A stretch of DNA of 64,000 nt from NCBI GenBank assembly GCA_028554795.2, contig CM068829.1:131837325-131901324 (forward strand), written 5' to 3'. The position numbers were made by a program, and so were the translations under genes. This document shows, piece by piece, positions 1 through 64,000 of the stretch. Position 1 is the stretch's first letter. Every line of letters begins with the position of its first letter. Under the pieces are notes generated by a model. The model had not been told where the DNA came from and ran no database searches. It was given only the letters and a program-made list of their open reading frames with translations. The DNA is from Sinohyriopsis cumingii. Lineage: Eukaryota > Mollusca > Bivalvia > Unionida > Unionidae.

Positions 1-118
1 TGACAGGTGGTCTCTCATAACAGGTTATAACACTATATAATCTCTAAATCTGTACATGGAGAACCTGGTCTCTCAAGACAGGCGGTCTCTCATAGCAGTG
101 GTCTCTCAAGACAGGTTT
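1..118. repeat. Interspersed repeat cluster, first orientation
   Basis: The phrase GGTCTCTCAAGACAGG recurs with small variations three to four times. The same phrase returns in the opposite orientation at 1126-1293, so the roughly 1-kb stretch between them is bracketed by inverted copies. This looks like part of a family of interspersed repeats rather than a gene. Confidence 0.6.
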
Positions 119-1125
119 TACTGTATTAATTCTTTCACATAATACTAAGTCCTTTTATCATTTTCATTTTTCTCAAATTGTCTAATTATGTTATCCATTT
201 ATATCACCACAAAAATTAGAACATAATATTTCTGATTTGGTCATTCTTGGTATTAACTTGACCATCAGTGGCAAAATAGTTATACATTTTTTGTGCATCT
301 ACCTTTGCTTTCCTGTTGATTTTCAGGATAGATGCCTTGTTGTATGACAGGCAAATTTACATTTGGTTTCCTGTTGTATTGAAGATGAATGCCTTGTTGT
401 AAGTCAGGCTCATTTATATCCACTTCCATATAATTCATTATCATGAGTAATTCTGTGATTAAGCCATATACAAGTTGACTGGTTCCATAAGAAAATTAAA
501 TTTATTCCTAGAATGATTTAAATTTGAAATGTTTTTTACACTGTTCCGAAAAATGTAAGCATTTATTTAGTGACCATCATTCCGAGGTATGGACAACAAA
601 TGTCTTAATTTTCAGCTCTATATCAAAAATACTTGCTCAAAATGAGATATCAAAGAGACATACCCCTGAGGTAAAAAGAATCTGATACATGTAACCCAAT
701 GTCCGAGGTCACTCGAAATCTAGATTAAACCTCTTTTGTATTAAAAATGAGTTGCCCATTGGTCTTGTCAAAAGAAAAATAGCATACCCAATTTGCATTA
801 AATAAATCTTGAGCATGCCAATGAAATACAATATTCTTCTTTTGAAGTTCTTGAAAAACACTGATAGACAATTAATACACTGTCCCCTGCTGGGCCCCAT
901 CTTTAAACCGTTCCAATTTATGAAAACTGCTTAATTGTATCAACAGCAATAAGCACTGGGTGTACAAAATGAAAAGATTGGGGAACAATACATTTTCTGT
1001 ATTTCATTGGTTATCTATAATTAGCACTAACTGTACAGAATGAACAGTAATAAGCTGTTACTTGCTAATGCTGAGTAGTACTTAACAATAATAATAATAG
1101 CTATAATAATATTAATAGTAAAACC

Positions 1126-1293
1126 TGTCTTGAAAGACCACTGATATGTGAGGCCACTTGTCTTGAGAGACCATACTCCCAGTGCACAAATTTACTGATT
1201 GAATAGCATTGTGACCTGTTATGAGAGACCACCTGTCTTGGGAGACTATACTATTTTGGCAGAAAGGATGGTCTTTCAAGACAGGTTCTAGTG
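1126..1293. repeat. Interspersed repeat cluster, mostly opposite orientation
   Basis: Contains CCTGTCTTGAGAGACCA-type phrases, the reverse complement of the 1-118 cluster, and ends with one phrase in the first orientation. Copies are diverged, so it is old or fast-evolving. Confidence 0.6.
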
Positions 1294-2640
1294 TAATAAT
1301 TACAACAATAATTGTAATAATAATTTATATTTCAGATTTAAGTTCATTTGCAAAAATCAACTATTTCATACAAGATATGACAAAAATATTAATACAACAA
1401 TTTGCATCAATGGTCAATTATTGATGAATTATGTCAGCATACAAACTAAAACACTTCTTTCAAAATTATGTTTTTAATACTACCTGCTTTATTTCTAAAT
1501 GAATATGATTGCTTCCTAAGCAAAATGCAAGACTGTTAATGTTGGTATTCACAAATATTCCTGATGCACTATGGTGCCTATCTTAACCCATTATAAATCT
1601 AAATCCACTGGTGTAACAGATATTTAACACCTGCAATTATCTGACAGTTAAGTTCTGCTAGTTAAGCTAGAGGTTTAGCAAATTATCAATGTCCCAAATA
1701 CAATATTTTTGCATGGGTCATTTTTTACAAGAGTCTTGCCTTGGGCCTCTGTCTGAGAAATTCTTCAAGCACTGTATCCAAAACAACAATATTGCACCTG
1801 TAACATAACTGATAGACTTTATGGCTTTTGCAATGTAGTAACCCGCCTTAATACTATACAATCTGAAAGATTTCACCATAGGCTGAACAGCCCTATTTTT
1901 GTGTATTACTAATGTAAACAAACTGACACAGAGAAAGTAAAAAAGAAAAACATTTGCATGACCCACGAAGAGTGGTATATTAAACCATTTTACATCATAT
2001 TGTTGTTATTTAACAATAAGCTCATGTAACATTCAATAAAATTTTATGAAGTTTATAGTTTAACCTGATGCAATTATCAGATAAGTAACTTTACCAAATA
2101 AGTCATTGACAAGCAGAAAAGTCAAATACAATTTTTTTGGAACATCCTCTTGATTTTGGTCCCACTCAAACAGGGTAGATAACTGTTGCCTGAGGTTTGT
2201 CTCTTTAGACTTATTACTGCATATCCCAGTTAAATTTGTCCATCTTCAGTAAAGGTATATTTTAAACTTGCTCAGTAAATATAATAAAGTTTCATGCAAT
2301 ACAAAGAAATCTGTAGCCATTTGATGTACTTATGGTATTTGGCAAGGATCAAGTTTGGGGCCTAACGTACATACAATTGAGAAATTCAATTTATAATAAC
2401 TTTCTCATTTATTGGAGTGTTCTGATGAAGCAAAAATTCAATTTGGAATTGCGAATAATCTTTATTGGAAACTTTGAACTCAAAATGCACATAATAATAA
2501 TCATAACTGTTATACAACAAATTTAAATAGTTGGTGAACATTTCTAAAATTTTAATTGAAGTTTTTTTATTAAAGACAAATTTCAAGTTTATAATTGCTA
2601 AATTTGACAAGTATCTCCTGAACACAGCATGTGTGTTTTT
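1294..2640. other. No gene recognised
   Basis: AT-rich sequence with only short open frames that lack codon bias or recognisable motifs. The same applies to 119-1125. I see nothing functional in either stretch. Confidence 0.5.
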
Positions 2641-5339
2641 ATGCAAAAGTTAGCTGGGTATTAAATGTGCTAGTGTGAGATGACAGCCCCCTGCATAATG
2701 CCAATTATTATGGTTCACTAAATTATCTGATACTGAACTCGGCACTTGCCATATAGTATTTGCAAGCTGTCAAGGTTATAACAGTACACTAATTACAGTA
2801 CACCAGTCCAATCCCCTAGCCTAGTCTGAGCCTACCAGTTAGACTTCCAAATTTTCATAATGAGGTGGTAAATGATGGAGAGGGGGAAAATCAGTCCAAA
2901 CCTGATCCCAATATAGTGAGGACATAGTGTGATAATCAGAGGATACAGGATTGTCAGCTGACACATCACTAAGGAAGGTTAGGTGCTGATCTTTCCCAGT
3001 AGTAAGGCGCGAAACACTACCCATGACAGGGTAGTGGTGGTGCATCTCCTCCTCGATGGGCGATGCCACGAGATGAGTGGAGCATGTCCTCCACTATGGA
3101 AGGCAGTGAGATTAAGAGGTGAGTGGTGCATCTGCTCCACAATGGGAGGCAATGACACATTGCTACATGGTAGCTTTATCTTCTTAACAATGGGAGGTAG
3201 CGATGTGCTGAGGTATTCCAGTCAGAAGAACCCTGATTCTCAGTAATAGAGAAGCAGAAATTTCTGATGATGAAGGAGCATGAAGTTTCGTCTTTCTCTG
3301 AAAAGTGTGGCTCGAGTCTGCAGACCATGATTTACAAAAAGTACAACAATTTTTTTCTTGTACATTTGGAACATTTAATACAGTGACCACACTTTCCCAC
3401 AGACTGTGTTGATATTAGTCCTTTATATTGTAAATAAATTAAAATATTTATAATGTCATGTATAATTCAACTTGTTTTGTATGTACCATATATGGAGTAC
3501 ATCCGTGTTCTCTACAGACAAAGTAAACAGCAGCATAAATTTACCAGTCTTTTTTACAATGTAAGAAAGAGTTCTCAGTGTTTTATACAACTTTTATTGA
3601 ATAAAGGACATGTACGTAAATACAATAACAATGTGAAAAAATTAAATGCATTGAATCAAATATCTAGTATAGATACTGTATGCAATGTGGACCCTGTGGT
3701 GTCAATCTAGACTGAAGAACACGTATCTAGTTAAGCTGTCATTATTCCTTGCATACAATGACAAACCAGTAACTACATGTAAAATGATTTTGATGGTAAG
3801 TGCATCCGACCCCTGCAATGTACAAGAAGTAACCCCAAGTCTCTGAAGAAACCAAAACCAGAGGGAAAAGGTTTTCATGTAAAGATTTGGAAAAAACAAA
3901 TGGATAAGGTAACACCACTGGAGGTAAATTATTGTAGAGGTCAGGTGGAAATTGCAGTTAAAAACCACTGTCACAGGCAAATCTTCTCTTGTGAATCTGG
4001 CTCACATCTGAGCACATCAATGTCCTTGAAAAAGAATAAGAAAGATAAACAACAGCTATGGGTAAGCTATTGCTGCTATTAAAACACAGCTAAAGGGTGG
4101 TAATTCTACCTGAAACAAGAGCATTACACCAAACAGTCAAGACTTTACCATTACCAGTTTCACCACAGCCTAGACCTTTGCCAGAATAAATGAAGCTGAT
4201 TTTTCCTCCAGGTCAACTCAAGTCTTGATTTAGCCTCTATAGCCACACCAGACTGTAAGACAGCATCAAAGCCACTTCAGCTGCTGTATACACCTGAAAA
4301 AGATGATAGAATATCAAGACTCTGGAGGAATGTGGCCAGTACAGAATAATACACTGGTAGACGTAAGGAATGAAGATGCTAATTGAAAATGTCAAGACCA
4401 TTCTAACACAATTTGTTATAATGTGATTCCTCTTATAACACAATGGCAGCATGGCTCCCTATTTTTTAATTTAAGGTCACCTGTCTTTTTAACATCCTAA
4501 ATACATGCTCTCAGAAAAGCCAATTATTCATTTCCCTGCAGATTTTTAATTCCAGCACTGCGTTTAATGTTGCCTTGACTTCGCAATGCGCCGTTTCCAC
4601 CATACCGGCATGTATACAATTCAAAACAGAAGTATATTTGATATCTGATGAAACCTGGCAAAAAAACAAATGATATATGATCAAAAAGTTAGATAAAACT
4701 GATCACATTGAAATTTCAATGCACATTTTCTATGGGGAAATGTTTTGAAATTTTTTTTAATGCAATCCTGCTTATATCACAATGTTTTCATTTGGACCCC
4801 TAGCATTGCGTTATAATGGGTTTTACCTGTATAACCTCTGACCTCATCATGATACAAGCTGACTGAAACAATGGTGAAAATCAAGTTTACTGAATAAAAT
4901 TAAATTTAGTTTTTAAATGTGAAATTTTACCAAAATTTTTGGAAAAGTATTTTTTAAAAATTGTACTGTCCAATTTTCCAAATTATGGAAAAGAATTGTA
5001 TGAATTTTTAGTTCATAACAGCTGTTCCATTAGAACATACATGGTACCTATGGAAGGCAAATATTTATAAATATATTCATACACGTAACAGAACCAGGAC
5101 ATCAAAAAAGACAATTTATAAATTTTGATTAGTAGATTATTTATGGATATAAAATTTAAGTGCTTCAAGGGATTGAAAAGAAAACAAGTGCATCTTCGGC
5201 CATAATATGTAACCTTTTCATACTATAATAAAGAGTCTCTTGAATGGCTGACTCTGTTGTACAAAAAGAATTTCCAGGAATTCAAGATAAGATCATTTTT
5301 TCCTGTTAATTGCTGAGTGTTGAAATTTATCTCTGATAG

Positions 5340-6400
5340 TCTTCAGCAATAACAAGATGTTCAAGCTAGCTGCTGTTGTGGACACCTTGGATGTCATACT
5401 GGAACCATTATCTTTACTGCAGGACCAAACACACATCATTAGAAGTCTTTTAGTGAAATCCTCATGTCAATAAGACCATCCATTCAGGTGTATTGGTGAC
5501 AGCAATATTTTCATCACAGCTGTTGTGGCAGCCATATTGGATATATTAGAGGCACCATTTCTATTTAGGACCAAGCCTATTGGGGTAAATACAGGGACAA
5601 TGCAGTCATCCATTGGGGAAAAGTAGAGTTAGCAATATTTTCAAGATGGTCACTGTGGTGGCCATATTGAGGGTAAATTTGCATCATTTAGGATCAACTA
5701 GACTTCATAAGAATTCTTTTAATCAAGACTCCAGGTTATAAATACTTTCCATTTAAGAGGAACAGTGACAAGATATCAGATCAGCACCATTTCAATTTAG
5801 GATCAATGTGAAATTTTAAAAAGTCCTCTGGTGAAATCCCATTTGTCTTTCCATTTTGGATGAGTAATGAAAACAAGATTTTCATGATAGCTGCCATGGT
5901 GGCCATATTGGATATCAGATGTGCACCAGTTCCACTTATAACAAATTAGGCATCAAAAGAATTCTTGTAAAACCACAATGTCAATATGACCAAACATCTA
6001 AAAGTTGTGATAAAATTTTCCAGATGGCTGCTATTGGTGGTCAGACTAGCACCATTTCTGTTTATAACCATCCAGACAACATAAGAAGTCTTTCAGTAAG
6101 AAAATTATGTTATGGACATTCTTTTTGGAGAAAAAGTCAAAACAAGATTCTCAAGATGGCAACAGTGGTAGCCATATTGGATGCATGAATGACACCATTT
6201 TCATTAGGCCAGCTAAGCATCATACAGAGTCTTCTGGTTAAAACCATGTCAATATGACCTTTTCTTCAGGAGGAGAGGCAATAAGATTTTCAAAATGGCT
6301 GCTGTGATTGCCATACCGGATGTCCAATTTGGCATCATTTTCATTTAGTACCAAATAGCCCATAGGTTGAATGTGTGTGTAACTTTAATTGTCAATCCTC
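5340..6400. repeat. Tandem array of ~120-bp diverged units
   Basis: A block containing TTTTCAAGATGGCTGCTGTGG, then CATATTGGATGTC, GCACCATTTTCATTTAGGACC and CATAAGAAGTCTTTTGGTGAAA recurs about eight times with heavy divergence. Open frames running through it are by-products of the repeat. Confidence 0.65.
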
Positions 6401-6690
6401 CAAGTAGTGTTCTGACAGACAGAGGACAAATGACCATCCTTTAAGCCCTTCTGGTCTAAATTTTAGACAGCCATGTTGACAATTATCTGCTGAACAAAAT
6501 AAGTGGTTCCTCATGCATAGGGAAGCTAGGTATTAAATCCTGTGACCATAGGACATGACAGGCTCATACAGAATGCCACTTAATATGGCTCACTAAGTCA
6601 TCTGGTATTGGACGTGGAAATAAATAAAAACTGGAATTTACCACATGGTACATTCAAGGTGTCAGGTACATGCTTAGTTGCCAGAGTAGT

Positions 6691-6785
6691 GGATATTACA
6701 TACAAACTGCATACTGGATATTACATACAAACTGCATACTGGATATTACATACAAACTGCATACTGGATATTACAAACTGCATAT
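6691..6785. repeat. 25-bp tandem repeat, 3.7 copies
   Basis: The unit GGATATTACATACAAACTGC followed by ATACT starts at 6691, 6716 and 6741 with perfect identity; a shortened fourth unit begins at 6766. Perfect identity implies recent slippage. Confidence 0.95.
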
Positions 6786-7302
6786 AAATATAGGTAGTGC
6801 ACCAAATTTCATCAAATCAATTCCGAGTGTACTACTGAATGCAAACCTGAAAGATTACCATAACAGAAGTAAAACAGTTCCAGGGAGGTAACTCTCCATG
6901 AAATATAGATATTGCTCTATGCAATTAAGACTTGACCACTGCCTCTCTTTTACCACAGTCAAGAACTGTTGCTAGGATGAATGAAGCTGAATTTTCCCTG
7001 GTATTCAAGTGATAGAGTCTCTTTGTCACAATCAGACTGTGAGGATGCATCAAAGGCACACTGACTGGTTTCCTGTTCTTAGTCATTCCTGAAAAAGATA
7101 ATAATATGTCAAGATTTTGGAGGAAGGAGAGCAGCAGATGATGAAAATTAGTTGACACATGGAATACAGTTCTAAAATATCATCACCAAGCATGTCTCCA
7201 TTGCAACTACACTAAGGCTACTAAGGAAACAAAATAGGGAGTCTGCTGGAAACTAATAAAAATTCAGTCATGTCTAACTCTCAAGCACCTGAATCCAAGC
7301 TT

Positions 7303-7784
7303 TATAGGACTCACGGTACTAATTCCACTCCAATGGTAAACATATGGAAACACTATCATATTCAAAATTCAATAACTTAAAATTTATGGGTGCTGATAAT
7401 GACACCTATAATTTTTCGTGCACATCTAACCTTGGTGCAAGCTTATGTGTGGAGAACACCATATGACCCGCGGCAATTTGTTTACATACATGTGCATGAA
7501 ACACGTGTTATTGATTCTGCACCAAATGAATCAGGTGCTACTTTCAGTATTGAGTACTCCTGAGTCAAGCCTGTAAAAATGCTAAAATTGCATCAGTAGA
7601 AATTTGTCAATATTTTTTTTACATTACACATAGGATAAGCTCTCAAAAGATATTTTTCCTAAAATTTTAATTTTCATTATTAACCAATTATGGACCACCA
7701 AACCTGTAAATACTCTATTATTTCTTCACCCATTTCTAGACTGGTTCACAGTTCTTCCGTATAATTAGTACCGTGTGTCCTATA
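7303..7784. mobile_element. 482-bp non-autonomous TIR element, copy 1
   Basis: Starts TATAGGACTCACGGTACTAA and ends with its near-perfect inverse (TTAGTACCGTGTGTCCTATA), giving about 22-bp terminal inverted repeats with one mismatch. There is no coding capacity. The whole unit recurs at 10248-10729 with the same length and essentially the same sequence, so both are recent. TATA at both edges could be the target duplication or part of the TIR. I read it as a MITE; the superfamily is not clear. Confidence 0.85.
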
Positions 7785-10247
7785 ACCAGATTTAATTTTT
7801 TTTGAAAAAGTTGTATTTTACTCCTTGGTATTAGAGCATAATTGTAAGAAAGAATTGGCCATGCTTGTGCATGGATAATAGTGCAATAGCATTTTATGTG
7901 ATACCAATATCTGTAGTTAAATTGCATCCGCATTACATGTTGCTGTGTTGTATTGTACTTATTAATGGCTTATTCTTGTTATTAAAATAATTGTTTTCTG
8001 CCTTTGTATCTTCATGTTATCTTTCTATGGCATGCATGCTACACAAAAGAAACACAAGCATGATGACATCAGCAAGTATGACATCACAAGGTATCAAATT
8101 ACATGACGCACTGTATTTTCATCTCTCACTGGCTATAAGACAAGTTTTAAATGTTTTAAATTTCAAAATTGCATTTCTTTTCTTGCTGACTCTCACAGAA
8201 ATAACATACAGTGCATCCCTATTCACATCAATCAAACAAAACAAATAAGTGTGCCACATGACAGGTCAAAATGATACAAGGCCATTGCCCTTTTGTGACT
8301 AAAACAAATACACACACCCATGAAGCATCAAGAGATGCTGATATTCCAAACTTATTTAAACTATCATCACATGTGATTCATGACCCCCAAATGTTAATAA
8401 AAAGGTATAAAAGCCAAGGAAGAGTTCCATAAGCTGCATTATACTGAATAATTAAATAACATAGTGCTACTTTTTAGTATAAAACTATGGGGAAGGGTGA
8501 ATAAGCAAAGAATAGACAGAGTAATTTCTTCAAGCCTGGTAATGTTCCCCACAACAAAGGGGGTGGGGGGGAATGTGTATCAACCCAAATAACACATCAA
8601 CATGAGGTATGTTACATAAGGACATCAAGAGACAAATTTGAAAAAGCTATCCAAAGTTCCTATAATGCTGACATTGATGTTGGAGACAGAAAGTGTATGC
8701 ACAAACTGTTATGACTCAAGCTGTTAAGTATGCTGGAGGTGGAGAAATGTGTGAAAAAACTTTGCTATGCCAAGACAAGTTCATGTCTCTATGCAATATG
8801 CAGACACTGATAAAAATTGTCACTGAATACACTACTTGTTAAATTTATGTAATAGAATTGAATTGCATATTGAAGTTGTCTAATACATAAACATATACCT
8901 ACATTTACCCAAAGCTCATAAAAAGTTAAGAAAAAGTCTAAAAATCATTACTGTGGCTGCTTTCCACTATAAGCAGTGTTAAATTACTTACTTTTTAATA
9001 TAAAGCTGAAAAATGCATACATTATTGAACAAAGAGAAACAAAGCAAACATTGCAATCACTCAATTACAGTCAAAGGGGAGGTAATACACCTTGATTTGG
9101 CAAACCAAATAGCAAGCTCTAATTTACAGCTAAATGATTCCTTACTATTACTTGGTGGTAAGAACAGAGCAATGTAGGTTTTATAAATAGCTTTTGTTTC
9201 AAATATGAAACCATATTTCTGACATGAAGCTTGTTTTCATTTATTCACAACAACATATATGGTGAACAAAACACATATCGCTTAGTGCACGTAGTAATCA
9301 AATGCTGAGATTTGGAATAATGTGTTCTGAGACCACAAGTTGCAACACCCTGAGTATGAAGGTTTTCTATCATGGGACTTGGTACATGAAGAAAAAAGAG
9401 ATCTGGTTTGGTGGGAGAGAGCAGTATGTTCACCATGCAGTTATACATCAAGAATGTTTCAACTGTATGAAGAGAGCTTGGGGAAGAAAAACTGCCTGTG
9501 TAAAGAATGCAATACAGATAGGACTTTTGCAGAGTTATATTTGGAATGAAGGGTTGAAAACTATTATTTTAAGTGAAAATATCCCTCCCTGCTCCCTCAA
9601 CAAAAGGAATGCAGAAAAGTTCCAATACTGTTTACCCAAAAATGTAATGTACCAATATGAGAAACATGCTGAACATAGAATAGGTGTCAAGGAGTTTAAT
9701 TCTAGGATAAGAAATAAGACCGGTATAATTGATATTCAATGTGACTCGACATATAATAATTCAATTTACAGGTTGAGGCAATGCAGCATGTGCAGTTTTG
9801 TGCACAGTCCTTGTTTTTACAATGTTCTCTGCTTTGATCTGCTGAGTGTGTCTCTAAAGTTAAATGATCAGTACTGATGCATAAGTGATTGTGACATAAG
9901 TTGGTTACATATGAAATCTCCCCCACCCCCACCCCCTTTTGGGGAATTGTTGCATGTGTTAAATGGTATTTAACCATTTAGGCCAATCTATGGGTACCAT
10001 CTTATGAAATTCTGCCATCAGGCCATACTATGCTCTTTTCCCTATGGCCTGAGCTATCTACTTCCTCTCTCCAGTGTATAAAACCATCCCCATCTGTCTT
10101 TTGTATAGAATTTTTCTCCAAAACCACATTCAAACCATGATAAAAAGACTCCATTATGATTGTCATATGTAAAAACCACCAAATTGATACCCTGTATGCA
10201 CGTGGTAACCATGGAAACAACAAACTCCTATTATGGTATAGGTCGCA
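7785..10247. other. No supported gene; one 191-codon open frame
   Basis: Mostly AT-rich sequence. A + strand frame at 9302-9877 is open for 191 codons, and a second + frame over 9340-9549 is also open and Cys-rich. Neither shows a known motif, splice context or relatives that I recognise. Left as unassigned. Confidence 0.4.
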
Positions 10248-10729
10248 TATAGGACTCACGGTACTAATTCCACTCCAATGGTAAACATATGGAAACACTA
10301 TCATATTCAAAATTCAATAACTTAAAATTTATGGGTGCTGATAATGACACCTATAATTTTTCGTGCACATCTAACCTTGGTGCAAGCTTATGTGTGGAGA
10401 ACACCATATGACCCGCGGCAATTTGTTTACATACATGTGCATGAAACACGTGTTATTGATTCTGCACCAAATGAATCAGGTGCTACTTTCAGTATTGAGT
10501 ACTCCTGAGTCAAGCCTGTAAAAATGCTAAAATTGCATCAGTAGAAATTTGTCAATATTTTTTTTACATTACACATAGGATAAGCTCTCAAAAGATATTT
10601 TTCCTAAAATTTTAATTTTCATTATTAACCAATTATGGACCACCAAACCTGTAAATACTCTATTATTTCTTCACCCATTTCTAGACTGGTTCACAGTTCT
10701 TCCGTATAATTAGTACCGTGTGTCCTATA
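10248..10729. mobile_element. 482-bp non-autonomous TIR element, copy 2
   Basis: Second copy of the 7303-7784 element in the same orientation, same length, with no differences that I noticed on reading through. Flanks are unrelated (GGTCGCA on the left, AAGAAGTC on the right), so this is a separate insertion and not a segmental duplication. Confidence 0.9.
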
Positions 10730-11317
10730 AAGAAGTCAAGACGAGCAAGACATGGCATACTGCTGTAGATAATAATAGAGCATGTCTAATTATGACTAAC
10801 ATGCAGATGCCACCCCAAAGCATCATGCAGAGGGCATCTAATATTGTGGTCAAGAAAATGTCAAATGAAAGGAAGAAAGTAGATACATGAAAAAATATCA
10901 ACAAGAAGCACGGAAATTAACCTTCTATTATAGACAATATAATGGATGTCTGATGCAATTTGAAAAACACAGTAAGCTGCAAAAAGCCCAGCTACAGTGT
11001 TTTGCAAGATATTGGAATCACGTGTTAAATGACGATGGGCAGGGAGTTAATTATAAGTGCTTCCAGAATAAACTTTGCTAGTTGGGTGCAGTTGGGAGCA
11101 TGGCTCAAGGGACAAGGAATGATGTTCAATGCCCAGATGGTCATCCAGAGTATACGGCAAGCTCATCTCCCTTTGCCCCACTGTCAGAGTGGATGAAAAA
11201 GGAAAATTGAGAGTCACCTTACTCAACAAGATGCAATGATAAAATATGCCCCCAAAGATGAAGATTCAAGATGAACTCAAGAAATAGATGGTGCCCTCTG
11301 TGGTCTTGAATCCAAAG

Positions 11318-11590
11318 TGAAAGCTAGCTGACCCAGTTCACTTAATAACTTAATCTGACACTGTAGGCAAGTTTTACTGCAGAACATTTTGTTAAAACAA
11401 TTAGGAAGCACAAAATACCCTTATCTTGGGTGTAAATTTATGCTTTTGATCACCTAGTTAAAGCTAGCTGATTCAGTTCACCTATTAGCTTAATTCTGAC
11501 ATTGTAGGCAAGTTTTATAGCAGTACAACTTATTCAGAAAAATAGGAAGCACTGAATGCCTTTAGCTTGGGCGTAAAATCTGGGTTTAAT
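11318..11590. repeat. Two-copy tandem duplication, ~138-bp unit
   Basis: AAAGCTAGCTGACCCAGTTC... is followed about 138 bp later by AAAGCTAGCTGATTCAGTTC..., and both copies share CTGTAGGCAAGTTTTA, TAGGAAGCAC and CTTGGG(T/C)GTAAA in order. It lies just upstream of the large minisatellite. Confidence 0.8.
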
Positions 11591-11625
11591 CTGATTCTAA
11601 AGGAGTCAATAAAAAGCTTGCTGCT

Positions 11626-12870
11626 GACATGACTAATCAATGTATGTTATGACTAATCAAAGTATGATATAACTAATCAAAGCATGATATGACTAATTTA
11701 AGTATCAAATGACTAATCAACATATGATATGACAAATTAACATATGACTAATTTAAGTATCAAATGACCAATAAACATATGATAGAACTAATCAAGGTAT
11801 GATATGTCTAATCAAATCATGTGACTAAGCAAAGTATGATATGACTAATCAACACAGGATATGACTAAGCAAATAATCATGCCTCTAATTAAAGCATGAT
11901 ATGCCTAAACAATGTATGATATGACTAAAAAGTATATGACTAATCAAAGTATGATAGGACTAACTGAGGTATGATATGACTAATCAAGCTATGATATGAC
12001 TAATTAAAGTATGATAGGACTAATTAAGGTATATGACTAATCAAGCTATGATAGGACTAATTAAAGTATGATATACCTAACCAAAGTATGATATGACTAA
12101 TCAAAGTCTGATATGAATAAGCAAAATATGATATAATTAAGTAAAGTATGATATGACTAATTAAAGTATGACATGACTCAGCAAAGCAAGATATGACTAA
12201 GCAAAGTATATGACCAATCAACATATGATATGACTAAACAAAGTACAATAGGACTAATTAAAGTATCCTATGACTAGTCAAACTATGATATGGCTAAGCA
12301 AAGTATGATATAACTAAGCAGAGTATGATATGACTAAGCAAAGTATATGATAAAAGCAAAATATGGTATCACTATTTCCAAGCATGATATGATGAATTAA
12401 AGTATATGACAAAGCAAAGAATGATATGACCAATTAAAGTATGATATAACTAATCAAAAATGATATGACTATTTCAAAGTATAATATGACTAATTAAAGT
12501 ATATGACTAAGCAAAGTATGATAAGACTAATCAAAGTATGACATAATTATTTCAAAGTATGATATGACTAATTAAAGTATGATATGACTACTTAAAGTAT
12601 GATATGATTATTTCAAAGTATGATAAGACTAATCAAAGTATGATATGACTACTTAAAAGACTACTTAAAATATGATATGACTAAAGTATGACTAAATAAA
12701 GTATGATATGATTATTTCAAAGTATGATATGTCTAATCAAAGTTATGATATGACTATTTAAAGTATCATATGACCAATCAAAATATGATATGACTAAACA
12801 AGGTGTAATTTGACCAATTAAAGCACAATATGGCTATATAAAGTATGATATGACTATTCAAAATAAATAC
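11626..12870. repeat. ~20-bp minisatellite, about 1.2 kb
   Basis: Roughly 60 degenerate copies of ATATGACTAATCAAAGTATG run head to tail, with frequent 6-10 bp losses. Unit-to-unit variation (AATCAA, AATTAA, AAGCAA, TTTCAA) is spread throughout, so it has been diverging for some time. Confidence 0.95.
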
Positions 12871-15740
12871 CTACTTAGTACTGGTACTTATATTTTTTGA
12901 ATCCACTAAGGTGAGATACGGTGGTGACTGCTCATGGTGTCCAAGATACTGCTGAATAAGGTCATGGAGTGACCAGTAACTGGTGGCATCATTCCAGGAA
13001 TTGTTAAATAAGCCTCATTCATATTACAGCAGGTTCTGAAAGAATACAAAATTCAGGTAACTCTGATAGTAAAAGTCATTTAGGTGACGCACGTGTTCAG
13101 CATGGATCATCTGTGTAAAGGTTGTCCTTTTTAGAATTTGGTTACGTATACATGTACCTTTAAATGATAATTATTCACATTATTTGGATCCTGATACATT
13201 CATAGTCTTTTGTAAGATCATTATTTACATGTCCTGAGAAACAATGTACATATGGTAAATCAATGTTAGAGTAAATGGATATTTTTGGATGAGTGCAACC
13301 TATAGGTGCGAGTCAGTACAAATTGGATTGAATGTTGAGCGTAGTAATGTCACAATGAATGCTGCACATGTTGAAACAAAGACTCGTAATACTCTGGATT
13401 TTTTTTAATGACAGACCAAATATCCTCTTTTTTGACCAAGATCATTCCCTTGTCAACATTGTAAGAGTCAACAGAAATGTATGATTTTCATCTGAAAGTA
13501 TTTTTTTAAAAGATATTTAAGACGTAGAGCATTCAATAATCAGAAATTAATAGACTTTGGTTAAACTGTTTCAGTATTACCGTGCATTTTTTAACAAGAA
13601 ATAATATCTAAATACTTCTAATTGAAAACGCTGACATATACTTTACTCAGTGTGACGTTGGACAAGTCTGCTGTGAAAATGTTTACATGTGAACTATTGT
13701 CAATTAACTGTTAAAGAAAAATACATTATGTACATTTATATATATCAGCTATTATTTCAAAGTTACAAATTCATAAACTTAAGTGTTTTCAAAGTTAAAA
13801 ATTCATAAACTTAAGTGTTTCAATGCGATAATTTCAATATTTATGAATTTTATATTGCCGCAATCACACAGCAGTGAATGTGTTTTTCCCTTAAATGCAT
13901 ATGGAATGAACTTAATGTATATCTCTAAAAAATGACCCATAAGATCCTCTTTTTATACGCAGAGGTTGGCAAGTAGACACTGGGGAATTAAATAAGGTAT
14001 CCTTTCCACTTAAAGAACAATGCAATTGGTTCGAACAAGTTTCATTTCCCAAAAACAAAATAGGTACACAAGCAAAATGCAAACATCTTTGTGAAGAGAA
14101 TGGGAGGGAGGGGTGTCCACATTTTTTTTTGTCTGTTTTAAATTAAAAATGAAGTTTAGATTAATAGTTTTACTTTTGTAAAGACCATTATGTGGCAGCA
14201 ACAGTCACGTAACTTGGGAAATAAGATGCTTTTTCAATCACATGTAGTACATGTCTTTTTTTTCGATAAACAGGTGTATTGTTTAATTTGGGGTTTAGAA
14301 TCAGTAGTGAAGTTGTATTGTTATCTGAGTTTCTTTTTCCTTTGCAGAGGCAAAATTATCAATACATATAACATTTTATGTATACCATCATGTCGGCCTA
14401 TTCTGCGCAACGATACGTCATTTCTATAAACACTAGATCAAGTGTTGTTTTTGGTCAAAAATCTAACTTGTACAAAGAAAGGACGATCATCTTTTAATTA
14501 AGGAAAGAGTTATTTATAAAGTGTACCAAAATATCCCATTCTAAATGCATACGAAAATGTGATATCTAAATGTCAACATGAAGACCCACTCCATGACCTT
14601 CTTGAACTTGTAGCACAGAAAAACCTTTTTAATATTTATCTTTTAGAATCGTACAAATAAAGAAATTATTTAAAAGATATCAATTTTTACCTTAGAACAA
14701 TACTGCATCTTAATCCAAGTTTCTAATTTTGCAAGAAGTTGTCCCACACATACTTTATCGTCTGCCATCTAAAATGTGTCAACTTGCCTCATGAATGGAT
14801 TCTACAATACAAATTCCTGAGCATATAGGTTGTTTCTTAATTTTTTAGTAATTTTTTTCATAAACAAGACGTTGTCAATACATTACATCCTATTCATTAT
14901 TGTTTCTCTTCAACATAATAGCTTATCTTTTTTAAAAATAAAATACTGAGCTTTGACTAAATCTTTTTACAAGAGCGGTTTAGTTTGCTTGATATCTCTT
15001 GCTATTTAGTGGTATTACTACATTGAATTTTTTTGTAAAACTAGCTATAAACATGACCTAGTTCATCAGCTGAAATGCTGACAGAAAGAATACAAAGTAA
15101 TGCATTTCATTTCCATAGCTTGATGCATAAACATTACATCTTTAAGAAGCCATGTGCAGAATAGAGCAACATATCTGAGTCATAAAAACACAGGGGTGGT
15201 ATCCCGTGTGTCCAAAATAAGTATTAGTTTGAATAGAATATTCTGGTGACAACTGCCTCTTTTCAAATGGTAAGCATTTTATTTTCATCAATTTGTTGAA
15301 TTTGGTATGCGTTTTGCGTCAATATTTGTGACAGAAACCTTACATGCACAGAAAAACCCAACAACGATGTAGCTATAGTATGCAATGAATTTTACTCAAG
15401 CAACAATAACAACCACAAGAATATCTTTAATACTACTAATGTTCATAATAATAAAGACAGGGCCAAGTGTTGGGGGGTGGGGTGGGGATGGTTTCCAAAA
15501 TTTCAATAGGGCTCTGACCTTCCTTGAAAGGGCAACACAATAAAAGTCAATGTGTCTATTTACTCTGTTTGCATAGTACCCAATAATAGTGCACAAGCAT
15601 AAAACAAGGGTCAAATTTCAAGTGACTAGTGACTGTACACTTCTGTCTGTACATTTGGGGGGGGGGGGGCACGAAGGGTCTGGAAACCCTGGACCCCCAC
15701 ATTAACCCCCACGCTCCCGATTATCCGGCCCTGTAAACAT
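12871..15740. other. No gene recognised
   Basis: AT-rich sequence with no open frame over 80 codons and no motif I recognise. A G-rich tract sits at 15472-15490 and a G run at 15657-15670. Confidence 0.5.
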
Positions 15741-15744
15741 ATTG

Positions 15745-16540
15745 CTTGTATCAATAAACAATTATGGTCTGAATATACCTCCCCATTTGTTTGTACCCTC
15801 CTACTGATTTCAATAAGAAAATCTTTATTGTAATAAAAAGTGCACAGAACTTAGTCAATTCATTCACTGATTTATAATTTCTAATCAGACTGTGTCCAGA
15901 GTGGCCCTAACGCTGGTATTCTCTGTGCCTTTCATGCTTAATGGACTTTCCATACTAATATGGTACCATGTTGCATACACTATGGGCGAGTTGATTCCTC
16001 AGAAACATTGTGACGTAGTTCATCCTATTCAGTAACTGCCGATAATTCCATAAATTATCATAATGTTTAGAGTTTAGAGATATATCTCTTTGAACACATG
16101 CACACAGAAACTACACCGCTTGTTAAATCCACATAAAAGGCACATTTGTAGTTGTCATTCTTTTCCTTTACTTGATTCGACATTGTAAATATCTGAAGCA
16201 GACAACATAGTATATTTCTTCTATGTACATGTATGTGCAGTCGTGCATACACCCATTCGCTGAAAACGGACTTGTGCAGGAACTTGAAATAACTGGCAAA
16301 CATGGTAGTCTTTTACACAGAAAACTTTCGTTAGTAATGAAATGCGCAGACGGTAATGGTGTTAGGGTCCCACCTGGGAATAATCATGTTTGAAATTATA
16401 AATCAATAAATGAACCAAGTTCTGTGCATCTTTTATCCCATTTGTGCTTTTCGTTTTTTAAATCAGTGGGGGGGAGGGTGGGGGTAAAAACAAACAAGCA
16501 GGTATATTCAGACTAAAATAATTTTTATTTGGGCACAGTT
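15745..16540. repeat. Fold-back structure with ~145-bp diverged inverted arms
   Basis: The stretch 15750-15895 (AGGTATATTC-type phrase inverted, then TGCACAGAACTTAGT, AAATTATAA) matches the reverse complement of 16390-16535 (GAAATTATAAATCA, AAGTTCTGTGCA, AAATCAGTGGG, CAGGTATATTCAGAC). The loop is about 490 bp and has no recognisable gene. Probably a decayed fold-back or an inverted pair of one repeat. Confidence 0.65.
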
Positions 16541-16547
16541 TTACATA

Positions 16548-16718
16548 GACCAGCAAGTTGTTCTCCACCTTTTTTTTTTTTGTTTGACTGGCGGCGGAGT
16601 AAAACAAAAAAAAAAGGTGGAGAACAACTTGCTGGTCTAGAGTGGTGCAGAACAACGTTGGTCTCCGCCGCCAGTCAAACAAAAGAAAAAAGGTGGAGAA
16701 CAACTTCCTGGTCTAAGA
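16548..16718. repeat. Compound hairpin repeat
   Basis: GACCAGCAAGTTGTTCTCCA at the left is answered by its reverse complement ending near 16640, then by a third copy at 16692-16716. GTTTGACTGGCGGCGGAG at 16581-16599 is answered by its inverse at 16661-16680. Two interleaved stems plus a direct repeat: an unstable or young fold-back unit. Confidence 0.75.
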
Positions 16719-16719
16719 G

Positions 16720-18094
16720 ATAACCACACTGAATCTACAACATAAAAAATGTTTTGATATTTTTATTTTTGTCTTTTTTTAAAGTTCTTTCTATGGGCAA
16801 ATACTTTTCATTTAAGAAGAAGGTTGTCTGAACTAGGAATATACATACATGTACGTTTATTTGACCTACATTTGACGCATTCACAAGTTTACTGTGATAA
16901 CGTGAACTTTTAAGAACCGGAGATTATTGCGGAGATAATTACTGATTACCAGTGATAATATTTAGTAGATGTCGCTGCTTCTTATACAAACTACTTGGCT
17001 TCATTTGATCCATCACTGCACGTAACCTTCCAAGAACGCTGCCATGAAAGTTTTATTTGCTCACTTGGCATGCGCGAGTCAAGTCTAGCCTACCCGTAAA
17101 GAGGTCGATATCAGTTAACACACAGAAATTTGGTTAAATATTTTAAAGAGTATGTTCCTCGTCATGTCATTTTTCACCAAATCTATTAACTTATTTATAA
17201 ATTATTATCCTGACTGCATAGATTTGAATACCAATACAATCAAGAGTTTTCCATCAATTGTCCATTAATTCAAATACCAAACACTTCCCCAATAATCTTC
17301 CAACTTCAAGCGATTTTCAAACTAAATTCCAAATCTAAATTTAGGCCTAAATCCGAATCTAAATCCAGTAAGTCAGTTCCCAACTGATGAGACGCCTGAG
17401 CAAATGAAACTCAAATTCCTTGGGTATTGTGTTGTATGTAACATCCAAGATTTATATACTGGCATTCTCAAAATAGCAAGATAGGAGTTTTCATTGCAAT
17501 TGTAAATTTCAGTTACTAATATCATTTATTTGGTGCTTATTCTGGAATTATTTGTCAAGAAGTTGCAATTGAACCAGTTTACAAATTTTGGATCTATGTA
17601 GCTAATCTGAGCTATATTCAGTACTTTTGTTTATCATTTGAATTTAAAATACTGTTGGTAACATTCTGAAATTTTGTTATTATTTTACTTGCATAATTAA
17701 TATAGGATACATTTTTATGAGTTTGAAATAATCTTCTATAATACTCGCACACCCTCTCGTTTCTTTGTACCCCAATCCCCAGGGGCGCACGCAGAATTTT
17801 TTTTTTTTTTTTTTTTTTTTTTTTGTGGGGAGGGGGGGAGACAAACATGTAGTTGTCAGTTATTAGGTTTTACATATGTAGGCTAAAGGATGTTTGAAAA
17901 TAAAATCCGGGGGAGTGGAGCATCGTCGCTAGCAAAGCTTAAACACATTGGAAACTTGGCTAAGGAAGATGCGGGGGGGGGGGGGGCAGGAATTGATCTC
18001 CGTTGCCCCTATGTAAGGGCGCCCATGCCCAGCCCTACCGATTTTAAAAATAAAAAACATCAAGGACATGAAAAATGTAACAACAAATAAATGG
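16720..18094. other. No gene recognised; homopolymer runs
   Basis: Host DNA left of element A. Includes a run of about 27 T at 17798-17824 next to a G-rich stretch and a G run at 17971-17984. No coding region is supported. Confidence 0.5.
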
Positions 18095-18099
18095 TCATT

Positions 18100-18250
18100 A
18101 GCAGCAGAGAGGGCGATCAGACCACTTCAGGGAATGGTCACCCTTGTTTTAAGAAGAAAAAAAAATAGTGACCCTTCATAGAGGTCAATACCACGTCTAC
18201 GATTATTGTTTGTTCCAAACAGAATTGTAGACAAGGCCCTCTCTGCTGCT
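18100..18250. repeat. Element A left terminal unit with motif at both edges
   Basis: This 151-bp unit begins AGCAGCAGAGAGGGCG and ends GGCCCTCTCTGCTGCT, the inverse of its own start. The element end motif therefore occurs twice: once at the true end and once, inverted, at the inner edge. The first gene stops immediately inside. The Polinton TIRs have the same design. Confidence 0.85.
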
Positions 18251-18253
18251 ATG

Positions 18254-18535
18254 TTATTCTGAATAATCCTGGGAATCTTCATCTGAATCCTGGGAATTTG
18301 TTCTATGTTTCAAGTAATATTCAAGTTCTGATGGTGGTTTTTCTATTTTTGGATTTATGTTTTTTCTTTTTCTGTAATATATCATCAAACTTCTGTATCG
18401 ATCTCCAACGCAATTTTTGCAAATCTGATATAATCCTCTAACACCGTTGTTACATCCAACACAACTTCGTGGACCAGCATGAGGGTTTTTCTTTCTAAGA
18501 TAATTATGTTTATTGCAATATTCTCCACGGCGCAT
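18254..18535 (-). CDS. Small Cys-rich protein, 93 aa (left arm copy)
   Basis: Intact 93-codon frame. Cys positions pair up as C-x2-H near residue 7, CVGC near 25-28 and CKNC near 39-42, followed by DRYRSL and a basic tract, then an acidic Ser/Asp-rich tail. The Cys pairs suggest a zinc-binding fold. The core pattern (G-P-R-S-C-x2-C, G-V-R-G, C-x2-C, R-Y-R) recurs in the gene at 19278-19460 and, more loosely, in the Polinton gene at 36192-36386, so this is a protein family shared by both elements. It stops 4 bp inside the terminal unit. GCGGGAA motifs lie upstream. Function unknown; small nucleic-acid-binding or regulatory protein is my guess. Both arm copies are intact and differ by one residue (N8 versus E8), unlike every larger gene. 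Confidence 0.7.
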   Translation of the reverse strand: MRRGEYCNKHNYLRKKNPHAGPRSCVGCNNGVRGLYQICKNCVGDRYRSLMIYYRKRKNINPKIEKPPSELEYYLKHRTNSQDSDEDSQDYSE

Positions 18536-18611
18536 TTGTTAGTGGTTCCTTGACCCGGGCTTGTTTTCAGACAAATGAGTTTAATATCATTGCAGGAACA
18601 AAATAATGTGA

Positions 18612-18955
18612 AATCAGACGCGCGGGAACAAGTAATATTTACACACAGAAACATCATCATGAAAAAAGATTCACGACAAGACCGACGGGAAACAAAATAA
18701 CGTTTAACAAAATAATTTCACAATATGCGGGAACAATCAAATCAGTTTAATAATTATGACCTTATTTTCATCATCATCACAGAATTGTCAAAATTATAAA
18801 TATAATGCTGGGTTTATGTTATTGATTGGCCCTCGCCCCACTCATCATTGAGGTTGTCGCAAGTGGCACATTCCTTATAATAATACTGTTTGTGCCACTT
18901 GCGACAGTCATCAACATACGAAAACAACACGCGGGAAACATCCGCGCGGAAAAAA
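18612..18955. promoter_or_regulatory. Repeated GCGGGAA(A) motifs, left arm
   Basis: GCGGGAAC or close variants occur at about 18622, 18685 (ACGGGAAA), 18727, 18931 (GCGGGAAA) and 18943 (GCGCGGAAA). Several are followed by ACAA(A)ATAA. The motif is close to the known E2F site (TTTCCCGC). It lies upstream of the 93-aa Cys-rich gene and beside hairpin 1. It could be a promoter element or part of an origin region; E2F binding is inference. Confidence 0.4.
18855..18906. repeat. Hairpin 1: 16-bp perfect stem, AT-rich 20-nt loop (left arm)
   Basis: TGTCGCAAGTGGCACA at 18855-18870 is followed by 20 nt rich in A/T and then its exact inverse at 18891-18906. A decayed second unit follows: the same loop sequence (CCTTATAATAATACTG) and one half-site (TGCCACTTTCCACA) at 19010-19044. 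A candidate origin or initiator-binding site; see the hairpins at 23137-23277. Confidence 0.75.
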
Positions 18956-19277
18956 AAACAATTATTTTGTCTTACCAAGATCATCATCTCGCTGCAGAAT
19001 CTTCCTTAATCCTTATAATAATACTGATTATGCCACTTTCCACAATCATTAGCTCCTGAATCACGATGATAAATACTCCTCCAACGATGGTCGTTCTTGT
19101 TCGATATTCAACCATTAATCTTGGAAATCTTCATCAGAATAATCAGAAGAAATTCCACGTGGATTATTTCACAATCATCACGACATGGGGGAACTTTCAT
19201 AAATATATAATATTATAATGGATATGAGACTTCCCCCATCACCATAATCATGTGTGTTAAATTCAATAATTATTTTT

Positions 19278-19460
19278 TTACGAAGATAAGAACTCCTCTA
19301 AGGTTGGAATTGGTTTATTTGTCCTTGTGTTATATTCGACAATTAATCGATATCTTGTTACGCCGCAATCTATACACAACGGAATTTTACCACGAACTCC
19401 ACGAGAGCAGCTAATACAACTCCGAGGTCCACATGAGCCGTTATATCGGTAGATTTTCAT
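19278..19460 (-). CDS. Small Cys-rich protein, 60 aa (left arm copy)
   Basis: Sixty codons starting MKIYR. Contains CGPRSCISC, GVRGK and CIDCGVTRYR, the same core as the 93-aa protein (GPRSCVGC, GVRG, CKNC, DRYR). Four to five Cys in two C-x2-C pairs point to a small zinc-binding protein. Divergent from the primase gene (start at 19621) with about 160 bp between. The mirror copy in the right arm is broken. Confidence 0.6.
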   Translation of the reverse strand: MKIYRYNGSCGPRSCISCSRGVRGKIPLCIDCGVTRYRLIVEYNTRTNKPIPTLEEFLSS

Positions 19461-19620
19461 GTGGTCACCACAAAAAATACTTCTACAGTTTTTTCCGCAT
19501 ATTTCGGTTGACCCCTGAGGAAGCCAAGCGCATTTGTTGACAATCTTATATTTAATATCTTATATATTTAATTGGTGATTAAAAAAAACAATCAATTAGA
19601 TATATAGATATTAATTATAA

Positions 19621-22600
19621 ATGACAGAAAAAAATTACTTAAGTGAACTCTGTGGTGCGGGTAATATAACCGAAGTATATATTACAAACAAAACTTTAAA
19701 AGAAAAATATTTGTGTCTCGAGAACGACCCGACTTTTACGCTAGACACGCTATTCGACAACATTACCAACGAAGACGCGCGTGTGTTATCTAGAAGAAGT
19801 TATTTCATATTGCGCGATTATTATAATATTTTCTCCGTCTCAACGTTAGATGAATCTGTCTCAGTAAAAACTAAAGAAGAAGCAATTCAGGCGCTTCAAT
19901 CTGAATGTAAATCAACATATCATCTGTCTTGTGTGATTATTCAACACTTTAAAAACTTTTACATATTTCCGTCCGACGAAGACTTTGAATCAGTCGCGGA
20001 TAAGTTTTTAGGGCTATCATCCGTTACTGAAATTATACCGAAATTCAGATTGAGATATCCTGTATTCGACATCGACTCGTTCTTCAAACAATACCGAGAA
20101 CGCATCAGTTACAGATATTTCATGGGAACCTCGAAAGACTCAGAAGAAAAGACTCTCTCACGAAGAAATTATTGATTATTTTTCTCGGTTGTGTAATTGT
20201 GACCGCGATAAAATATTTTTATTCACATCGACACATGGATATCATGTACTGTGTAAATGTGAACCCGTGTCATTCGATGATCAGATAGAATTAATTGACA
20301 AAGCCGGTAAGGATAATTCAACATGGAAGCTTGATAAACAAGCAGGATTACACAGCATCAAGTTGGCCGGGACAAAATCGAATAAAATTAATTCTGTCTG
20401 TAAAAGATTAATATCAGGACAAACTACAACGCCGCGAGATCTACTTTGTTGTCCTACGTTAATCCAACCACGCGAAATAGAATATATCAAACCGCCTCAA
20501 AGTGATCTTGGTGATTATGCCAATGAGATCTCCCAGCAGGATCTCGAGAAAATATCGATCGAGTTAACTGGAGAACCAGATCAAGTAATTACCGTCACTG
20601 CGTCGTCGAGAAACAGATTAACAGTCCAGCGACGACCAGGACACTATTGCAATATATGCCAACGACGTCATGGTTGGAATGAGATTAATGATCATCCTGA
20701 AGATAAATGCGACAACTGTTTGATATATGTCCACGCAGATAACTTTGTTGTTACCTGCCCTCGTAGTAACGGAAAAATAATCATGCAAAACAATTACGAT
20801 AAACAGATACGCGAGTACTTCGCGAGGGCAACCAATAACGTCGTTGATGATGTAGTTAAATCATTACCGGAGGACCAGAACAATCCGGAATATTTTAAAT
20901 ATTTGATGTCGGCCAAATACAGAAAAAAAAAACTCACCCTGGAACATTTATCGATAAGACACCCAGTTACAGCTACACGAGTAAACCATTACACGAGTCT
21001 GGACCGGGATGTAAAATCATCTACGGCGATTACATGGATGGATCTTACTGTGGTATGGGAAAATCTAGTGCGGCAATATCATCGATAAACGAAGATGATT
21101 CTGTGCTGTATTTATCCTACCGAATCGCCTTTACCGAGAAAGTTAAGACCGATTACGGATTTGAGTTTACGGATTTGAGACTTACAGGGACATCACAGGC
21201 GATATTGTCCTCGGCAAATCAAGAAAAGTAATAGTTCAGTGGGAGTCTTTGTTACGCGTAGAAGGAGTTCCTGACGTGATTATTGTTGATGAATTACACG
21301 GAATAATGCGTCAATGTTATTCAGGTTGTAACAAAAATATATTCGATAAATTCGCCGGACTAATCGCGATGGCTCCTCGTGTTATCGTGGCCGATGTCGA
21401 CGCGAACAACGAGGATTTGATTCTATTTCGCGATAAACTAAACCGCGTTGACATGAAATTCGTTATGAATAAATATAAACCCGATCACGGTAAGAAATTC
21501 ATCGTGGAAAACGCTCATAAAGATAATTATGTTAATCTTCTGAGACATTTATCAAGCGGGAAACGAGCTGTAATCTTTACACATAACTAACTGAACGGGT
21601 CGTACTCCGTTGAGGAACTCGCGAAACAATTACAACATCTAAAATATCGCGTCAAATACTATCACGCCGATACCAACGCGGCAGAACGAGCAAAGGATTT
21701 CTCAGACATAAGTAACGCATTCAATGACGTTGATGTTGTAATATTCAACCACACCATAGAAGCTGGTATCAGTATCGTCGATGATCGATTTAAGGTATTA
21801 TTCGTGTTCTCGTCTGAACTAGGATCAGTCGAAGCGACTAAACAAGCCATTCACAGATTTAGGTACGTTGATGAGATTCACTGTTCATCAATATCTAAGG
21901 CCTATACAAATCTACATGCGACCAGGGACGACATAATAACAACTATCATCAACAACGAGAAGAATCTCACTGAGAAGGAAAAATCATTCAGAATGCCAAC
22001 TCCAGGAGAACTAACCACGCCGTTCGGGTACGCGTTTATCAGCTACATCATCGAAGAAAATAACTCCAAGATGTACTTTACGCCGCGACTAATAGAGACA
22101 ATGAGAAACAGCGGATACGAGATAGTACAAACTGAACCTGATGAATACAAACTATGGCTGACAAAAAAAAAAAATATGAAAAAAGCTACACGCGATGAGA
22201 TTAAGGCCGATCCCGTCGTTGATGAGTTCCTTAAGACGTCAATCGGGACAAGAATAAAAAATGCTGCTGATGAAAATATTATCACCAACGAGGATAATGT
22301 TACTGATGAAAATATTATTACTAGCAATGACGCCAGTGAAGATAACGTTACCAATGAAGATACTGTTACTAACAATGACGCCAATAATACCAGCGATGAT
22401 GATTTACCGAAATATTATCGATACCGAGCGAATGATAATCTAGAACCGTATGAGAAAAAATTAAAGTACATGAACTATTTGTTCCAGCGCGATTGTTCCA
22501 AACTAAGCGAAGATGAAATAGAATACCTCCACAAGAAATCCACTCAGATGAAACGAGCGCAATAAATTTAATAACGTAGATATCACAGAAACATTTAGAT

Positions 22601-23127
22601 CAGATAAATTGGCTCCTCGAGAAAAATTAACAATAATCCGCGACGTCCTTGAAATGTTTTCGTTGCCTGACATTGTTCCTGACAATTTATCAGTGACATC
22701 TGTAACGGTACATCGAGGTAAACTTATATCAGACATCGAGGCCGCGATGGCCAATCCAGATCACGTGGAAAAGTATAATAATTTTATCAGACATTTCTCA
22801 ACAATATTCCCTGAATCACACAGATTAAGATCAACAAAATTGACCACAAAAAATATCATCGAGAAAATCAAATCGATATATAAAGGATTCGCCGCGGAAA
22901 TGAAACCTAATGACATTAATCACGCTAATCGAGGTGATTATACGATATATTATCCTAGCTGGCCTGAATCAGATTTTATTAATAACGATGTGTGGAAAAA
23001 TACGCTAACCCCCGAGGAAGGTTATTTTGGTGGTAATGATATCAAGATTGTCGATGATCATACCAGATGGCACAAATATCACATTTGGATCATAAATAGA
23101 TGGTTCAGCAGATATGAAGATCAATAA
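19621..23127 (+). pseudogene. Primase-helicase (AEP primase, zinc ribbon, herpes OBP-type SF2 helicase), left arm, broken
   Basis: Would prime and unwind DNA at element origins. Visible in order: ATG at 19621; primase motif I FDID at 20065-20076; primase motif II STHGYH near 20228-20246; zinc ribbon CNICQRRH with CDNC and CPRSNGK at 20645-20790, like the UL52/PrimPol type; P-loop GMGKSS near 21050-21070; SYRIAF; DExH box VDELHG at 21286-21303; VIFTHN; IEAGISI; and the arginine motif QAIHRFR at 21843-21863. The order of helicase motifs and the DELH box fit the Herpes_ori_bp family. Breaks: frame change near 20150-20175, extra A in the run near 20930, a 14-bp tandem duplication near 21160-21187, stop TAA at 21588-21590, 14-bp loss near 22563. 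The C-terminal third is Asp/Asn-rich (tandem acidic repeats near 22265-22400) and unrecognised. Confidence 0.85.
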
Positions 23128-23300
23128 TCTGATGACTGGCGAAAGTGGCACAAACAATATATTTATTAGGAATGTACTACTTTCGCCACACATAAGATAA
23201 TGTGAGATAACTAATCTGATGACTGGCGAAAGTGGCACAAAACATATATATATATATGGAAAAAGCCACTTTCGCCACACACAAGATAATGTGAGATAAA
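23126..23300. repeat. Hairpins 2 and 3 in an 87-bp direct repeat (left arm)
   Basis: Two tandem units (from 23126 and 23213) each start AATCTGATGACTGGCGAAAG and end with a GATAATGTGAGATAA phrase. Hairpin 2: TGGCGAAAGTGGCACA 23137-23152 against TGTACTACTTTCGCCA 23173-23188 (two mismatches), AT-rich loop. Hairpin 3: TGGCGAAAGTGGC 23224-23236 against its exact inverse 23265-23277, separated by 28 nt containing an alternating (TA) run. Two inverted boxes around an AT-rich centre is the layout of herpes simplex oriS, whose boxes are bound by the UL9 helicase; this element encodes a UL9-type helicase ending at 23127, just beside. The box sequence itself is not the herpes one. Replication origin is inference. 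Confidence 0.65.
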
Positions 23301-23349
23301 TTTAATACCCTAATGATAATCCGAGGGCCTTTTTTCGCCGATCATTGGA

Positions 23350-23684
23350 GAGATTCATTTCTGGATCAAACTACAATATCAGAACATCTAAAATTGCATG
23401 GAGCGTTAATGGATGATTCAAGTTATTTGATCATGGGATGAGTTAAACACAAAAAAAAAACCCATTAATTTTTCTCACCATATGTCAGGGTCATAAATGA
23501 AGTATTATAAATAAAAATTCATGTCATAAATATATTTAACATCTTGATTGATGACGTCACACGTTCGGACTTTATCAACGGAGAAATATAACTAACGACG
23601 TTAGGTATGTAAATACATAACCACTGACCTGTGGAAGATTCAAACATATACTGATGATACATCAGTTAATGAAATTAATTATAA
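23350..23684. other. Spacer non-coding part
   Basis: Unique sequence between the arms, upstream of the spacer gene. AT-rich, contains an A run at 23452-23461 and TGACGTCA at 23569-23576, a perfect CRE/ATF palindrome that may be a promoter element of the coiled-coil gene. No other gene seen. Confidence 0.4.
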
Positions 23685-24344
23685 TATGACCTCAACGAAG
23701 AAGATATTCATCGATATGTCCGATGACAGATTCGTGAAAAACAAACCTGCTGCTGAATCTAAAGTATTTATTTGGTGGTGTTAATGCGATATATATCAAT
23801 GATCATGGTGTTGGATTTTCAGATAAACGTTCAATCACACCACTGAACCGAGATGAACTAGCACGAAGACGTCTACGTGAGAAATATCGCATCAGAAAAA
23901 TAATTACAAAGCCGCATCGAATAGTATTGAATCAAGTAACAGTAATGTCAGATTAATCAACAAGACTGATGATGACAGGGCCGCATCGAATAGTATTGAA
24001 TCTAGTAACAAGACTGAATCAAGTAACAAATCCGAATCGAAAATCTTAAAATGCAAAAATAAACTAAAATCAACCCAAACTTCATTAGATAATCTGACCG
24101 AGGAGAATAATCAACTAAAAAAAGATTTAAGTGAAACAAAGGACCAGTGCAACAAAGTTCTCGAGGATAATAAAACACTGCAGCAGATTTTCACAAAAAT
24201 AAACAACAGAGTCAACGAGGACATGAATAAATCGTTAAACGAGTATAGCAGCGAGATCATCGCGAAGATGAACAACGTGGCTGAGCAGCAGAAACAATCC
24301 AATGATCGGCGAAAAAAGGCCCTCGGATTATCATTAGGGTATTA
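23685..24344 (+). pseudogene. Coiled-coil protein spanning the spacer and the right-arm edge, broken
   Basis: An ATG at 23685 opens MTSTKKIFIDMSDD. Coding similarity to itself continues through two frame changes (near 23775 and near 23905) into a long third frame that ends at TAA 24342-24344. The middle has a basic stretch (RDELARRRLREKYRIRK) followed by Ser/Asn-rich sequence; the last ~110 codons are Lys/Glu/Asn-rich with heptad-like Leu/Ile spacing (LTEENNQLKKDLSETK), a probable coiled coil. The last 15 or so codons lie inside the right arm, so the left arm carries their inverted copy (23306-23349). No family recognised; the basic region plus coiled coil recalls DNA-binding dimerising proteins, which is only a resemblance. 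Confidence 0.55.
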
Positions 24345-24345
24345 A

Positions 24346-24521
24346 ATTTATCTCACATTATCTTGTGTGTGGCGAAAGTGGCTTTTTCCATATATATATA
24401 TATATGTTTTGTGCCACTTTCGCCAGTCATCAGATTAGTTATCTCACATTATCTTATGTGTGGCGAAAGTAGTACATTCCTAATAAATATATTGTTTGTG
24501 CCACTTTCGCCAGTCATCAGA
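24346..24521. repeat. Hairpins 2 and 3 mirror (right arm)
   Basis: Hairpin 3 mirror: stems 24370-24382 and 24413-24425 around the same (TA) run. Hairpin 2 mirror: 24461-24512 with the same two mismatches in the stem. They lie directly after the stop of the right-arm helicase gene (24522). Confidence 0.65.
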
Positions 24522-27500
24522 TTATTGATCTTCATATCTGCTGAACCATCTATTTATGATCCAAATGTGATATTTGTGCCATCTGGTATGATCATCGACA
24601 ATCTTGATATCATTACCACCAAAATAACCTTCCTCGGGGGTTAGCGTATTTTTCCACACATCGTTATTAATAAAATCTGATTCAGGCCAGCTAGGATAAT
24701 ATATCGTATAATCACCTCGATTAGCGTGATTAATGTCATTAGGTTTCATTTCCGCGGCGAATCCTTTATATATCGATTTGATTTTCTCGATGATATTTTT
24801 TGTGGTCAATTTTGTTGATCTTAATCTGTGTGATTCAGGGAATATTGTTGAGAAATGTCTGATAAAATTATTATACTTTTCCACGTGATCTGGATTGGCC
24901 ATCGCGGCCTCGATGTCTGATATAAGTTTACCTCGATGTACCGTTACAGATGTCACTGATAAATTGTCAGGAACAATGTCAGGCAACGAAAACATTTCAA
25001 GGACGTCGCGGATTATTGTTAATTTTTCTCGAGAAGCCAATTTATCTGATCTAAACGTTTCTGTGATATCTACGTTATTAAATTTATTCACGATTACCTG
25101 TTGCGCTCGTTTCATCTGAGTGGATATCTTGTGGAGGTATTCTATTTCATCTTCGCTTAGTTTGGAACAATCGCGCTGGAACAAATAGTTCATGTACTTT
25201 AATTTTTTCTCATACGGTTCTAGATTATCATTCGCTCGGTATCGATAATATTTCGGTAAATCATCATCGCTGGTATTATTGGCGTCATTGTTAGCAACAA
25301 TATCTTCATTGGTAACGTTATCTTCACTGGCGTCATTACTAGTAATAATATTTTCATCAGTAACATTATCCTCGTTGGTGATAATATTTTCATCAGCAGC
25401 ATTTTTTATTCTTGTCCCGATTGACGTCTTAAGGAACTCATCAACGACGGGATCGGCCTTAATCTCATCGCGTGTGGCTTTTTTCATATTTTTTTTTGTC
25501 ATCCATAGTTTGCATTCATCAGGTTCAGTTTGTACTATCTCGTATCCGCTGTTTCTCATTGTCTCTATTAGTCGCGGCGTAAAGTACATCTTGGAGTTAT
25601 TTTCTTCGATGATGTAGCTGATAAACGCGTACCCGAACGGCGTGGTTAGTTCTCCTGGAGCTGGCATTCTGAATGATTTTTCCTTCTCAGTGAGATTCTT
25701 CTCGTTGTTGATGATAGTTGTTATTATGTCGTCCCTGGTCGCATGTAGATTTTTATAGGCCTTAGATATTGATGAACAGTGAATCTCATCAACGCACCTA
25801 AATCTGTGAATGGCTTGTTTAGTCGCTTCGACTGATCCTAGTTCAGACGAGAACACGAATAATACCTTAAATCGATCATCGACGATACTGATACCAGCTT
25901 CTATGGTGTGGTTGAATATTACAACATCAACGTCATTGAATGCGTTACTTATGTCTGAGAAATCCTTTGCTCGTTCTGCCGCGTTGGTATCGGCGTGATA
26001 GTATTTGACGCGATATTTTAGATGTTGTAATTGTTTCGCGAGTTCCTCAACGGAGTACGACCCGTTCAGTTTGTTATGTGTAAAGATTACAGCTCGTTTC
26101 CCGCTTGATAAATGTCTCAGAAGATTAACATAATTATCTTTATGAGCGTTTTCCACGATGAATTTCTTACCGTGATCGGGTTTATATTTATTCATAACGA
26201 ATTTCATGTCAACGCGGTTTAGTTTATCGCGAAATAGAATCAAATCCTCGTTGTTCGCGTCGACATCGGCCACGATAACACGAGGAGCCATCGCGATTAG
26301 TCCGGCGAATTTATCGAATATATTTTTGTTACAACCTGAATAACATTGACGCATTATTCCGTGTAATTCATCAACAATAATCACGTCAGGAACTCCTTCT
26401 ACGCGTAACAAAGACTCCCACTGAACTATTACTTTTCTTGATTTGCCGAGGACAATATCGCCTGTGATGTCCCTGTAAGACTCAAATCCGTAAACTCAAA
26501 TCCGTAATCGGCCTTAACTTTCTCGGTAAAGGCGATTCGGTAGGATAAATACAGCACAGAATCATCTTCGTTTATCGATGATATTGCCGCACTAGATTTT
26601 CCCATACCACAGTACGATCCATCCATGTAATCGTCGTAGATGATTTTACATCCCGGTCCAGACTCGTGTAATGGTTTACTCGTGTAGCTGTAACTGGGTG
26701 TCTTATCGATAAATGTTCCAGGGTGAGTTTTTTTTCTGTATTTGGCCGACATCAAATATTAAACATATTCCGGATTTTTCTGGTCCTCCGGTAATGATTT
26801 AACTACATCATCAACGACGTTATTGGTTGCCCTCGCGAAGTACTCGCGTATCTGTTTATCGTAATTGTTTTGCATGATTATTTTTCCGTTACTACGAGGG
26901 CAGGTAACAACAAAGTTATCTGCGTGGACATATATCAAACAGTTGTCGCATTTATCTTCAGGATGATCATTAATCTCATTCCAACCATGACGTCGTTGGC
27001 ATATATTGCAATAGTGTCCTGGTCGTCGCTGGACTGTTAATCTGTTTCTCGACGACGCAGTGACGGTAATTAATTGATCTGGTTCTCCAGTTAACTCGAT
27101 CGATATTTTCTCGAGATCCTGCTGGGAGATCTCATTGGCATAATCACCAAGATCACTTTGAGGCGGTTTGATATATTCTATTTCGCGTGGTTGGATTAAC
27201 GTAGGACAACAAAGTAGATCTCGCGGCGTTGTAGTTTGTCCTGATATTAATCTTTTACAGACAGAATTAATTTTATTCGATTTTGTCCCGGCCAACTTGA
27301 TGCTGTGTAATCCTGCTTGTTTATCAAGCTTCCATGTTGAATTATCCTTACCGGCTTTGTCAATTAATTCTATCTGATCATCGAATGACACGGGTTCACA
27401 TTTACACAGTACATGATATCCATGTGTCGTTGTGAATAAAAATATTTTATCGCGGTCACAATTACACAACCGAGAAAAATAATCAATAATTTCTTCGTGA

Positions 27501-28036
27501 GAGAGTCTTTTCTTCTGAGTCTTTCGAGGTTCCCATGAAATATCTGTAACTGATGCGTTCTCGGTATTGTTTGAAGAACGAGTCGATGTCGAATACAGGA
27601 TATCTCAATCTGAATTTCGGTATAATTTCAGTAACGGATGATAGCCCTAAAAACTTATCCGCGACTGATTCAAAGTCTTCGTCGGACGGAAATATGTAAA
27701 AGTTTTTAAAGTGTTGTATAATCACACCAGACAGATGATATGTTGATTTACATTCAGATTGAAGCGCCTGAATTGCTTCTTCTTTAGTTTTTACTGAGAC
27801 AGATTCATCTAACGTTGAGACGGAGAAAATATTATAATAATCGCGCAACATGAAATAACTTCTTCTAGATAACACACGCGCGTCTTCGTTGGTAATGTTG
27901 TCGAATAGTGTGTCTAGCGTAAAAGTCGGGTCGTTCTCGAGACACAAATATTTTTCTTTTAAAGTTTTGTTTGTAATATATACTTCGGTTATATTACCCG
28001 CACCACAGAGTTCACTTAAGTAATTTTTTCTGTCAT
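24522..28036 (-). pseudogene. Primase-helicase, right arm, broken
   Basis: Inverted copy of 19621-23127. The C-terminal 629 codons (24522-26411), from just before the DELH box to the end, are open here, so this arm shows the helicase core and tail without interruption. The rest is broken: the shared 14-bp duplication near 26485-26512, an inserted base near 26760, the shared frame change near 27480-27505, and a lost A just after the start (about 28022). The zinc ribbon and both primase motifs remain visible (26890-27060, 27420, 27575-27600). Two of the breaks are identical to the left arm, which means they predate arm duplication or were spread by gene conversion. Confidence 0.85.
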
Positions 28037-28196
28037 TTATAATTAATATCTATATATCTAATTGATTGTTTTTTTAATCACCAATTAAATATATAAGATA
28101 TTAAATATAAGATGGTCAACAAATGAGCTTGGCTTCCTCAGGGGTCAACCAAAATATGCGGAAAAAACTGTAGAAGTATTTTTTGTGGTGACCACA

Positions 28197-28375
28197 TGAA
28201 AATCTACCGAAATAACGGCTCATGTGGACCTCGGAGTTGTATTAGCTGCTCTTGTGGAGTTCGTGGTAAAATTCTGTTGTGTATAGATTGGGCTGAACAA
28301 GATATCGATTAATTGTCGAATATAACACAAGGACAAATAAACCAATTCCAACCTTAGAGGAGTTCTTATCTTCGT
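28197..28375 (+). pseudogene. Small Cys-rich protein, broken right-arm copy
   Basis: Mirror of 19278-19460. It begins MKIYRNNGSCGPRSC but the second Cys pair is altered: a small deletion after the first Cys of CIDC (about 28289) shifts the frame and a stop follows at about 28310. The 3' part of the left-arm gene is still recognisable in another frame. Confidence 0.7.
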
Positions 28376-28689
28376 AAAAAAATAATTATTGAATTTAACA
28401 CACATGATTATGGTGATGGGGGAAGTCTCATATCCATTATAATATTATATATTTATGAAAGTTCCCCCATGTCGTGATGATTGTGAAATAATCCACGTGG
28501 AATGTCTTCTGATTATTCTGATGAAGATTTCCAAGATTAATGGTTGAATATGGAACAAGAACGACCATCGTTGGAGGAGTATTTATCATCGTGATTCAGG
28601 AGCTAATGATTGTGGAAAGTGGCATAATCAGTATTATTATAAGGATTAAGGAAGATTCTGCAGCGAGATGATGATCTTGGTAAGACAAA

Positions 28690-29125
28690 ATAATTGTTTT
28701 TTCCGCGCGGATGTTTCCCGCGTGTTGTTTTCGTATGTTGATGACTGTCGCAAGTGGCACAAACAGTATTATTATAAGGAATGTGCCACTTGCGACAACC
28801 TCAATGATGAGTGGGGCGAGGGCCAATCAATAACATAAACCCAGCATTATATTTATAATTTTGACAATTCTGTGATGATGATGAAAATAAGGTCATAATT
28901 ATTAATCTGATTTGATTGTTCCCGCATATTGTGAAATTATTTTGTTTCCTCGCGAATCGTTTCTCATACTGATGTTCCCGCATATTGTGAGATTATTTTG
29001 TTTCCGTGTGATTTGTTTCCCCTGCGCCAATTAAACGTTATTTTGTTTCCCGTCGGTCTTCTCGTGAATCTTTTTTCATGATGATGTTTCTGTGTGTAAA
29101 TATTACTTGTTCCCGCGCGGCTTAT
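28690..29125. promoter_or_regulatory. Repeated TTCCCGC motifs, right arm
   Basis: Mirror of the left-arm cluster with more copies because of the local duplication: TTTCCCGC or TTCCCGC at about 28715, 28919, 28976, 29048 (TTTCCCGT) and 29111, plus the related TTTCCTCGC. Several are followed by ATATTGTGAAATTATTTTGT. Confidence 0.4.
28746..28797. repeat. Hairpin 1 mirror (right arm)
   Basis: Same 16-bp stem and AT-rich loop as 18855-18906, stem perfect in both arms. The half-site unit is mirrored at 28610-28645. Confidence 0.75.
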
Positions 29126-29202
29126 TTCTCATTATTTTGTTCCTGCAATGATATTAAACTCATTTGTCTGAAAACAAGCCCGGGTCAAGGAACCACTAAC
29201 AA

Positions 29203-29484
29203 ATGCGCCGTGGAGAATATTGCGAAAAACATAATTATCTTAGAAAGAAAAACCCTCATGCTGGTCCACGAAGTTGTGTTGGATGTAACAACGGCGTTAG
29301 AGGATTATATCAGATTTGCAAAAATTGCGTTGGAGATCGATACAGAAGTTTGATGATATATTACAGAAAAAGAAAAAACATAAATCCAAAAATAGAAAAA
29401 CCACCATCAGAACTTGAATATTACTTGAAACATAGAACAAATTCCCAGGATTCAGATGAAGATTCCCAGGATTATTCTGAATAA
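29203..29484 (+). CDS. Small Cys-rich protein, 93 aa (right arm copy)
   Basis: Mirror of 18254-18535, intact, with a single residue change near the start (Glu for Asn). All Cys residues, the RYRSL segment and the acidic tail are kept. Preservation in both arms while the primase-helicase is broken in both may mean selection, or only that the gene is a small target. Confidence 0.7.
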   Translation: MRRGEYCEKHNYLRKKNPHAGPRSCVGCNNGVRGLYQICKNCVGDRYRSLMIYYRKRKNINPKIEKPPSELEYYLKHRTNSQDSDEDSQDYSE

Positions 29485-29487
29485 CAT

Positions 29488-29639
29488 AGCATCAGAGAGG
29501 GCCTTGTCTACAATTCTGTTTGGAACAAACAATAATCGTAGATGTGGTATTGACCTCTATGAAGGGTCACTATTTTTTTCTTCTTCTAAAAACAAGGGTG
29601 ACCATTCCCTAAAGTGGTCTGATCGCCCTCTCTGCTGCT
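29488..29639. repeat. Element A right terminal unit
   Basis: Inverted copy of 18100-18250. Its inner edge reads AGCATCAGAGAGGG (one change from AGCAGCAG), while the outer edge is intact. Confidence 0.85.
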
Positions 29640-29654
29640 TCATTTCATTCAATG

Positions 29655-30254
29655 GTATATAATTTCTAACTGGACTGTCGCCAAAGGGTACCTAAATTTA
29701 TTGGCGTTTTAGCGTAAACGGAAGCTGCCGATGTAAACAAGCAAACAGACCGCTCGCTGGTTTCGAGAATAGTCTATTTCAGTACAAACTGCGTTGTCTA
29801 TATCTGATATTTGCAATGTCTAGTTTTAATGTTTCTGAAACAATTTGAACAACAAATAAATAGGAAGAAATTTTGTTTACATGTTTTCAAAGAGACGCAA
29901 ATCCAAAATTTATGGAAGTTTTGAGATTTTCAAAGACGGTGCTCTACATCACATCCGTTGCTTGAAACAGATTGGACCAAACACACATGGCAACCGTGTT
30001 GCTAAAGAAGCTCCCGTTTGATTCAAAACGCCAAGCTGATAGCGTTTGGGACCTCCTCGCACAATCAGGTTAGACCTTTTAAATCAATGAATGAAATGAC
30101 AAACGTCTGGGCAATTTTTTATATATTTGGTGCCTTCTGTTTTAAAAATGTATAAAGGGGTACAAAGAAAACGAGATGGAGTGAGAATACTTTGTGATTT
30201 CTAACGTGTCGCCAGAAGGTCATTAACACTGTCAAATTATTCGCGTTTAAAACT
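29655..30254. repeat. Host tandem duplication, unit 1 and start of unit 2
   Basis: ATTTCTAAC...GTCGCC near 29661-29682 recurs at 30189-30213, a period of about 531 bp. The rest of unit 2 continues after the Polinton at 46226-46700 (shared TTGCAATGTCTAGTT, GATTC(G/A)AAACGCCAA, CAATCAGGTTAGA). The Polinton therefore inserted about 45 bp into the second unit of a pre-existing tandem duplication. Copies are well diverged, so the duplication is much older than the MITE insertions. Confidence 0.8.
29987..30068 (+). CDS. Possible first coding exon of a host gene
   Basis: ATG at 29987 in the context CACACATGG opens 27 codons (MATVLLKKLPFDSK...) and reaches CAG|GTTAGA, a plausible splice donor, at 30068/30069 in phase 1. 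The paralogous unit 2 keeps the ATG and the donor but has a short deletion and early stop, so this copy may be the working one. The protein is not recognised and no downstream exon was found in the window; the Polinton would lie in the first intron. Moderate evidence only. Confidence 0.4.
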
Positions 30255-30493
30255 AGCAGCAGGGAGGGCGAATCCTACAAATTTTAGATGGTTCCAAATC
30301 GTAAACTAAGGCCTTCATCGAAACGAAAAAAAAAATCATCCAATGATCGAGTCACAATAACTAACCGGGAGGGGAACCCCCGACGTTGTTAGCGCTGTGT
30401 TGACTCGATCATTGGGTAGTTGTTTTTTTCGTTTCGATGAAGGCCTTAGTTTACGCGACGAACCCAACTTGTTGTCGCACCCTCCCTGCTGCT
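30255..30493. repeat. Polinton left TIR, itself double-ended and fold-back
   Basis: Begins AGCAGCAGGGAGGGCG and ends ACCCTCCCTGCTGCT, its own inverse. Internally 30302-30352 pairs with 30402-30453 (GATGAAGGCCTTAGTTTAC and its inverse), enclosing a GGGAGGGGAACCCCC segment. So each TIR resembles a free-standing fold-back unit. Confidence 0.92.
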
Positions 30494-30498
30494 ATCAT

Positions 30499-31167
30499 TT
30501 ATCCAAAAATCGTATCAAGACCGACTCGGTATCTTGTTCTGGGATCATGCAAATTTATTGTTACAAATCCGTGCGGATTTGCTTGCGCTCGTGAAAAGAA
30601 ATTTTTAAACTTATTTATGTCCATATCACCGCTACACCAGGTCTGATGAATATTTGGTAACGTGTGTGTATCAACTCCGTTAAACACAGCAAGAATATTA
30701 CAATTATCTCTGATCACTTTTGGTATTTGTGTATATCGTTGAGTGACATAAATCACATCTGTGTTTTTGTGTCTGCCTCTGGAAAATATCCTAGCTGGAT
30801 ATGATTGTTTATCAAGCATTATATCATCGTACACGAATAAATTGTTAATAAACCCATCAATGGAATCTACAGACGGTGCTTCACTAATATCAGTGATAAA
30901 CTCGATAACATCATCGCCGTTTTCATTTAACGATTTTGCATTTTCATTAAAATCCTTTAGTACATCATAGCACCGCTGGTCATCTACAGACGGAGCTACC
31001 AAATACAATTTATCCCACCTGAACCATCTCATTATCAAATTAAGTAACAGTTGTGTTTTACCACTTCCAGATGGTCCTATAATAATCATACGGACAGAAT
31101 TTGGTAGCGCTGCATGATGCTTGACTGGTTCTTGTTTTCGTGTTGCAGAAAAATCAATTACATTCAT
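30499..31167 (-). CDS. A32/FtsK-type genome packaging ATPase
   Basis: Intact 222-codon frame from the ATG at 31167 (MNVIDFSATRK); the frame is open 25 codons further upstream but the TIR-proximal divergent neighbour starts at 31184, and Polinton ATPases are this short. Walker A GPSGSGKT lies at residues 31-38, Walker B LFVYDDIML near residue 115, and a VIYVTQR sensor-like strand follows. The family pumps DNA into preformed capsids of DJR-capsid viruses and Polintons. The only clearly intact large gene in this element. Stop is six bases inside the left TIR, so its 3' UTR is the TIR. Confidence 0.93.
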   Translation of the reverse strand: MNVIDFSATRKQEPVKHHAALPNSVRMIIIGPSGSGKTQLLLNLIMRWFRWDKLYLVAPSVDDQRCYDVLKDFNENAKSLNENGDDVIEFITDISEAPSVDSIDGFINNLFVYDDIMLDKQSYPARIFSRGRHKNTDVIYVTQRYTQIPKVIRDNCNILAVFNGVDTHTLPNIHQTWCSGDMDINKFKNFFSRAQANPHGFVTINLHDPRTRYRVGLDTIFG

Positions 31168-31183
31168 GGTATATACAAAGAAT

Positions 31184-31717
31184 ATGGATTTATATTGTGT
31201 GAAATGCAGGACACGTACCCCAACAGGTGATCTAACAACCATTGCAACAAAAATAACAGATCAGCGGTCACGGGTAAGTGTGAACGATGCGGTACAAAGA
31301 AATTTAAATTTATTCCCGCTGACAAGTCAGTGCAGTCGGGTTTAAAAAAAAAGACGAGGAGGTGATATTGCGGCAAAATTAGGAAAATTACCGGGAACTT
31401 CGTGGGCTAAATATCCAGGAGAAAAACATCTTCCAGGATATAATTACTGCGGCCCTGGAACCAGACTTGATATCAGACTTGACAGCCAAGACCAACCAAA
31501 ACCAGGTGAGTACCCAATAAACGCTATTGATAAAGCGTGTTATGCTCATGATTTAGCTTATCGAGTAAAGGATCTGCAGCATAGGCATATCGCAGATGTA
31601 AAATTAATTCACGCGCTAAATTCCAACAGTGATAAATCTTTCAAGGAAAGGTTAGCTAGTTGGTTAATAAAATCCGCGATGAAAGGTAAATTAGCGCTAG
31701 GTGCTGGTAATTTATAA
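31184..31717 (+). pseudogene. Zinc ribbon plus phospholipase A2-like protein, broken
   Basis: N-terminus MDLYCVKCRT with a second pair CERCGTKK about 30 residues on forms a zinc ribbon; then a PLA2-like domain with the Ca-loop type YCGPGT near 31450-31467 and the catalytic dyad region DKACYAHDLAY near 31530-31562. Such domains occur in parvovirus capsid proteins, where they breach endosomal membranes, and in Polinton and adenovirus-like relatives. Two frame changes split it: near 31255 in the ribbon and in the A-run at 31344-31353. Starts 16 bp from the divergent ATPase start, so a shared promoter is likely; the stop directly adjoins the integrase. Confidence 0.8.
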
Positions 31718-32700
31718 ATGGAATCGATTTTGTTATTCCCTAAGAGGATACTGGAAGGGTATCGCAGCGATTAGTAAACTCGCCGAAGCGGCGAAAGTCA
31801 CACGTGCTACTGCTAAAAAATGGTTATCCCGACAGGCAATATGGCAAATTTTTCTACCACCAGCTGAACAAATTCACTTTGCACATTTTGATGTTAGTGT
31901 TCCTAATGAAGTTCATCAAGCTGATATATTGTTTCTACCACATGATACCGTTAAAATCCAAAGACGTCAAATAACATACAAGTACGCGCTAACTGTAGTT
32001 GACGTTGCAAGTAGAAACAAAGAAGCAGAGCCGTTATCAACAAAGACAGCAACTGAAGTAGCTTCTGCGTTTAAACGAATTTATCAACGTGGACCCTTGC
32101 AATGGCCACAGCTGTTACAAGTTGATCCTGGTAAAGAATTTCAGGGCGCAGTATCATCGTTGATGAAACAACATAACGTCACCATCAGACGAGGGCATAC
32201 TGAGATTCATCGTGATCAGGCAATTGTTGAACGATTTAATCGAACACTTGCTGAGCGGTTATTTGGATATCAATATGCAAAGGAATTCATTCAAGACAAG
32301 AGATCTCGTGAATGGGTTGCAAGATTACCAAGCGTGATAACTGCATTAAATAATGAAATAACTCGAACAACCAACATGAAACCCATTAGCGCAGTCACAA
32401 AAAACATACCCGTACAACGACGTGATTTTTCAACAGAACCGGTGCTGGGCAATGACACTGTAAGATATTTATATCAACCCGGTGAACTTGAAGGCTGTAT
32501 AAAAAGAGCGACTGATCCTATTTGGAGCATCAAGACACAAGATCTCTAACATAACAAGATCCTCGGGTAGACCCGCAATCTACAGTCTGGATTCAACTGC
32601 TCCTCAGCGCGGATTTACACGTGAGCAATTACAAGTAATTCCCAAAGACACACAATTACCACCCAGATCACTTAACTTGCACCTCTACGTCGATTACATT
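31701..32700 (+). pseudogene. Retroviral-type (RVE) integrase of Polinton type, broken near the C-terminus
   Basis: A 282-codon open frame (31701-32549). Order: helical N-terminal region (GYWKGIAAISKLAEAAKV), linker FDVSVPNEVHQAD, RNase H-like core with D75 (HQADILF), D142 (LLQVDPGKEF) and E177 (AIVERFNRTL); D142 and E177 are 35 apart as in retroviral integrases. The C-terminal SH3/chromo-like tail continues in another frame from about 32540 to 32700 (YSLDSTAPQRGF). No ATG is in the main frame before the domain, so the 5' end is also damaged. It would insert the element and create the short target duplication. Confidence 0.93.
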
Positions 32701-32907
32701 CAAGACAGGTCCGCATCACATTTTCTCGTGTATTACCGTGGATGTTATCTTTTCTGTATACGGTAAACTGTCTTGGGTGTTTATTCGAATACTGCCATAA
32801 CATTACACAATTACAGCTCGCACAGTGATTATTCTGATGTTGTTTCAGCGTGTTGATAAATTCAACGTCGAGATCAAAATCGCGTTTATTTTTTTTTTTT
32901 TGTGGCT
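32701..32907. other. Convergent intergenic region
   Basis: Lies between the 3' ends of integrase (+) and polymerase-helicase (-). Contains an A/T run at 32889-32899 and no gene. Probable shared 3' processing region. Confidence 0.4.
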
Positions 32908-35900
32908 TTATTTATAACCAGCTAAGTTTTTTTTTCTTATATCGCTGTCACACTTGTCAATGTCTTTAATTTTATTGGTCATTGACTCATCTAAGATAAT
33001 TCTTCGTAGCTGAGATATTCTTCTGACTCTGGGCACCGCCAAGTAAACTAAGTTCGACCATTCGATGTGATCATCAATGATCCAAGCAACTGTGTCAGTG
33101 ATAGTCAGTCCTTGTGATGAGTGAATTGTCATCGCATATCCTAGCGTCCACGGGGAATTATCAGCGTGTAGAGCATCCTCAACAACACTGACATCAACTA
33201 CGACAATATCATTCAACACAAGATTCTGTTTCTTGACTCTGTCAAGTGTCCTGATATATCAACGTCAATATTCTGCCGTCGCGTATCAGCCGGTCGATAA
33301 CACAGCGGCACTGGCAATGTTGAAAATTTTTCTTTATGTAACTGAAACAACCGCTGTTGAAGTGTGTCTCTGACTATCTTTCTACTTGCCACTATTAAAT
33401 CGTTTGGTCTCCATGTTTCCCAAAAGTCGTTCATAGAAGTTTCTGAAATTATTTTACGCGCTATTTCACATTGAATTTTGTTCGGCTGTAGTCTGATTAA
33501 TTTTTTAAATTCCTTTAATTCTGCATCAAGAGATCTGTGATCATCAGTTATCTCCGACTAATAATCAACAAAATTCTTCAGCCAATCATGTGGAGATGGC
33601 CCAACAAACGGCGGTGATTGACCGTGATCGCCGCACATTATCACAGCTGTATTTTTCAATAACAACCAATTGAGAAATGTTTTTAGTGTTTCCAACGACA
33701 CTGTGCACACTTCATCCCAAATGATGATCTTTGGAATATATTTCTCTCCCATTCGATATGGAGTCCACACACCGCCGCTGTATTAAGTACAAGAATTAAT
33801 TCCTCGTTGTTTCATCTCCCTGGCGAGTCCGTGTGTTGGTGTTAGCACAATCATATCATCATGTTTCTGTCGAAATAATTCGATTACCCGAGTTGTCTTA
33901 CCAGAACCCCCCGGTCCGTTCAAATAAACCATTTTATGTCTGGATACTGGATCATACACGGATGGCTCCGACGATAATTCTGATAATTCTGATTTGTAAT
34001 AACTATCTTTAACCGCAACATCCGCGGATTCACAATAACAATGTAACATTTCTTTTTTTATTCTCCACGAATCCCATGATTCATCAGTGCTTGTGAAACG
34101 AGCCAGTAATTCTGAATATTTTTTATTCAAGTAAAATGAATACGTTGCAACTCTATCTGCGGTGTCAGGAAATCTATTTATCATCGATAGCAAATTTAAA
34201 GAAACATAAGCTAGCACTGAAGATCTTAAATGTGTATACTGAGGAGATTCTCCATCAGTGTAACTAACAATTGTGCCCAACCGTGTTCTGTCAGAGAAGT
34301 AAGCGTCTTCCCGATTACAAAATATATTTCTCGCAGCGGCATCAGCAATTATAAAATCTAATTCAACATCATCCATAATCAATCGTGAGTGATGCCGTTT
34401 ATGATCATATGAACCACCCTGAGTAAATTTACCGATTATTTTTCTACCGAGATCCTTTGCGGTTTTTTCACTGTTGCTGAGCTTAATCCTGAGAATATTA
34501 GGAGCATCATCGACGATGACATCAATAGGAACGTTTGGACATTCCCGCGCATATTTTTCGATGACCTCGTCTACGTTGATACGCTCCAAACTGAAGTCTG
34601 CGTCCGATATGCTATAATTGCTTCACTGACCGTCAACGATATTAATACGCGGTTGTCAAGCATATATCGTAATGACACTATTGGTGCCCAGCGTTGCTCC
34701 GAGAAGTGTCTACCAAACCAAACATAACAACACGGATGAAGATTCTTAGCGAATTCAAACGACACTACACGAGCGAATCCTGTCAGGGGGAAATCAGGTA
34801 ACGATCCATTGATCGCCACTCGTGTCATCTCGTTTGTAGGATGTCCGAATCTTTTAAAATATCCATCATACTCACCCATCCCGAGAAAACTTCCCGGATA
34901 ACACGCGATCATGTCCACGGAAATGACATCCTTGTGGTTATATTCGGTATTCCACAAACAGCTATGTCCATATTCAATACAACTCGCCTGAATATCTTCG
35001 AGGAACTCAGCGTGTGTTGGTCTCCATGAATTTCTCTCTCTTGCGGAGTGGGCCGCAACTGACGGAACTGTAAAACAATTAGTTAATAATTGCTCAGTAT
35101 TTTCTGAATATTTTTCCGCGAGTTTTCTCACTGCGCGTTGGAGAGATTCTTTGCGATATAAATCGCCGTTGGGTCTTACAAATTGATCGTATTCTTCATC
35201 TTCGGAACTCTTAAACAACCACACTGAAACGGGATCGTTTTTACTTATCTGTTTAATAAAATCAAACATACCCACCCACCCCCCCAGAAAATTCTGGGGA
35301 GTAATATCTCACGACACGATCTCGTGGAAATATTGTTACTGCGCTGGTCCACGCGTGAGCGTTATGGTCAATGATATTTATTGGAGCTCCGTTCCGATTA
35401 TATTTCGATTCGTACAATACTTTTCCTGTTATTGTTTTTACGGTTATTGGGAATCTTAATATTTTTTCTAACTCAGAGACATCGTTTATTGTAGCTCCCT
35501 TATCCTTGACTCAATCAGCCCATTTGTTTATTTTTTCACGTAGTAGATCGGTTAAACCGTTTCCAAGCCTCACATTTGTAAAATATTCCATTACTCGCTC
35601 GGCTACACAATTCAGTTTGGAAAATCTCATCGGGGCAAGATCATTAATGTTAGGTCTATCATTTAGTTGATAAATTCCATAAATAACCGCGGTCACAGGA
35701 TACGATCTAGCGTAATATGGTCTGTCAATCCCAGTTAACATTCCTGGTTTGGAATCTTTACTTAACACAGCGGTTTTTGCATTAGCAAGGACGGGATCAC
35801 GTTTGTCACGGATAATCCACATATCGGAATCTGCTTGCACAATAAACTTTATTTTGAGAGGATATTTCTGATTAAGGTAATCGATAATCGTTTTCGCTCG

Positions 35901-36129
35901 TGTATTGTTCATTGTAGCATCAATGACAGAGTCCTTGACAGAGACATCGCGTACAATTTTGAATGTAGACCACACCTGAGATGGTCCATCATCACGAAAT
36001 TCTTTTTTGGCACCAGTGATAATATCAATCAGATCAGTCAGAGCTCGCCTCCGCAGGGGTTAGTCTGTCGAGATCGAATCTAGAAGCTTTCCAGGGCTTG
36101 ATTCTGGATAATCTCTCAAACTCATCCAT
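32908..36129 (-). pseudogene. Family-B DNA polymerase fused to SF1 helicase, broken
   Basis: ATG at 36129 (MDEFERLSRIKPWK). Polymerase part: N-terminal region to 35511; motif A DMIACYPGSF near 34890-34920; IIGKFTQGGSY near 34410-34445 at the position of motif B; then YTHLRSS...LLSMINRF. The motif C position reads VATYSFY: the codon at 34140-34142 is TAT where an Asp (T-D-S) is expected. Helicase part: P-loop NGPGGSGKTT near 33890-33925, IIIWDEV near 33720, GDHGQSPP near 33630, GYAMTIHSSQGLT near 33105-33145 and a final VPRVRR motif, as in RecD/Pif1-like SF1 enzymes. Breaks: near 36045, TGA at 35511-35513, G-run at 35275-35285, near 34580, near 33780, near 33556 and near 33215. It would replicate the element. 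Confidence 0.85.
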
Positions 36130-36191
36130 ATACAATTAAGGCAAACATTTTAATAAAAATATTATATATAATGAATCGGTGTAAATAGCTT

Positions 36192-36386
36192 ATGGTAGGA
36201 TCTGTAATTCCATGTGGCAAATCCTGTATAAAAGAATTCGTCGGGCAACGTTCACAATGTGTTCGTATTGGAAGCTTAGGACCAATACCATGTCTGCGAA
36301 GTGGTGTCGGAGTCTGGGGAAAGACACAGTTATGTGCTGGTTGTGGTGGTAAGCGATACAGGGAGCTCAAAAGATATTATGATTAA
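36192..36386 (+). CDS. Small Cys-rich protein of the Polinton, 64 aa
   Basis: Contains GSLGPIPCLRSGVGVWGK, then CAGCGGKRYRELKRYYD. The C-terminal half matches the pattern of the element A proteins (C-x2-S/C, G-V-x-G-K, C-x2-C-G, R-Y-R-x-L, Y-Y). An in-frame ATG at 36171 lies five codons before a stop at 36186, so the original start may have been upstream. Divergent from the polymerase (start 36129). Function unknown; likely zinc-binding. Confidence 0.6.
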   Translation: MVGSVIPCGKSCIKEFVGQRSQCVRIGSLGPIPCLRSGVGVWGKTQLCAGCGGKRYRELKRYYD

Positions 36387-36483
36387 AAAAATAATGACAG
36401 TGACAGAGTTATAAAACGTGAAGAGGATTATTTAAATAAGTTTTCAGACAAATTATAAATTAGACAAATACATTATTGTATAA

Positions 36484-37013
36484 ATGAATCAAGCATTTGT
36501 CAGACATCCCACCATTAAGAATTATGAAGCGTCTCGTGATGGCGTAGTTAGAAATTGTAGGCTGAAGAAACCAGTTGGTGTTGTTGATAATGCTGGTTAT
36601 CTTAGATTTACCGTTGGGAAGAAAGTTATTACAATCACAGGTTTGTATTCGAGTGTTTCTTTGGAGAGATCAAAGACGGTCTTGTGATCGATCATATTGA
36701 CAGAAACCCTCGGAACAATTCTCTTCAAAATTTACAGGCTATCACACCTAACGAAAATTCTGCTCGAGGAGGGACTGGTCGGTTTAAGAGCATTGGAAAG
36801 AGAGCGGTTAAATCTTTAAATATAGCGACCGGTGAAGAGATAATATTTCAGTCAATGAACGCGGCTGGCGAGTATTTCGGTATTCACTCGTGTTCAGTCC
36901 GACGTGTTGCAGTTAAGATAATCAAATCTTCGTTTTCATACCAGGTTGAAAGCTGGATTTCGTTTTCCTGTGTAGATACAGATAACGAAGATAACTCTGC
37001 AGCGATTGTGTAA
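36484..37013 (+). pseudogene. NUMOD-HNH homing-type endonuclease, broken
   Basis: N-terminal part (36484-36640) has a NUMOD4-like look (IKNYEASRDGVVRN). The HNH core IDHIDRNPRNNSLQNL is at 36687-36734 in a different frame, and the C-terminal part (SLNIATGEEIIFQSMNAA, 36815-36870) fits a NUMOD1 DNA-binding helix. A one-base change near 36640-36645 separates the two frames. The family cuts DNA at long sites and spreads its own gene; a free-standing copy here could have targeted empty alleles of the element. Between the Cys-rich gene and a small unknown frame. Confidence 0.8.
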
Positions 37014-37072
37014 AAGACAATTATGGAATTCCCTCCCTTGAGATTGCGCAACCCACATCATTACCAATACAG

Positions 37073-37216
37073 ATGATATATTATCCAGAAAAAGTAGAAC
37101 TAAATTCAGGTTCTATTATTTTTTTTACAGTCTGTTCTGTGTGGCGAACCGTCTATTGTATACACACTACAGGTAAACAATTCTCCGTTCTACCTGTAAG
37201 AATAACACGGAAGTAA
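37073..37216 (+). CDS. Possible 47-aa protein
   Basis: ATG at 37073 opens MIYYPEKVELNSGS and runs to TAA at 37214-37216. Hydrophobic middle, basic end. Same strand as, and just after, the HNH gene. No family recognised; it may be chance. Confidence 0.25.
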   Translation: MIYYPEKVELNSGSIIFFTVCSVWRTVYCIHTTGKQFSVLPVRITRK

Positions 37217-38237
37217 ATATCTCCAATTACTTCCCGCAGATTTTATCAATGACTGTCAACACGGGCAGGCGTAATCGTTTATTTACAATAAATAATATTT
37301 TTTCACAGACAATATACTTGTTTTATTAAATTCGTTTGGTTTCTTGGTTCATCTGTATTTTTTCTCCGATTATATTTAAGAAAAGAAATACAAAAACAGC
37401 AAAATGGCCACGCCCATCGCGTGAGCTATTTTTGAATTTCCGAGTGTCAGTCAGTTTATATACTATAGCGTCAGTATTACATACTGGGGTTTCGAAACCC
37501 AACAAAGTTGCACACCTTTCCGCCATATCACCATGTGGTGGTGATATTTTTCACCTCACGGGATTGATTTGGGGGAGGGTGTGCAACTTTGTTGAGCGTA
37601 GAATATAACCCCCGTATCTGTCTGTGCTGTCCTTAGTATAAGTTATAGTTAAAAAATACATGTTGTACTTAAGATTATATGTTGTGCTGTCCTTAGGATA
37701 AGTTATATGTGCCTGCTGATCCTGCTAGAATGTTATAAGACAATCTAGGGGACCACATAAGGTTGTACTTTCCTTAGGATAGGTTAGAATTAAGATTATA
37801 TGTTGTCCTGTCCTTAGGATAAGTTAGAATTAAGATCACCCGTCAAACCTACTAGAATGCCATAAGACAATATGGGGGAGAGGTAGCGTGTAAATAGTGT
37901 AAATACAATGTTGTGTTGTCCTTATATGTATTCCTCTGAACTCGTTAGCAAATCATTTGCTAAGCTAGAGGTTAACATGGGGAATGTTTAGTCGTCTTCG
38001 CAAACACGCCTTCTGGACCTTCTAGACTGTTGTTTGAAAGGTTAGGGGGTCACATGGAGGTTGTATTTCCGTGCTTCTGAGTCTGGTAGGATGTCATAAG
38101 ACACCCTAGAGACTCATATGGAGATGTGTCGTCTTTAGTGTAAAAAAAAACACCATTCTGGATTTGCTAGGATGTTATATGGCAACCTAGAAATTCACAT
38201 AATGATATTAAAAAATTCTTTTAAATATATAATATTT

Positions 38238-38239
<2 letters not shown>
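37217..38239. other. Degenerate non-coding region inside the Polinton
   Basis: Holds a hairpin with a perfect 17-bp stem (37500-37516 and 37578-37594, CAACAAAGTTGCACACC) and, from 37610 to 38190, at least four diverged direct repeats of a phrase like GCTAGAATGTTATAAGACAA followed by a CTAGGGGACCACAT-type run, along with several CTGTCCTTAGGATAAGTTA phrases. No gene seen. Confidence 0.6.

Positions 38240-38303
<64 letters not shown>
38240..38303. repeat. (AT)n microsatellite
   Basis: About 32 dinucleotides, directly preceding the SINE. Open frames of Ile-Tyr across it are artefacts. Confidence 0.97.
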
Positions 38304-38304
<1 letters not shown>

Positions 38305-38305
<1 letters not shown>

Positions 38306-38517
38306 GAATTACGAAAATATCCACCTCTGCGTAGGTTCGAGTCTCGGATTCGGCCAATGTGGATATGTGAGAAAGCTTGCCAGTAGCTTCTCGAGGGTCG
38401 GTGGTTCTTTCCGGGGTTTTCCCGGGTTCTTCCTCCACCATTAATACTGGCCGCCATGTATAGCATACCGTGTGCTGAAAAATGGCGTTAAACCCAACAA
38501 CAACAACAATAACAACG
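38305..38517 (+). mobile_element. SINE with tRNA-type head, inserted in the Polinton
   Basis: B-box-like GGTTCGAGTCTC near 38333, body TGTGAGAAAGCTTGCCAG, CCGGGGTTTTCCCGGGTTCTTCC, and tail ATGGCGTTAAACCCAACAAC with AAC repeats. A second member of the family is at 50556-50780. The A box is not visible, so the 5' end may be replaced by the (AT)n tract. Confidence 0.8.
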
Positions 38518-38548
38518 AAAATATCAATGATGTAATTGTTGCTATTAA

Positions 38549-38881
38549 AAATTAGAACATGACGGTATAAATTTATCTGATGAATTAAATCCTGAAAAAA
38601 TCATTTCTGATTTTGAAACACTGTAGGAGGCTAAACATGAAGGAAGATATATTCTGCCATCTGAATATAGATTTATAAAGAAAATTCAGACGGCTATCTG
38701 GCAATTACTAGCCACAGTAGAAGAAACGCGAATAAAGGAATTTGTTTCGTTGTCTTGTGCAATTGAAAAAATTAGATCACAATTATCTCTTGAATATGAA
38801 GCAAAAAAGATAATTAATTCTCGTGTGAGACAAATAAGAAAAATTATGTCAGATCGTGAAACGATCGAAAACGAAAGTTGA
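38549..38881 (+). pseudogene. Unknown helical protein, broken
   Basis: In one + frame, DGINLSDELNPEKIISDFETL is followed by TAG (38624-38626) and then a further 84 codons rich in Lys, Glu, Ile and Arg to TGA at 38879-38881. The composition suggests a helical protein. No ATG is present upstream because the SINE and microsatellite replaced that region. Family unknown. Confidence 0.4.
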
Positions 38882-38934
38882 TTTCCATCAAGTACGTGGA
38901 AATCAAGTGGGTACGTGGAAATTAAATCGAAAGT

Positions 38935-39355
38935 AAAAAATAAATTTCTGATTCAATATTATTTTTGTTTTTGACTGAAATATTATATTTTATTTTGTTT
39001 TTGACTGACAATATTATATTTTTTTGTGTTTTTCACTGAAAATTGCTGGATTTCCATGATATTTACTAGTAAACACCCTATCAGAATTAACAAATCGGTC
39101 GATTTCCATGATTTTACTAGCTAAATACTTTCCGAATTAGCAAATCAGTCGATATGCAGAAAATATATCTAAATAAAATATTTTTACTGTTTCCCGTGCA
39201 CAAAAATAAAATTATTATACTTGTTGTGAAATCAGTCGATTTACACGATTTTGACTAGCTAAATACCCTTCAAAATTAACAAATCGGTCGATTTACACGA
39301 TTTTGACTACCTATTACCCCTTCAACGTTGAGAAATTCGACAGATTTTCAGTAAA
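38935..39355. repeat. Iteron-like direct repeats
   Basis: Three ~38-bp units with TTTTTGACTGAAATATTATA (38960-39040), then about five units of TCGATTTCCATGATTTTACTAG or variants (TTACACGATTTTGACTAG), each followed by CTAAATAC and AACAAATCGGTC (39048-39350). Phased repeats of this sort can be initiator-binding sites, but nothing shows that here. The rest of 38882-39757 has no gene. Confidence 0.7.
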
Positions 39356-39757
39356 AATAAACTTCTTATAATTCTGAGCGACAGTAAAAAAATATCCACC
39401 TTGATTGTCAGGAGAATTGTTTTATTGGTACTGTTTTCTTGAATTTGTTAACAATTTCACGGTGAGATCTTTAGAATCTTACAAGTAAATTAATATTAAC
39501 GATCTTATTCCTGAAATCCAACAAGTGGCCGAACTGGTCAGCTAGTTTCAAATTTATTCTTGATAACAGTGAATTATGACATCGTAGATAGACCGGATTG
39601 ATCGGCTCTTGCACAATCAGAAATCCAGGTGGTTCTTTTGGTGTGAATGAATAAAGAACAAATCCTTACTGTGCTTGATTTGACATTGTTGTGTCCGTGC
39701 TGTAGGTGTTATCAATTACATCACACACAAGATTGACCGCGACCACAGGGGTTATAT

Positions 39758-40201
39758 TTACGATTTCCGGGGATACATGTCGTCCTTGCCCCTGTGGATC
39801 ATTATTGTACCGGAGAATAGTTGCCGGTGGTAGTGTTTTTCTCCATTCTGCGTGTATATCAGGAAGGAACTAATCGATTTTCTTAACTCGGTTGCGTTAT
39901 ACCAAGGAAGTTTAAAATTCGGTAGATTCGCCTCTGGTATTCTAAAGGAGTCTAAAAAGTGTTGCTTATATTTGTATGTGTCGTCAACATGATCGATTAT
40001 CGCCTGAATTAATCGCTGGTTAAAATATTCCATGTCGTATGCGAGCTGATTTAATATCTCAGTTTGTTTAATAGTTTTGCTGCGTAAAGTTATATGAAAA
40101 AGATGTTCTTGGAAAAGTTGCCGTAGTCGCCGTAGTTCTCTTTTATGCTCTTGATCAATGAATTTGAAGTAATCATTGATCTTATCTAGGCTCGTAGTCA
40201 T
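39758..40201 (-). CDS. Unknown Polinton protein, 147 aa
   Basis: ATG at 40201 (MTTSLDKINDYFKFIDQEHK) starts a frame open to 39758. First two thirds are charged and helical, C-terminal third contains LPWYNATELRKS. It sits downstream of the unknown gene at 40271-40925 on the same strand, presumably same transcription unit. No family recognised; small structural or scaffold role is a guess from position among the capsid genes. Confidence 0.5.
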   Translation of the reverse strand: MTTSLDKINDYFKFIDQEHKRELRRLRQLFQEHLFHITLRSKTIKQTEILNQLAYDMEYFNQRLIQAIIDHVDDTYKYKQHFLDSFRIPEANLPNFKLPWYNATELRKSISSFLIYTQNGEKHYHRQLFSGTIMIHRGKDDMYPRKS

Positions 40202-40214
40202 GTACTTAACTGTT

Positions 40215-40438
40215 CCTTTTTGGAGATAAGCAAAAAAACCATTTAATATTATCCTTACTGTGAAATTCAAATATACTACCCAACGTTGCGCTTTTTAGTT
40301 GAATTAAATTATCCTCGTATAATGGTAAATTTCCGTGGTATGATTTATTGTCCGTAGCATGATCAGACTTTTTAGGTTCTGGCGGTATTGGTGGTGTCGG
40401 TGGTGGAATTTCAGGCCATCCTAACACTGTTCTGATCG

Positions 40439-40509
<71 letters not shown>

Positions 40510-40925
40510 ACGGCGTAGTCAGGAGAGTTTATCTCGATTGCAGATGACAGCGTTGGTTCATGAGCTTTTATTACTATTTTGGATTCTTTTCCTGTGATAT
40601 TTTTTATTCGACGTTGTAATTCCTCATTGATTTCTTCGATTTGATAAGACCCGTTTGGTATTCCAACAACGTTCCAGTCGGGTGTACCATCTTGTTTGTT
40701 TTTATTTGCAAACACAAACGAATTATTCGCTGGTAATCCGCCAGATGATTTTGATCTGATATTGGGCCAGCTGTGATATACTCGCAACTGTGCTACCTAG
40801 ATCTCGCTTACCGGAATCGCAGTTGGAAAATTAATACTAAATTCAGGCTTGGTTGAGCTCACTGTTATCATTGCGGTCCTTACTGGAGTTTTATTTGCGG
40901 CTATCTGCTGAAGTAATTCTGTCAT
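40215..40925 (-). pseudogene. Unknown capsid-region protein interrupted by an (AT)n tract, broken
   Basis: ATG at 40925 (MTELLQQIAANKTPV). An in-frame TAG lies at about 40800; the frame continues as YHSWPNIRSKSSGG, then IPNGSYQIEEINEELQRR, IVIKAHEPTLSSAIEI, and VLGWPEIPPPTPPIPPEP. Between SPDYAVD and the SSIRTVLGW segment, the (AT)n microsatellite (40446-40507) adds an Ile-Tyr run without closing the frame. The pattern (presents 'nGsYqi..iN', 'SIRTVLGW') is typical of a Polinton protein found near the capsid genes; I cannot say whether it is the penton. The last part past 40290 shifts frame. Confidence 0.55.
40446..40507. repeat. (AT)n microsatellite within a gene
   Basis: About 31 dinucleotides inside the 40215-40925 gene. 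Because TA/AT reads Ile-Tyr in the coding frame the expansion creates no stop. Confidence 0.97.
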
Positions 40926-41223
40926 TGTTATTTATATTTTTTCCTTCAAAACGTGGACTTGTTTGTATGTGTTTGTCATCATTGCGAATTCGGAATCTGA
41001 TATTGTTTCGTCGTTGAGGCTTGATGATATCAGCGACGATAATTTTGAGTATGCCGCTGCTGCTGTGTTTAGCCGCGTGACATAATCGTGCAATTTTGTG
41101 CTCGTTCACGTTGATATTTTATTCGCAATTATATTAAAAACACCTGCGATTGCAGTTGTTACTGGACATTTAACTCTGTCATCGATGTTGTCGTTGACGC
41201 TGTCAGGGCCATTTATTATTTTA

Positions 41224-42242
41224 CGCAGTTGCCAATTGAGGTGTTTCAGCTACAAATTCCAAACACCACCAGTAAGATGTTGTGGTTAATTTCTTATCGG
41301 CTGCTTCCAGTATAAATGTTTCTTCGGTTCCGCTATTTAATATGATAGTCACAACCCCGGAAAACTTGTTGGTGGAATGCCTCCAAAGATATGTTGTAAA
41401 TACCTCAAATTTTGCAGCACTGAACAGACAGTCTATACACTCCAGTGACTGTTGCGGTATATTTGATAGTATTATTTTGTTTAGACCATGTTGCGAATCC
41501 AGATGATACCGTGTATACGATATGAGTAATATGCCCGGGAGTTACTCCGGGTGGAATTTTAATCAAATTAATTTTGTTAACAATCTCAGGAATCCCACTT
41601 ACGATATCTTGCTGTGTTTGTTTGATCGTGTCAATGTTGGTTTTGATATCAACGAGTTTTGCGTCAACGGTGAGTGGAGTACCAAAGAATTCCTCTGCGG
41701 TTTCATTAATTTTTCTAAAGTTTCTACGGAGATTTGTAAACGCGTTTACGTGAACGTCATACTCGGTCCGCATCGTTGATATTTTATAGTCATCGGCGCC
41801 GTAGTTAACATCCACGTATTTTTTCGTCGCGGCATCTTCGTCGGATATTGGATCTCTTAAAACCACTATTTTGTTTCCGCTCATGTTGAGTTCACCTGTC
41901 ATTGTGTCACCGGTATTTTTAAGCGATTAGCATCTCTCTGTATGATTTCATCTCTGATGGTTGTAAACGATATACTTGAATCCCTGATTTTTCCGCTGTC
42001 AGTAAACACAGGATGTTATCCGTGACCGCACCGAGTACTCGTCGCACTATGTCATTCCATTTGATATTGCTGGTTTTTAGCTTACCATGTCGGTTCTGAA
42101 AAATAACAACCTCATCTGGGTCTATCCCGGATAACGTTAAAAGATTGTCGATTTCATCTTTGTTCGCATATTTTGATAAATCTACATCATCACATTTTTT
42201 ACTCTTTGTTTCGATGAGAGTTCTTCTGTAAATCTCTACCAT
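41224..42242 (-). pseudogene. Trimeric-fibre-like protein with possible C1q/TNF-like head, broken
   Basis: ATG at 42242 (MVEIYRRTLIETK). DLSKYANKDEIDN near 42190, then TMTGELNMSGNKIV at 41870-41905 followed by DEDAATKKYVD: the shaft-type repeat of phage and viral fibres. A central helical part leads to TATVTGVYRLSVQC, where the frame shifts near 41405-41410; the remaining ~60 codons are beta-rich (VVTIILNS, EETFILEAADKKL) and look like a small jelly-roll head. A second frame change lies near 41905-41925. Likely the attachment fibre of the hypothetical virion. Starts 8 bp before the protease stop, so the two overlap. Confidence 0.7.
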
Positions 42243-42249
42243 TATTATT

Positions 42250-42669
42250 CTAGGGATTGTATAAAATGTTAAATCGGTCCGCGGTATACTCGTGCACGAC
42301 TTTGTGAGGTGGTTTGGTTGATTTTGATAACGCTGCAAGCACATTAATTACTTCACGGCCACATATTGATGGATCGGTTAATGTTTGTGTTGGTAGCGTT
42401 GAGTACTAGGCTGGAATGGGAGCGGGAGTACTTCGTACTCTATGTTCGTATTTTAGAAATTCAACTGGCGGTGCTAACCCATACGAATTCCACGTGGATG
42501 TATCGCGTAAGCAACCAATGAGTTCCTGGACCATCGCTGTTATCGAGATTAATAATTCCAGTTTCTGGATTATTCGGTTCACGCGGTAACTGATCTCTCA
42601 TAAAAACACCTCTGAAATTTTTTTTATATTTAATTGTTTAGCAGCATCGAGTAAATCAAAATTTGACAT
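42250..42669 (-). pseudogene. Adenain-like cysteine protease, broken
   Basis: ATG at 42669 (MSNFDLLDAAKQL). Visible pieces in successive frames: RDQLPREPNNPETGIINLD and GPGTHW (His of the catalytic triad) at 42500-42600, then YGLAPPVEFLKYE at 42445-42490, then SICGREVINVLAALS with the candidate catalytic Cys at 42330-42365, ending TAG 42250-42252. Frame changes near 42607, 42490 and 42390. At about 140 codons it is shorter than usual, so some sequence may be lost. Adenain-type proteases mature the capsid in adenoviruses, NCLDVs and Polintons. Confidence 0.8.
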
Positions 42670-43132
42670 CGGTGTAGCGCCGCTGGGTTTCAAAATCGTT
42701 TTGGGTACCATGAGGGCGGAGTTCCTGGAAGTCTAAGACCCGCTCCCTTTTTTTATATCCCTTCCCAGTTGCTTTCTTTAATGCCATTCCAGCAGCTGTT
42801 CCAACAGCACCTAACGCAGCTGCTTTTGCGACAGCTGGGGCAGTAGCAGCTATCAGCGCTGGTATTGCTGCGAGGAGTGGAAATATACCACCGGTTTTAA
42901 TCATGTCCTCGATGGCACTTGGAGCGAAATCAAGTTGAACTCCGGTTTTTGCTTGCTTCGCTTTATTGAAATGTTTTAGTTGGGTTTTAGTCAACGATAA
43001 CTTGTTTGGGCCACCATTAGCAATTTGATCTTGTTTTAGTGTTATCGTTACCCCACATGCGCTCGCGTTTTTTGATTGTAATTTTTTCACCTGACCGGGA
43101 GTCAGAGTGACATTAACGTGACTATATGACAT
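42656..43132 (-). CDS. Hydrophobic minor virion protein, 158 aa
   Basis: Intact from ATG 43132 (MSYSHVNVTLTPGQVKKL). N-terminal half is built of repeats of the type VTLTPGQVKKLQ, VTITLKQDQIANG, LSLTKTQLKHFNKAK; the middle holds a hydrophobic Ala-rich segment (GIFPLLAAIPALIAA) near residues 85-115; the end is basic with GKGYKKRERV. The layout recalls the small membrane-active or core proteins of adenovirus-like virions and is typical of Polintons. It overlaps the protease start by 14 bp. Confidence 0.7.
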   Translation of the reverse strand: MSYSHVNVTLTPGQVKKLQSKNASACGVTITLKQDQIANGGPNKLSLTKTQLKHFNKAKQAKTGVQLDFAPSAIEDMIKTGGIFPLLAAIPALIAATAPAVAKAAALGAVGTAAGMALKKATGKGYKKRERVLDFQELRPHGTQNDFETQRRYTDVKF

Positions 43133-43162
43133 TTTTATAATTAACGCGATTGGTCTAATTGT

Positions 43163-44330
43163 CTACATGTTTTCCACTGGTGCATCAACGACTCTCATTC
43201 GACCACTAACACCTTCAAGTAACATTGCTTTTTCGCTGAGTATGACCGCGATTGCTCTGTAAGGACCATAAACAACTGGCGGACCAGCATCGAGAACTGG
43301 TAGTTTACCAACACGAGCTCGAAAATGTATATCAACGACAGATTGCTTGGATAAATCAAGATGCTCCAGCGGAAAGTAATAAATCGGTTACAGCGTTGTA
43401 AAATCTAACTGTGATATTTGCAAACCAGTATCAGTATTTATATTACATGCCAGGAATGTCAGCAAACGATGATATGCGCGTGCCACACGTTTATGTGTGA
43501 AACTTAATGATATATCTTCGGATGGTTCTTGTTGTCCGTTTATTCTCAACGAAACCTCGGTAACGTCGAGGTTTTCAAATATCATATGCGAACGTTCCTG
43601 ACAACCCACCCGATTATTATCTTGCAGCGCAATTAAAATATGTCATGGCGCAGAAACACCTTGCTGTGATGCTATATGCCAAGTAAATATATCTTTGACG
43701 GCACCTTGGGTGGCGTCTGTGGTTACTGTTAACCATGATAGCAATGATTTACCACCTTGATCCATAAAAGACAATAATTTTTGTTCTTCTATGACTGATG
43801 GAGTTAATACCGGCATCCACAGTGAGAGTTTTGTTATATTTACCATACCAGCATCAGCAACACCAGCCCCTCGCCAGATCGCATCATTGTCATCACCTTT
43901 TCTTACGAGCACAACTGTGTGTTTAATTCCAAAGATGACCCTTCTAATATCCCTGCAAAATCCGAAGATGTGAGACAGTGGAATCGCACATGAAAAACTT
44001 CTTCTATGCCATAATACCATTATTGACAAAACCAACTCGTGCATTGGCATCATATGCAGTATTATCCGCCTTTACGAGTTCACCTTCTACTTCAATAAAC
44101 GCCTCAGCGGGCAAGAAATATCTACTTGTATCATGAACTTGAAGTTCGATACGCCCCTGTTGACCCGGTTTGTTTGCATCATAGGAATAAAATTGATAAT
44201 CACGCACTGATTTATCTTTTTGGACCGGCTCATCTATGTCGAATTCTGTGTCGGATATCCGTTTGAACATTTTATACAATTGCCTCTTTTCCAAATAATG
44301 ATCTAAATTATCGTCTAACACGAAGTCCAC
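43163..44330 (-). pseudogene. Jelly-roll capsid protein (probable major capsid protein), broken and internally deleted
   Basis: First part (44330-44004): YLEKRQLYKMFKRIS, DYQFYSYDANKPGQQGRI, then FLPAEAFIEVEGELV and GFVNNGI, a jelly-roll start. A frame change near 44005 leads to FSCAIPLSHIFGFCRDI and TVVLVRKGDDNDAIWRGA, then KLSLWMPVLTPSV. Another frame change near 43640 leads to QERSHMIFENLDVTEVSL and an in-frame TAA at 43388; the frame then continues to TAG 43163-43165. At about 390 codons it is far shorter than typical Polinton major capsid proteins, and the join between NNGI and the FSCAIPL segment lacks the stretch I would expect, so an internal deletion near 44000 is likely. Confidence 0.72.
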
Positions 44331-44448
44331 TTCCTGCTATCAAATTCGCTGTTATATTTCTTTCTGCCTCATTAACCCCTTGATTTATCAAGGCTGCTAG
44401 TTTCTGATTTGCAGCTTGATTCACTACTTTATTGACATCCGCGGGCAT
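44313..44448 (-). CDS. Small frame upstream of the capsid gene, possible capsid N-terminus
   Basis: ATG at 44448 (MPADVNKVVNQAANQKL) reads 45 codons and ends where the capsid frame begins, in another frame. It is either a separate small protein overlapping the capsid start, or the true N-terminus of the capsid protein cut off by a frameshift near 44330. Confidence 0.4.
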
Positions 44449-44755
44449 AATTTAGTGCTTGCCAGTTTCACTGGTGGTGATGATTTTCGTCTTATTAATC
44501 GTGCTAGTCTTTCTTTGATTGCCGAGAACGCCTTACCAGCAACATCGACAATTGCACCAGGAGTTTTTCACCAACAACATTAATAGCTTTCATGGATAAT
44601 TGTTTTGCAAGAGGTCCCGCTTTTGGTGCTAACCCCGCGAATAACCCCTGAACAACATCACCGAGTCCATCTCCGTAAGTTGCTCTATAGATTGGTAATC
44701 GTGAGTTTACTGCTCTGACCTGTACGGGTCTATAGTGTCTATTATACATGATCAT
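44430..44755 (-). pseudogene. Small basic core-like protein, broken
   Basis: ATG at 44755 (MIMYNRHYRPVQVRAVNSRL); YGDGLGDVVQGLFAGLAPKAGPL then a basic tail. A frame change near 44568 alters the tail; the alternative frame is also basic (ARLIRRKSSPPVKL). The Gly-rich hydrophobic centre and basic end recall adenoviral core or pX-type proteins. Family assignment is inference from composition and position next to the capsid gene. Confidence 0.5.
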
Positions 44756-44782
44756 CTTATTCTATTTGCTATTGTTTAACAA

Positions 44783-45960
44783 CTAGTCACCGTGGTAATC
44801 ATCAACGAGTTCATCAATGAGTTCTCGGTAAATATTAGTGTCCATGATACCGCCTTGAAATAATCGTCGACAGATATCAGCTGCTTCATTAATTATTTCT
44901 GGTGAGTTATTTCCAGCTCGTTTCCCTCCTATGAGAACCTCTAACCGTTGTACGTCATTAAGGATATTATCAGGACAAACAAAACCACTTCCCAAACCAC
45001 CGCCAGTAGCACCAGGCGCATCGTAAAATTCTTCTTCTGGAGGATAAAGTGTATCGTAAGGTGTTTCTTCTTCCTCATCTGGATAATACATTTCTTTCTC
45101 CGTTTGTTGTATGGAGGAGGGAGTTGATAGGGGAGGGTCTTTCTGGTGTCGCTTGCTTTTTTGTTGTTGTTCTCCTTGTTCTCGTTTTTGTCGTTTTTCT
45201 TGCTCTCTTTGTTTCTTTTCTTTTTGTTGTTGTCCTCTTTGTTTTCGTTTTTCTTGCTTTTTTTGTCTCCTTTGTTCTCGTTGTTGTTCTCTTTGTTCTG
45301 TTTTTGTTGTTCTTGTTCTTGTTGTTCCTGCACCATTTCATCATATTTGGTCATTCCTGATAAATATATCTTATAAAATATTTCTTTTCTGTTTATTCGA
45401 CCAATATTAAGGTTTATTTTATACATCCAATCAGACCATTCATCACGAGTTACACCTTTAACATATTCGGGTTTTAAAAATTTTGCTTTTGAATCACAAA
45501 CTCCAGCAGCAAACGCACCAAACTCGAGTATTTCCTTGGGTTTTAGTGGTTGAAGTTTTTTTTATTGCTGCTATGCCTTCTTCAGTAAATTTCTCCCTAA
45601 AATCGATTCCTTTTTTTCCCTTTTTTGGTTTTTCACCAACAGCACCTTCGAGTATTTCTTCAAGTTGTGGTGGTGGAGGGGGCTATTTTTTCAGAAGTTT
45701 GTTTTAATACTTGAATAAGACTCTCATTCTTCTCCCCTTCCTTCTTCTCTTTCTCAGGCCCCCATATACAAGTTAAGACCTTTCCAGTAACCGCAGTGAC
45801 GGGTTTAAATAACTGTTCCGTTTCCGCTGCGTACTCAACTTGTGCTTCCTGCCGCGCCTGTAAGTTTTTTTTGAACTCGTCTCTGACAGGAATAAATTTT
45901 TTTATTGCTTATAGTCGCTCTCTAGCTAGTCTAGCTGTATAAGATTCCGGATGCACCATA
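44783..45960 (-). pseudogene. Large unknown Polinton protein, broken
   Basis: ATG at 45960 (MVHPESYTARLARERL) runs into TAA at about 45910 and continues in frame (FIPVRDEFKKNLQARQEAQV, LFKPVTAVTGKVL). Further pieces in other frames: LEEILEGAVGEKPKKG near 45640, LEFGAFAAGVCDSKAKFL near 45500, MTKYDEMVQEQQEQEQQ at 45354 followed by ~60 residues of Lys/Asn/Glu repeats, then MYYPDEEEETPYDTLYPP at 45091 and a C-terminal domain (LEVLIGGKRAGNNSPEI). Probably one scaffold- or tail-like structural gene; it may instead be two. The low-complexity Lys/Asn/Glu part corresponds to a (TTGTTCTCGTT)-like DNA repeat. Confidence 0.5.
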
Positions 45961-45986
45961 TTATGATATAATAATTTTTAATTAAT

Positions 45987-46225
45987 AGCAGCAGGGAGGG
46001 CGCGACAACAAGTTGTGTTCGTCGCGTAAACTAAGGCCCTCATCGAAACGAAAAAAAAAATCATCCAATGATCGAGTCATAATAACTAACCGGGAGGGGA
46101 ACCCCCGACGTTGTTAGCGCTGTGTTGACTCGATCATTGGATGGTTGTTTTTTTCGTTTTGATGAAGGCCTTAGTTTACGATTTGGAACCTTCTAAAGTT
46201 TGTAGGATTCGCCCTCCCTGCTGTT
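45987..46225. repeat. Polinton right TIR
   Basis: Inverted copy of 30255-30493 with about ten differences on reading. Inner edge AGCAGCAGGGAGGG intact; outer edge ends CTGCTGTT. Confidence 0.92.
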
Positions 46226-46705
46226 AAACAAAACGGAAACTCTCAATGTTAACAAGCAGACCGGCTGCCCACTGTAATTTTTTTTTTTCTCTAGAATAAT
46301 CTATTTCATTTAAACTGTCACCTGCGTCAAATATTTGCAATGTCTAGTTATAATTTTTCTAAAATAAATTGAATAAATAAAAAGGAGAAATTCTTGTATA
46401 AAGATGTTGAAAGAGATGTAACTCCAGAATGTACAGAAGTATTAAGATTATTAAGAACAATGAAATATATACCATCTTTTGCTTGAAAACATCGACCCAT
46501 GCATGCAAATATGGCGACCCTTGTTACTATTTGATTCGAAACGCCAACAAGTTGACAGTGTGTGAAATCCATGGCGACAATCAGGTTAGAAACTATCAAT
46601 TTATGATTGAAATGACTAAATTTTGTGACTTAAAAAAAAATATCTTTTATGCCGTTATTTATTTTTTTAATCCGGGTAGGACGGGCGTACAAACAAACAG
46701 GATAG
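46226..46705. repeat. Host tandem duplication, remainder of unit 2
   Basis: Matches 29700-30195 in order: AACGGAA, AACAAGCA(A)ACAG, TTGCAATGTCTAGTT, GCTTGAAA, ATGGC(A/G)ACC, CAATCAGGTTAGA, TGAAATGAC. The ATG at 46511 is followed by an early stop after seven codons owing to a short deletion relative to unit 1, so it is a dead duplicate of the candidate exon. Confidence 0.8.
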
Positions 46706-47395
46706 TGTGAGCATACTATAGTTGTACCAATGGATTCGAATTGCCTCGGGCTAGATAGCAGTTATACACTTTCGTTTGGGTGATCATTTTTTTATGCTTT
46801 ATTAATAAAAATCATTCCGTTCTTATTATTTTGCATATGGCCACTGAATGAGTAAATTTAATTTTCTCTTCACGTGTCATATATCTACTCGTATAAAATT
46901 GTGTGTGGACATTTGATTTCTCTCCCAATAACACACTTATTCCATTTTATAAATGTATGCATGATCATCGAATGAGTATGCTTTTCTTCACATGTAGCAC
47001 TTTCAAAGACTGAAACTTTCAATTTCATATATTTATGTGAGTTCATCGAACGAACTTATTTCGCAGATACCATACCTTACTTCTAGAAGCAGACGTACAG
47101 TTGTTGAAGGGACACAGGTCTGTTCTATTTTGAGAACAGTTATCATTGATTTATTACTACCCTTTTAAATTTCAGTATAACTGTCTGGAAGAACTTCATG
47201 AAATACAGCCCAAGATTTTTATCTAATAGTTAAAAAATTCTTTAAATAACCCCCACCCCACCCATTTTACAGAAAGTTTGTGATGTTATCCTTTTAACAT
47301 TGGTGAATGTCAACAAGTACAAGTACGAGAAAATACCATAATATCCGATCTTTGCATTCTAGCAGCCTGGAAGAAACGCGGAGAATTCCGAGTAT
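46706..47395. other. No gene recognised
   Basis: AT-rich. Three diverged copies of a ~120-bp phrase (ATCGAATGAGTATGCTTTTC, TTCACATGTAGCAC) lie at 46840-47060. No coding region is supported. Confidence 0.45.
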
Positions 47396-47399
47396 TGCT

Positions 47400-47640
47400 G
47401 ATTGAGTGCTTAGATCCTGTATCGCCTTCACTAACTGATGTTATTAATACCTCTCCCTCATCCGGGGAATTCCCATAATTTTTCAAAACTGCCATTGTAA
47501 AGCCTTTGCTGAAGAAACCAACACTAGACCATAACGATTTAAAGAACTACCGCCCAGTTTCTAATCTCCCATTCATATAAAAAATCTTAGAAAAGGTTGT
47601 TCTATCCCAGTTTAGATCATGACTTGATATAATAAAATCC
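47400..47640 (+). pseudogene. LINE reverse transcriptase fragment
   Basis: Pieces read LDPVSPSLTDVIN and [20 protein letters not shown], then SNLPFI, stop, KILEKVVLSQF. This is the start of the RT domain of CR1/jockey-type LINEs. Two stops and a frame change show it is dead. Confidence 0.8.
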
Positions 47641-47735
47641 ACAGGAACGGGTATCACAGTAAGACAGAGTAATTTGGGAAGAGGGGCAGACTGGACCAAA
47701 TTAGAAGAGTTAATAGCTCATTTCTCCATAGGGGT

Positions 47736-48164
47736 ATGTCTGGATTCAAGTCTAGAAGTGATGAAGCGATGAAACATTTGCAAAATGTTTCAACGAGCTA
47801 TAGTTTGAATATTATACACAGAAGACGTGCATTTGACAGACATGAAAGGGCAAAGTTACTTCTCTTTACTAAAAAGATGAAGTGGATAGTTTGGTTTAAT
47901 ATGTTCAGTGAAGTTGCAAATCTAACTGGATGGATAAATACAATTAGACTTAACGAAAATTTGCCACGCTTACGTGGTGTGGCTGGTGATTTTGTGTTTG
48001 GTTCTTTGCCAAGTTTGACACAGTGGAATTATGCAACACCTATTCAAGAACTCGAAACTATATTTAGAATTGTGGAGACAATTAAAGCAAATGGGGCGCA
48101 CATTAGTTGCAGAAATCGGAAAGCAAACGAAACGTGTTCCACGGGGCAACAAATCGTCAAGTAA
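47736..48164 (+). pseudogene. Ty3/gypsy Gag fragment
   Basis: 142-codon frame. MKWIVWFNMFSEVANLTGW, then LNENLPRLRGVAGDFVFGSL and LETIFRIVETIKANG fit Gag capsid-type sequences of invertebrate Ty3/gypsy elements; the C-terminal zinc knuckle is missing. RT and RNase H pieces of the same class follow on the same strand. Confidence 0.65.
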
Positions 48165-48199
48165 ATAGAAGCACATAGATGTTGATTTGAAATCAACTT

Positions 48200-48368
48200 C
48201 ACCATCAAATTTTCCACTAGTGTTTTTTAGGAAAAAAATTGGAAAAATTAGATCCTGGGTGGATTATCGACGGCTGAACGCTGTGGCAAAGCATGGTGTA
48301 TTTCCTATATGACCTACACAAGATTCGCATGACACCTTGGCAGAAACAACATTATTTTCAACTTCCGG
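48200..48368 (+). pseudogene. Ty3/gypsy reverse transcriptase fragment
   Basis: Reads FFRKKIGKIRSWVDYRRLNA and VAKHGVFPI, stop, then DTLAETTLFSTS. VDYRRLNA is the signature of gypsy RT. Only about 55 codons remain. Followed at 48365-48435 by short repeats of ATCGTTATATACCGG. Confidence 0.8.
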
Positions 48369-48435
48369 TTATCGTTATATACCGGATATCGTTATATAGC
48401 GGTTATCGTTATATACCGATTGTCGTTATGTACCG

Positions 48436-49143
48436 GTTAAGAAAGAAATTATACTAAAGACAGCTTTGGTTACAACATGTGGGCTACATGAGTATATCGC
48501 AGTGTTGATAGAGAAGTCTAAATCGGTTGAATTATTGAAATTACACTGAAGGTATTAGAGCGGTACAGGTCTCATCTTTTTAGACGTTATTATGTTTGGA
48601 TCAAACTTTGAAGAATATATATCCAGAATGGAGATGGCATTAAACGACATGTGACAGTAAGATTGGATCTGAATCCGGAAACATGCAAATTGTGACCAAA
48701 GAGTCTTATTAGGAGCCAGATTTCAGAAGAGGGGAGATTATTAAACCGAATTTAGACAATACTACACAGTCTAAGAACTTCTAGTACTAACGAACATAAG
48801 TGAGGCAGATGTTTGGCATGGGAAGTTATTACAAAAGATTTATTCAGAAGTGTGCAGACTAAGTTCAGCAGCTAACAAAATCAATAAGAAATTGCAAAGA
48901 GTACAGGTTGACAAGAACTGTGGTAATTCGCCACCAGCTACCAAAAGAAATCAGTTAGATAAAGATACGAGATATATGCATCAAAATTTGTCCTGATCAC
49001 AGATGGAGAGAGAGAGAGAGAGAGCATGAATGAATGTAGCAGTCAAACGCTATAAAAAAAAAAAGTTAAACTTGAACGAAATTACTGCGTAACATCTAAC
49101 ATAATGTTCGCGGTGATATAATGGGCGATATTGTATACAGCAT
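48436..49143. other. Decayed retrotransposon interior
   Basis: Lies between the RT and RNase H pieces; no reading frame stays open. A short (GA)n run at 49009-49025. Confidence 0.4.
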
Positions 49144-49356
49144 TTGCTTGGTAGAAAGTTAAGAGGCATGACAGCGTATCAAGTACTAGTCTGGATGTTT
49201 AGTTTTTCAGGAAACCAAGACGGAGAATGGCAAGATGGCTGGAGATATTGCCAGCGTATATCTTCGCTGTTGAACACAGGAAGAACACATGGAAATGCAG
49301 ATACATTGTCAAGATGTTTAAACCATTGGAGTTGCAAATTTACAGAAGCGGACTGA
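49144..49356 (+). pseudogene. Ty3/gypsy RNase H fragment
   Basis: 70-codon frame with DGEWQDGWRYCQRI and RTHGNADTLSRC; HGNAD-x-LSR is the end of the gypsy RNase H domain. Same strand as the Gag and RT pieces, so one old element spans about 47.7-49.4 kb. LTRs and integrase were not found. Confidence 0.75.
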
Positions 49357-49480
49357 ACGGAATCTTTGAAATATTATCCTCAATAAATTAGGTAAAGTAT
49401 TTCTCAGAAGACATATGTGAATGAAATAGAGTTTTTATATCTGAGCTCGTGAAACCGTTCCCAAAGAAGGAGTCCGTGGA

Positions 49481-49482
<2 letters not shown>

Positions 49483-49545
<63 letters not shown>
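49483..49545. repeat. (AT)n microsatellite
   Basis: About 31 dinucleotides. Four such tracts of almost equal length (62-65 bp) occur in the window. Confidence 0.97.
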
Positions 49546-49548
<3 letters not shown>

Positions 49549-49960
49549 ACATTTCGTTGGAAAAAGAAAACATATCATAATTGTAATAAAATGCTTAAAA
49601 TAGATATCCAGACAAATCTCCTCGATTGTGCATCTCATTGTGTAATACATGTTACACCCCGAATACGAAACTGAGCATTTCATGAAATCGGCAGTCCCTT
49701 CTCCAGTATGATGAAATATGGAAATTTGCACATTTTAGGAATGTGCATATATAACGCTCATTTCCTGCACTGTGCATGACAAACTTTTCGTATGTCATGA
49801 AATGGGCAGATTCTGTGTACAAAGTTACGTTAAATCTGCATTATTATCATAATAAAGAAACATCTGTGGATGGGTAACACGTTGTCAAACTTAGTTACAA
49901 CCCTCCAGCTACATCCTCCCCCGAAAACAAAATACAACAAACAACAATAGAATGATACAC

Positions 49961-50010
<50 letters not shown>
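49961..50010. repeat. (GT)12-(GA)13 compound microsatellite
   Basis: GT run 49961-49984 followed directly by GA run 49985-50010. A further (GA)n lies at 50262-50292. Confidence 0.97.
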
Positions 50011-50017
<7 letters not shown>

Positions 50018-50255
50018 CCCAAGTTTGAATACGACCCATGCCAGTTGCAAAGACAATGTATTGCTGCCTCACAAATGCCTCTCCAATGAGAGAGAGATTT
50101 GGAATATCGGCCTCTTTAAAACAATTGAAACTCATGTGCCTCAAAATTGGTCCTCATTTTAAAAAAAATTAATTATCCTGTCTGATGTATGTAATGTTTC
50201 CCACTAAATCAGTTTATTTTAAAGTATGGTACAGTTGCAATGATTAAAAAAAAAA

Positions 50256-50294
<39 letters not shown>

Positions 50295-50390
50295 TTAGCA
50301 GCTGTAACAATGTACCAGAAAGTAAGCAATTAATACATACAATGATAGTATCAAACCCTTTTGCTGTAATAATTAAAATAAATGTTTTCC

Positions 50391-50393
<3 letters not shown>

Positions 50394-50458
<65 letters not shown>
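50394..50458. repeat. (AT)n microsatellite
   Basis: About 32 dinucleotides, directly upstream of a SINE, as at 38240. Confidence 0.97.
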
Positions 50459-50461
<3 letters not shown>

Positions 50462-50555
50462 GAATCATGTCCCAGAGGCATTGTTGCTGCTCGATTGACA
50501 TTAATTATTCATGTAATTTATAATTAGTCGTAAAGAATAGTTGTCCCCACTTAAT

Positions 50556-50780
50556 TGTGTGGTCTAAGGCGGCCGCCTTTACAAATCATTAACATCTCAC
50601 CTTTTTCCAAGTGGGTTCGAGTCTCGGGGTCGACCGGCGTGGGCGTGTGAGAAAGCTCGCCAGCAGCTTCCTGTGAGTAGATGGTTCCTTCCGGCATTTG
50701 ACCGGTTTCTTTCCCCACAAGTTAAACTGACGGACAGGTATAGCCTATTATGTGCTGAAAATGGCGTTAAACCAATAAAA
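50556..50780 (+). mobile_element. SINE with tRNA-type head, second copy
   Basis: A-box-like TGTGGTCTAAGGCG at 50556-50570, B-box-like GGGTTCGAGTCTCGG near 50625, then GTGTGAGAAAGCTCGCCAGCA and tail ATGGCGTTAAACCAATAAAA. Same family as 38305-38517; this one keeps the 5' head. Confidence 0.8.
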
Positions 50781-51400
50781 CCTCATTTAGAACTTAATTC
50801 TGAGTGTGGATATAGCATATGTGAGCTTCCTATTAGTCTGTCTATTAAACGTGATATTCACAAATGTTTACCTGTACAATGTTCCCCAACTGGTATTATG
50901 TTGAGTTAAAGAAAACAATGCGTCCAGTCAAAATCACTCTCGCAGTTTATGATTATCAGTTAAAATAATTCATGGCAGTTAAATACCTGGAACAATTAAC
51001 TCATATGTACGTAGCTTTCTTAATCTTGCATTGTATTGTCACAGTATATGTACATGTGTATAATTCTGATATCGATTTTGAATGCAAAATGTAATACTGG
51101 CGGTAATGGCAACAATAATATTGTACCATTTGGAGGAGGAAATGTATTCATTCAAATGGCAGAAAGGCATGTAAACCTAGTCCCGTGGATATAACATAGG
51201 TAACAGGTAAGTAATATGATGTTGTACGTGGCAAACAATTGATTATTTTACATCGATTTTCAGCAAAGTACATGCATAAGAAACTACACAGTCTTAAAGT
51301 TAAATAGGGCATCAAACCCATGTGAAAAATGTGCCTGGACGAGGGTCCTAAACGGGTTAAGCTCTCACGGAGTTCATCCTATATTCCCCATGAATATGTT

Positions 51401-51401
51401 A

Positions 51402-51445
<44 letters not shown>

Positions 51446-51612
51446 TAATAATAATGTTGCTGATGATGATTACGACGATAATGGTGATGATACTACGTTG
51501 ATTTTGTGTTACGGTATACATTTGGCTTCGAATTATTCGTAACTGTAGGTTAAACATCTTTCCATTTCTTTCCATTATCACTTTAAGCTATCGGGGGGGG
51601 GGGGGGGGGGCG
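51401..51612. repeat. (ATA)n run and G18 tract
   Basis: ATA/ATG trinucleotides at 51401-51460 and a run of 18 G at 51593-51610. The surrounding 50781-52498 holds no gene that I can support. Confidence 0.9.
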
Positions 51613-52499
51613 GGGTATTTTGAGGAAAAAATGATTAAAGTCGATGCAAGAGATATGGTTCCTTAAAATATGTAAACATGTTGATAATTTTAGATAAAGA
51701 AAAAACCTTTACTAGATATGTCACAATTTAAATATTTTCAGGACAAAGTGTACTAATTGTTTTCTGTCATCGGTCATATTAGTTTTTGCAGTGAAAACAT
51801 GTAGAATATTATAATATAAGAACTCATAAAGTAAGCTATGGCACATAATACAAATGAAGAAAACTGCGTATGGATATATCCGATTTAACGCACGTTAGAT
51901 CGTTATGACTTCAATAGCGCGATTGCTTCTGCCGTATCCTGTCTGTTATTAAGTACCTGTATATTTTTGGATACGCAGCCCGGTATTCCCAGCTTTATCT
52001 TGTAACTCCGTATTGCGTACTTTCGACGGCAATGCCGTTTGAAACATTTAACTGACTGTTCTTCTTGCAATGTCATTTATCATACTTTTGACTGAACGAC
52101 ATTACCTTTGCAGAAGGATGGTTAAGTTTTTATGGGTGACTAAAATAAATTGCTTTATATGATAAAGGTTTTTGTGTCGGTCGGACATCTCACAATTTTA
52201 TTTACGGTATGTCATACATATTGTTTTCTTGCACTCACAACAACAATCATCAAGTTCGGATCAATATAAGTGTTGAACTCTCAGCCATTTCTGAAAACGT
52301 GACTCAGTATGATAAGCCGGTAGTATATTTTTTATATAACATAAACATTACCTCGCATTGTAAAACGAAGTATATTATCAAATAAATAGTAAAAGATTAA
52401 AGTTATATTTTTTCTACGAAGTCAGATTTATTTGTACTGGTACCCTGAACCATTAAAACTGTTTGAATTTGTTCCTTCTATTTGTCTGTATTTCATAGA

Positions 52500-55400
52500 A
52501 TGGCTGATCAACAAGTAAACACAATGAAGGAAACATCCTTGATACTCCGAGATCTGAAATTTAAAAGATTCAACGTTATAACGGAGATGAGACTGAGACA
52601 GTCCAGGAAGGAGTTAAGTAATATGGCGCACAACAGTCGCATGAAAGGGACAAATTTGAATAACGTAAGGGAACTCATAGAATTTGTTCCGGTTTTCTTC
52701 AAGAACACAACCAGCAAAATGAATAAATACCAGCTGGACTTTCATCTGAAAAGAGGAAGCGAATCTCTGGATATTATCTTAGAGGAAATGAAGAGGGACG
52801 TGCACTTTGAGGTAATATCTAAGAAGTTATTACGTATCTATTATCATACGTTATATTTATTTATGTACCTGTCTTATGATATTTTTACTTAGTTGCTACA
52901 AGTCTATTTAGCATTGTCAGTACATTTGTAAATGTAACCACGCAGCTATCATCCGTTCATCTCTCAAACAAACTGTATTTTCCAGAAGTTAAGATGTATG
53001 CATGCGAATGCACAGAAATAGTAAAGTGACGACATTTAACGCTATTAACCGAAAGCTATTAAGTCATCAATCAATAATACAAACTAGTGAATTTTTGCAT
53101 GCTTTAAGAATTTAGGCAGTTGCACGTTATGGTCTACACGCTTATGATACATACAAGTAACATCAATAATCGATTCAAATTTAATGATATAATCTTGCAC
53201 AGATTACTGACATTTATTATCTATTATCTTTACAGAAAAATTATTTTGATCTGTCCCGACCACAATCTTTGAATACTGCTAGGTTAAGTGTTATCTTTTT
53301 TGAAAAAGGAAGAAAATCAGAGAGTCCACTAATAAAAAGTTCAAACAGCTCGCCGGCCAGATCGCCGGTACCAACTTTGCGAGTAAACAGTGGAAAACGT
53401 GGTCATCAAAACATCGTTGTCCCAAACATAGATGCAAAGAAAGAACAAAGATACGCTAAACCTTTCCTGCAACCCATCATTGAATATAACATACATGACT
53501 GGGACCAGCTTGCCAATGAAACTGGGTCTCAGGGATACTTTTTGCAAAGTGACAAAAAATCTCCCGTACCCTCTCAAAGAAGACATTTACCAACAACAAC
53601 CAGTGGTATTGAACAAAGAAATGTGAATCTTTCGTCGCAACACTTTAAAAGTGGAAAACAAAATGGGACTACAGCTGTAGGCAGGTCTGATAAAGTTCGA
53701 TCTAGCAGCAATGTACAGAAACCACCTGGTGGAACAGAAACAGACATAATTGTCACGAAGGACATCAACGCTAATCATATTGTGACGACTTCAACCAAAG
53801 TCACTGATGAGAAAAGCAAAAGACATAGAAGTAACCAAGAAAAACCTATCAGACAAGAGAAGACAACTCTCGATAACCAACAAGAAAAGAAATCTAACGA
53901 ATTGTCAAAAGATGGCATGCACAAGGATAATAAAAATAGACCAAACTCTACTCCTAAGTCGGGAAGTATGTCCAAAACAGAAGATACGGCGACTAAAGAT
54001 AGAGACATCGTAAATGTGAGCAACGAGAAACAAAGTACAGATACGAGTACCAATATTACGGAAAACGTACTGCCTCAGAGTGGAAACAGTTTGGCTAGGA
54101 ATGATGGCGCTAGCAGCGTAGAGTCAGGAAATCATCATGGAATCTCGTCTGATCCTTCAAAAGCAACATACAAGTTAGGTCATGCTAGTAACCAAGAAAG
54201 ACACGAACCAGTAATGAATGATATTAGTGGCAGTACGGGAAGTAGAAAAGAGGTTCGTCATATTGACGTCCATCTACCTATTGTAACATCTCATTCACCT
54301 ACAGAGTGTCTTTCAGAAGCATCACGCATGGATGACCCAAAACTGGTGACCCAGATGTCGAAAACTTTCTATAAATCTGTTCAGACTTCGAATCACTTCG
54401 ATAGTCATAAAGCTGGAACTGAAAAATCAGACAAATTAGTAAATGTTGGCCAATTCCAGAAGACGGATATAGAACTTAAGGTAAAATCAACGAGTGCAAA
54501 GCGCAAGGAAGGTGCGGATAAACAGGTGAAATCGCCATCACCAAAACAGATTAAAGAGAAAACTAATGTCTCGACATCGAATGGAAGAAACAATAAAAAT
54601 GATGTTCGACCTGGAAAATCTCAGGAAGACGCTGATGAGATTCCAAGGCCATCGAAAGATGTGTATGTAATCATAGTAATTATGGTTGGAAGGCGATAAT
54701 ACGGTATTCAAATGAGTAATCTTGCATTTTAACCAATACATAAGATTTTGACGTATTCTGGATATCAGTTTGTGTAAAATATGAATCCACTTATGCTATG
54801 GACTACGCCCTGAATAGAACATATGCTGTAACAACAGTTCTTCCTCGGCGTATGAAAATGACACAAGCTGTGTTTAGTTTAATAACCTTTGTCAGAAATG
54901 TAAACGTTAGTTTATATTTTAGTGTTTTGATATAAACATCCTATTGGAAAGAAGAAAAAAGCTGAGATTACCCGTTATAAATATTTTGAAAGATTTAAGG
55001 AGTTAATAGTTGACACCACAGAATAAGTCATAGCTAGGAGAAAGAGAAAACTATGAAATTTTTAATACCTAATGTTCATGACATAATCTTCTTTAGCTAC
55101 ACTGTAAATATACTGATTAGAAATTGTAGCTTTTAGTTGCTCGATCAGGTTTATATTCATCTATTTTAACTTTTAGGAAACCCGAGGAAAGGATAGAAAT
55201 AAAGCAATTAAAAGAAACGATAACATCTCTTACGGATGGAAATCAAAAGCTGAAACAAATGAATGACGAATTACTCAGAAGGTAAAATGTTAATTTACTC
55301 TCTCTTTTAAGATATACATCCAATTCACGCTTCAGTTCAATACCCTCTAAAATAGTGAAAGTGAGCTAATCCAATTTTCGGTTCTGTCCCAACAATTTAT

Positions 55401-56076
55401 CCATTCATAATATTTTGGTATTTAGTACTCCTATTTCTAATGCCCTAATCATCTAAAACTGCTTTACAAATACTATTTATTTATTATCGTTACTCCTTTA
55501 CATTCAAAACCAAATAAGATCCTTCTTTCCCTAAATGCTCTAGACAGACATAGCCTGATGAATGTGTATTTTAATAAAGGTTGCTAAGCAATTTGCAGAT
55601 AACTCATGTGGCCTACACTAGAATATCCATTAATCTTGAAACTCGTTTCAATGTTCTTGTATGTCATTACTTTTTGTCATTCAGATTAAGTCTCATCGCG
55701 AGTGAGAAACTGCGAGATGGAAATCCGAATATAACTTACTTGGGCAACAACAACCGGCCGACTAAACTCGCAGAAAAATTATCTGAGTTGTACGACAATG
55801 AATGGACAGATGCTTATCAGGAAATGTCAGAAACTGATACCTCAGAGGAGCAGAGAATTCATGTTCTGCTGGAAATTATAATGGTAAGATTGCTGTTGAT
55901 TAAATTAAATAAACATGGAATGATTAAAAATAGAAAATTGTTCCCAAGTTAAACTGGCTGTCAGTAACATTTGTAGCAAACATATCGACTGTGTAATCAT
56001 CTTCTATGTACATTGTGAGTTGTTTTTTTTTTTATATCTGTGTTGTTGTTTTTAAACCTTCTTATAACCCAACACC

Positions 56077-56135
<59 letters not shown>

Positions 56136-58715
56136 TACGTTGCAAATGTCAGATTAGTATTCCATTTTCAAATTAACCAAAAGTGTATCTAAAGTCTTCC
56201 TGTAAAGATGGACTTAAGTTGAGAAAAGGTCGCGAAAATTATCTAGGTTCAAATGCCAAAGAAACGCCTCCAAAGTTTCAGGAAACATATACGAATTCCT
56301 CACACAATGATCTACGAGTTGGTGTACACAAATTCAATTATCTAAATGCGCTTTATGGTAGATAATTATATTGTATTCAAAGGTCAGTTTGATCTGTTGC
56401 AATTAAAATCTACTGAGAAAAGAGTATCTAATTAAGTTAATTATTTTCAGGTTTTATGAGTAAAATTCATTGTCTTTCTTTTTGTAATATTAGTCACATT
56501 CAAAGGTTTCGAAGCATAAAAGAAGATATTTGAAAGAGCTGGATCAGTCATGAAATGCACACTTTAAAATGATACAAATGGTCACAAAAAGTAATTGTGA
56601 AAATTAGGAACGACAAAAGTTAATTAATAGTGACATACTCTGCCTTGAAATGTTTTGACTTCTTTAACTCATTTTTTTTTCAGATCTCCTTTCAAAATTG
56701 TGCAAAAGCATCAAAGGATCAGTTCGCAACACTAAGCAAATCCTTAAGAAAGGAAATGCTATTTCCCACTGGATCTGCGGTACGTAATTGTCATTTCTGA
56801 ATCTTTAAAGTTGCAGAAACATTTATCGGGGAGTGGATCGGGGGAGGGGAGTCTGAACCCAGGGGCTGGACGAGCATTTTACTTTTTTTCCAAGTCAGAC
56901 GAAAAAAATATTATGTTCGTTTTGTAAATTTTATTATTAATAGCAGAAAATATCTACTTGACTGATTAATTCGGTTTTAAAACTGAGTGTACTGAGAGAA
57001 ATGCAAAATAATTGTAATCTGCCTTGATGTGAACAAGAGTGCATAAAAATGCATATTACAGGGTGAGGAGGTTTCTTCGAGTATTTTCTACAAATAGATA
57101 ATGGAAGTGATAGAAACTAGAATGATTATGTATATATAAATGAAACAATCTTGGTACGTACGATGGTACCTATTTGATAATAGCTACCTGAAACAAGATG
57201 TAGATGTAGCCACAGATACGAATCTTTCAAGATCTTATTGTCTCTTGTTGCACAGCTGTATCAACGACAGAGATTAATTACCAAATATCGGTAAACTGTT
57301 TATATATCCTTTTAGAAGTAATGACAATCTTTCGTGTGACATCACAGCGCGCGACATTCAGTCTAGTTTGTACTGGATCACTCCTTTAGGTTGACCTTGT
57401 GCAAAAACGTCCACGAACCTTAAAACTGATTATGCCCCATATATTTCTTGTGGCGTCTATATATAATGACATTTCAATGTAGGAGGATAAAAATAAAGTG
57501 AATAATCGTTGCTCTAAATATTTTTTACTCATTACTAAAGTAGTCGGCACTGAACTCATACATGACCTGTATGTCTTGTAGTTTAAAATTTGTTTTTATA
57601 CAATTTCAGCATAAGAGCCAGTGGCATGACGCGAAACCTCACCCAACCAAACCCAACCCTCCCACCCCCGAAAAAAAAACGGAATATGAATGTTTCACAA
57701 CCAATGATATGGCCTGTAAATATTAAGTAGGATCCTTCAAGACGTTTTACAAAAACATATCAACCACGGGTCCTCTTGCTATACACAATTGTTCGATAAA
57801 TCTTAAACAAAAAGTGCTAAAAAAAAACTTATTGCACATCTAAACGTGACAGTTATTTTCTCATGGATATTGCCCGAAGAATGAATCAGAAGAAAATGTA
57901 CAACCTTCCTGAACACCTGTAAAAGTTAGTTAATTAGCCTGCAAAAGCTCCAAGAAATGGCGGCAGAGAAGCTATCACAGAATTCTTCCGAAACATGATT
58001 CTGTAATACACACCCTTTTTGACATGTTTTCGAGAAAAAGAAAACGAGGCAGAGACCAAAAACAGCAACCACCTATTTAGTGTATGAAGTATCAATAAAA
58101 TAGTTTAGCAATTTTAATTTGGAAGGAGAAATGGCAACGCGCTGAATTCTGTAAATAAATCGTTTGATATTTCTTTGAAGACAATTAAGTCCAAATTGAA
58201 GCAGATCAAGGAAATAAAAAATAAAGAACAGGACCTTTATGAAAGTTCAGCTTAACCACTTATTTGACCTAAAAAATTTTAATAAAATACTTAAAGTAGT
58301 TGAGATAAGAAGCAATCGTAATCTTGGTCACTTGCGAGTAGTCGGATGAACAGGTGTAATCGCAATATCCACATTGTCTGCGGAATCATGGAGACAAAAA
58401 GACAGTGGAGACAATGAGATAAGATATAAATGTTAACATGTAGTATTAAGCATTTATTTACAGACTATATGCCTGGAAAATTAACTGGACTGTATTAGCA
58501 GGCTGTGCGAGTATATCCCTTTCTTACTTTCTACCTAAAAAAAAAGATTTATGTAAACTTCTAATGACAATGAATTGAATTGAATGCATGATTGACTCTC
58601 ACAGGAAGATGACCAAATTGGTGAAGAAGAAAGGGAACTATTGGATAGCGTACTTTTTTCTCTACGAGAACTGAGGCAACGTGTTGCCATGGTATCCGTT
58701 CCAAAACTAAAACAG
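52500..58715 (+). CDS. Host multi-exon gene, MIEAP-like C-terminus, 3' end not found
   Basis: Six exons fit by AG/GT sites and phase: 52499-52811 (ATG 52500, MADQQVNTMKETSL), 53236-54662 (donor GTATGT), 55177-55281, 55685-55883, 56684-56779, 58605-58715; phases 0, 2, 2, 0, 0, 0 join without a stop. Exon 1 is helical. The 476-codon exon 2 is Ser/Lys/Asp/Asn-rich and probably disordered. Exon 3 (KPEERIEIKQLKETITSL) is a coiled coil. Exons 4 to 6 (KLAEKLSELYDNEWTDAYQEM, then helical ELLDSVLFSLRELRQRV) resemble the C-terminal domain of mitochondria-eating protein (SPATA18/MIEAP), a family expanded in molluscs. The last exon ends at a clean CAG|GTACG, so at least one more exon exists. The family call is from memory of its pattern; the exon model is firmer. 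Confidence 0.65.
56081..56132. repeat. (CT)n microsatellite in an intron
   Basis: About 26 dinucleotides between exons 4 and 5 of the host gene. Confidence 0.97.
56780..58604. other. Intron 5, no nested gene seen
   Basis: 1.8 kb, AT-rich; a C-rich stretch with an A run at 57650-57680. No transposon ends or coding frames recognised. Confidence 0.5.
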
Positions 58716-61700
58716 GTACGATAACGTGCACATCGCTTCTTGTCTATATTCTTTAGTTTTTCTTTCACTGTACGTATTATGTACCTGCACAAATAAGGTT
58801 TCTTACACAATGTAGTTTTCTCTATCAAATTAAAATATTGAACTGTCAAAAAAAAAAGACCAACAACAACAAGTCGGATTGCTTGGTGTAATGTAAACGA
58901 TACCTGTCGCAAGCCAGGATATGAAATAATATAAATCGTCCAATTAGCAAACTTCCGCTGTTAATTAAATGCCGGACTACAATTTGGGCTATTAAATGCC
59001 ACACTCTAGATCACATGATTTCGTGTGCTGTAAATGACACCTGACGATGGCATCCCGTCCACTGAAGTCAAGATCACTCTTCATCGCTCAAAAACTACAC
59101 CTGAAGTGGGCAATTGAAACATCGCTCTGCCAATTTCGTCAGGTTGAGAAATAACCTCAGATGTAGATGGAGAATACACATAAAGTTGATGAGTTTGGTG
59201 ATTTGCCTTCGAAGGAGTGCACCACAGCAAAACATGTTCCAACAGACAAGGTCAATCATGTTCTGAGTGTGATTTTGTACGCTTTCGCCGCCTTATTGTG
59301 CCGTATTAACAAAAGTAGTTCCGAATATCTTTCTCATCGATAACGAATTAATTCAAGGTTTCGTTCTCGATTTGGCGGAGAAAGGTTAAGGATATCCCCA
59401 TTTATGCAGTGGGCCCTATTATGTTAAAATCTTTTTGACTTAAAGTTTTTGTATTACCTGTAGTAACATAGGGTATTATGGTGCACAATGGGAACCAACA
59501 TTATTCCCGCCAGTTGCCACGTATGTGCTGTTATGGGGGATACGGGATTTAATAACATGTATTAATATCTGGCAAAATCGGAATCTAACATGATGGGGCA
59601 ATATTGGGTACAAGGGGAAATGTAATGTTAAAAATGTGACTCCTCCATTTTGAAAAATGTATGGGGCACAGAGGGAAATGCAATGTTGAAACTTTGTCCA
59701 TAGGTTTAACATTATGGGTCCATACGTGGCAAAAGCCGTTTGTAATAACCAATACACCCAACATACTATCCAATATCCAACATGTACTGTCTAGTACTCA
59801 TATTGTAGTGACTAATACTACGTCTTCTACTATCGATCACACTATCCAAAAGGCAATGCGTAGTGATCAATACTTAGTCATCTAATATCTAACGCCCCAT
59901 ACATACTATCCCCAAAATGGTAGGTGAGGTTATATAAACACGATGCTCACAAAAGTATACTATCACAGGAGAGAGGTAAGGGGTCTTTAGTTTAGTTGTT
60001 TGTGAACAGACATAAAATGAACAAACATACAAACACACACATAGAGGCAATGACTGATTAATATAGTTTCGAAGGGATTTGGGTGACCATGGAATGGTCG
60101 TTCCGTGTTATCCTGGATCGTGGATGTTTATCCATAACCAGGACAACTGCGGTTCTAAGGCCTGGTTCTACAGCAAGGGCTAATACACTTTTGTTGAGGA
60201 GAAGGAGAGATTGGTCATAAAATAGGTTTGTTTGCCTCCATCTCCCGCTCCTCCTCCTCATCATCATAATAAATAATGAGGGGTGGTTGTTGTTTCTGTT
60301 ATTATTATTGGCTGCTGCCTCTCTACTTCACTCTTTTGCAGCCTCTTTTGCACACCATCCATATTTCGTTGAGGAGCGAGAATTCCCTCTCCATCCTCTG
60401 GCGCTCCCTTTCGCTCCAATCTTCATTCCATACTTTCTTTATCTTTTTAATTTTCTCCTGTAATCAGTCTAATAATGAGGTTCTTTGCTATTTTCATTGG
60501 GATTATCGTTCCTCCATTTTCTCTACCAGACCCAATCTGTCCATTAAATTAAGGATCTATCTTAACTTTCCAACTTTGTTGTGTTCTACCATCCTTTACC
60601 TTTATTCTTCGCTCTGTACAGTATCGACGGTGAACTAAAAGAATGGCGAACACTCTGCATTGTATTCTTTGAGCTCGGAAGTGAATGAAAACAGGCTGCA
60701 AAGTGGAGACGCGGATGTAAAGGAAAACATTCCTAGGTGTTGTACAGAATGCATGTCAAGAGGAATCACGTAGATATAAAAAAAAGATTCTTTTTTCACA
60801 GAAATCTATTATTATTGAGACTGGGAGCCTTATGATGCACAAGGGTATACATGTTTGTACACAAACGAATGTACTATACTGAGACCCGGGTTTGGTTGTT
60901 GCAGATATGTACAAACATGCAAGCACACAATATACGGCAATGGTTCAGAAGTATCTCTTTTCTAAGAGATGTGGATGGTCCTGAAAGTGCCCTTTATTGT
61001 TGTCCTGGACCATTAAGATGTTATCGACGATGTCCAGAACAGCTAGGCCTTACCATGGTTCTCACTACAGCGCAGAGTCATTTCATTTGTAAAAGATGGT
61101 GACCGCATCTATCTCTATCTTCTATTCATCTTCATCATCAACCTGCTAATACTGTTTCTTTTTCTCTTCCTATGTATTCATTTCATTTTTCTCTTTTCTC
61201 TCGTATGACATCTTCAAGAAGGTCTTGTGGTAATATGAGGAATATGGCTTTTTTCGTGTCCGATTTTCTTTAGTCAGCTGGTGCTATACCTCGTGCATGC
61301 GTACTAGGGCATCAGCTAACCTGTTGACAATGTTTTCGCTCATTTTCTTATATGACATAACTGATTAAAGCACCAGTTTCTGTTAAAAGCACGGACATGA
61401 AGGGAAATGTTCCACAAATTCGGTACGCAGATGCGAAGAAAACATTTTACTTTTACAAATTTAAAGATCGACAGAAAGAATGTGAAAGATCGTGCCAAAA
61501 AGACATGTTTCGTTTTTTTTTAATAAAAAAACCAAAACAAATCAACGCCATTTTCTTCTAAATCAATATTTATTTGCATCAGCCACGCTAACTTATACAT
61601 TCAATCAAACTGACAAAGAGAAAGGGTTAGGGCTAGTCACTTCCTCTTCATGTATAAATTCCAAACAATAAACACAAACGTATTTGCAAGGTTGACAAAG

Positions 61701-63399
61701 TTACAGAGCAAGATTAGACTTCCATTGACCTAGTACAGTGTCATGTTGTTATCGGCGCACACTACTTTTCTGTACTAAGGAAACTAGATAGCCACAATGT
61801 TCACAAAACTACCTTTCTTTATGTAATCATTTCAAGATTTCACGTTCCAGTCATGTCGATACACATTCTAAAGAGAAACCAAGTCTGTTTTGATGAAGAA
61901 AACACATACAATATTATCCACACAATCGAAACTAATCCTTATAATCTCACATCATTGACTGGAGTAAATATCGGATTACTTCTCATACAGTAGATTATAT
62001 TGTCTTCCAGAGGAGCTAATCCATAATAATCAAATTAAACAACACTGTGGTCATTGTAAAAGTACATGATTATCCAACGGGATCCTAGGCGATGACTGTC
62101 ATCCGTGTCGATGATAAAAACTTGAAGCATTTAGGTTTTCGACAAGGGAGTTGAAATTTAGCACCCACTACTGGATTCTAAGAAAATCTGTATGAACTGC
62201 AAATCAGAAAGTAATGCATGTCCCAGGCATAGTTGTCAAAGGAAATGATCAATCATGAGTTAACACTTGATGTTTTCCTTGAAAGGCTCTGTCAAGTACA
62301 ATGATGGACAGGAAGTCTCCGTAATCAATGGTAAGAGAGCTTTGTTGCGTTTCGTTTCAAAAGAAGTCAGTTGAGGTAGGAATAGACCATTCAAGTTTTT
62401 GTAACCCACTTTCAAGACGTTCTCTTTGGAGATGAGGAGCCAGGTACAATACCAGCTTTCTTACTGACACATCATCAAATATTTGTCGTTTTGTTTCTGA
62501 CTGCAATGATCGTTTCGACAACCATCATAGTGTTCTCTGGTTGATTCTTTCAGCCTGGTGGCAGGAAAACCAGGAGGCTAGGTAATGTCCTTGTTCTGGC
62601 CATCTTGAGATCATGAATGTGTCTTTGTCTTCTTTTCCCTTACTTGTAGACTTCTATTCTGGATAGAAAACATTATCTTTGTCTGTCTGTATGGATTCGT
62701 GTTTCATATTTTGTAATAATCTCGGATCACCTCTCTCAAACTTAAAAAGTTCCAGAGTACCGTCGGATCCTGGATTCAATATGACGTTCGATGTGTTCAT
62801 CAGAACCAGTACAAATTGAAGTTCCATACGGAGTTTGCCTGATATTTAGGATTTAAATGTCCTTCGTCGTTGTCTTGGTCTGAAGTGAAATCAAATTCCC
62901 ACAAAGCATTTCTCATGCACAGTCGTCGTACGAAATAACATGGTTAATGTCGGTTCCTAATTGTCATATAGCTTCACACAGAGTAAAAGAAAATCTCAAG
63001 TAATTATTTTTCGGGTGCAGGTTTTGACCTCTGTTCGTCGTAGAAGATACGTCACTGTCGTTCTACTCAGAGTTTGACTGATTCGAGCTTTAGGTAAGCA
63101 TTCCACATGTCACATGTAAAGTCTGACTTCTTCGATTTTTGTTTTGGACTCGTTAGCTATGGCCATCACTCTAAACACGATACGACGTCGATGGAACCTC
63201 AGATGTGCATCCGTTATTAGTCTATGGAGTGACTGAAAGCTTGCAAAGAAGCATTGTTAAGCAGCATCATATGTGTTTTCCCCTATTTAGTAAAGCTATG
63301 TTAACTACCTTTATTAGGATTTACCAGATCTGTTCAAAATGAAACATAATGCTGTGGGGGGGGGGATTAGGATTTTTAATGTAGCTTTAACAATTTTTC
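58716..63399. other. No gene recognised
   Basis: Possibly the continuation of the host gene's intron. Short frames only (longest about 120 codons at 60276-60638, a Ser/Leu/Phe-rich pyrimidine stretch without motif). A G run is at 63355-63364. Confidence 0.4.
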
Positions 63400-63656
63400 A
63401 GTCATATCGCTACGATGTCTGCAGTGTGGGAGCTTATAGTGATGTCTGTATGTAGCATGGTGTCTCACCCAGTCACATTATCCTGACACCAGGCCGACCA
63501 GTCCTAACACTAACCTCTTAATGCTGAGCGCCTAGCGAGGAAGCTGTTAGTACCATTTTTGTAAATCTTTGGTGTGACTCGGCCGGGGCTCGAACCCATA
63601 ACCTCCAGCTTCTAAGGCGGACACTCTAACCACTAGGCCTCCAGTGCGGTCGAAGA
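63400..63656 (-). mobile_element. tRNA-derived SINE, second family, minus strand
   Basis: Read on the minus strand, a tRNA-like head (GGCCTAGTGGTTAGAGTGTC, then GGGTTCGAGCCCCGGCC near 63580-63600) is followed by a body with CAGCATTAAGAGGTTAGTGT, GGTCGGCCTGGTGTCAGGAT and an end ACATCGTAGCGATATGACT. The copy at 63752-64000 shares all of these in the other orientation. Confidence 0.85.
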
Positions 63657-63751
63657 TAATGCTAAAACTTTGCCCCTTGTGTCTGTATGTATGCGTATGT
63701 CTGTTCACAGCCATCAGAAACAAATTTAAAACCTCCTCCACGTCTTGCAGA

Positions 63752-64000
63752 CCCTTCTAGTGGCCTAAGTGATTAGAGCGTCCGTCTAGGATGACAGAGG
63801 TTGCGGGTTCGAAACCAGGCGTGAGTCTTACCAAAAGCTCGCCATTCGCTCAACATTAAGAGATTAGTGCTAGGACTGGTTGGCCTGGTGTCAGGATAAT
63901 GTTACTGGGTGGGACATCATGTCACATATCTGCGGCTTGATTCCTCTGCACTAGACATCACTATAAGCTGCCTCACTGCAGACATCGTTGCGATATGACT
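63752..64000 (+). mobile_element. tRNA-derived SINE, second family, plus strand
   Basis: tRNA-like head: A-box region TGGCCTAAGTGATTAGAGCG and B box GGTTCGAAACC at 63806-63816. The body contains CAACATTAAGAGATTAGTGC, GGTTGGCCTGGTGTCAGGAT, and ends ACATCGTTGCGATATGACT at the window edge. Inverted relative to 63400-63656, with ~95 bp between. Confidence 0.85.

What the first reader, a model, noticed from the sequence alone, without database searches (positions are those of the whole stretch)
18100..29639. An 11.5-kb inverted-duplication element with its own primase-helicase but no integrase or capsid
Seen: two ~5.3-kb inverted arms, a 948-bp spacer, matching ends and an exact 5-bp flanking duplication (TCATT), so the whole palindrome moved as one unit. 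Known: Polintons usually use a family-B polymerase; herpes-type origin-binding helicases are unusual in transposons. Inferred: this is an element class that replicates through a primase plus OBP-like helicase and depends on another element for integration, a satellite-like relation to Polintons. I do not recognise it as described.
Basis: partly seen in the sequence, partly recalled or inferred. Interest (0 to 1): 0.92.

Follow-up and report, generated by a model that had tools for sequence, protein, structure and literature searches.

The report
Palindromic satellite wearing Polinton ends
This 11.5-kb stretch is a mobile DNA element built as a mirror image of itself, with its own replication gene, that has taken over the tips of a virus-like transposon (a Polinton) and so probably inserts itself using that transposon's machinery.

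Summary
Observation confirmed: 18100-29639 is a palindrome (5.26/5.35-kb arms, 934-bp spacer, arms ~1% different) flanked by an exact 5-bp duplication, TCATT.

Its outer ~454 bp are the ends of a 13.5-17-kb Polinton family in the same genome. The four two-ended Polintons checked have the same tips and 5-bp duplications. The shared end cuts into the Polinton's Zn-protein gene, removing its start; three separate loci share this junction, which points to one capture with the Polinton as donor.

The interior matches none of 8 other Polinton ORFs and encodes a primase-like domain fused to a herpes-OBP/CyRepA1-type helicase. A second copy, 11% diverged, is also palindromic, with longer arms; the window copy looks internally deleted. 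The window arms are nearly identical (dS <=0.008) while the copies differ (dS 0.29-0.46): arms evolve in concert. dN/dS of 0.08-0.25 between copies shows past selection. Hairpins of 50-54 bp with AT-rich loops are candidate origins.

Best reading: a palindromic replicon, satellite-like to Polintons for integration. Helper dependence, origin function and copy-back replication are inferred. The genome-wide helicase search did not complete, so copy number is unknown.

The parts
18100..29639 (.). whole palindromic element
   Evidence: inverted arms, matching ends and 5-bp duplication
18095..18099 (.). left target-site duplication TCATT
29640..29644 (.). right target-site duplication TCATT
18100..18553 (+). 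left terminal repeat shared with Polinton ends; junction at 18553/18554
   Evidence: first 430 bp 85-97% to 27 Polinton ends; match stops at the junction
29186..29639 (-). right terminal repeat (same Polinton-derived end)
18236..18250 (-). inverted copy of the terminal 15 bp, 136 bp inside the end (mirror with one mismatch at 29488-29502)
18257..18529 (-). start-less fragment of the Polinton Zn-protein gene inside the left terminal repeat
   Evidence: tblastn 92% to residues 20-110 of the Polinton protein
29209..29481 (+). same Zn-protein fragment, right end
19293..19541 (-). the element's own diverged Zn-protein gene (paralogue of the Polinton one); the right-arm copy has a stop
   Evidence: 40% aa; counterpart in L032 1353-1625
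19621..23127 (+). primase-helicase gene, left arm, broken into several ORFs
   Evidence: ORFs; relatives P0001-P0004
24522..28036 (-). primase-helicase gene, right arm, broken; longest piece 24522-26411 (629 aa), primase-side piece 26759-27469
   Evidence: dN/dS 0.25 and 0.08 against L032; upper limit set by the mirror of 19621
18856..18905 (.). 50-bp hairpin with AT-rich loop, candidate replication origin (outer, left)
18994..19043 (.). decayed hairpin unit (outer, left; 8 of 15 box positions match)
23138..23187 (.). 50-bp hairpin (inner, left)
23225..23276 (.). 52-bp hairpin (inner, left)
24371..24424 (.). 54-bp hairpin (inner, right)
24462..24511 (.). 50-bp hairpin (inner, right)
28747..28796 (.). 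50-bp hairpin (outer, right)
23357..24290 (.). spacer: likely remnant of a deleted palindrome centre; 23891-24298 matches the second copy's centre-side coiled-coil gene

Best explanation
The element is an internally deleted member of a family of palindromic mobile replicons, about 15 kb when undeleted (expected from the symmetry of the second copy, whose right end is lost). Each arm carries a Zn-protein gene and a primase-helicase of the herpes-OBP/CyRepA1 type; a coiled-coil gene with a weak helix-turn-helix match lies near the centre. SHOWN: its outer ~454 bp derive from the same end as a Polinton family of this genome; it was inserted with the same 5-bp duplication as those Polintons; the interior lacks the Polinton ORFs tested; its helicase gene was under purifying selection between two insertions; the arms of a copy are far more alike than the copies are. 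INFERRED: the OBP-like protein binds the 50-54-bp hairpins and opens the DNA there; the primase starts synthesis; replication copies one arm into the other (hairpin or copy-back), so both arms come from one template; this inverted dimer presents two Polinton ends, which Polinton integrase inserts in trans. Other Polinton functions (polymerase, possibly capsid) may be borrowed too.
For: Terminal identity with Polintons and a sharp stop at the junction. The same tips and exact 5-bp duplications at 5 of 5 two-ended elements examined (window plus 4 Polintons), whereas the literature length for Polinton is 6 bp (PMC10045372, passages). The shared end truncates the Polinton Zn ORF, with one junction in 3 of 3 palindrome-type loci. 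Of the 40 scored terminal matches, 34 ends are Polinton inside, 4 palindrome-type (3 loci), 2 not inspected. No primase/helicase match in 26 Polinton-type stretches (8 make up 4 copies, 18 are ~9-10 kb of a copy). OBP relation: PF02399 in P0001, P0002, P0004 and L032; CyRepA1 E 2.5e-30 over 553 residues, below its curated cut-off; top three PDB fold matches are HSV-1 OBP with oriS, from a poor model and at low TM-scores. Second palindromic copy. Arms differ 0.89% in the window coding region and 1.0-1.75% in four L032 samples, against 10.9% between copies. dS between window arms 0.008 (helicase piece) and 0 (primase piece), against 0.29 and 0.46 between copies. Codon positions of helicase differences between copies 46/50/101. 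Hairpin boxes at up to 3 mismatches: 14 in the element, 2 in L032, 2 in L036, 0 in 248.5 kb of Polinton-type loci, 2 unpaired ones elsewhere in the window; box pairs stay symmetric although their letters differ between loci.
Against: Only two palindromic copies with the helicase were seen, and the second lost its right ~0.8 kb at a minisatellite, so its duplication cannot be tested. L036 shows one end and ~980 bp only. The gene is broken in both window arms and also in L032. No experiment shows mobilisation. No Pfam, PHROG or NCBIfam primase model matched, and in L032 the first acidic residue of the supposed primase motif is changed. The predicted structure is poor (pLDDT 48). The hairpins are only inferred to be origins; L032 has no box at 2 mismatches and one unit at 3 in the 10 kb read. 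Arm identity could come from gene conversion in the chromosome.
Confidence: 0.68

Rival explanations
1. A non-autonomous Polinton: an ordinary Polinton whose interior was replaced by foreign replication genes, the palindrome being an accidental inverted duplication.
For: Same ends and duplication length; Polinton-derived gene fragment in the ends.
Against: A second, 11% diverged insertion is palindromic too, with arms much more alike than the copies. The element has its own diverged Zn paralogue inside the junction, and its primase-helicase was under purifying selection between copies, which passive cargo need not be.
Confidence: 0.17
2. Arms are kept alike by gene conversion after insertion in the host chromosome, not by copying during replication.
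For: Large palindromes elsewhere are known to convert (recalled). It would also give within-copy identity.
Against: The window arms carry single differences over much of their length with no third-position excess (codon positions 9/5/4), as expected from decay without frequent conversion since insertion. Not excluded.
Confidence: 0.25
3. An endogenous fragment of a large DNA virus (malacoherpesvirus or giant-virus-like) that gained Polinton ends, with no life cycle of its own.
For: Primase plus UL9-like helicase fusions are reported in Ostreid herpesvirus 1, ASFV and mimivirus (PMC11253617, passages); most named BFVD top matches are giant-virus primase or OBP proteins.
Against: Only the primase-helicase recalls such viruses; three insertions share one junction; the closest proteins come from a mussel record and from contigs without a named organism, and two IMG/VR scans found no relative.
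Confidence: 0.08

Closest known systems
Polinton/Maverick (PolB, rve integrase, DJR capsid, A32 ATPase)
   Same: terminal repeats, 15-bp tips, 5-bp duplication as in the local Polintons, Zn-protein gene near each end
   Different: no match to the integrase, capsid, ATPase, protease or PolB/helicase ORFs; palindromic; primase-OBP-type helicase instead; hairpin boxes not found in 248.5 kb of Polinton-type loci
Transpovirons (linear plasmids of giant viruses)
   Same: small replicon with a helicase and a Zn-ribbon gene living with a larger element (PMC3671162, passages)
   Different: transpovirons have an SF1 helicase and giant-virus association; this one is integrated in a 2.9-Gb genome and is a palindrome with Polinton ends
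Primase-SF2 (UL9-like) fusion proteins of mimivirus, ASFV, Ostreid herpesvirus 1 and some mriyaviruses
   Same: same protein architecture as far as the alignment and fold matches show
   Different: here in a short transposable palindrome, not a large virus genome
CyRepA1 plasmid replication proteins of cyanobacteria
   Same: helicase half matches the CyRepA1 model over 553 residues; CyRepA1 supports plasmid replication (PMC10899382, passages)
   Different: score below the curated cut-off; N-terminal primase-like domain; eukaryotic genome
Herpesvirus oriS/OBP system
   Same: OBP-type helicase plus inverted boxes around an AT-rich loop (herpes side recalled, and PDB titles)
   Different: no binding shown; boxes not compared with herpes boxes in any call

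Membership tests
Polinton/Maverick | rve-type integrase | tested here: not met
   tblastn of the local Polinton integrase finds nothing in the element or in the L032 DNA read
Polinton/Maverick | protein-primed family-B polymerase | tested here: not met
   no match of the two PolB/helicase ORFs; the PolB itself was recognised by recalled motifs only, Pfam named only the helicase part
Polinton/Maverick | capsid, A32 ATPase, protease | tested here: not met
Polinton/Maverick | terminal repeats of the local Polintons | tested here: met
Polinton/Maverick | 6-bp target duplication (literature) | tested here: not met
   5 bp in the window element and in 4 of 4 local two-ended Polintons; 6 bp stated in PMC10045372
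Satellite of Polintons | shares the helper's ends and insertion signature | tested here: met
Satellite of Polintons | lacks integrase | tested here: met
   (window copy whole; second copy: first 10 kb plus four samples of the rest)
Satellite of Polintons | mobilised only when a helper is present | not testable with these tools
   needs experiment
OBP-type (PF02399) replication helicase | PF02399 match | tested here: met
   L032 ORF E 1.7e-11 and relative P0001 E 2.2e-9, above cut-off; the window's own 629-aa piece passes the cut-off for Helicase_C only
AEP primase | AEP fold or family match | tested here: inconclusive
   no Pfam, PHROG or NCBIfam primase match; DxD, H and hD residues visible in P0001 and P0004, motif names recalled, first D changed in L032; low-confidence model
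Transpoviron | SF1 helicase, giant-virus association | tested here: not met
   SF2/OBP-type helicase; integrated in a 2.9-Gb genome

The most novel reading that the evidence does not exclude
A new class of animal mobile element: a palindromic satellite replicon of Polintons. It initiates its own replication with a primase-OBP protein at hairpin origins, turns a one-ended unit into a two-ended inverted dimer by copy-back, and keeps its captured ends matched to the helper by continued exchange with Polinton ends.
Probability: 0.42. Interest if true: 0.9.

Novelty: new variant of a known kind. Interest (0 to 1): 0.77.

Why it matters
Satellites that exploit a helper are well known for giant viruses and phages (recalled). 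I found no described satellite of Polintons in the library searches made (listings of an open-licence library only, so subscription papers are mostly missing). If true, Polintons in an animal genome support a second, parasitic replicon, which speaks for their virus-like activity. It also gives a natural test of how palindromic DNA is maintained, and a herpes-like initiation system outside viruses.

Tried and rejected
Chance inverted duplication of one copy: rejected, since a second separate palindrome exists. Window element as a truncated Polinton: rejected, none of 8 Polinton ORFs inside. Constant arm length: rejected; the second copy's arms are longer and its centre is 267 bp. Second copy as a full two-ended test: its right ~0.8 kb with the terminal repeat is lost at a minisatellite, so no duplication test. 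Strong constraint as the sole reason for identical ends: unlikely, because the neighbouring Polinton, with 57-86% identical proteins, has unrelated ends beyond ~17 bp; not excluded. Two IMG/VR scans for the helicase found no relative. PDB sequence search: nothing better than E 0.096 for the helicase piece and nothing at E<=1 for P0001. Structure model too poor for a primase call. Rfam: no match in the window. A tree of 31 terminal repeats is star-like with mostly weak support, so monophyly of palindrome-type ends was neither shown nor refuted. A third protein search with the alignment added only two short fragments. In one search the right-arm decayed hairpin was cut out of register and is not counted.
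Full report
OBSERVATION. The window lies in a 2.9-Gb genome. The palindrome is real: inverted arms 18100-23356 and 24291-29639, 52 mismatches and 10 indels on alignment, a 934-bp spacer, and an exact TCATT on both sides. One protein relative is from a record named Potamilus streckersoni (P0003), recalled to be a freshwater mussel, so a mussel host is plausible but not shown.

ENDS. The outer 201 bp gave 40 scored matches out of 1834 first-look candidates in the genome. I inspected 38 of these 40 ends: 34 lead into a Polinton and 4 into palindrome-type DNA (both window ends, L032, L036). The other 2 lie about 16.8 kb from ends that are Polinton (seven of the 34 were judged on 250 bp only). In the copy annotated (L009/L010) the Polinton carries a double jelly-roll capsid, Pox_A32 ATPase, rve integrase, a helicase-bearing ORF and a protease match below its cut-off; PolB was read from recalled motifs only. 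At DNA level the window element matches Polintons only in the outer ~454 bp. Over the first 430 bp, 27 Polinton ends are 85-97% identical to it, 18 of 27 at 95% or more. Four two-ended Polintons, three of 16.5-17 kb and one of 13.5 kb, have the same 15-bp tips and exact 5-bp duplications (4 of 4), as does the window element. The literature value for Polinton is 6 bp (PMC10045372, passages), so this local family differs.

CAPTURE. The Polinton end contains a Zn-protein gene. The palindrome-type ends keep that gene without its start: residues 9-110 at 91% in L036, residues 20-110 at 92% in the window, where a further 10-bp gap is present. The match to Polintons stops at window 18553/18554, and L032 and L036, two other insertions, share that same junction. 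This is best explained by one capture with the Polinton as donor (inference). The element also has its own Zn gene further in, 40% identical. The 430-bp ends of the three palindrome-type loci are no closer to each other (95.5-96.0%) than to Polinton ends (best 97.0-97.4%, medians over all ends 96.0-96.3%); a pairwise alignment of the longer 454 bp puts window and L032 at 5.6% mismatch. Synonymous divergence between these two elements is 0.29-0.46. The neighbouring Polinton has 57-86% identical proteins but unrelated ends beyond ~17 bp, so long ends are not simply frozen. Continuing exchange with Polinton ends is a likely cause, but this is inference; the tree is star-like.

INTERIOR. Each arm holds a broken primase-helicase gene. 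An unbroken relative, P0001 (1071 aa), is 48% identical over the 629-aa piece and matches Herpes_ori_bp (E 2.2e-9); the L032 ORF matches at 1.7e-11. The CyRepA1 plasmid replication model matches P0001 at 2.5e-30 and L032 at 1.5e-29, below its curated cut-off. The P0001 model is poor (pLDDT 47.9), yet its top three PDB matches are HSV-1 OBP bound to oriS, at TM-scores of 0.24-0.32, and its best named viral matches are giant-virus primase or OBP proteins, with herpesvirus OBPs further down. DxD, H and hD residues typical of AEP primases (recalled) are present in P0001 and P0004; in L032 the first D is changed. No family model confirms a primase. Fusion of AEP with a UL9-like helicase is described for mimivirus, ASFV, Ostreid herpesvirus 1 and some mriyaviruses (PMC11253617, passages). 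None of 8 Polinton ORFs matches the element, and no primase-helicase match occurs in 26 Polinton-type stretches.

SECOND COPY. L032 (C2:58282594 on) has the same end, the same arm (84% aa over the whole 629-aa piece; its gene is also broken) and a palindrome with a 267-bp centre (7719-7985). Four samples of its right half mirror the left at 97.7-98.75% until ~820 bp from the expected end, where a minisatellite begins; its right end was not found. Near its centre is a 366-aa ORF with a helix-turn-helix match below cut-off. The window spacer matches first left-half sequence of L032 and then sequence that lies, in that orientation, in its right half, so the window copy is best read as a palindrome that lost its centre by deletions.

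CONCERTED ARMS AND SELECTION. Within the window copy the coding arms differ by 0.89%, within L032 samples by 1.0-1.75%, but the two copies differ by 10.9%. Between window arms dS is 0.008 (helicase piece) and 0 (primase piece); between copies it is 0.29 and 0.46. So the arms are made alike anew, either when a copy is made or by later conversion. Between copies dN/dS is 0.25 (helicase piece) and 0.08 (primase piece), with a third-position excess in the helicase piece (46/50/101). Between window arms there is no such bias (9/5/4; helicase dN/dS 0.77 on 12 changes). The gene therefore worked during the element's history and decayed after this insertion.

HAIRPINS. Units of 50-54 bp, two 15-bp inverted boxes around an AT-rich loop (0.80-0.88 AT), lie on both sides of the gene; a further outer unit is decayed (8 of 15). 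In L032 the inner unit has the same length and a perfectly symmetric but different box; L036 has a 51-bp unit (14 of 15). At up to 2 mismatches boxes number 10 in the element, 2 in L036 and 0 in L032; at up to 3, 14, 2 and 2. In 248.5 kb of Polinton-type loci there are 0 at either setting; in the rest of the window 0 and 2, the 2 unpaired. An exact inverted-repeat scan of 6 Polinton stretches found one hairpin of unrelated sequence (in L009), and a second kind of hairpin in L032. Their form recalls OBP-type origins; no binding was tested.

MECHANISM AND VERDICT. I consider it most likely that this is a palindromic replicon with its own initiator that uses Polinton integrase through captured ends: satellite-like for integration, perhaps for more. 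The steps shown are common ends, common duplication, a shared junction, absence of integrase in the DNA read, a recurrent palindrome, alike arms and past selection. The steps inferred are direction of capture, trans-integration, origin function and copy-back. Copy number is unknown because the genome search for the helicase did not complete (last try). Membership in Polintons fails on integrase, polymerase and capsid; the claim that it is moved like one stands.

Noticed in passing
window 30255-46225: A diverged Polinton (proteins 57-86% identical to the main family) lies 615 bp from the palindrome; its ends share only ~15-17 bp with it, and its flanks AAACT/AAACA differ at one base.
   Followed up: partly
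window 18236-18250; 30479-30493; 45987-46001: In both the palindrome and the neighbouring Polinton the terminal 15 bp recur, inverted, 136 or 224 bp inside the end, although the two kinds of end are otherwise unrelated; function unknown.
   Followed up: partly
L009-L016 and window: These Polintons make 5-bp rather than the 6-bp target duplications given in the literature (4 of 4 two-ended copies).
   Followed up: partly
L036 8738-9707: A third palindrome-type end with ~980 bp of family sequence and one hairpin unit, then DNA matching neither the element nor (apart from 689 bp) Polintons; either truncated or a different interior.
   Followed up: no
L032 5720-6840: Short repeated motifs between the helicase gene and the centre of the second copy (around 6079-6324).
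   Followed up: no
L010 1907-5396: Two overlapping Polinton ORFs that look like a PolB (recalled motifs) followed by a helicase domain; PMC12721341 (abstract) reports an SF1 helicase-PolB fusion in a dinoflagellate element.
   Followed up: no
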